Part shown: positions 1 to 64,000 of the stretch, piece after piece
Layout: each line of letters begins with the position of its first letter
Position numbering within the stretch: position 1 is the stretch's first letter
Source of the DNA: Acorus gramineus
Taxonomy: Eukaryota > Streptophyta > Magnoliopsida > Acorales > Acoraceae
DNA length: 64,000 nucleotides
Assembly (NCBI GenBank): GCA_030737835.1
Contig: CM060850.1
Coordinates: forward strand, 29,181,716-29,245,715
Reading direction: 5' to 3'
Position numbers and translations under genes: made by a program
The notes under the pieces: model-generated
What the model saw: the letters and a program-made list of their open reading frames with translations, nothing else
Databases searched by the model: none
Told to the model about the DNA's origin: nothing

Positions 1-357
1 GGGTGAAGTTCTACACAGCTGTTTGCTACTCTGTTTGGTTGGCTAGAAATGCTACAATATTCAAGAACAGCACACCATAGCTAGAAAATATGTGGGAGGA
101 CAACAGTGCCTAATAAAATCTTGGAGAATCCACTGTGCAGGTGCCAAAAAGGTGATTTTGAGGAGAACAGCATCCAGATAAAGGCCTAATCTTACTTTTG
201 TTTGTAGTAAAGTACATGTTTTGTATAACCCTCTTCTACCTCCTCTGTACTCTTTTTCACCTTCATTTTTTTTTCTTTTTTCCTATCCTTCTAGAACTGT
301 ACCCCAAACTAAGTGGTACAATCCTAGTTTCTCAAAATAAAAAAATAAAAAAAATTA
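1..357 (+). mobile_element. 3' end of a non-LTR retrotransposon (LINE), cut by the left edge
   Basis: The first about 80 bases encode, in the frame starting with the GTG at base 4, a tail with the motif VWLARNATIFKN followed by a stop. This resembles the zinc-binding C-terminal region of plant LINE reverse transcriptases (W-x-x-RN-x-x-F). About 270 bases of non-coding sequence follow and end in an A-rich tail with AATAAAAAAATAAAAA near 337-356. The layout of coding end, 3' UTR and A-rich tail in plus orientation is that of a LINE 3' end. It probably sits in a BUD13 intron, antisense to that gene. The 5' part lies outside the window. Confidence 0.55.
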
Positions 358-1286
358 ATCAGTCAAGTTCTTTAAAAGGAAAAGCTCTAACAAATCATAT
401 TAAAGTAACTGTCATTTGGTTCATGTTTGCAAGTCATCTTGATATTATACCTGAAAACTGTGCGTTCCGCAAAATTTATGGTCAACTTCTACTTTGAGAA
501 CTTGCTCGATGGAACTATGGTGTCTGAAAAGTTCCAGTTCCCAAAGAAAAAGGATAAAGCTGGTATTAAGTGCTGAATCTAACAAACAATTTGTACAGTT
601 TCTTCAAAGAGTGTGGGAGCATAGAGCGCGCCCACAAATGCGTGCGTGTGACAGATAAGATTCAGATATTATTACTTTACAGTAGATCAAAGGATTATTA
701 GAATGATTTAATGAAAATGATTAAAAATTGATAGGTCGGCAATTGGAGTCATATTCATTAGCATAATCGAAGTGTTTTTACCTAAAACAAAATATGTATA
801 AGCCATGTAAATCACATCTGGCACACTAGGTAATCTTCTGTGCAATGGTATTCTAACATAATAGTGAACGTCTATCAAATGATGGTGCAGAATAACACTT
901 GAGAGGATATTTCGATTGTGCATTTCTTACTGCGTACTTCTATTTCATCCAAACAATAGTGAATTACATGTTTTCCGATTTTCGAAACCAGAATTTAAAA
1001 AAAAATGGTTTTACAAACATCAGTTGTATACATCCACACAACCAAATTCCTAACTCTGGATGGTTCTTGGAATACAATTCCAGAAAATAAATGAGACAGT
1101 CATTAAAAACCACTCTTTATCAACACTTCTTATACTCTGATTTCTATTTTTTTTAATTTAATGGAAATTACTCCAATTTCTATAGTTCTATATAGTAAGC
1201 TCATGTGTGAAATAAATAAAATGCACAACTCCAGAGGCCTGAGCCAAAGGGACAAAACAGTTTAGATGTGCAAACGAATAAAGTAC

Positions 1287-2688
1287 CTTGGGTTTCTCTT
1301 CTTTCTTCTGGGACTTCAAGAACTCATCCTTTGTTATACGATTGCCTGCAAGGATATCAAAGCAAACAAATTTCACTTACACTTTGCAAGAGTATACATA
1401 AAGTGTAGTATAGCATACATCATCACCGATTTCAAAATTCGTGCAGCATTGAAGTGTGTATGATAGCATATGAAATTCATTAAATATATAAGCTTTATTG
1501 ACCTTTTTTATCACGATATACAGGTTCCGCGCCCCTCCCACTTAAAGATGGATCCATTTGGGCAAACCTGCGGGCATGTGCATTTACCTGATTAATTAAA
1601 AATCAAAACCAAATCAAAGGACTGCAATGCATCCATGCTTCATGTACAAATTTGAAATAAGACCACATAATAAGATGATTTGTTCTCATTGATGTATTTT
1701 CAACATTTAATTATAAGATCCTGTCAGTGCTATATGGTACTGGAAGCTAAAGAACAGCAGTTTTAAAATCAAGTTTTTTTTTTTGTTGGATTGAAAGAGG
1801 ATTTTTTAAAATCAAGTTTTAAAATCAAGTTGGGTAAAAGAAGAGAATGAGTAACCATTTATTGTCCTCCCTCCTCTTCATATCGATATCTTTCTTGATC
1901 TCTTTGCCCGTGAACAACCCCGCTCTCTTAATCTCTTTCTTTGGAGAAGAACCTCTCCTCGCCTTCCTCGGTGGTGAGAGATCCTCCCTCGAATCCACCG
2001 GACCACCACCACGGCTCCTCCGCGGCGGAGACAAATCATCACCAGCTGACGTGACTCGAGGAGGCCTAGACCGACGAGGGGGTGAAAGGTCGCCGTCCAC
2101 CGTCTTTGGAGGAGTGTCAACTTCCGAAGAGCGGTGACGGGTCCGCCGGGGTGGAGAGAGGTCATCCTGTCCCGGGTCAGGCTCAGGCTCAGGCTCAGGT
2201 GACTCAAAGCGCCTCTGCCGGGGAGGGGAAAGGTCAGCATCCACCGTCGACGAGGGTTTCGCATCATCATTGATCGTGACCCAGCCACTCCCGTCTTCGG
2301 AGATGGCGTTATAAGGCCGTCTCGATCGGATCATCTCCAATCGCCTCATCCGTTTCACTTCGATGTCCTCGTCCACCTGTGGATTGTCCCCATCTGAAGA
2401 AACAAAAATTATCAAAAAAAAATCAACGGCTAGGGTTAGGGTTAGGGTTTTGGGGGAGTTACCAGAGGAGCTCTCGTCGTCGGCTTCGATCTTCACTGGT
2501 TTCTGCCAGACGGGGTCTCCATCGACGACGAGGACACCTCCCGCGACGGAGCTGGATGAGGCGGCGTTTGATTTTCCCGGCTTCTTCTTCTTTTTCTTCT
2601 TCTTATTATCGTCTTCGTTGCCGCTCTGGTACCTCTTCAGGTAGTCCTTCAGTGGGACCGAAGAGGGTGCGGCAGCGGAGGCCGCCAT
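1287..2688 (-). CDS. BUD13: BUD13-like pre-mRNA splicing factor (RES complex), 5' four exons, 3' part beyond left edge
   Basis: Exons on the minus strand are 2688-2463, 2393-1856, 1567-1503 and 1345-1287. All have GT-AG borders and matching phases. The start at 2688 gives the family-typical N-terminus with LKDYLKRYQS followed by a lysine-rich block. The motifs VLVVDGDPVWQKP, PQVDEDIEVKRMRRLE and RPYNAISEDGSGWV are BUD13 hallmarks. Five DLSPPR repeats follow, then MDPSLSGRGAEPVYRDK. BUD13 belongs to the retention and splicing (RES) complex on activated spliceosomes in the nucleus. About 296 residues are visible, and the conserved C-terminal half is missing, presumably left of base 1. A LINE end occupies the intron after exon 4. 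A longer in-frame start at 2778 is GTG, not ATG, so it was not used. Confidence 0.88.
2431..2452 (-). promoter_or_regulatory. Telo-box / telomere-like repeat in BUD13 intron 1
   Basis: Read on the minus strand, the 69-bp first intron (2462-2394) begins with three consecutive CCCTAA-type units. Such telo-boxes near the start of plant housekeeping genes are known to bind telobox proteins and to favour expression in cycling cells. A regulatory role here is inferred. Confidence 0.4.
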
Positions 2689-2988
2689 TGTTGAGACGTC
2701 AGAAGACGAGACAAAAGAGAGAGACTCCCCCTCTCCCCCCCCTTCGAAGGTCTCTTTGCGGAGGACTGAATGAAACACGTATCGTTACTGATAAGTGTCG
2801 TAGGGCTTAAGTTTTGGGCCATTGGCACATGAGCGGGCGGTTCCGGTTATTTCCACCCCGCAAAAAACTGAACTCATCCCACAGCCCCTCAATGTTCAAG
2901 GGGTGTTTTTTTTTTTCCATTACCTTGTTTCTCCATCCCACCCCAAAAAATATTTTTTTTATGGGGTGGATAACTAAGGAAAATGGTA

Positions 2989-3519
2989 GGCCCGTCAATC
3001 GAACGAATCGGATGGGTCCATATCCGTATCCGAACAAATATCTGTATCGGATATCCGATTGATATTTCAAAACACATATCCGTATCCGATTTGAAAATCC
3101 AGATACGGATTCAGATAATATTCGAAATATCTGAACCAGATTAAAATATAAAAATAATTTATAAAATCTTAAGTCTTAACATGGTTAAATAGGTATCTAC
3201 CAAAGACATAAAAATACAAATCCTAATATAGTTAAACAAGTATTTAACATAGTTAAATAGGTTTGTGTTTTGCCCTAGATCATAAGCCATTGGATTTTCA
3301 TTTAAGGATTGAAACTAATTCTAACGTATATAAATAAAATAACAGTTCGGATACAGATATTGTTTGGATCAAATATATGCTATATCCGATCCGATCCGAA
3401 ATTTTTTGGATACGGATAATTTAGTTCGGATACGGATTTTCGAATATCAGATATTTTATGTATTTTTTTTATATGGATTCGAATTGGATACGGATATTAT
3501 TTCGGATAATTGACAGGCT
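2989..3519. mobile_element. GGATA/TATCC-rich inverted-repeat element (unclassified MITE-like)
   Basis: The left end reads GCCCGTCAAT at 2990-2999 and the right end reads ATTGACAGGC at 3509-3518, which are near-perfect inverted repeats. Both arms are packed with TATCCGTATCC and GGATACGGAT motifs and the middle is AT-rich, with no coding frame. Related sequence occurs at 5537-6043, 57404-57875 and more weakly at 10460-10620. No superfamily is assigned because no clear target duplication was seen. Confidence 0.5.
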
Positions 3520-4970
3520 TAAGAAATGGAGAGAGAGAGAGAAAGAGAGAAGAAAAATGAGAAAGAGAAGCTGGCTAGGGGGGAGGCAGTGCTAGATGGC
3601 GCAGGGGAGGAAGGGGATGGACTAGAGGAAGAGGGTGGTGGCGGACTCCATCCGACCAAAGGAAATGCCGGTGAGACCGACATGCTCAACATTTGTGATG
3701 CTAGAAAGATTGTCTTATTTTGAAATAAACTTTCCTTCCCTACATGTGGTCCTTCTCGAATCAATTTTGGACGGTCGAGCATCGATTTATCTTTATGTCA
3801 ACTTTATTCTCATTATTATGAATAGAAAGATATAAATTTACTGGTAAAATCACGATGATGGAATATCCAAATAATTCACTGCTCATTATTTCAATGTAGA
3901 ATCTTAAACGTCACATCGATCCAATGACTTTAGTTTTTTTTTTTCTCTTCGTTTGGTAGGGTGAGGGATGACAACGAGGACTAGATAGCTGATCCAATAA
4001 TTCTACTTTGAAAAGAATGAAAGCAAAATGTATCTAGTATCTACCCTATCGCGGGGACCATCCCAATAGTAAAATTATTGAGTTGCAAATTTTTTTTCTT
4101 TTTTACAAAGTGATTTAGAGGACAAGATATTCTAACCATACAATGAGAACTCATTATCAATTCTATATTTCTATACAAACTTTGATCGATGTGGGTTTAG
4201 AAAAATACAGTGAGTTAAACATCCCACTAGAATATGTGATTTAATTTTTTTACCTGCATCCAACAGATATGAAAGGCTCGATCATAGACAAACCGAAACA
4301 TTATTTTTTGTCTTTACATATTCTTTAATTTTTTAGGTTTTTGGAACAAGGAAGATCGATGTATTTAAGGTTATTAAATTTTGAGCTTATGGATTCAGTC
4401 ATTAAGATAAAGAATGATGATGATAACAATAAATCTAGAAACAAAAAAACTTTAACACTTAAATTTAAGACTTTTTAAGCTAATTTTAAAATATATAACA
4501 CTTAAAAAATATATATATAATATGTCTTATTGTCATCTCTCTACATCTATAATCAATGGAGTCATAAAATTTAATGAAAATTTAGATCACTAACATAAGT
4601 CATTTTAATAATAATTTTTTAATCATTCTATAATCCAATGTACGACATAATTTTTTTTTAAAAAAATAAAAAATTATTAATATATTTTAATATATATCTT
4701 ATTTTCTGTAAGAGAGTATAATTTAAAAACAAAAATGGGTGTGGTTGCAATTGGTGATGTAATTAGGACTGATCTTTTTCCTTTTCAAAATCAATCGGGG
4801 CCATCAAATTTTTTAATCGATCGGTGACAGAAAAAATGGATCGAATTTCAATTTTGAATCACACGCGACAGTTTCAACTTTGAATAAAAAATAAAACATG
4901 AAAAGTGCATTATTTTCGCGGGGATCTTGAACTTGACTCGTCGTCGTCGCCTTTTCTTTCTTTTTCTCTT
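3520..4970. other. Intergenic spacer between BUD13 and the UMP-CMP kinase gene
   Basis: This stretch is AT-rich apart from a GA-rich low-complexity run at 3527-3620. The open frame through that run is repetitive and not gene-like. No exon, RNA gene or clear element was recognised. Confidence 0.6.
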
Positions 4971-4977
4971 GCGGCCT

Positions 4978-4985
4978 ATATAAAG
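4978..4985 (+). promoter_or_regulatory. TATA box of the UMP-CMP kinase gene
   Basis: TATATAAA lies just upstream of a pyrimidine-rich leader. Transcription would start about 30 bases on, near 5010-5015. The leader exon is then predicted to end at 5188 (CTTCAG|GTACGG). The assignment follows from position relative to the downstream gene. Confidence 0.55.
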
Positions 4986-5188
4986 CCCCCCTTTTAGAAT
5001 CAATTCGATGCCCCACTTTTTTTCCTCTTATTCTCAGATCTCGATTCGAATTCAATAACGTCCTTTCCTTTTTTGGATTCCCCCTCCATTTCATCCCTAT
5101 TTAATCGACAGCAAAAGCGAGATCTCTTTCAGGGTTGGTTGATTCGTCGCCGTAGCTCCTCCGCTTCTTCCCCTCTCGATCTCTTCAG

Positions 5189-5834
5189 GTACGGATCCGA
5201 TATCGTCTTTTGAGTGGTACTTGTTCAGATCTGATTCGGTTTTCGAAATCTCCGTTTTGAATGGTTTGCGTACTTGCATTGTCAGGTTTTCTGTGAATCT
5301 CCGTTGTAGATCTGTTTGTCTTCAGATTTGTTTGGTGTTGCATGGTTTCTTCTTTAGATCGTGGTCTTCTCGAGTGATATTATGTGTTTGTGTCATATAA
5401 CATCTTGAATTTGCTAGGTGGATCTGAGATGATTTTCAGAGAGAGAAGGATTTCTGGTTTTGATTGAGCTGACCTCGTTTCATGTGTGGAAATGCATTGT
5501 TTGTTTACTTTGAAAAGGCAGATTCATTTGTACATGAGCCTGTAAACGGATCTGATATGGATCATATCCTATTCTAAATCATTCATATATTAATATTCAG
5601 ATTATGATCTTTTCGGATTTGAATTGGATACAAATATTTTTTTTTTGGATAATTGACGTGTTTGAATATGAAACTTTTGGGTGATGAGATATTGAGGTGA
5701 CATATTAAAGCGATGAGAGAATTAAAATCGAGACTTCAGGCTTCTCGTATCATACAACGAAAATAAAATAGTTATTTAAATTTTTATGATTATGATGAAC
5801 TATGCAAGATAAATGAATTTGAACAATATACAAT

Positions 5835-5896
<62 letters not shown>

Positions 5897-6591
5897 TTTT
5901 AATATATGTCGGATTCAAATATTTTCATAGCAGATACATGATATACTTATCCGTACTCTAGATATTTAAATATTGGATAATTTCTGTTTTTTGGATACTG
6001 ATCTAGAGTGGAGGCATATATTTTTTAGATGATTGACAAGCTTAACTGTATTATGGTGATGAAGAATCCATCATTAGTTGAAAAAAATATTTGGATACAC
6101 AAAATTACCCACAACCCTATGCATTGAGTAAGCCCAGAGAATTCAAACTTGAGATCCATGGGAAGCAACCTCATATCTCTAACAAAAGTGCCAACCCCAT
6201 GTGGACATCGAATATTCTTTTTGAAATTATTATAATGCATTTTTTTACCTTCTATGATATTACAAATATTTTTGTGTAAATGTGACAATTTCTCATATTT
6301 TTTCCCCTTTTCTTGGATGTACGTAAGCTTTGAATGTGCATGCAAATTGAGATGCTCTTATGAACACAGTTCCATTATGGTTTTCTGTTATTTTGTACAA
6401 TTGTTGAGACTTTAATTAACATAAAGCAAATCCATTTGGAACTATATAGACTAGAAAGATCATTTTTTTTGTTTGAACTACTTATTTTCTTGAGTTAATT
6501 TGATTTAATCCAAATACACACTGCAAAGTTTTTTTTGCATTGAATTATCTTGCAATATTGATCAGCAGCTAATACTTGTAGACCTGTTCAG
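5189..6591 (+). other. Leader intron of the UMP-CMP kinase gene with nested repeats
   Basis: The donor at 5189 follows a leader exon and the acceptor is TTCAG near 6591. Within lie GGATA-type repeat sequence at 5537-6043 (right-end motifs at about 5650 and 6032), an (AT)n tract at 5840-5893, and a tRNA-like SINE fragment at 6075-6201. The exact acceptor is uncertain because an alternative AG lies near 6565. Confidence 0.5.
6075..6201 (-). mobile_element. tRNA-derived SINE-like copy 1
   Basis: Read on the minus strand it carries a box-B-like stretch (CAAGTTTGAATTC) and, upstream, a degenerate box-A region, and it ends toward an A-rich 3' side. It aligns by eye with 62953-63125 (minus) and 17985-18065 (plus). 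No full-length consensus could be built. Confidence 0.4.
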
Positions 6592-6625
6592 GTACAGCGT
6601 TTAATCTTTTTTGTAATCGGCACCA

Positions 6626-10104
<3,479 letters not shown>

Positions 10105-10359
10105 TAAGGCTTTTTTATTCAACTGATTATATTTCTCCAAATGTCATTGCAATTGCATAGTATATGATGTGCATAACTGTATAGCTTGGGATTCTGTTTT
10201 TGGTTGCAAAACCAGTAACCCTGATAGACCTGAAAGTGGTTCTGAAAATGTCTTCAGAAGAACTGGCCAAATATATTAGCTTCATTGGATGCTTTAAACT
10301 GTAGACAGATGGAATAAGGAGCAGATATGGATCTGTGTCTCTTAACAAACATTATCCTC

Positions 10360-11971
<1,612 letters not shown>

Positions 11972-12189
11972 CTTTTTTTTGAATCCATCTCACATCAATA
12001 ACTCAATCCCTTCCCCTTATAGGTAGTTTTAGACATGTTTCTTTCACAGTGGATACCTGAATCAAGAGGTTAAGGTTTAAGGATAAGTTGTCATAATTTT
12101 ATAGGATAAAAAATTCATCAATTTTGTTTATATTTATATCTGTTAAAATTAGGACAAAAAAGTATGGATAAATGTTATCCCAGATTTTA

Positions 12190-12633
12190 GCCCCCATTTG
12201 TTTTGGGAATAAGCTCTTGAATAACCTCGGATAAGGGATAAATGGTGTTTGGAAACCCCGGATAACCTCTGATAAAGTATGTCAAAATAAACAGGTATAA
12301 AGTGGTATATGGATTCCAACCAACCCTTATAATTAAAGTTATCCTAGATTATTCCACTAAAAAAATATGTGAGCTTATTGTCAAATCAACTGTGATCACC
12401 TCTTATAAATCACCTATCAAATCAACTATCATTATTTTTTCACCTTTTATAAATCATTATCTATACTTTATTCACATTTTACCCAAACAATAAAACATTT
12501 ATTCTTCCGTTTACCAATGAGAATAATTCAAAACACAACCAAACACAAAATCACTTTATCCTTATTTATATTCACTTATGCTTGAATAAATATATACCCA
12601 AGAAAAAATCTTATTCCCGTTCTAAACGGGGGC
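12190..12633. mobile_element. Tourist-like (PIF/Harbinger) MITE, family A copy 1
   Basis: The ends are GCCCCCATTTGTTT and, inverted, GCCCCCGTTTAGAA. The element is flanked on both sides by TTA (12187-12189 and 12634-12636), the 3-bp target duplication of PIF/Harbinger-type elements. It is 444 bp long and non-coding. It aligns nearly end to end with 30118-30560. Confidence 0.75.
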
Positions 12634-12919
12634 TTAGGTATAACAAATATCACCGTTTTCATTTCAAAATTGCACCAATTATCTTCAATTTATCCCGATT
12701 ATTTTTATATCAAACGGAGATAAACTGTCAATTCGATCACTTATCTTTATAACTATCTCTTATCCCACTGCTTATTTGCTTACCAAACCATCCCGAAGTG
12801 TCCGAACTTTCGTCACTAAAGCAGCGAAGAAGACAATATCATCTGAAATGGAAACAGATGTTCAAAACACACTCACCAAAAACAAAACCCACAAATTTAC
12901 TTCCCGTGTCTTCCCTCCT

Positions 12920-14015
12920 CTAATCCACAAAGATGATACCATTCTCTTTAATGGTGTCGATGACGATCCCGAGCCTCCCCTCGACCCTCTCGTCCTTCCT
13001 CGGCTCGAACGAAACCGCGAACACGTCCGCCTCCTTCGACCGTTCCGCGATGAGCCTCCCGATCGTCCTACAGGCGTCCACATCGATGAGCGAAGGCAGG
13101 GTGTTCCTGAGGTCCTTGGCGTTCGTGCTCGCGACGGAGACGACCTTGCTCGTCCCCCTGTGGACCACCTTCGCGTGGACGTACCTCTTCGAGAAGAAGA
13201 CGTTCAGCAGGAACGGCCTCATGTACATGTCCGTCCTCTGCTTCCATGATTTCCGGCTCGGTCTCTTCGCCGCCTCTCCGCGGGACCTCCGCGTCCACGC
13301 CGCTTGAACCACGCCCACCTGTGATTGGGGAGGATTTTGATGAGAAGAATGGAGAAGACGAAGAATTCATCCTTCTCATAAAACCAATTTTAGAAGATTT
13401 CATGGAATGAGAAATTTTGTCTAGGATATGCGATAATGAACAAATGAATTGAGAATTTCATACGCATTTTTTTTTTTTGGTGTTCCAACATTCTCGTTCA
13501 GTTGGAAATACTTAAGAAAATTGTATTTCGAATCATTCGTTCTCGTGATTTGGGGAGGATTTGATCATAAGAACAAGAAGAAGAGAGAGAATTCCTAGGT
13601 GTCTCAGTAAAACAAGAATGAGAATGAACACAAAACTAATACGTTGGAATAATCAAGAAAATTGAATTTGAAATCCTTCGTTCTTGTGTTTGTTCCTGGA
13701 CATTCGAAGCAAAATTTATTCTTCTACAGAATCGATCTGAACTAGAATCTTAGAAAGGAGGAATTCTCCTTCTGGAGTTGCCAAAAGTGGTCCGTGTGTG
13801 CCTGGAAAGTGTTTGATGAGTGGTATTAGAGAGAGAGAGAGAGAGAGGACCTGATGTTGTGGTGGGAGATGGGGAGGGGAACGGGTGAGGGAGATGGGGA
13901 GTTGGGGGAGTGAAGAAGACCACGAAAGCTGAGACGGTGTTGTGGATCTGTTGCGGTGCGTCTGCGGCGGTTGTAGGAGAAGTGACGCTGGCGTAGCAGC
14001 GTATGCGCAAGCCAT
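12920..14015 (-). CDS. Ribosomal protein uL18 (L18p/L5e) family, probably organelle-targeted, two exons
   Basis: Exon 1 is 14015-13851 (55 codons) and exon 2 is 13318-12920, joined by a 532-bp GT-AG intron in phase 0, for 187 residues. The long frame of exon 2 has no ATG upstream: its apparent start at 13318 is a GTG lying right after an acceptor CAG. The first exon is therefore needed. It encodes MACAYAATPASLLLQPP, rich in Ser, Thr, Pro and Ala and poor in acidic residues, like a plastid or mitochondrial transit peptide. Exon 2 carries the uL18 fold: FFSKRYVHAKVV, KDLRNTLPSLIDVDACRTIGRLIAERS, and a C-terminal GIVIDTIKENGIIF. uL18 proteins bind 5S rRNA. Plants have several divergent members whose exact role is unclear. 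Joining of the two exons is inferred from phase and splice signals. Confidence 0.7.
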
Positions 14016-14049
14016 CTCTGTTTCTCTCTCACTCTTTCTCACACTCACG

Positions 14050-15160
14050 CGCAGACAGTCTGAGCTCTCTCGCGCGCGTGATGGATGAGGGAACCGATTT
14101 TTATAGAGGGGACTCGGGTTACGAACTTACGATAGGCCTCCCATCCCGGTGAGATTTATAGGGTTACGTTTACCTCATCCCGATAGACCTGAAAATGGAG
14201 ATACACTAGTAACGTTGTAAAAAAGTAAAGGGAATAATATTCAGATACACTATTGTAAAAATTTGATTTTAATTTTTGGGTTTTTTTATTTTAAGTTATT
14301 GTAAACTATATAATTTAGAGATAGATCTCTCCCCCTTTTCATATTATTCTTCAAATTTAAAGGATATATTTTTTATTAATCATTAAGGGGATCTGGTACT
14401 AAATTGTTTGGTTTTCTTGTTAGTCCTTGGGAGGGATTAAAAATGAACATATTCTTTGAACGTGGAGATTTAAACTGTAATATAAAAAAGTGAGAGATCA
14501 ATCACCAAATCATATAGTTTATTAGGACTTTGAAAACATAAAATATGATAAATTGCAAGAGACTATTTTTGGACTACAAAGTAAATTGCACAACGGGTTG
14601 AATATATTAATTTAAAACCAATAATAAATATCAGAAAAATTTAGGTGAAGATTTAGATTTATAGTTTCAAATTAACCATTGGAGGGGAATGCATTTTTTT
14701 TTAATATAACTGTATTTGATCATTTTAAATAGTATGGTTTGGATGAGTATTTTTCTTTTTAAAAAAGTGTGCTGATATAATCTCCACGTCTAAACATATA
14801 CTAGACTATCTCATATGTACTCTGTCACGAAAACTGTAAATATATTTACATTTGGGATTTTTACTTCACATGAGTATGCATTTTATTTTATTTTATAAAA
14901 AAATATACTTTATTAGCCATACGTATATTTACAAAAAATATATATATATCAAAACACTATGGCTGAATGTAACATTTTCCTTCAAAAAAACATTCTTATG
15001 TTGATAAGCTAAATTGATTCTAGTAACAGAGAACAACCTTTACTTGCCACATATTAATAATAATCATATAACATTTTACATCTGACTCCTGGTCTAATCC
15101 CTTCCTTCGTTGCTCCCAATAACATAATTCTGATGCATAGCAAAATTGTCTCAAAACACA
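14050..15160. other. AT-rich spacer between uL18-like gene and XRN gene
   Basis: CT/GA-rich sequence near 14020-14080 is probably the leader or promoter side of the uL18-like gene. The remainder is AT-rich without recognised exons or elements. Confidence 0.5.
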
Positions 15161-25737
<10,577 letters not shown>

Positions 25738-25957
25738 TGTTCAATCTCACAAAAATCTAGGATTTAGGGTTTTAGGAGATTTTTCCAGTCCTTTTGGACG
25801 GGGAAAACCATAAAATGACTAAAATGTCCTCTCACAAAACGAGATTCAAATTACATTTCAGCCCCTCAAAATATAATAATTTACTGAACAAGTCCCTATT
25901 ATGTCAACTACATGTCCATCCATCGATCGATCGATCAAGAGAGAGGAGGAGCTGGAG
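25738..25957. promoter_or_regulatory. Shared 220-bp promoter between XRN (-) and maMYB (+)
   Basis: The two start codons are divergent and 220 bp apart, so both leaders and core promoters lie here. A telo-box-like TTTAGGGTTTT is at 25763-25773 (AAAACCCTAAA on the XRN strand). A GATC tandem run lies at about 25922-25937, close to the maMYB start. No clear TATA box is visible. Confidence 0.55.
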
Positions 25958-26881
25958 ATGGACTTCGTGGAAGAGGAAACCCGGCCGAGGTTCATCCACC
26001 ACTCGAGAGCTTCTGCTCCTCAGATCGCCGACTCGGGAACCCTAGCTTCAAGAGTCGACAAGCTCCTCTTCTCCGTCTGCGCCTCCCTCGCTTGCCTCCT
26101 CGCCTTCTCCGCCTTCCGCTTCTTCTCCGACTCCCAAACCCTAGCCTTCCTCATCCTATGGACCTCCCTCTCCCTCCTCCTCGGCCCCCTCGCCCCCTCC
26201 TCCCTCACCGGCGGCGACGTCCGCGTCGGCCGCGGGGAACCCCTCGAACCCGCTCCGGAACCCGATCCGGTGCCGCCGCCCGTCGAAGAGCCCACCAGGA
26301 GACGGAGGCAGAGACCACATCGATCCGATGATCCTCCGATCTCGACCGTCAAATCGGTGGTCGCTCCGGAGCCGGAGAGGCCCTCCGAGAACCCAGTGGA
26401 GAGGGAGGAGGCGGAGGAGGAGGAGGAGAAGGAATGGACAGACGAGGATTACAATCTGTTGAAGAAACAGATCTCGAGACACAAGGCGGGGGAGCCCGGG
26501 CGGTGGGAAGCGATCGCGGAGGCGTTCAATGGGCGGCACGGGGTGGAGAGCGTGATAAGGACTGCGAAATCTATGGCGGAGAGGAGGCCTGGCGACGGGG
26601 ACTCTTTCGCGCAGTTCTTGAAGCAGCGGAAACCGATAGATCAGCGATCAACGGCGGCAGGAGTGTTGGAAGGACAGGTTGTGAAGGAAGAAGTGAATTG
26701 GAGCGCAGGAGAGGATGTCGCGTTGCTTAAAGCATTGAAGGTGTTCCCGAAGGATGCCCCGATGAGGTGGGAGAAGATCACGGCGGCGGTGCCAGGGAAG
26801 TCAAAGTCTTCTTGCATGAGGAGGGTTGCAGAGCTAAAGAGGGATTTCCGGAGCTCGAAAGTTGCGGAAACGGAGAATTGA
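25958..26881 (+). CDS. Membrane-anchored MYB transcription factor, maMYB type
   Basis: A single GC-rich exon encodes 307 residues from MDFVEEETRPRF. An in-frame ATG 57 bases upstream (25901) would add 19 residues, but MDF is the form typical of maMYB. Two hydrophobic segments at about residues 36-56 and 61-79 fit an ER membrane hairpin. A proline- and charge-rich linker follows. Two SANT/MYB modules come next: EWTDEDYNLLKKQISRH...GRWEAIAEAFNGRHGV and VNWSAGEDVALLKALKVFPKDAPMRWEKITAAVPGKSKSSCMRR. Family members are held at the ER, and a soluble nuclear form is proposed to regulate genes such as those for root-hair growth. The gene diverges from XRN over a 220-bp promoter. Confidence 0.88.
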   Translation: MDFVEEETRPRFIHHSRASAPQIADSGTLASRVDKLLFSVCASLACLLAFSAFRFFSDSQTLAFLILWTSLSLLLGPLAPSSLTGGDVRVGRGEPLEPAPEPDPVPPPVEEPTRRRRQRPHRSDDPPISTVKSVVAPEPERPSENPVEREEAEEEEEKEWTDEDYNLLKKQISRHKAGEPGRWEAIAEAFNGRHGVESVIRTAKSMAERRPGDGDSFAQFLKQRKPIDQRSTAAGVLEGQVVKEEVNWSAGEDVALLKALKVFPKDAPMRWEKITAAVPGKSKSSCMRRVAELKRDFRSSKVAETEN

Positions 26882-26899
26882 AGAGATTGCATTGATTAT

Positions 26900-28118
26900 T
26901 TTTTTCTCTGGGGAGGTTTGTTGTGGTAATTTCGATCTTCATTTGCTACTCATTTTCTTTTAGTTGAATTGAAATTGAAAGTACAAGAGTTTTATATGTG
27001 CTTGACTGTTTGCATTGAATCTGATCATTTATTTTGATCCCGTGTTTTTTCACTCATGGCCATGTAATTGCATTATTTTTTGTGTTATGAATTGGAATTT
27101 ATCAATAGTTTCTACTTGTTCTTTTGATGCATCATGCATGAGAGTTGCTTGCCCTGTAATTGGATACAGAAAACACTATATAGTTTTTGGATATCTTATG
27201 ATGAATCCAATTGTGCAGTCATTGTATTGGTGGGTTGTTCAGAGGAATTGAAGGGTGTGAGCCGAGGGGCCCTTTTTGTAATTGAGCTCAAGATTATGTT
27301 GATATGTTCCATAGGATGCATTTTTAAGATGTCAGTTTTTGTAAATTCTAAGAGACTTCCATTTTGGTTCGTGAACTATAGGCATTAGCTTTCTATTAAG
27401 ACTGTATTTTATGCATATCTGGTAAGTAGTAACTCTTCAATGTTATATCTAGTTGGAATGGGAGACATGGAGTCTCCCAGAGAGTTCTAGCTAGTTATTG
27501 TGCCTCAAGAGTTGAGCACGCCTGTGTCTTGTCCAGTGCAGGATGCATGTGAAGTATGAACAACCAGCTGGGCAAGTCTATTTTGATTTTGATGAGTGGC
27601 GCCCTATTTAGTTCCATCTGCCATTTAATTTTCCTCATGAACAATTATTCTTGTTTTTTTTTTTTTTTTTGCCTTTTAGATGGACTGGGTTGTTTAGATG
27701 GATCTGTAAGGCATTCCGTATGGGTTTTTTTGTATGATGCTTGCAGTGCTCTTTTTTGTTTTCAAGTATGTTTCACTTTTGAGGCTCGTCCTGCACTTTG
27801 CTTGGTCTAAGAAAAATTTGAAATCTTGTGTGTGCATTGCTTGTAAAAATGCATATTTATCTGCTTTTAGTGAAATGTTGTTTTAACTTATCACAGAAAC
27901 ATTCTTTTATGAATTGATTTATAATAAATTGATTGCACACTTGTTCTCTATTTCAAGATATATACTAGTGTATATCAGATTTGAATGGAGAATTGAATTT
28001 ACTCTATATGCTTTAAACAACTTGAAAACACTTAAGAGTGAATGATCAATGAAAACTGATTGTCATAAAAGTAGTCAAATTGTTCAATTGACACTAGGTC
28101 CAGATTTCAATATAGGAG
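26900..28118. other. 3' flank of maMYB and spacer
   Basis: The maMYB 3' UTR probably occupies the first few hundred bases. A segment at 27456-27540 resembles 7147-7232 in the kinase intron and so looks like an old dispersed repeat. No exon was recognised. Confidence 0.4.
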
Positions 28119-28379
28119 ATGGATAGGCTCAGTGAGGGGAAGACCAAACCAGTTGTGAAAGAGCCCTTCATGAATCATGATCGATATTCCTTTGATTCAA
28201 TTTCTTTTTCTTTTTCTATCTCTCATGATTCTGAAAGATCTCCAACCATTCCCCCTTCAAATCTGACCCCACCCAAATCTGTGGCATTTCTTGTCAATGA
28301 GTTGCCTAATAAATTTGCAGAAAGTGTATCAAATGTCTTGCTTCTTCTCCTTGCTTTCTTCATTTTTATCTTGTTCTGA
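28119..28379 (+). CDS. Possible small tail-anchored membrane protein (86 aa), unrecognised
   Basis: A true ATG begins MDRLSEGKTKPVV. The first 60 or so residues are polar, rich in Ser and Pro, and the last about 20 (NVLLLLLAFFIFILF) form one strongly hydrophobic segment at the very C-terminus, as in tail-anchored proteins. No family was recognised. It lies 1.2 kb downstream of maMYB in the same orientation, with a possible acceptor (ATATAG) a few bases before the ATG, so it could also be a terminal exon. Length alone does not exclude chance. Confidence 0.25.
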   Translation: MDRLSEGKTKPVVKEPFMNHDRYSFDSISFSFSISHDSERSPTIPPSNLTPPKSVAFLVNELPNKFAESVSNVLLLLLAFFIFILF

Positions 28380-28433
28380 AGAATACCTGGTCAAGTACTA
28401 AACTACAAGAAAGTCGATGTGTTCCACGACTAA

Positions 28434-28664
28434 GAGTCCGTTTGGATATGAGTTTAGGTAGATTCTGCGTTTGAAAAGCTAAAAAATTCTGAAACTTAAA
28501 TTCAAACACATTTTCAGCGTTTAGCTTTTCAAACCACAATCTTCCTTTTTAGGCCAAAAAATCTTACGGTTGAAAATCTAATAAAACATAGCTTTTCAAA
28601 AGCTGAGTTTGAAACATAAGATTTTAAGAATCTGAGAGTTTCAATCTCACATCCAAACGCACCC
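28434..28664. mobile_element. Tourist-like MITE, family B
   Basis: The left end GAGTCCGTTTGGAT and the inverted right end GGGTGCGTTTGGAT match as terminal repeats. TAA flanks both sides (28431-28433 and 28665-28667). It is 231 bp and non-coding. Confidence 0.7.
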
Positions 28665-29510
28665 TAAAGATCTTGTAGAATTTTTCTACTGTGACCCCGT
28701 TTTCAGATTTGGCAACACTGTTAAATGTGCTTCAAAAATGCCTTTACTTCAAGTATGCAATTTGCCCAACTTTGTATGCATTTGATGCCTTCGATAGTCC
28801 AACAATCTAGGAGATGTAAAGTTTTTTAGTGTGGGAAGATTTCAAGGTAGCATATGGAAACGGGTTCGGACAGCTTTTGCAAGAATCTGCAATCCCCATA
28901 CCTTTCCAAACACATAAATGGCCGCGTCTTTTGAAGAAAGTATAAAAACAACTTTTAGTTTATTATTAGTCAAAACAGGGAAAAAAATAGTTTTTCAGAA
29001 ATCAAACAAAAGTATACATCTTGGAAAGATAATTTCAAAAGCAACTTTAAGTGAAAGCTCCTTTTCAAACCTGTTTCCAAACACTATGTTAAGGTACTCT
29101 TTAAGAATCCAAACCTAGCATCCCATATTAAGGTATTGCAGGGCCAGCAACATGAAACTTAGGAAGAATTTCTGTTCATCAAAAGATTATATGTAAGATC
29201 TGATGTTCAATTGAGATCAAACATAGTGTTCAGTTGTTTGAATAAGCACAATCACAGATTGCGTTCATGTTCTTACTATCAAACATAGTGTTCAGTAATT
29301 AGAATAAGCACAATCACATATTACATTCATGTTCTTACTGCCATCTCTCTTTTGTTTTATTCTTTTTTTTTAGAATCTTGGGACAACCTAAAATTCGAGC
29401 ATTCTCCTGGGAATAAAAGTCCAAATAGCAATCAGAGCTACAGACAAAAAAAAAATTACTTCGAGAGTTTTTTTCACTCCAGACTAAAACTTTTATTACT
29501 TCATTGCTAT

Positions 29511-29760
29511 TAAGGGCCCGTTTGGATGGGCGTTTTCGTTCCGTTTACGGCGTGGAGACAGTGAAACGCATTATCGCTAAATCAAACACTTTTCGTGTCC
29601 AAAACATCACACTTGAGCTTCTGCATTTACCGTGTTAAATAATGGCTTACCACGATGTCTCAAAATAACGCTTTCTCAAACACAATGAATGAAAAATACT
29701 ATACATGAATGTAAATTATCTGTATACCCATCTTCATTTGGTGAATTTCCAAGCTCTATT
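29511..29760. mobile_element. Possible MITE end (GGGCCCGTTTGG)
   Basis: TAA followed by GGGCCCGTTTGGATGG at 29514 looks like a Tourist-type terminus. No matching right end was found, so only one end is supported and the boundary at about 29760 is arbitrary. Confidence 0.3.
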
Positions 29761-30117
29761 CTCTTTTAAAAAAAACAAATCTCTAACCCTAAAACATATT
29801 TGCGTTTCCTTCTTCGCATACCCCCTCTCGCCGCCCCTGCAAACCTAGCATTCCTCCATTGGCTTTCTTCAAAAGATCAGCAGTTCGGGACCAAAGAATC
29901 CCAAATAAGGTAATCTTTCTCATCTTCCATTGCTCTTCATTCATATTTTCTATATCAATTGATGTCATATATCCATAAGCATATGTGATGGTTTTGTGTT
30001 CTGAGTGTTTGTGTTTTATCTGATGTTCCCCTGTCTCCTTACCGCTCTTGTGTTTTAATTTATGGTTGGTTGTGCATGTCAAATCCCCGTTGTAATCCGC
30101 TGTCAACAAACACTCTT

Positions 30118-30560
30118 GTCCCCTGTTTGTTTCTGGTATAACCCCCCGTATAATTCTGGATAAGTATTTATGGTGTTTGTTTATCCCGGATAACCCCTGA
30201 TAAAGTATGCCAGAATAAACTGGTATAAAGTAATATATGGATTCCAATCAACCCTTGGAATTATAGTTTTCCTAGGTTATTCTACTCAAAGAATATGTGG
30301 GCCCACTGTCAAATCAACTGTCATCACCTCTTATAAATCACATGTCAAATCAACTATCATTATTTTTTTAACTTTTATAAATCCTTATTCATACTTTATT
30401 CACATTTTATCCAAACAACAAAACATTTATTCTTACGTTTACTAACGAGAATAATTCAAAACACAATCAAATACAAATCACTTTATCCTTATTTATACTC
30501 ACTTATGTTTAGATAAATGTATACCCTATAATAAAACCTATCCCTGTTTCAAACGGGGGC
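30118..30560. mobile_element. Tourist-like MITE, family A copy 2
   Basis: The element aligns along its length with 12190-12633 (shared landmarks: CCCGGATAACC, GATAAAGTATG, TGGATTCCAA, CACTTTATCCTTATTTATA) and ends in AAACGGGGGC. Left flank CTT and right flank TTG suggest a decayed 3-bp duplication. Confidence 0.72.
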
Positions 30561-30759
30561 TTGGGTTATGTCATGGTTTTTGTTTATAAGGATCCCACAT
30601 CAAAGTTTGGCTTTCCCACTTACACGTATAATAGAGGCAGAGTTTCACACCACACATTCAAGAGGCCCTAAAATAAAAGTTAAAATAGCTTTTAGAACTC
30701 CTTCAGACACAATAGAGAAAAAAAATATAGAATTTGGATTTTTTTTACAACTCTAACGA

Positions 30760-32460
30760 GGTTTATTTATTGACATTTTAGATGAACCAATTTATTCAAC
30801 AATCTAATAACTCGATATTTCCTAACAACCTAACTACCACTGACTAATATTATCTAGGTAAAATAATAAAAATTTATCTAGGTAAAATAATAAAAATTGT
30901 ATTATGAGCTTCATGCATCTTCTACTGAAATGTTTTGATACAATACAACTAATACCAACCCTAAAAAGGGCTTTTTCCAAAAACAAAATAATAATTATTA
31001 TTATTATAATGGTATCAACCCTGGGACATTAGACAAACCAATGAATAATAATGCAGGTACTCAAGGACACAAAATTAATCATATATATATATATTTTAAA
31101 TGATACATTCAACCCCATTTGCAGTATACATGTATTTTAAATTATTTCTTAAATACATAGAGAAATACACAATGTACATACTCGTGGTATATATATATAT
31201 ATTACATTTTTCATACTTGAATATATAACGAGATAGTGAAATATATAATGTATTAATGATTTCAAGCACTATATTAATAATGTGCTATTACATATTATTC
31301 TGAAAAACATATTGAGTGTATCCGCAACTGAAAAATGATACACTTAGCTCCGCATGTAGCCATGTCCGCAATTTACACCTTTTTTTATAAAAAAAAAATT
31401 ACACACCATGTTGAAGTACATATTGTTATACAAAGTGAAATACAATGAAAATGACGGGGCTGAATTTTTTTCTTTTTTTTTTGAAAGATGAAAGAAATTT
31501 AACTTTCGTACATTAAGATAGAACCATACATTATAATAGCATAAATAGACGGGGCTACAACATTTGAGTGTTTCAATACTCATCCGCAACGTTTTATATA
31601 GATCTGCTCAGTGGATAAAAGATAAGAAAAATGATACGCCCAGCCTTAATTGCAGCCTCATCTGTAGTTCATATTGTTATTCTTTTTAAAAAAATATACG
31701 CTCTCCAACTGAAATACATGTTGTTATATAAAATAAATTATATACTGAGATGCAGTAATGTTTTTTTTTTTCGAGTTGAAAAAATATTTTTTTCTGTGTC
31801 ATACATTATGATAAAAACATCATACACCGCGTATCCAATGACAGACCTATAAATGTTTTTGAAGGGGGGCTTAAAGAAAAACTTAGAACACAAAGTAAAA
31901 ACTCCATAAATATACATATTCCTAAAATTTTTTTTTTTAATAAAATCATTAAGAAAACAAATTCATATATCATTATTTTTTGAAAGATTAATTGTTATAC
32001 ACGTTTGAAACAATTGTCCTTTGACAGTTCTTCATTATTTTATTTGTAGCAATATAATTAAAAATTTATGTTAGATAAGAACTAAAAAGAGCTCTCTTAT
32101 GTTATTTTATTTTTTCCTCTTCTTTTTATTATTGTTTTAGGATAATGTTACATCCAACCCTATTTTCAACCTCAATTCCAGTCTGTATGTGTTTTAAATT
32201 TTTTAAAAATAGTATACCTCATCTAATAAGGTACATGCATTTATAAAAAATGAAGCACATGCTCTGATGAATTGCGTGAATGCATTTATAGAAAATGTAA
32301 AAAAATTCTTTTGAAGCATGTGTTTTATTAACGTGAACATATGCGTTGATAGAAATCTATCAACCCATGTGGGACTAGAATCGGGGTTGAAAATAAATGT
32401 CGGTCTAACAGCGCCCATTGTTTTATTATGGTTAGATCGAGTGTATGTGCGCTCTCAAGA
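30760..32460. other. AT-rich spacer with related short repeats
   Basis: The phrase AATGATACA(T/C)..CA.CCC recurs near 31100, 31333, 31628 and 32145, followed each time by similar text, and is partly inverted near 32380. This suggests old, nested inverted-repeat elements. No coding exon was recognised, and (TA)n tracts lie near 31080 and 31190. Confidence 0.4.
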
Positions 32461-32510
32461 GCACAGGCCTGGGCCGTCAGTGGAACCCATGGGCTTAAGG
32501 AGGGTCAGCT

Positions 32511-32594
32511 GCGGGCCAGTCCAGCCCGCTTGGACTCGTTCGTAACGGTAAAAAAAAAAAAGTTGGGTCAACTTGCGGGCCAATCCAGCCCGCT
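32511..32594. promoter_or_regulatory. Paired inverted-repeat motif upstream of DNA2
   Basis: GCGGGCCAGTCCAGCCCGCT at 32511-32530 and GCGGGCCAATCCAGCCCGCT at 32575-32594 are near-identical, and each is an imperfect palindrome (GCGGGC...GCCCGC). They lie 115-200 bases before the DNA2 ATG. They could be protein-binding sites or a repeat remnant. Confidence 0.4.
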
Positions 32595-32616
32595 CACCGA
32601 CATAGAACCTATTTAG

Positions 32617-32624
32617 GCGGGAAA
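32617..32624 (+). promoter_or_regulatory. E2F-type site in the DNA2 promoter
   Basis: GCGGGAAA matches the plant E2F consensus (GCGSSAAA) and lies 85 bases upstream of the DNA2 ATG. S-phase genes such as replication helicases commonly carry this site. A telo-box AAACCCTAA follows at 32677-32685. Confidence 0.6.
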
Positions 32625-32708
32625 CAAAAAAAAGCTTTCGCACCCTCTCGACCTCGATTTCTGTCTGATCTGCACGAAACCCTAACTTGATCTCCCCCAT
32701 CTTTCGCA

Positions 32709-33485
32709 ATGCCTCCTAGAAAGAGAGCCCAAGCTCCCCTTTCGTCGTCCAAGAAGACGAACCCATCCCAGCCGTCCAAGTTCAGGATCCAGCACTTCTT
32801 CGAACGCCTCACACAACAGGCCGCCTCTTCCACCCCTCCAAACCTCGAAAACCCTAAAAATGCTCCAAAAACGTCCGATCACGAGAACGCCACCCAGACC
32901 ACGCCCCCTCCAGAGCCTCCAAAACAGCCTCCGACGGCCTCCGCCGATGAAGAGATCTCCCCCGAGGTCTCGAAATCGGCCCCTCGCAAGCGTTTCAAGT
33001 TCTCCCCTGGCATGGTAAGCGATTCATCTGTTCTTGCTTTTTTTAGGGTTTGTGGTTTATCTAATGCTGTCGTTTTTTTATGGGGATTTGTAGCTGATAA
33101 AGCAAAGCCAGGACGATGGGGTTGAAGAGGTCACGTGGAGGATCTCTCCTGTGAATGAGCGGTTGAAATCGGTTTCAAAGAACATGCCGGGAATGATCCG
33201 AGTCTTGTCCGATGCTTCAAAGCTGAACGTTTCGAGTCTGCGTACGTGTTCGCAAAAGGAGGTTTGAGTTTTTCTTTTTTGGTCGTTGTTGCTTGGTTTG
33301 ATGGTTTCTGAATTTGATTCGTTCTGGTCAATGTTATGGGGTTGTCCTGTTCATCTAAAAGGGTTTCTTTTCATGATGGTGATCTCAAAAAGGATTTCTG
33401 CAATGATCGTGGAAGGAAGGGTGATTCGAACAATGTTGAGGTGGTGAACCAGCGAAGCCCGTTTCGGACCCCTCCATCGATGCCT
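32709..33485 (+). other. DNA2: DNA2 exons 1, 2 and 5' part of exon 3
   Basis: Exon 1 is 32709-33014 (disordered, basic, PIP-like box). Exon 2 is 33094-33261, ending in GAG at phase 0. Exon 3 starts at 33393 after CTCAAAAAG and runs 31 codons to 33485, where the Copia 5' LTR begins. Reading on into the LTR gives one codon and then TAG. Confidence 0.8.
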
Positions 33486-36400
33486 TGTTAGTGTTAGGGC
33501 CCATTTTGAATGACCCATTCTTTGGTTGACCCAAAATTGAGTATTCATTTTAAGTCCCACATCGGTTAAAACCAATTCATTGTTTCACCTTATACATTGA
33601 GTCAAACCAATCCATTATTGAGACTTGTTGAAACAAACCCCTACGCGCGCGCACACGAGGCCCAACCCATCAACCCGTGGGTTTGGATTTCTGGTGGAAA
33701 AACTAGTTAACCGGGCGTGCGCGCTCGCACGTCGCGCCTGCACACGAGGCGGGCCGGGCCGGGCTGGGTTTGCGGGCCACACTTGGGCGCGCCCGCATGC
33801 GCGCGCAGGGGGGGGTGCAAATCCCTCTCCCTGGGCCCTTTCCGCGGGCTCGGGCTTGGCCCGTACGCGTGGGTTTCTTTTTGTCTCTCGCGACAACTTT
33901 TCAACTCCTTTTGAATTTGAATTGTTTCTAAAACCGCCACGCCACCTTTCCAAAACCGTCCGCGCCGAGATCTCTCAACGGGCGTGTATTAATTGCGCGC
34001 AATTATTTCAATTAAGTGGTCGGGTTACAATTTTAATGCACGCATTTATTTTGTCGGTTTTCCTTTTTTGTGTGCGTTGCTGTTGGACTGCCTATATAAA
34101 GGTGTCAAATGCGTCTCTCTACATCAACGAAAATCATCCAGAGCCCACCAACCACTGTCTTCTCGTCTGTCCTTTCCATTCGTCTGGTTCTCTGATCTGA
34201 GCTTCTGAAAGGATCACGCCTGTTCACTGTGGTCTCCTCGTAGCTCGCACCCCGAGGAGGCATAACCCTGGTGGTCGTATCTCTCAGTGGTAGGAGCCGT
34301 TCAACCCTGTGCGTGGGGGGGCCTTATTCACCGAGGACAGAGCGCATCTGCTCGCTTCCACCAAAACTGATATGCTTTCTAATCCTCTGTTCTTATTTGC
34401 AGAATATTTGCTGTGTTTTATATTGGTTTGAATCTGTGGCCTTACTAGGTTCTTTGCATTGCCCTGATCTTTTAAAAAAGATTTTCTAACATTCTCGGTG
34501 AATAAGTTTGCATTTTACCTAGACCTTTTTTCAAACCTCTTTCTGTTTTCAAAAATGGGTCTTGTAGAAGATTTATCTGCTAAACCGGCTTTGTTTGATG
34601 GTACCAATTTTAAAAGATGGCAGCAGCAATGTAGGTATTGGCTCACCACCCTAGGATTAATTTCTGTTTTAAGAACTGTCTTAGGTGAATCCAAGTCACT
34701 TTCTGATAAAGAGTCCACTTCCATTGACCTTACCAAGACCTCCGATCCCAAGGATGCCGATCCTGATAAAATAGCAGATCCGAAAGGAAAAACTATTGAA
34801 TTAGACGGTGCCTGGGAAGAGAAAGATTTCTTGTGCCATGGTCGAATCTTGAGTGCCTTAACCCCTGAGTTGTATGATATTTTTTGTACTACAAAATGCA
34901 CTTTTGAACTGTGGACAGAACTCGAAAAAAAATATAGTCTTGAAGATGCTGGGTTAGAAAAATATGCTGTCGGAAAATTTTTAAAATTTAACATGGTTGA
35001 TAATCTGTCTATCATGAAACAAATCGTAGACCTGAAAACTATTATTCATGAGATTAGAAAATATGGGATGATTCTTGATGACACCTTTCTTGCATACTCC
35101 ATTATTGAAAAATTGCCTCCCTCCTGGTCTAATTTTGCTATCAAACTTAAACATCGTAGAGGTATACCTGTCTTGAATGATATTTTGACCACTATTAGGA
35201 TAGAAGATGAGCATAGGCTTCAAGATAAGGTCTCTAAACTTCCTAAAGAGTTTTCTGCCAAAGCACACATAGCCGAAGGTTTTAAACCCAAGTCCAAACC
35301 TTTTAAAAAGAATGGGGCAGCTAAGGGTCATGTAAAGCCACAGTTTAAAAAGAAAACCAATGATGAAGCTGGTTGCTACGTGTGTGGGAAGAAAGGGCAT
35401 ATTGCAAGAAGTTGCTACAAACGAAAGACCCTTCCTCAAAATCTGAATTATAAAAGCAACCATCCTACCCAGAAGGACTCAGAGAATAAGGTCCAAGCGA
35501 ATGTGGTGATTCATGACCCTGCACCCTCTTCCTCCCAAATTAGGTTTGTCACTGTCCATCCTGAGTTAAACTTAGCTTGTCAATCTACTGATTGGTGGAT
35601 AGACACCGGAGCAAATGTACACCTTTGTTCTGATAGATCCTTATTTACTTCCTATCAGGCCATTGATGGACATGTGAGAATGGGCAACAACTCTGCTGCA
35701 CGTATCATTGGAGAAGGACATGTTGATCTACTCTTCACGTCCGGAAATGTTCTATCACTTCAAAACGTGCAACATGTTCCTGATTTGAGGAAAAACTTAG
35801 TTAGTGGGTCGCTGTTGATACAGCAAGGTTATAAACTAGTTTTTGAAGCAAATAAGGTTGTAATAACTAGGTTTGAAACCTTCGTTGGGAAAGGCTATGT
35901 GTGTGATGGTTTGTTTAAGTTGAATATTATGTTTGAATGTTCTTCCTCCATCTACTACTGCTTTGAATGTTGAATCTCATAATATGTGGCATGCTCGTTT
36001 AGGACATTTAAACTTAAGTACCATAAAAAGAATGATGTTTCTTGATTTGATTCCTAAATCTCGTCTTAATGAAACTTCTAAATGTCATATCTGTGTGCAA
36101 GCGAAACAGCCTAGAAAACCTTTTAAATCTGTTGATAGAATTTCTGAACTGTTAGGCTTAGTACATAGTGACATATGTGAAATGAATGGTATGCTTACTC
36201 GAGGAGGAAAAAGATACTTCATAACCTTTATTGATGATTTTTCAAAATTTTGTTATGTGTATTTGTTGCGTTCAAAAGATGAGGCTCTAGAATTTTTCAA
36301 AATTTATAAGGCAGAAGTAGAAAATCAATTAGATAGAAAAATCAAAGTGATTAGGTCTGATCGAGGAGGTGAATATACATCGAATGAATTCTCTAAATTG

Positions 36401-39400
36401 TGTGAAGATAATGGCATCATTCATCAGACCACCGCTCCCTATTCACCCCAATCCAATGGTGTGGCAGAACGGAAAAATCGGACCCTGTGTGACATGGTTA
36501 ATTCCATGTTATCAAGTTCTGGTTTATCTGAAAATTTTTGGGGAGAGGCCATATATTCTGCTTGTCATATTCTAAATAGGGTTCCCCTTAGAAATTGTGA
36601 TAAAACTCCTTATGAATTGTGGAAAGGTAGGAAACCCAACCTTAGTAGCATCAAAGTTTGGGGATGTTTGGCAAAAGTGAATATTCCTCCTCCCAAAAAG
36701 AAGAAGTTAGGACCAAAAACAATTGATTGTGTATTTGTGGGCTATGCATATCATAGTGCTGCATATAGATTTTTAGTCCTACAATCTGGAATTCCTGAGA
36801 TCAGTCCCAACTCAATTATTGAGTCTAGAGATGTTGTCTTTTTTGAAGATTCTTTTCCCATGAAAACCACAAATTCTAAAGCTATTGGACATAAATCTAC
36901 TGCTGATCTAGGGGCTTCTTCTTCCTTTGTTCCATCTCTTGAGAATGAACCTGAATTAAGAAGAAGTAAGAGACCTAGAGTAGAAAAAACATTTGGAGAT
37001 GACTTCCTCACATTTCTTATTGAAGATGATCCCTTAACCTTCAATGAAGCTATGTCATCTCTAGATGCATATGGAGAGAAGCAATTAATAGTGAATTTGA
37101 TTCCATTCTTCATAATAATACTTGGGTTCTTACTTCTCTCCCTCCAGGTAGTAGAACAATTGGGTGTAAATGGATCTTCAAAAAGAAATTTCGTCCAGAT
37201 GGCTCTATAGAAAAATACAAGGCTAGGCTAGTAGCAAAGGGCTTTAAACAAAAACCTGGTGTGGATTATTTTGATACATATTCTCCTGTCACTAGAATTA
37301 CCACTATTCGGATACTGGTCGCATTAGCTTCAATTCATGGTCTTGAAATCCATCAGATGGATGTCAAAACCGCTTTTTTACATGGAGATCTCAATGAGGA
37401 GATCTATATGGACCAACCTGAAGGATTTGTGGTTCCTGGACAAGAACAGAAGGTGTGTAAACTCGTGAAATCTCTGTACGGGCTCAAACAAGCTCCTAAA
37501 CAGTGGTATGAAAAATTTGATAGAGTCATCGCTTCTTTTGGTTTTAAAAATAATGAGTATGACAGATGTCTTTATATGAAAGTGAAATCTGATGCTTGTG
37601 TTATCATTTGCCTATATGTTGATGATATTTTAATTTTTGGGTCTAATCAGGACATTATTGAAGAAACCAAAATTTTTCTTTCTAAAAACTTTGATATGAA
37701 AGATCTTGGTCATGCAAGTCTAATTTTGGGAATAAAATTAGTCAAGACTTCATCTGGTATTACACTTTCACAGTCTCACTACATTGAGAAGATACTAAAA
37801 AAATTTGATATGTATGATTTTTCACCTGTGCATACACCATATGATTCATCAATTAAGTTGAAAAAGAATTTGGGAGAACCTGTTGGACAGGAATTATATG
37901 CACAAATGATTGGAAGTTTAATGTATCTTATGAATTGCACTCGTCCTGATATTGCATATGCTGTTTGTAGGCTAAGTAGATACACAAGCAATCCTAATAA
38001 AGAGCATTGGACTGCACTCACACGTGTATTTAGATATCTGCGAGGATCTATTTCACTTTCATTACATTATACTGGTTTTCCTCCTGTACTTGAGGGTTAT
38101 TCTGACGCCAACTGGATCTCTGATTCAGTTGATATTAAATCAACCAGTGGGTTTGTGTTTTTGATAGGTGGTGCAGCAATAGCATGGAGGTCTGTTAAAC
38201 AGACAGTAATTGCTCGTTCCACAATGGAATCAGAGCTTATTGCATTGGATATTGCAGCTTCAGAGGCAGAATGGCTTAGGAATCTGTTGAGTGAGATTCC
38301 ATTGATGGGAAAGCCTATTCCAGCAATTTCCATAAGATGTGACAACAAAGGTGTGATTGCAAAATCATTACAAAATAATGATAATGAGAAAATGTCTAGA
38401 CACTTGCGCTTGCGATATAAATCAATTCGGCACCTGATTTCTCAGGGGATAATTACTCTAGAGTTTGTGAGATCCGAGAGAAATCTCGCAGATCATTTCA
38501 CAAAAGGACTTGTCAGACGACTTGTCCATGAGACATCGAGGGGGATGGGGCTTCAGCCCATTATATAAATTACCTACAGCGGGCTCCCTACCATTGTGAT
38601 TGGAGATCCCATGAAGATGGTTTTCAAGGGGTTAACGAAGCTGTATTGGTAAACCTGTGAGTACTGTAGAGGAAAACTCCTCTAACTCATCCCTATGATA
38701 TCAGTACTATACTGTGGCGGAAGAAGGTTGAGCTTACGCTCTTAATGGGTTCAAGTCCTTTTCGGACAGGGTGTGGCCCACGCAGGCACCCTGGAGAACT
38801 CACCTATATGAGTGCACGGACGTGAGGCCGCGTTCTTTGAGATTTGGGCTAAGTCTCTAAGGCACTCAAGAAAGGATACGAGCACATGGCCGTAACGTGC
38901 TAACCCGCAGAACAGGACCCATATCCTGTACCGTGTGTGTGACTAGTGAATTCTGGCTTAAGGGGTCGAATTCAAGGACATGGTCTATTCAGACTTCTCA
39001 GTTGGATCTAGTTTACACTAAGTGAAGGTTCAAACCCAGAAGGTACCTTCATCTATTACATGGTATAAGATGCTCAGATCATATTCTTTCTTCTACAATT
39101 TTAGGTCAAGGGGGGGATTGTTAGTGTTGGGCCCATTTTGAATGACCCATTATTTGGTTGACCAAAAATTGAGTATTCATTTTAAGTCCCACATCGGTTA
39201 AAACCTTCATTGTTTCATCTTATACAGAGAGTCAAACCAATCCATTATTGAGACTTGTTAAACCAAACCCCTACGCGCGCGCACACGAGGCCCAACCCAC
39301 CAACCCGTGGGTTTGGATTTCTGGTGGAAAAACTAGTTAACCGGGCGTGCGCGCTCGCACGTCGCGCCTGCACACGAGGCGGGCCGGGCCGGGCTGGGTT

Positions 39401-42400
39401 GCGGGCCACACTTGGGCGCGCCCGCATGCGCGCGCAGGGGGGGGGTGCAAATCCCTCTCCTCGGGCCACTCTGGGCCCTTTCCGCGGGCTCGGGCTTGGC
39501 CCGTACGCGTGGTCGCGACAACTTTTCAACTCCTTTTGAATTTGAATTGTTTCTAAAACCGCCACGCCACCTTTCCAAAACCGTCCGCGCCGAGATCTCT
39601 CAACGGGCGTGTATTAATTGCCCGTGTTAATGTGCGCAATTATTTCAATTAAGTGGTCGGGTTACAATTTTAATGCACGCATTTATTTTGTCGGTTTTCC
39701 TTTTTTGCGAACCTTGCTGCTGGACTGCCTATATAAAGGAGTCAAATTCGTCTCTCTAAAACATCAACGAAATCAGTCCAGAGCCCACCCACTGTTCTCT
39801 TCTCGTCTGTCCTTTCCATTCGTCTGGTTCTCTGATCTGAGCGTCTGAAAGGATCGCGCCTGTTCACTGTGGTCTCCTCGTAGCTCGCACCCCGAGGAGG
39901 CATAACCCTGGTGGTCGTATCTCTCAGTGGTAGGAGCCGTTCAACCCTGTGCGTGGGGGGGCCTTATTCACCGAGGACAGAGCGCATCTGCTCGCTTCCA
40001 CCAAAACTGATATGTTTTCTAATCCTCTTCTTATTTGCAGAATATTTGCTGTGTTTTATATTGGTTTGAATCTGTGGCCTTACTAGGTTCTTTGCATTGC
40101 CCTGATGCCTTATCAACCTGTTGAGGTAAGGATGTGTTTACTTGCCTGCTCTAATCAGTGAAGTACTGACAATTCTATTCCACTGTTTCTTTAAATTGCA
40201 GTCTGTTGGCGGTGGTGTTTGTAAAGAGTCATTGGAGCAGCTGGGTCTGCATCAGCACAGGAAGGTCTCTCAAATTTTGTGTAGAATCATATATGACCTC
40301 AGTAGTTTTGTTCTCGTCGTGTTCTATTATTTAATTGTTTTTTTTATGCCAAACCATCTTCCTTCTCTTTCTTATTGAAAAATTGTGATGTCAACCATTT
40401 TTTTTTTTTTTTTGACCAAAGGTGGGAGTATCCTAAACCATATAAAAATTGGAAGACTCCAAAAGCTTAAGGTATCTACCTTTTAAATATACATGATCAA
40501 TTAAAAAGAAAAAAAACAACAGACAATTGAAGGAAAGAAACAACTATAGCCAAAACCAGGCAACTACCACAATACGGCCATTCCCCTCCAAATCAACTGT
40601 ATTGTATTGACACTGACAGGTAAATATCCAAAATATTGGTTGTGGGTGGGGGTGTGTGGTTGTTTAAGGTTTAGCTTTTGCAACCATATACACTACGAAT
40701 ACAAGGAGACTAATCAATAAGGAACTTCCTGTCATTTTGGATACATGCACTATTCTCCTCTCGAGCTGTTCCCCCAGGCTTTTAGACAATGTACATAATA
40801 AGGTTTCCTGTAAAAGTGTGTGAGGAACGATTTAGATAAACTTGCCTCTTCTTCCATTTTCTTTCTTTGTTTTTTTTTTTTGAAACCAAGAAAGGGCTTT
40901 CCTATTTGGACAGCCATCGACCCAGTCTCTTGTAGACATGATGAATCAACCATGATTTCCTTTTTCCCATATTGCAGGCTTTACTTGAACTTTTAGATCA
41001 AGTTGAAGATGTCATTTCAGTGAAAGAATCAGTATCCGATGATTCAGGCTCGTGCTTGCTTGAGAGCTGTGATACCGTAGGCACGGACATGCATTTAGAA
41101 GCCAAACGTGTGGAAACAGCCGTTGTAAATGTCCCGTCCAAAAGTGTTCACAGTACTTATGGTCAGAATTTTCTGATATTGGAGGTCTGCTTCTTATTTG
41201 CTATTTTTTGCTCTAAGGGACTGCTACATTTCCATTGCTGTGGTATCATATGTTGCAATTTTTTTTTGTGCAGGTGTCTGAGACACACAGGAACTCTGAT
41301 TCAACCCATGGCCAGTTCCCTGTTAAGGTGCTCAAAAAAGGTGGCCCCATGTTTTGATGCAATGTGTATGAGACACTTATTTATGAAAACAACTATTTGC
41401 CTTGTTTTTATCAGGTTCTTCGCTTGTTGAATGAACTAAGTGGTCAAGAGAGGGCTTTGCATTTGTGCGATGAATGGTAATTTTAAATATGATGTTGAAT
41501 AAATTGTATGTATATTAGAGTTTTTGATGCTCCTTTTTATATAGTTGTTGCTATTCTGGAAACAAAATAGATGGATCAGCTTTAATTGTATGACGAGTGA
41601 GATTTTTCTTGGGTAAGATCGTCAGAGAGTCATTTGAATCACTTTTGGACAGCCATCGACCCAGTTTCTTGTGTGAGAGTTAAATGCTCATGGAAAAAGT
41701 TTAGAAAAAGAAATGGTGGTTCATTAGAATCACTTTTGCATCAGAGATGAGAATGTGGCCACGTAATTTTAATCCTTCTAGAAGATAATATCAGAAGCCG
41801 TAGGAATGCTTCTGTTATGGTTTAGAAAATTGTAGTTTGAAAAGCATTGTCAGTATTTCTGAATGTCAAGAGAATGGTTTCTTATTGTCGGTATTTCTAA
41901 AGACGTAGGAGTGCTTCTGTGACAGTAGTTGTTGATGTCCATCTCCTACATTTCCATTTCTTAATCTTGGCTTCATGATATTTCTTTGTAATGTCTTCTT
42001 TTTCTATTCTGAGCCCTTTAGATGCCATTTAGATATTTTTATACTAGTTGTTTCTCTTGCAGTGCTGGCTTAATTCAAAATCTGGTATCTTTTTGGCTTG
42101 TAAGACTTTAGAGTCCAGAATAACCAAATTTAATCTCGAATACGGGATTTGTCATTGAAGGTCAATCTCATAGATTTGTTTTGTTCGGAAATGTGCATTT
42201 TGCATCTTTTGTTCATTAATTGTGCTCATAGTATTCTTATAAGCAAGTTTTTTTTATCCATTTTTTCTTTCTTATTTCACTGTTTTTATTTAGGTTCCAT
42301 ACCATCATTGGGCCGGGAGATACTGTGATTGTTATTGGTGAATTTGATAAATATGGGAAATGTGTCATTGATCGTGAGAGCAATCTTGTTATTGTTCATC

Positions 42401-45400
42401 CTGACATACTCTTGTCTGGAACTCGGGTAACTATTCTGGAGTCTGGCTTTGTTCTTATAAATTTTGACTTGTAGTTTTGATGAGTTAATGGATATGCATA
42501 TTTGTATTTTTGTAGTTCCAATATTTCTTTTTCAGTGCATCTATCATTTTCTTTATACGCCCGAATGGATATTAATGAATTTAAAAATACATCATAGGTT
42601 GCTGCTAGTTTCAGCTGTGCCAGACGTGCTGTTCTTGATGAGAGGTTAAAGTCCACTGAACACTCTACATCTGCATTAATTGGTACCTTGCTTCATCAGA
42701 TCTTTCAGGTTTGCTGCCCAGGAGTCGCCCGTTAATAATCTTATATTTGATCATCGAAAGCAAGGATTGAATTCCTGTAGTCAGTGCTATTATTTGGATT
42801 GGAGTATTCTGATTCAATCTTTTATTAATGCTTCTATTCTTTTCTAGGCTGCATTGCTGAAGGATTTACCAACAAGAGAGTTCTTAGAAACATATGCCGG
42901 AGTTGTGATAAAGAAAAACATCGAGAATCTGTATGCATGCGGAGGTGTTTATTTTAATCTATTCCTGCATTGCATTAATTACAAAGGGAGTGCAACTCTT
43001 CTGTTGTGAGTTACTTAAGAATGCTTGATTGCTGTTTCTGTGAGCATGACATTTTGGATGGGCAATTCAAATTACTTATTTGAGCCTTGGAACTTTGGTA
43101 TGTAGTTATAGTGTATATTCTAATCTCAATTTTCTTATGGACTGTGCAGTGAATGAAAAAGATTTCTACACAATGCTCATTGATGTAATACCAAGAATTT
43201 TGAATTGGCTCCGTTGTTACAAAGTGTCACAAGTATGTAAAAATTGTTTATTACTAATTATTGTACATATCCAGATTTATTAACATAATGTTTCATTTCA
43301 GTAATGTAATATGAAATTAATTCGCTGCATATATTTGTAACATATGTTTGTAACGATGAAAACAATAATTTGTTAGAAATAGTTCATTGTAACATGCTCA
43401 TCATGAATATTTTTGTGATCAAGCTGCCAATTAGCGCGGCAACTCATTTATTTCATGGGTGGCATAAGAAGTCTTTTTCCTTTTGGTTTCTCTGGATTCC
43501 AGTTTCAACTGTTTGTTTTCAGATTATGGTTCTTCCACATAGCAGAATGAAATGTTTCTGATGTAAAATCTCTTTGTATACTATAACTATAGTTTGCTGA
43601 TATTCTTGGTCTCAAATTTTTTTAGGGTTCTTTGGGTGGTTCTTGGATATCAACATAGTAAGCATTAAGCAGTTAACTAAATGCATGTAAAATGTGATAA
43701 TACATTTAGATTTAGGGTCAGTAAGTTGATCTTGTGTCATTTTTTCATGATTTGGGATCTTGTGCATGCTTATGTGCATCTGGTCCTTTTTTATAATTGT
43801 CCTATGTAAAATTGAGGTGACATCTCGCTTGAGGCTCACAATTCATAAGATATCATATCAGATAAATGTTTTGTTGTGGAAGAAGGTTGATGTTCTTTTT
43901 GTCCCAGTTGTTCAGGTGGTCCTTGTAGGCATCTGTGAGAACCCTCGCTGAGTAACAATGAGAGAAATTTCTATTTATTTTAACTATTATTTTCTTGATC
44001 AAGGAATAAATTTTCTAATGGAAATTCTTTGCAGGATTCAGCGCCTTGCGTCGAATTTGGAACTAATGAACAGAAAACTGTCAGCATTACTGAGGCAAGA
44101 ATTTATATTTAGGCCACTGGGGCTAAGCATTTACATGCAGGCAGGCATGCATGCCTTCTTATACCAATGCATGCCTATGCACTTGTTTACATATATCACC
44201 AGTTGAAATCTATTTTACCTTATGTTGCCTTGTTTCATCTATTTTTTTTCTAGGTTCTTTTGTAGGTACTCATTCCTACAAAGTTTTAAAAAGCTATATA
44301 TCACAATAACCATAGCCAACATTTTAACATGACTTTCTTGCCAGTTGCTACAAATTACTCTTAGTTTTTTTCCCCATGATTTGATACATAATCTGAGTTG
44401 GCCTAATAATTGGCTATCTATGATTACAGGTTATAGATATTGAAGAGATGGCATGGGCTCCTAGATATGGACTGAAAGGAATGATTGATGCTTCTGTACG
44501 TGTACATATGGTTAATGTTGACGGTTCAAGTGAGAAAATTATGCCTTTGGAATTCAAATCTGGAAAAGGAACCAGTGGTCAGGCAAGTTCAAGGTCTGGC
44601 TAATTTTTTTTCTATCTCTTAAGTAAAATGAATAGGATTGATATGATTATGATATAGAAGAATTTGATACTTGTTATTAGTTAATTACTCTGCTATGACA
44701 ACCATATTTACCTTATTGTTTGAATTGTTTTATGTTCAATATTTTTAGGACATTGAGATCTTCCATACTGCTTTGACTTACAAAATCATATTTTGATCTT
44801 TTTTATTGCAAGAAGTTCTGTTGCAGATTTTGTCACTATTAGATCTTGTGGTTGGATATTCTTCATTTAGATTGCATTTATTATCACTTTTTTTTTTACT
44901 TGTTGAATTTGTAACCAGTTTTGGATATCATAGTCTTTACCAATTCGGTTTAATTTCAGATGTAAGATTTCTTGTAGTTACGTGGGAGGAGAATAACTCA
45001 TGTTAGTTTTTTTTCCCCTACTTTTATCTTCTTAATTCTTATGGTGTTATTTGATCATATTATAATGGCAAGAAGATAGAAGAGGGCTGGGGTAACTGAA
45101 AATATTTGGTTAAATTAAACTTTTTTTTTCTGGAGATGTTTGAAGGTTTCCTGATTGACATATTTTGAGGATTGCTGGCTAAGGCTCTTCTGGAAAATTA
45201 TTTTTAAAGATTTTTTTGAAGAAGAATTATTTATTATTTCCAATGGTTTAGAGGATGGATGTCTCTTTTTTCCATTATGGTGAATCAAAGTGGCATTCTG
45301 GACCATATTTGTGAGGATATTAATTTTGTTAATACATCTGGAAAGATATGAAGAAGTTCATCTCATTACTGGTATGTAGGGAAAACCCCCATCAAGTGTT

Positions 45401-48400
45401 TCACTCACAACTTCTATTACTATTTTGATTGAGAATAACCTTTTAATCAATGTTCAGTTGATTTCTGAAACAATGGTGATAAGGATGTCCAGTTGTTCTG
45501 TGTTGTTTAAAGTTTTGGTGTTATTTCATCGCCTAATGTACTGCCCCTTTTGCAGTCTGCTATGGAACATTGTGCTCAGGTGATATTATATACTCTTCTG
45601 TTGTCTGAAAGGTGAGTCAAGCATGGTTATGTTTTTTGCTTTATTGCATGTCTATGTATTTTTCTGATTCTTCTAAGTGATGCTTTTGTTTCCTTTACCT
45701 GGTCTGTTTGTCTTGCATGATATGAAAGTTAAGACACTTCTGATTGCGTTCAATGCTTGCTTGCATGGCTTGTGCATGTTTTCAGATACCAGAAGAATGA
45801 TATTGACTCTGGCCTTATTTATTATCTTCATACAGATCACACAAAGGTAATTTTACACATTCATAAGTTTCACAATGAATGCAGATGCTTAAGAATATCC
45901 AAGCCTTTTCTTGTTTTCTGCAGGGTATCAAAGTTCAGAGATCTGATTTGGTTGGACTAATCATGCGACGTAATGAGCTTGCTACAGATGTCTTGAAGGC
46001 ATCAACTATGCAGCATCTACCACCAATGCTAAGGGTACTGGCATTGTAAATTTACTTTTCATAACTCCTAAACTTAGGGTGTTAATCTGTACGGCCCTAT
46101 TTTGTTACCCCAAACATTGCCCAACAATGTATATACACACTGTCAGTAGTGGCTAGGCTGATAAGAGTGATAGGAAATGTATATGCACCACTTGGGCTAT
46201 GTTCGAGTTGATTTTTGGTGTGTCCTTTAGCATTTTCCAAAACTAAATGACCTTTGATTTTTTATTGCTTCTCTCACCGCAGAATCCAACTATGTGCAAG
46301 AGTTGTCGCCACCTTAGTGTTTGTACCATCTATCATAAGGTATTTTTTTAAATCTAAGATGCAATATGTCTAAATTTCATTCCTAGCCACAAGACAATTG
46401 CAATATGTCTAAATTTGCAGATTCAGTGTTTGAAAAATCAGATTCCCCTTTAATTGTTTTTAGATAATCACATTGCACTTTCCAAGATAGTGTTGAAAAA
46501 ACTGTTTACATTGGTTACATGTGTGAAATGCATGTAAAAAATTTCCTTAAGGCTGGGTAACTGGATACAATCAATCTGGCATGATCACTTTCCAAGAATC
46601 AATCTGGAATGATTGTTTCCGAATTCTAATGCTACAGAAGTTATCCAACTTTTAACCTGTATGATCTTTGTGCCTTTGCTTGACATAGATACCTTTTAAA
46701 TTTTTGAATTTTGGGTTATGTATTGGTTGGTGATTTGGTTACTAAAGCTTGTGAGTTGCCACCATCAATGTGCTCCCTGCTCTGTTGGCCCTGATTTGCA
46801 AATCTAATAGTCGCCGTATTGCCTCATCTCGCCTACCTACATGGACTAATCTTTTTTGTTTAGCTTTTAATTGAGTTTCACTTTTTACTTTTGGTGTTGA
46901 ATCTGATACTTTATTTAAAAAAGGCAAATGGGGGCGACACTGAGAGCAGTGGTCTTGATGCTGTGTTTGATGCACATGTGCAACACCTCACTGCAGCTCA
47001 TTTGAATTTTCTTAAAAAATGGGACCGATTGATTGATTTGGAAGCTAAGATTACACAGGTATACATTCTGAGCTGCTCTGCTGTGCTTTCAGCATACAAG
47101 AAAATATTCATTCTATTTATTTCTTTTGTATTTTAGGACTCCAGGAAAGCAATATGGCGCCCGCAGACTATAAAGAAGGAACAGAAGAACAATTGCCTCT
47201 CTTCCATAATTCTTGATGCTTCAAATGGATTCTCATGCAAGACTTCTAAAGATTCCCAATTCACTTATCATTTTGTGCATCAAGATTTATCCCTTGATTC
47301 TGAAATGCACATAGGAAAGGAAGGGGATACCTTAGAATCTATCAAGGGAAACTTGGAATGTGCACTAAAATGCGGGGACTATGTGGTATGTTTTAGCATT
47401 CTTGTTACATATATGTTATTATGCCATGTGATAAGTATTATTTTGTTTCTTTATCTAAAATTGCATGGACACATGGACTCGTTGGAGTTATTCAAGCCAG
47501 TGTATTTGCAGCCTTAACTACTTGGAAGTTGATACCAGTTTGTTCTCATCATACATTGATCTGCATATCTTCAGAGTTCAAGTACTAAACGACTGTAAAT
47601 TATGTAATCCTTGGTTTATAATTCCAATTTTTTACTGATTAATTTATTTTTAATTTCTCTCATAGGTGCTTAGCACTGAATCTGGGCGTGTGGCGGTTGC
47701 AAAAGGAGTGATTATTGACATCAGCCGTATTCGTGTTTCAGTAAGTATTTGTTTCTTTAACAAGTCTTTTCATATGTGTTCTCTATATATGTAATCCTTA
47801 GGGATGAAGCACGACATCTAGATTCTGTGCTTGTGGATGTCAGCCTGTCACATGCTCATAGATAATTTTCAAAACTAAATGTTTTCATAAAATTTAAATT
47901 TAGGTGTCTTTATCACGACGCTTGCGACTTCCAGGAAGTGAACCTTCTTCAGAGGAAAAGGATCTTCTTCAAGAAGTTTGGCGGATTGATAAAGATGAAG
48001 TTGCTTCATCTTATGCCATAATGAGGTATTTCCAATCTTCTTAGCAGAGTACTATTTTTTGAGAGAGCAGACATCTGGTCTTTGCAGAATTATTTTTATT
48101 AATTGAATCTATGTATAATTTTGACATGGACGTGCATGTGTTTTCATATTTTGAAGGTTTAACCTTATACAACTATTTGTGCAAACCACACAAAGTCTTC
48201 GTCTAAGGAAAATGATTGTGGATCTTGAGGTTAAATATCAATTTTGGCCAACATTTGTGTCTTCTGGATTTTCTGATGTAACTTACATTTTCTTATTACC
48301 TTTCTTGTTCTTCATGAATGATTTTTCCACAGGCACCTAGGTTTGATAGTGGGAGTATATTTAGTCAAGATCCTGCATTATCTTATGTTCAGTCAAAAAA

Positions 48401-51400
48401 AAATTTGAATGTTGATCAACGCAGGGCTATCCATAAGGTTGATTATATTTCTGTTTTCTTGTTTATATGTTTGTCTTGCACCCTCTCATCAATTTGGATT
48501 TAACTGTTAAATGGAAAATAATGATTAATTTACTATATTAGACAGATACATTTAAGCGTTTTATTTATTTTTTGTTTTCAGATTCTTACAGCAAAGGATT
48601 ACACTCTCATTCTAGGAATGCCTGGAACTGGCAAAACCTCAACTATGGTGCATGCTGTCAAGGCATTATTAATGAGAGGTTCTTCCATTTTAGTTACATC
48701 CTACACAAATTCTGCTGTTGATAATTTGCTTATCAAATTGAAAGCTGAGGTTAGTTTTATCCTATCTATAATTTAAGACGGTGTGTGTTTAGTGATAAAG
48801 GGAGTTTTGTGCAATCTTGCTGTATAGAATTTCTAATTGCAATCTTCCAAAGATCAACTTGTGCTTGAACCGATGTGTACTTGGACAATCTGTTTGTTCA
48901 TTTCCTTGAATATTGATAATAAGTGCCATGCAATCTCACTAAATAATATAACAAAATAGTCTGCAAAACAAGTCTGATTTTATGCATAGCAAACAATTTT
49001 TTTTATAGTAATAATAGTGAACGAATTGTTAATAGAGTTTGTCCATCAATTTGTCACATAATATACTGTGACCCTGTAACAGTTCACAATTTGATTTTTT
49101 TTTCATATTCTACCAGTAATTATATATCACTCCACTACATAAAAATCATGCTGATGATCACTCAATATTGGTGTCTAATCAGTTCAAATTTTGGGATATT
49201 TATTGTTGAAGTTTCTTTTAAACTCTAGACTTACAGATGGTGAAGTACAGATTTCGCTGTACACAATTCATGTGATTTAATGTCACATTGAGTGCTTATC
49301 AGTTTTTTGAATGCATGCTGCAGAAGATATTTCAGAAGAAAATACTTTTATGATTTTTCCCATAAGAACTTTGCAACAGTGACTCTTTATGCCTAGCGCC
49401 GCATCTCTAGCCTATCCAAGCACAGTTCATGTAACATATCCTCCATTTATTGACACTGAATATTAGGTACTTGTTTCACGGTGGATACTTGTTTTCAAAG
49501 ATCAACACATTTCCATATATAGAAATTCAACTAAATGTTGTTTGTGGAATTCATCAATTCCTATAAATTTATTTGAATCATGGAATTATCTTCAATGCAC
49601 ATTCAGTGGTATCAGTAACACCAACATTGACTATCAAGGCTTAAATAAAGCAACTCTTACATTCTGGGTCTTACCATGTTCAGAAGAGCCACCATTTGCA
49701 TCTTTGATCAGAGCTCAACCTTGATGTATCATTTATCCAATTCATTTATCGCCTATGCTTCAATATAGAGTATTGGACCCATTTATTATGCATGACAAAA
49801 AGTTTGATTTCTTCATCTTCCACTATTAGCTCTCATCCAGTTGTGGAGTACTCTGCCTAGCCTTTTTATTTCATTTATTTTATTCTATTTGTAGAAAAGT
49901 GGGAAGCTCTTCAATCTTTTCTGCGAGAAACTGGATGAGTTTAGATTTGAAGGGCATGAGCCCAAGACAAACAGAATTAACAAGTGGGTGGCTGGAGCAT
50001 ATGAACAATTTTGAGCAATTTTAATATGATCACATGGGAAAAAAGACAGTTATAGGTAACTAAAGTGAAAATATTAGTATCTTTTGTAATTTTCTGGATT
50101 TTTTTGCATATTTTGGGGCACTTTAATATCTTAGGTTGGCTGCTTTCATACATATGTCAGTAGTTGTACTTTTGAATCCTTCCTATTTTTCCAAATCCTG
50201 TGCTGCTCAATGTTTCCGTTGGTCATACCACCGTGAACTTGTCTTTTTTTAATCAAGCCTCTTAGTTGACCTATCAGCTTTTACAGGGAATAGATTTCAT
50301 GCGTATTGGAAGAGATGAAGCTGTGCATAATGACATCCATGGGCACTGTCTTTCAGGTCTGATGATCTCTGCTCCTTGTTCATTTTCTTAACTGGCACAT
50401 ATATTTAAATTCTCTCTTTCTGCAGCCATGGGCACAGACAACGTACAGGACATTAAACAAAGGATGGAGACTGTCAAAGTTATTGGAGTTACCTGTTTGG
50501 GTATTTATCATCCCTTGCTTTCAAACAAGAAGTTTGACATCTGCATAATGGATGAAGCTGGACAAACCACTCTTCCTGTATGTGCATTTTCTATACCAAA
50601 AATAATTTACTTTCATAATTCGTGATTGTGTATATATTATCATGCATGGAAATTTGTGAATTTTTGACATTCTATTAGGTAGTCAAACTGTTTTAAAGAA
50701 TACAAATCATTACAGTAACCAACTCCAGTAGAACACTTGTTTTGGGCTGCAGAAAAACTTCATTTCTTTGCAATATTCAACTAGTATTATCAGAATGCTG
50801 TTGAATATATAGCACTTCAAAATACTCCAAATGCATGCATTGAACAGTTTTATCGTGCTTCATCATTTTCTATTGAATGAGAAATGCCTGATGTATAATT
50901 TGAGAGCATTCGACCTCTTCTTTTTTCTCCCCCCCCCCCCCCTTTTTTTTTGGGGGGGGGGGGGGGGGGGGAGTTGTTGTGTTGAGAAGGTGCCAATCAT
51001 ATGTGATGGACTTGTTTGAGTAAAACTCAACTTGAACATATTATGATGCTCATCATATATGACTGGAATCTTGTATTCATGATGTTTCTAGTATATGTGG
51101 TTCCATTTTAAGTTTTTCAATTATATTATGCTGGTTGGAGTATTTGATATTGTGGGTTGCATAGCTTTTGAAAGCAGAATACATTTTTCTAGCTCAATTT
51201 TGGTCTTGGCCATGTAATATTCTGGCTTTATTTCCTGGTACTGAACTTTATGTGGTCAGGTATCTTTAGGGCCTTTGATGCTTGCTTCAACATTTGTTCT
51301 TGTTGGAGATCATTATCAGCTACCGCCACTTGTTCAGGTTTGCAGCTGACGACTTTTATAAATTTTTTTTAACTATCTACCTTATTCTGATTATTTTAGG

Positions 51401-54124
51401 ACTGCTTATTTTACTAGAGCACAGAGGCTCGAGAAAATGGAATGGGAAGTAGTTTATTTTGCAGGCTCTCTGAAGCGCATCCAGAGGCAATTTCAGCATT
51501 ACAATTTCAGGTTCATTTGATCATGAAATTTCTAAGTTCCTGTAAGATGATATTTCTTTCTTGACATTTTTCATACCAATCAAGTGTCCATATAATATCA
51601 TTTGCAGTATCGCATGTGTGCTGGTATTATGGAACTATCAAATGCCTTAATATATGGCAACAGGCTGCGATGTGGCTCACCAGAGGTAGAAAATGCAAAG
51701 CTGAGCTTTTCCAAGGAAATGCCTGTTACATCATGGTTAAGAAAGGTAACTTTTGCAGTTAATCCTCCTGTTTTTCTTTGTAGTCTGTTACTCATAAGCT
51801 GCATGTGTTGTTGAAAAAAAAATCTCATCTCAGAATATGTGTTGTAACCAACCACCTCTTGGCAAATGTGCCCCCCTCTTCACTTTGGGGGGGGGGGGGT
51901 GTTGTTCCTAGATTTGAGTCTTAATCCTATTGATAGGATGAGATTTAACCAGTAAATAAAACGAAATGCGCACCAACCAAAAGATTGAATGTTGTAGGTC
52001 ATACAATTGTTGCTTTGTTAAATGCTAGGACAGATGATGCCTTGTGCCTAAGTTGTTTGAAGTGTCCTATGTTTAATACATTGGTGACAGTTTACTTCTA
52101 TGGGCCATCTCACCATATGATCTGTAGTTGAAAATTTTAACTTACCAAAATTGGAGCAACATTTGAATGGGCTGTTTTACAGAAAGCACCCATTCATCCA
52201 GCCCACCCAGGCTTGAATGTCAGCATTGAAGCAAAGAATTATAGGATTTAACCATCTATTTTAAAATTTTCATTCCAATAAGAATTTTATCTGCTGAAAA
52301 CATCTATTTCTATTTGGGCTTCTGGTTTAACTGTCTGGTCGTAAAACAGCTCTCTGATAAAAAATAATGTCCATGGAATTTATCACTTTCAAAATTTCAG
52401 CAAAACATAGAATACAGTGTTTTCATTTACAGTTTTTCCTTCTAGAACCTATCATTTATCCAAATTCCAAAAGCTGATAAGCGCTATATGACACAAACAT
52501 CTTATCGCTGATGTGCTTGTGCATTTTATGCTAAAATTCTTAGTTCCAGTGAGTTGATACATCCATACATTTTCACTTATCCTGGACTTTCTTTTGATCA
52601 ATTTATGCAGGTCATGGATCCAAACAAGCCGGTGGTATTTATTAACACAGGTTGGTTTTTGTTTGTCTGTTTGTGTTACCAGTGATATTATTCACTTCCT
52701 TTTCTTTAAGATATGTTATTTGTTTGGACTTCATTCTTCACTTCATTCTTTCAGATATGTTGCCTGCTCCTGAGATGAAAGAACAGAAATCTGTAAATAA
52801 TCCAACTGAGGCATACATTGTATCAGAGGTACAACACAGACAATTTGACAATGACATGTGGGAGTTGGGATCATTCTGCATTTTTATCCCTCATTATTTT
52901 TTTCATCACTTAAATTGATATTTTTTAAAAGCGTTCTTAAGAAGCCAACATTGGTATTAGTGTGTTCACTTCTAAGTAACTCGAGTGTGCATTTTTTTTT
53001 TTTCCCAACAAATTTTGCTTCACAGATGGCTGGAGAATTGGTGAATTGTGGCATTATTGTGGATGAAATTGGTATTATCACCCCTTACAACTCTCAAGCG
53101 AATCTCATCAGACGAGTTGTTTTCACTGCTGTGGACATACATACCATTGACAAATACCAGGTTATTCTGAGCATCTGTGTACATGAACTTTTACAAAGTA
53201 TTCTGCTAATTTTAGACTTCTTAAAATCATATTCTGGGGATCACATAATCCTAACCTGTTGATTTACTGTTTATTGTAGTGGTTGACTTTATTCCATAAA
53301 TATAGATTATTTTTTAAATTTTTTATATTATTTGGCTAATTTTACGTGGGTTCCTTGCTGGTTTTGCTAAGCATAAGATTCTATTTTTCTCTTTCCCTGC
53401 TCTGAATATGAGACTGTTGAAAAATGTTTAGCTTACGGTCCATTGTTGATGATACAGGGAAGGGATAAAGAATGCATTCTGGTGTCCTTTGTGAGATCTA
53501 GTGAAAACATTAGAGCCTGTGTTTCTTCGCTGCTTGGAGACTGGCATAGGATTAATGTTGCTCTTACACGGGCAAAGGTAATTGAAATATTTCCATTGTT
53601 CATTTTTTTCCCTGCAGGTGCCATATTAGTCTGTCGCGTCAAAATTTTCCTTTTAGGCTTGTACTGAATTTTTTGGATGTGATGTCATTTTTCTCCCCTG
53701 AACTTATCATGTGCACATGTACCATAGATGCAGTTGCACATTGGAATTTTTATACCATACATGCTTCACTGTTTGTGAGATCTAGTGAAAACATCCATTG
53801 CCCTGCATGTTTCCTTGTCAAGTACTCATTTCTATATGATTTTTTCCCCTTAAATCTGTGGTTTTCTTTCTTTCTTTTCTGGTCCTTCCATGAGTTTATC
53901 AGTATGTGGATCTTTCCCTTTTCCTATTTATTTCTGGCGCTTGTCATGTTTCATTGGGTGGTGTGATATGTCAACGTAGTTTTTATTTGATTTTGTTTTA
54001 TTCTTGTTTTTTCATCCCATGTTTGGTTAGAAAGATTAATAAGCAAGTTTTAATAAGGTGTGAGAAATCCCAAGTTAGGAACTACTGAATCTAGCAACAG
54101 ATTAATGACCGGAAGTTAGCTTAT

Positions 54125-54188
<64 letters not shown>

Positions 54189-54533
54189 GATATTCTGCTT
54201 GAAAATATCCATTTATCTGGACATGGTTAAGAAACAATAAGATTGAGTTCCTTTTGCTCAAATCAATCTTTTGCTACATCTTAAAGTCCCATATTCTTCT
54301 CATTATTATGGTGGACTTTCATACTAACTTGGTGTTCCAGCAATTTAAACATGCATTCTTTTTTTTGGGTGGTGCAGAAGAAGTTGATCATGGTTGGTTC
54401 GTGCAGAACTCTTTCGAGGGTTCCTTTGATGAAGCTTCTAATAGAGAAGGTTGAGATTCAGGATGGAATTCTACACATCTCCAAGAATGATATCCATTAT
54501 TGGGGGGAGTTAAGAAAATGCCCTCAGAATTAG
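32709..54533 (+). CDS. DNA2: DNA2 replication ATP-dependent helicase/nuclease, exon 3 interrupted by a Copia element
   Basis: The 34 exons sum to about 3873 nt, 1290 residues once the transposon is left out. DNA2 trims long flaps in Okazaki fragment maturation and resects breaks in the nucleus. A PIP-like KFRIQHFF sits at residues 24-31. The iron-sulfur cysteines appear as FSCARR and [10 protein letters not shown]. The RecB-like nuclease is shown by [10 protein letters not shown] and PLEFKSGKG. The superfamily 1 helicase has [10 protein letters not shown] (about residue 895), [33 protein letters not shown] and NVALTRAK. The coding sequence breaks after codon 189, where the element begins; its first codons include a stop. 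All other exons are open with consensus borders. Skipping exon 3 (108 bp, phase 0/0) would restore the frame, so the gene may still be functional, but that is inference. Confidence 0.9.
33486..34467 (+). repeat. 5' LTR of the Copia element
   Basis: It begins TGTTAGTGTT and ends near TTGCCCTGA. It contains a very GC-rich block with CGCGCGC runs and a TATA box at about 34092, and it aligns with 39119-40105. No standard tRNA-Met primer binding site was seen directly after it. Confidence 0.85.
34555..35973 (+). CDS. Copia gag and protease, frame broken at the end
   Basis: Starting at MGLVEDL, the frame encodes a Copia gag region (typical FDGTNFKRW start), a nucleocapsid CCHC knuckle [14 protein letters not shown], and the aspartic protease site [13 protein letters not shown]. 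The frame then leaves the polyprotein near 35930 and stops at 35973, while the integrase continues in another frame from about 35933. A small indel there is the likely cause. An upstream in-frame start at 34498 exists, but the gag start is more family-like at 34555. Confidence 0.8.
   Translation: MGLVEDLSAKPALFDGTNFKRWQQQCRYWLTTLGLISVLRTVLGESKSLSDKESTSIDLTKTSDPKDADPDKIADPKGKTIELDGAWEEKDFLCHGRILSALTPELYDIFCTTKCTFELWTELEKKYSLEDAGLEKYAVGKFLKFNMVDNLSIMKQIVDLKTIIHEIRKYGMILDDTFLAYSIIEKLPPSWSNFAIKLKHRRGIPVLNDILTTIRIEDEHRLQDKVSKLPKEFSAKAHIAEGFKPKSKPFKKNGAAKGHVKPQFKKKTNDEAGCYVCGKKGHIARSCYKRKTLPQNLNYKSNHPTQKDSENKVQANVVIHDPAPSSSQIRFVTVHPELNLACQSTDWWIDTGANVHLCSDRSLFTSYQAIDGHVRMGNNSAARIIGEGHVDLLFTSGNVLSLQNVQHVPDLRKNLVSGSLLIQQGYKLVFEANKVVITRFETFVGKGYVCDGLFKLNIMFECSSSIYYCFEC
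35933..37210 (+). CDS. Copia integrase and pol linker, frame broken at the end
   Basis: It holds the HHCC zinc module (HARLGHLN ... CHICVQAKQ), the integrase core with FIDDFSKF and SDRGGEYTS...[20 protein letters not shown], and the GKRP-like linker. Homology to reverse transcriptase switches frame near 37075, consistent with a single-base loss. The stop at 37210 is therefore not the natural end. Confidence 0.8.
37261..38568 (+). CDS. Copia reverse transcriptase and RNase H
   Basis: The frame is open from about 37080, so the ATG at 37261 is not a true start. Motifs: [31 protein letters not shown], the catalytic [10 protein letters not shown], the SDANW and ESELIAL boxes of RNase H, and a C-terminal [14 protein letters not shown] block. 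It ends at 38568. About 550 bases of non-coding sequence lie before the 3' LTR. Confidence 0.88.
39119..40105 (+). repeat. 3' LTR of the Copia element
   Basis: It begins TGTTAGTGTTGGG right after the polypurine tract at 39107-39118 and ends at 40105 before the TGCCT duplication. It differs from the 5' LTR by base changes and by indels, for example a missing 15-bp stretch before CGCGACAAC and an extra GGGCCACTCT. Confidence 0.85.
40111..46339 (+). other. DNA2: DNA2 exons 3 (remainder) to 17: linker, OB/nuclease region, Fe-S cysteines
   Basis: Exon ends: 40111-40125 (last five codons of exon 3), 40202-40264, 40978-41184, 41274-41327, 41415-41476, 42294-42426, 42598-42708, 42848-42944, 43150-43232, 44035-44094, 44430-44582, 45556-45611, 45786-45846, 45924-46034 and 46283-46339. 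The introns after 44094 and 44582 start with GC (GAG|GCAAGA and CAG|GCAAGT), the rest with GT. The nuclease core lies in 44430-45846. Confidence 0.82.
46924..54533 (+). other. DNA2: DNA2 exons 18-34: helicase half and C-terminus
   Basis: Exon ends: 46924-47058, 47137-47385, 47666-47740, 47904-48025, 48157-48229, 48333-48437, 48582-48749 (Walker A), about 50287-50356, 50426-50577 (DEAG box), 51260-51337, 51418-51510, 51608-51745, about 52611-52650, 52755-52828, 53026-53160, 53458-53577 and 54378-54533 with the TAG stop. The 1.5-kb intron after 48749 holds no recognised element. A (TA)n tract at about 54127-54182 lies in the last intron. Confidence 0.82.
50929..50971. repeat. C14-T9-G20 homopolymer run in a DNA2 intron
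   Basis: About 14 C are followed by 9 T and then about 20 G, giving a perfect C/G hairpin with a T loop. It lies in the intron after exon 26. A second G run of about 11 is at 51888 in a later intron. Confidence 0.8.
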
Positions 54534-54539
54534 TACAAA

Positions 54540-55016
54540 TTTTTCGATTACAACAAGTTTGTTAGACTCTCTCCCATTCCCACAAAATTTATTCCAGAAA
54601 GCGAAGATTTGAATATTTAGTAGTCAAGAGTTCCTGATAGCTGAAGAATATTAGGTTCATATAGTTTTGGGGGGATCATATTGGAGAGTAACATCGTTGT
54701 TTGTTTATGTGGTGGGGTAATGTAATAATTTTTTGACAGATGTAATCTTTTATTCTCATCTCATTTGCAAAGTAAGTTCTGATGGGAAAAAAAAACTGTA
54801 ATGAATGTGGTGTAATTGTGTAAAGTTAGACTGCAAAATATTTGTAACATAAATATTATTCCTTATGTGCATAGGTAATTGATATTTTCACTTAGTTTCT
54901 TTGATGTTAGAGGATAACAGTCTCAGAATCCTGATATCAATACTGCAAGAGTTGCATTCATAAAAGTGGCTCCTCAAGAATGGGATGTGGAAGACTAATT
55001 TCATGACAGTTTACAC
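54540..55016 (+). other. DNA2 3' UTR and a possible extra terminal exon
   Basis: After the stop, about 250 bases look like 3' UTR. At about 54932-54999, after TCTCAG, a frame reads NPDINTARVAFIKVAPQEWD and closes with VED-stop. Its codon usage looks coding-like, but no family is recognised. It could be an alternative last exon or a gene relic. Confidence 0.25.
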
Positions 55017-55184
55017 TTCTTGGTGCCCTTTCAATCATTGGTGAGTAGAAATCATGGACTTTGAATCTGGCTCAGTAAATCAATTGCATGGTAGCTGTAG
55101 TTCTTGGTGCCCTTTCAATCATTGGTGAGTAGAAATCATGGACTTTGAATCTGGCTCAGTAAATCAATTGCATGGTAGCTGTAG
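55017..55184. repeat. Perfect 84-bp tandem duplication
   Basis: The 84 bases from TTCTTGGTGCCC to GGTAGCTGTAG occur at 55017-55100 and again at 55101-55184 without a visible difference. The unit is not coding. Confidence 0.85.
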
Positions 55185-56088
55185 AATTTAAAATTGTACT
55201 TTTTGCTGTTAAGTAATTTTTTATTCTGACTGAATCTTTTTCTAGCAGGAGGGTCAGGATTGAACCCAGAAGGTAAGCATCTCTATCAACCTATAAAGAG
55301 GTGAACATGAGCATCTCTAAAAGACTCTACATTACATTTTTTTCTACGTAGAGTTAAAAACTTTAAAATCCACCTTCAAAAGCCTTTCCACACTCCTCTC
55401 ATTACATTTTTCTCTGACACACTCTCAACGGGTGGGAGTCAAATTCATGTCCTATATTTAAAAAAGATTATATTATCTCATTCCTTTTCTTTCATTTTTT
55501 TTGTTTCTTTATCTTTATGTGGGCATATTGGGTGTTTCTCTACATGAATTTTTTTTATTCATTAATAATAATTAATTTTTATTCATTATAAATAATTTTT
55601 ATGTATTTTTCATGTTTTCAAATTTTTAATTAACTTTCAATTAATTTTTATTCATTATTAATAATTTTTATTTGAATAATTTTTTTTCCAAGTCAATATT
55701 TGATCATTTTTAGAATATGTTTTTATTCATTTGATATTTAGACATTATGTAATTTATAGATAAGAATGAAGATAGGGTAAGAATAAGGATTCTTTTAGAA
55801 TGACATGTTGCAGATTCTTTTAGAAATACTAGGGAGGATAGACCATTGTTTGGTTGGTGGTATGCAAAAATGGATTATAAATTCATCCTAAAGTTATTAA
55901 AAAGATATTAAAAATGTGAAATCAAAATTCCACGAATTTGAAGGAATTCCGAAAACCTCAATGAAAGTCATCAATTAATAACATAATTATTTAAGGATAT
56001 TATTATCATTTTATATTCTAATTCCATGTGTTTATATAATATGTAATTTATTATCAAATAAATATTTTATCATGTTCGGATATTCAAT
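55185..56088. other. AT-rich spacer downstream of DNA2
   Basis: The sequence is mostly A and T with short direct repeats of TAATTTTTATTCATTA near 55560-55680. No exon or defined element was recognised. Confidence 0.5.
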
Positions 56089-56935
56089 TTTTTTTTTTTT
56101 TAGAGAAAAGTAGATCTTGCTATTAACATTTATATTTAAAGTGGGTTACAAATCTGAAAGATGGTGAGAAGAAGAGAGAGAAGTAATTAAAGGAAGAAGA
56201 AAAAAAAAATACAAAGATAAAGATAAGAGATGTCGATAAATAAAGATGGGTGAAGAGGTAGCGATGCATTAGACGGGTTGTCTAATGTCATCCCAGTGGA
56301 CACTCACCCCTCGACTCTCTGTTTAATTTGTGATGACTATTTCGCTTCGAGAGAATACGATCCCTTTTGCCGTGGAGATGTCACGCCCCTAGTTAGACAT
56401 AGAAAGCACTACCATTTGTCACATATTTTTCACTAAGACTCAAGTTCTTGAATATCACCTCGTTTCTAGTCCTCCAAATGGCTCATGCAATCGCTGGTAT
56501 GATCGATCGCAGCACGGAGTTCTCGAGTCTTGATGTATTCGGCTGGCGGATGTCCTTCCCAGCTGCTCACATGCCCTCAATGTCATAGAAAGAAGGTCTC
56601 TATGTCGTGGCTGCACCCACTGCATCCCATAGCTATCTGAACACCCGACATTGACAGAAGAGGTGAGCTACCATCTCAGGTTTCTCCCCGCAGAGAGCAC
56701 AGTCGGTCGGCTCGGATGGCCTCCACTTCGCTCGGTAGACCTTTGTGAGAAGGCGCTCTTGGTACAATTGCCACATAAATACTTTGATCTTGAGAAGTAT
56801 CTTAGGCCGTCAAATTTGTCGGAACTTTGGGGCCGTGTGTTGTGCCACAGGCCGAGCCCTTCTTCTCCACCGGTAGGAGGTTTTGACCGAGAAACCTGAA
56901 GTCGGACTCGGCCCCCACGCAATTTTTTATAATTG
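56089..56935 (-). mobile_element. Decayed LINE reverse-transcriptase 3' remnant
   Basis: On the minus strand, translation from about 56810 gives the zinc-binding end of plant LINE reverse transcriptase: KVFMWQLYQERLLTKVYRAKW, then a CALCGEKPEMVAHLFCQC cysteine cluster, and further on AIWRTRNEVIFKN. Several stop codons replace tryptophans and other residues, so it is dead. A run of 14 T at about 56089-56102 on the plus strand is its poly(A) tail. Confidence 0.8.
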
Positions 56936-57403
56936 TGATATACATGAAAGTCGAGTTCTCAAATATATGTACAAAATTGCTAGCATATTTATATTAAAAA
57001 AATCAAATTCTTTAGAATCCATTAACTAACCAAGCAATCTAATAAAATTTAAATCTGTGATAAAATGATTACATATACAAAAATACATTGAATAAATACT
57101 GTCGGCGAGAGAGGGGAGAGGAGAGACGCCAGCATGACCAGCCAATGAGACCATGTGAGAAAAAAAAAGAGCGGTGGCCCTACTTTCATTCATTCCACTG
57201 ACTCTGATGAGTGAGAGACCACAGTTTTGCCTGAATGCCACCCCCACAGCCCCCTCCACTTGCTCTGTTTTTTTGTCCTCTCTGTTTTGTAAAAACAACA
57301 CCCAAGCTTTTGATTCTCTCTCCCCCAACACAGTTACTACTAACAAAGAAAAGTGATATCTGTATACACAAATCTGGATAATGCAGATTTGGACGGAAGC
57401 TGG

Positions 57404-57875
57404 GTAAGTCTCTTAATTATCTAAAAAAATTCTAAATCTTATTCGAATTCGTATTCAAAAAATTATTATTTTTTTGATATTTTAGAGTGTGAATATGGAT
57501 ATCAATGTATCCATTTAAAAAAATATCTTTATCTGATATGCTATAAAAATATATATGTTTGTATTATATATTATTTATTTTTGTTATCTTGTATGATTAA
57601 TTATAATAGTAATATATTATATTATTATTAAATTTTTAATGTATGATATCCAAAAGAGAGAATAAACCTTAAAAATCTAAATTTTTCATCTCTATCTAAT
57701 ATATCACTTTATTATCTAAATTAATGTTAATATTTTAACATGTCAATTATCTAAAAAAATATCTGTATCCGATCCGTATATGTAGAAATTTGAATCCAAA
57801 AATTAATATACTTATCTGAATGATTAGAATATGTTATGGATATTAACGTATCTGATCCATTGACATGATTAAATC
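57404..57875. mobile_element. GGATA/TATCC-rich element, second family member
   Basis: It contains TTAATTATCTAAAA at the left, TATCCGATCCGTATATG inside and ATCCATTGACATG at the right. The text resembles 2989-3519, but the ends are eroded. Confidence 0.35.
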
Positions 57876-58480
57876 TAGGTTTGGTTTTTTATGTTATAAA
57901 ATAGAAATTGTTCAAAATTTAATTTTCCATAATAAAAGGGTAGCTAAAAAAAAAAGTTGCAACATATTCTCGAAATAAAAGGCTAATACATGAAAAGCAC
58001 GTTGATATACTTGTACACTTCTGGAGATATCACATTATCTAACTTAGTACAAGAAAAAGTATATACTCTATTATATCAGTATATATTCATTACAAAAGGT
58101 ATAAAAATATTTACATTCAATTCATTTGAGTACATTATTTGTTATAAAAGTATGTATTTCATTAAAACATTATTTTTATTAAAATTAAATGTAATATTTT
58201 CCAAGATTCAACAGGAGACTTGACTCATGACTAAGCAGGATAATTGTAATATACGCGAATGACCATAGTGAAAATTTAATCCTAAATTAAATGCTAATGC
58301 CGGCCTAATCCCGATCCCAAGAAGGGTGAAATCGGAGATTCTAATGCTACCTCTCTTACAGGGCATCCAAGGCGTCCAAAAAAGTTCTCCTTTTCACACA
58401 CTATGGCCGGTGACAGTTGCACTTCCCTCCAAACAAATAAAATAAATAAAAAGTGTCCCCTCTTCCCCCATTAAAACCCC
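57876..58480. other. Spacer upstream of the PMT gene
   Basis: AT-rich sequence without recognised exons. From about 58440 a CT-rich stretch begins, probably the promoter and leader of the methyltransferase gene. Confidence 0.45.
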
Positions 58481-59384
58481 TCTCTCCCTTCTCTCTGTCC
58501 CTTCCCCAACAAAACCCAAACTTTATTTCTCCCTGAAAATGCACTAAAAACAGCCTGAACAAGCAACCGCAAGATCTCTTGCATTTCTAAAGTGGGTTTT
58601 TTTCCCCCATCTTTTCTTCTAGTTGGGGTTGTATGTTTGGTCTTTTGAATTTCTTTAGTGGGTAGTTTGGTATATTTTTTGTTTCTGCGCTTATATTGTA
58701 GAATTGTTTAGATTAGATTATTATGATTTTTTTGGGTAAAGTTGCAACCATATGAAATGGGTTCACACTTCACAGTGAGTTCTCAGCTGGAGTGGTTTTG
58801 GGTTGGTCTTTGTTTCACATCTTTGTGTTAGTGGTTCTTGGAAGATTTGGCTTCTCTGGTTATGTTCACTCATTCATCACTGCATCAGTGTATGATGTTG
58901 AGTTGGTTTTGCCTGCTTTTGTTAAAAAAAATGATATAATGTTAGATCTTGATGATCCTTGCTCTACATGATTGGTCAATATGTAGTAACCCCCGTTAAC
59001 CATGTTAATTTTTCTTTTTCTTTTTGATGTTATAGTAGCTCATTTAATGTTGAACGTTCATGTTTTGAATGCCCACATGTTCGTTTCCCGGTAGTCGGAC
59101 TGATCACTTGAACTTTGAATTTGTACTAGTTTAATTCGATTTAAGCAATGTATCAATTAGGATCAACTTATCCCCCTTATGATGTTGGAATTCTTAAGTA
59201 TGAAGTAGAAAAGAAAGTTTGGTCTTTCTTACTTTACAAATTGAAAGTCGTTGTTTTGAGATATCTCATGCTGATGTGATGGACTGTCTCTCTATTTTCT
59301 TGATCACTATTGTTCTGCTATGTAAGGTTGAGAAAAGGAAGCCTCCATAATGTTTTATGTGGTATAATTTTTTCTCAGGACATC

Positions 59385-62300
59385 ATGGCTGCAAAGATGA
59401 AGTCCGCAGAACGGAAGACCGGGAACTTGATGTCCATTATGATTGTGATTGGTTTATGCTCTTTCTTCTACATATTGGGTGCGTGGAAAAAGAGTGGTTT
59501 TGGAAAGGGTGACCAAATAGCGTATAATATCATAAAAGAGACCAAATGCACCATCTTGCCCAACCTTAATTTTGAGACACACCACACTACTAAGGAAGTG
59601 ATAGTGACTTCATCCGATCCAAAATCCGAAGTGTTTGAGCCATGCGATGTTCAATATACTGATTACAGTCCATGTCAGGACCAGAATCGAGCGATGACTT
59701 TCCCAAGGGAAAATATGAACTACAGGGAAAGGCATTGCCCCAAAGAGTCGGAGAAGTTGCACTGTCTGATACCAGCACCAGAAGGTTATGTGACTCCATT
59801 TCCATGGCCGAAGAGTCGTGACTATGTACATTATGCGAACGTCCCATACAAGAGTCTGACAGTTGAAAAAGCTGTACAGAATTGGGTTCAATTCAAGGGC
59901 GATGTTTTTAAATTTCCGGGTGGAGGAACAATGTTTCCTCAAGGAGCGGATGCGTATATTGATGAGCTGGCATCAGTAATTCCGATTGCGGATGGGACTG
60001 TCAGGATTGCTCTGGATACTGGTTGTGGAGTAAGTTAGACATATCTATATATTCTTTTTAATCTTCGTGTAAGATGTTCAGTGACTTTATATGTTTTTCT
60101 TAAGTTTACACTTATTTTGTTGATCTGCACCTCTTTTCTCTTTTGAAAATGATGCATGTCTATGCTGTTCTTTGCATGTGATCACTCCTAATGGAGATAG
60201 CTTTTCTCTTGAAAAGAAAAGTGTAGGAAGACATGTTGATGAGTGTGCGTTAATTTATCTTTTTCTTTCATAATATTTACAGTGGCTGCCTTTGTTTGGG
60301 ATCTTTTTTTTTATAATTTGACTGACAATGAGAAAATATGGTATAGGTTGCAAGCTGGGGTGCCTATTTGTTGAAAAGAAATGTTGTGACAATGTCCTTT
60401 GCACCAAGGGATAATCATGAAGCACAAGTACAGTTTGCTTTGGAAAGAGGAGTTCCCGCAATTATAGGTGTACTTGGAACGATACACCTTCCTTACCCAT
60501 CTAGATCCTTTGATATGGCTCAGTGCTCTCGCTGTTTAATTCCCTGGACGTCCAATGGTGAGCAAAAAAATAAAATAATGGCAGTTTCTTCCAATGCTTT
60601 CTTCTTGTCTTAATCATAGGGTTTGATGTTCTCAAATCCAAGATTTGTTTTGACTTCTTGGAAAGGAAATTGAAAACAAAACATAAATCGGTTTAGTTTC
60701 GCAAACTAGTGTGTTGCATCTTGAGTTTGGATTGTTCATAACACCTTGAGATTTATTTTTATGTCAAAACAAACTGATTTGTAATTTCTTCAACTTATTA
60801 AACTTTGGGTGGTATTTACATGGTCTGTTATCTCTCTGTAACTTCTTTGTGCAGATGGGATGTACATGATGGAGGTAGATCGGGTTCTCAGACCTGGGGG
60901 GTACTGGATATTATCTGGTCCTCCAATTAATTGGAGAACCTACTACAAGACTTGGAAGCGATCAAAGGAGGACCTTCAAAAGGAACAAGAGAAGATTGAA
61001 GAGCTGGCTAAACTTCTTTGCTGGGAAAAGAAATACGAGAAGGGAGATCTTGCTATCTGGAGAAAGAAGATAAATGACCGTTCATGCAGTAACAGGAACG
61101 ATATTAAGCTCAGTAAATGTGAATCTACCGATGCCGACAGTGTCTGGTGAGCTTCCATATGCTCCAATTTTGGTGCTTGAGTTGTATTTATATCTAAAAA
61201 ATTAATAAAGCTGATGCATCTGCTCAGTCGCATCTATTAGTAAATCTTCATATATATCCCTCCACCCAAACTATCCTGCATTTGATGAATTTGAGTTCAT
61301 TATGTGTTTCCATTTCTATGGTTACATTTTGTCACCATTGTCAAGGGTCGTAAGATTGGAAACTCATCATTTACTCATTTACTTTGAGGCGGAATAAATA
61401 AAACCATAACATGGAACCATTAGATGCCAAAGAACTCTGCTTTATGAGAAACTTGTGCAACAATGCTAACAATCTGGAGTTTATGCTGTTTCTGCATTTG
61501 TCCGATTTCGGCTCGATTTTTGTATTCCACATGTTAGTTTGTACTCTATAGATTTAATGCATTACTTCTCTCTACATAGAAATAGGATGCGAGCCAATAT
61601 TTACATCTTTTTTTATGTCTTCAAAGAAAACCTTTTATTTTTTGTTTGATCCTGCAATAATCTTGTTGAGTTCCTTCCAATGGTTGGACTGCTGGGTTTG
61701 GCCATAGCCTAACTAAATCAACCATAATGGAATTAATGCCATTTAAAAAAAATAAAAATATGGCTTCTTGGTGTGGTTGTCTCAGCTATGTAATTCACAT
61801 TTTTCTATAACTTCAGACTTTGTTAAGCTCATAGTGGTTCAGTTTGGTGGCTGCACTGCAAGATCCTATTTAACCAAAGAAATTATCACTCAATAATTTT
61901 CTTCCCAATTATGTAAACCACAATGAAAAATCCAAACACTTTTCAGGAACTTGACTTTAATATATGATCCTTTTTCAAATTTGTGACTTTTCTGGGTGAT
62001 TTAATCATTAAATGTGTGGAACTATCTGATTTACCAAAGAATTTCTCACATGCCTTTCATCCATTATAAAATTGCACTATAGTACACTTTTTTTATCGAT
62101 ACAAATATTAGTCCTTACTCAAATATTATGTTTGCTTTACTGAAGGTACAAAAAGATGAAAGTTTGCAGAACCCCCTTCCCAGAGGTCAAAAATCCAAAT
62201 GAAGTGGCTGGAGGACAGCTGAAGAAATTCCCAAATAGATTATTTGCTGTCCCACCCAGAATTGCCAATGGATATATTCCAGAGATCACAGCTCAATCAT

Positions 62301-63693
62301 ATCAGGATGACAATAAATTGTGGCGAAAGCATGTAAATGCTTACAAGAGGATCAATAAATTAATTGGGTCAGTGAGGTACCGGAATATAATGGATATGAA
62401 TGCTGGACTTGGAGGTTTTGCTGCCGTACTTGAATCTTCAGATTCATGGGTGATGAATGTCGTGCCTACTATTTCCAAGAGAGATACTCTAGGTGTAGTC
62501 TATGAGAGAGGTTTGATTGGCATCTATCATGACTGGTATGTTTCATTGTTTTTTGTGCTTCGTATTGTTCGAACTATAGGCCTTTCACTCGAAATGTCCA
62601 ACTCTTATTTACTTGTTTGTGTAATGCACTTTATTTCGGGTCTGGTCATCTTTCTAATGCCATCATTGACATAGATTGTTTCTGATATTGATGCAGGTGT
62701 GAGGCTTTCTCAACATACCCAAGGACATATGATCTCATTCATGCCAATGGTGTCTTCAGTTTGTACAAGAACAAGTAAGTATACTGTCAAATACAAAGAA
62801 AAGAACGTGTTTTTTTATACTTACATATGGCATAACCAAATAACTAAACCTCGATAACAAAATCACCGATTTTCAATTTCTGAGTTTCTTGAATTCCTTA
62901 TGACAGCTGAATCAAGTCACGAATAGCCTGTTCATGCACACTAGACACAGTTTTTTTTTTTTTTTTTTTTTGGGGGGGGGGGACGAGGATCCCTAGCATA
63001 GTTGGAAAAAAAAACCAGAGATGCACACAATCACCCACAAACCATGTGCATTATGGTAAATCCAGGGAATTCAAACCCGAAACTTATGGTGAACAAACTC
63101 ATGGCTCTAGCCAGATCCAACATCAGTTTTGAGTCTTACAATATCATATTCTAATGTTGCACTGCTTTTATCAAGATGATAACATGTACATCAAATATTT
63201 TTAGAAGGTTTGAGTTTGGTTTCATGAGTTGCTATGTTTCTCAGTGGTAGTATATATGTGGAATGTTGGAATTTTTTTTTTTTTAATTTGACTATATCTA
63301 TCCCCCATTGTCTTCTTCAAAAGGCCAAATACCGATTTTGAAAAAATCGATCCGGTTCATCATCTTATGAATAGAATTCTTGAAATCACCTCAGCAATTT
63401 GACCCACCAAAAGAAGATCTCAGCAAGCTCTCGTCCTATTTGATTTGAAAATAAACAGGTGCAAAATGGAAAACATTCTCCTAGAGATGGACCGGATATT
63501 GAGGCCTGAAGGCATGGTCATATTCCGAGATGATGTTGATGTTCTGATCAAGGTGAAGAAGATGGCGAGCGGCATGCGTTGGAATGTCAAAATGACGGAC
63601 CACGAAGATGGCCCTCTTGTCTCTGAGAAGATCATCGTGGCTGTGAAGCAGTACTGGGTTGGTGGCAGAAGTAACACTACATCTGACATCTGA
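59385..63693 (+). CDS. Probable methyltransferase, PMT2/PMT14 type (pectin methyltransferase family)
   Basis: Six coding exons: 59385-60029, 60347-60557, 60855-61146, 62146-62535, 62697-62774 and 63459-63693. All are GT-AG and sum to 1851 nt, 616 residues. A leader intron ends at TTTCTCAG just before the ATG. A type II membrane anchor lies at about residues 14-34 ([20 protein letters not shown]), so the enzyme would face the Golgi lumen. Family blocks are [45 protein letters not shown], the SAM-binding [27 protein letters not shown], and the second methyltransferase-like half [13 protein letters not shown]...[14 protein letters not shown]. The end is [18 protein letters not shown]...VAVKQYWV. 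The DUF248/PMT family includes QUA2-like proteins thought to methylate homogalacturonan. The substrate of this member is not proven. Confidence 0.93.
62953..63125 (-). mobile_element. tRNA-derived SINE-like copy 3 in the last PMT intron
   Basis: Read on the minus strand it starts with a box-A-like GGCTAGAGCCATGAG, has box-B-like GGGTTTGAATTCC, and ends in a C run plus a long poly(A) (T run at about 62951-62972 on the plus strand). It aligns with 6075-6201 and 17985-18065. Confidence 0.5.
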
Positions 63694-64000
63694 TGATGCA
63701 ATTGAAATCAGTGAGGGAATCAACCCGAACGTTTCATGCAGGAGAAGTAATTGTTTCCAGGGGCTCACATTCAAGCATTTTTTCGCTGCAACGTTGAATT
63801 ATTATTATATTTACTGTTTAATGTATCAGAGGGGGCTTCTTAGAAAGCATTTTCTCTTCTGCCAGAAGTGGGTATCCTCAATGTTAAATGATGGTCTGCA
63901 GAAGTGGCTTCATGTTGTTCTTCATCTGTGTTCAGAACACATGATAGGTAGTTTCTTTGCTTCCATTTATTGTGTGTAGAATCAGTGGATCACCAAAATC
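63694..64000 (+). other. 3' UTR of the PMT gene
   Basis: The sequence follows the TGA stop directly and has no gene-like frame. The polyadenylation signal is not clear in the window and the transcript may end beyond it. Confidence 0.5.

Follow-up and report, generated by a model that had tools for sequence, protein, structure and literature searches.

The effects of retroelements that land in coding exons have been described in Arabidopsis, and the published insertions show both rescue and truncation of the host transcript. The element Evelknievel is located in exon 13 of CMT1, where three ways of splicing it out are reported, and one of them (25%) restores the reading frame. According to the same account, the silencing mutants cmt3 and kyp2 yielded no transcripts spliced across the element (PMC6238269). 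A new exonic insertion of the Copia element ONSEN at AT1G03710 leads to exon skipping, although its authors judged a functional protein unlikely. For the 237 insertions reported in the ONSEN lines, under the control condition, exon skipping was recorded in 5 cases and 3' truncation in 38 (PMC8501995).

The locus described here is a DNA2 gene with a Ty1/copia element in its third coding exon. It resembles CMT1 with Evelknievel in having a retroelement within a coding exon, and at CMT1 the whole element can be spliced out. On the other hand, the rescue of CMT1 was established by RT-PCR and needs CMT3/KYP silencing (PMC6238269), whereas for DNA2 it would be a prediction from the sequence. In addition, the best in-frame route for DNA2 drops the whole exon, and DNA2 itself is reported to be essential in Arabidopsis (PMC6843274). 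With ONSEN the locus shares a young Copia element in an exon, a situation for which exon skipping, intronization and truncation are all described. The ONSEN insertions were induced and come with RNA data, in contrast to the DNA2 insertion, which is known from an assembled genome (PMC12112155, PMC8501995). The DNA2 insertion is a plausible further case of a known phenomenon, though not yet a demonstrated one.

The DNA2 gene and its split exon

The window (the entire 64,000-nucleotide stretch that was analyzed, positions 29181716-29245715 of contig C4 in a 398.6-Mb assembly of 137 contigs) contains a plant, JHS1-type DNA2 gene with 34 exons on the + strand (32709-54533). The gene model is based on automatic models that were checked by eye and then re-scored, with boundaries set by eye. 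Automatic models with 61, 38 and 36 exons were over-called and were reduced to 34. The exons proposed at 45380-45475 and 49895-49987 were removed for low support, and an automatic reading of 51425-51510 in another frame was rejected, as it had missed a weak acceptor and a frameshift-free reading exists.

The frame is open to the final stop, giving a product of 1290 amino acids with the two parts of exon 3 joined and 1254 without exon 3. Both a Dna2 nuclease domain and an SF1 helicase are present, as in the DNA2/JHS1 helicase-nucleases. Pfam recognizes Dna2 (PF08696, 4.5e-61) and PDDEXK_1 (PF12705, 8.2e-07), together with AAA_11/AAA_12 (PF13086, PF13087) in the helicase. The product also has PDB matches among DNA2 chains (mouse 5eaw and its relatives), the E value being 3.4e-45 with the nuclease half and 5.5e-91 with a draft version of the helicase half; none of these PDB matches provided an orthologue usable for exon 3.

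Exon 1 (32709-33014) carries the start codon and the N-terminal region, and exon 2 (33094-33261) ends in the donor GAG/gtttga. Exon 3 is found in two parts, a 5' part (33393-33485) and a 3' part (40111-40125, donor GAG/gtaagg), and is followed by exon 4 (40202-40264) and by exons 5-34 (40978-54533), which encode the nuclease and helicase in an open frame to the stop. All of these are on the + strand. A 6.6-kb Ty1/copia element (33486-40105) lies between the two parts of exon 3, flanked by a 5-bp target site duplication, TGCCT, at 33481-33485 and 40106-40110 (+ strand), a length typical of copia. Read into the LTR, the exon frame gives ...PSMPC and then a stop, which is the second LTR codon. 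Together the two parts of exon 3 make 108 bp in phase 0, and joining the end of exon 2 (33261) to the start of exon 4 (40202) would keep the frame at a cost of 36 residues. The original prediction had described this anatomy, namely the element within a coding exon, the TGCCT duplication, the immediate stop, the frame-neutral exon and the 33 other intact exons, and the gene model bears it out in each respect, with the Dna2, PDDEXK and helicase AAA domains in place.

A skippable exon 3 is, however, the default expectation, because symmetric phase-0 exons are ordinary in this gene: 22 of the 34 exons, and 20 of the 32 internal ones, start in phase 0 and have a length that is a multiple of three. 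The splice sites of exon 3 are the extremes of the gene. With an approximate plant splice matrix, its acceptor scores 1.2 and is the weakest of the 33 (the other 32 have a median of 5.1), while its donor scores 7.5 and is the strongest of the 33. Since the acceptor is so weak, the exon may have been only weakly included already before the insertion.

Several other features are found around the gene. A perfect 84-bp tandem duplication (55017-55184) lies just downstream of DNA2, and a repeat of about 400 bp is present at 12242-12639 and 30170-30566, the two copies being 84-88% alike and 18 kb apart. The exons at 1825-2778 (- strand) presumably belong to a BUD13-like splicing factor and those at about 59300-63700 (+ strand) to a plant putative methyltransferase. 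No Rfam family matched the window at gathering score.

All ten matches of the nuclease query in the 398.6-Mb assembly are located in the DNA2 gene. The helicase query gives nine matches (11 candidates scored), six in the DNA2 gene and three elsewhere at 32-43% identity, and the DNA of exons 1-3 has one other match, of 58 bp. No second DNA2 was found in the assembly with the nuclease and helicase queries, and no second haplotype of the locus with the exon 1-3 DNA query. As far as these queries reach, there is no intact second copy, which the original prediction had named, together with transcripts that stop in the LTR, as speaking against it. As DNA2 is reported to be essential in Arabidopsis (PMC6843274), a plant homozygous for the insertion would need some product; a heterozygous carrier would need none from the insertion allele.

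The element and its borders

Two direct LTRs enclose gag, integrase (rve) and RVT_2 domains, recognized by Pfam in the copia order. The coding region consists of three open pieces on the + strand. The first (34555-35967) contains gag (Retrotran_gag_2), a weak zinc knuckle and Pol_BBD. The second (35924-37204), in a different frame, has GAG-pre-integrase, integrase and an SH3-like domain, and the third (37048-38562), in a frame differing from that of the second, has the reverse transcriptase RVT_2. The frame-breaking length change in the first internal piece compared is also present in 1 of 22 other copies; that in the second is common to at least one of eight, and the window copy has no private gap there. 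Because these changes are common to other copies, the element was probably already defective before it moved, or else acquired them by conversion. The interior is a mosaic: the segment at 35201-36700 is nearest to a copy on contig C1 (1 substitution), while the segment at 36900-38540 differs from the C1 copy by 19 substitutions and is nearest, among eight copies, to those on C127 and C10 (5 each).

A primer-binding-site-like stretch is located directly 3' of the 5' LTR (34492-34506, + strand). Thirteen of its nucleotides are perfectly complementary to a segment inside each LTR (34323-34335 and 39963-39975), compared to a best complement of 11 nucleotides for 2,000 random 20-mers from the element. 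All eight other 5' LTR copies checked have the self-complementary LTR motif, and in each of them the 15 nucleotides that follow the LTR show little or no change. The putative primer-binding site is complementary to the element's own LTR, and a tRNA match was judged by eye to be absent. By this arrangement the element is of the self-priming type, a TAR-like Ty1/copia with a broken polyprotein frame, where TAR-like refers to the primer-binding site. Among plant Ty1/copia elements, the TAR lineage is predicted to be self-priming and, as it is described, also shares the 5-bp duplication and the copia domain order; the window copy is unlike that lineage in its broken frame and in a 3' LTR that is 24 bp short (PMC6317226).

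The 5' LTR (33486-34491, + strand) runs from TGTTAG to CTAACA. The 3' LTR (39119-40105, + strand), preceded by a polypurine tract (39108-39118, + strand), lacks the outer 24 bp of the 5' LTR, including the CTAACA terminus, and directly abuts TGCCT, so that complete TG...CA ends are not found on both LTRs. The usual terminus is also missing in 2 of 13 other 3' LTRs (L006 and L013). Since L006, on contig C7, is 20-odd bp short and ends within one base of the position seen in the window copy, it seems that the element at times integrates with its U5 end shortened. Both flanks were read for five other verified LTR pairs, of which three have an exact 5-bp duplication, one a duplication with a single mismatch, and one, the L006/L028 copy (C7, about 6661513-6668153), a 53-bp target duplication. 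The combination of a short end and a 53-bp duplication in that copy suggests an unusual integration route.

There is also a difference in LTR length. The 3' LTR exceeds the 5' LTR in length, for example with 1029 against 989, in all eight verified pairs (the window, L004/L011, L006/L028, L007/L030, L009/L021, L016/L027 and, judged by match length, C2 and C1). In six pairs the gap comes mainly from 9-48 bp deletions in the 5' LTR, and some deletions are found in the 3' LTR too. The longer 3' LTR could reflect slippage during copying of the 5' LTR, in a sample picked by similarity to the window 3' LTR. L022 and L008 (C43:4916834-4926957) were rejected as an LTR pair, as L022 has no element leader behind it and the spacing is wrong. 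L022 resembles a solo LTR that sits in a duplicated segment next to a complete element; its flank resembles that of L008 rather than the leader, and it has its own 5-bp duplication.

Age of the insertion

The two LTRs of the window element differ by 27 substitutions over 961 aligned bp (2.8%, K2P 0.029) and by 9 indels. The original prediction was right that they have diverged, but it took the divergence as a sign of age, and a comparison with the family (28 other LTRs, taken from 38 further matches on a list for which 40 of 524 candidates were scored) argues against this. In the family alignment, both states occur in other copies at 16 of the 26 sites that differ between the LTRs. The remaining 10 are private, six of them in two ambiguously aligned short stretches and four clear. 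The differing sites of five other verified pairs are likewise largely common to the family (18/24, 9/12, 10/11, 20/27 and 11/20). The window LTRs are 2.7% apart in this alignment, compared to 2.2-2.5% from their nearest other LTRs, and the within-element distances in the five other verified elements (1.1-2.8%) overlap with the distances between LTRs in general, whose median is 3.0%. LTR divergence was rejected as a clock on these grounds, the pair being no closer to each other than to other LTRs and most differences being shared. Because most differing sites are common to other copies, with the same mixture in five pairs, the LTRs do not date the insertion; the alignment indicates that they carry old family polymorphism via gene conversion or recombination. 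A limit on LTR dating has been warned of in general, although conversion between elements is described as rarer than conversion within an element (PMC7251063).

The internal region is, from these comparisons, the better clock. An internal piece of 1,500 bp, compared with 22 copies (of 24 others fetched, two partial ones being dropped), shows a single private substitution and is 0.07% away from its nearest copy. A second piece of 1,641 bp, compared with eight copies chosen from 39 other matches, has two. The total of three private substitutions over 3,141 bp corresponds to 73 ky (15-215) at 1.3e-8 per site per year, 136 ky (28-399) at 7e-9, and 382 ky (79-1116) at the slow rate of 2.5e-9, and with the four private LTR sites included the estimate at 1.3e-8 is 105 ky (42-217). 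These ages would be too young if the internal region had been converted by other copies, and too old insofar as fewer copies were compared for the second piece. The insertion is recent by this measure, the two faster of the assumed rates together spanning about 15-400 ky. LTR-LTR divergence can thus badly overstate the age of a copy, with 2.8% between the LTRs here against about 0.1% private internal change.

The young age changes what the intact exons can say. About 10 lesions would be expected in a dead gene at the naive LTR age, but only about 0.7 at the internal-region age, with the indel ratio assumed. The probability of seeing no lesion under neutrality is about 0.5 at the point estimate of the internal age and 0.13 at its upper 95% bound. 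Because the insertion is recent, even a dead allele would be expected to have kept its exons intact, and the survival test that they might provide is uninformative. The earlier argument that diverged LTRs together with intact exons demonstrate survival of the gene does not hold.

Possible transcripts and the state of the allele

An enumeration of in-frame, stop-free splice routes, confined to splice sites outside the deep interior of the element, gave 12 entries. Four of these are degenerate, having no exon bases between acceptor and donor, and eight are usable. Joining of exon 2 to exon 4 has the highest score of the eight. The 3' LTR, however, provides an acceptor (ttatttgcag) that, with the exon-3 donor, would define a chimeric LTR-exon "poison" exon of 85 nucleotides (40041-40125, + strand) with a TGA stop at 40122-40124. 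Its predicted score of 13.8 (6.4 for the LTR acceptor and 7.5 for the exon-3 donor) exceeds the 13.1 of the best internal exon and hence those of all 32. Since this pair of sites outscores every internal exon, the sequence predicts that a harmless skip would have to compete with a stop-bearing exon.

The preferred reading, with a probability of roughly 0.4, is a leaky exon-skipping allele. A Ty1/copia element with a broken polyprotein frame would have entered exon 3 recently, in the single DNA2 gene that the searches of the assembly located. An mRNA with the whole of exon 3 would be impossible unless the element were removed from the transcript. Some transcripts would have exon 2 spliced to exon 4 and encode a 1254-residue DNA2 lacking 36 N-terminal residues; others would include the 85-nucleotide stop exon or end in the element. 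The amount of functional DNA2 would be set by how much transcription reads through a silenced element, as for Evelknievel in Arabidopsis CMT1. The open frame, the rank of the exon 2-4 route among the eight, the weak exon 3 acceptor, the lack of a second DNA2 in the assembly and the published precedents count for such a rescue. Against it count the score of the poison exon and the finding that skipping is rarer than truncation in the ONSEN lines. Of the original proposal that exon skipping rescues DNA2, the frame-keeping route stands, while its survival argument has failed and a competing exon has appeared in the LTR. Exon skipping is possible but contested, and about as likely is that the insertion allele is a recessive null in a heterozygous plant, with an intact allele supplying DNA2. 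The youth of the insertion (three private substitutions over 3,141 bp) and the high-scoring poison exon would fit such a null, and with no second haplotype in the assembly an empty allele would be invisible there; the clean in-frame route counts against it.

Other outcomes are considerably less probable. A putative promoter in the 3' LTR, with a TATA-box-like sequence at 39729-39739 (+ strand), might drive an N-terminally truncated DNA2 of 1103 amino acids from the in-frame AUG kept at the LTR-exon junction (40105-40107), with the nuclease and helicase domains downstream of it. This is improbable, as an upstream AUG at 40012 with a short ORF of 24 codons precedes that start. A bacterial-type promoter scan of 33300-33600, a type not relevant to a plant, found none. 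It is quite improbable that the transcript uses one of the other open, in-frame routes, in which some of exon 3 is retained or LTR codons are included (such as exon 2 to an LTR acceptor before 40087, or exon-3 donors after 33440 or 33443 to exon 4); CMT1 is reported to be reconstituted across Evelknievel via odd sites at the element border (PMC6238269), but here all seven such routes score below the exon 2-4 route. Early decay of a DNA2 that is dispensable or has been replaced would also leave the exons intact over so short a time (probability about 0.5 if neutral), yet no second copy was found in the assembly and the gene is reported to be essential in Arabidopsis (PMC6843274), making this a very improbable account. 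Least probable of all is an assembly artefact in which a read of the element was joined into the gene. The missing outer end of the 3' LTR could hint at one, but the matching 5-bp duplication at both borders argues against it, as does the C7 copy with its 53-bp target duplication, whose end within one base of the same LTR position indicates that the family has such ends.

Within the leaky-allele reading, a more specific and rather unlikely version is that an apparently single-copy, presumably essential DNA2 gene runs on a 6.9-kb composite intron. Its output would be conditional on silencing of the element and on read-through, because the LTR acceptor would otherwise force inclusion of the stop-bearing exon. 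If this is true, the dose of DNA2 would be an epiallele of retrotransposon silencing. An allele that works would let one test in nature how quickly an essential gene can have one of its coding exons turned into an intron, and whether DNA2 falls when the element is no longer silenced. An allele that fails would be a recessive-lethal candidate that the reference assembly presents as a normal gene.
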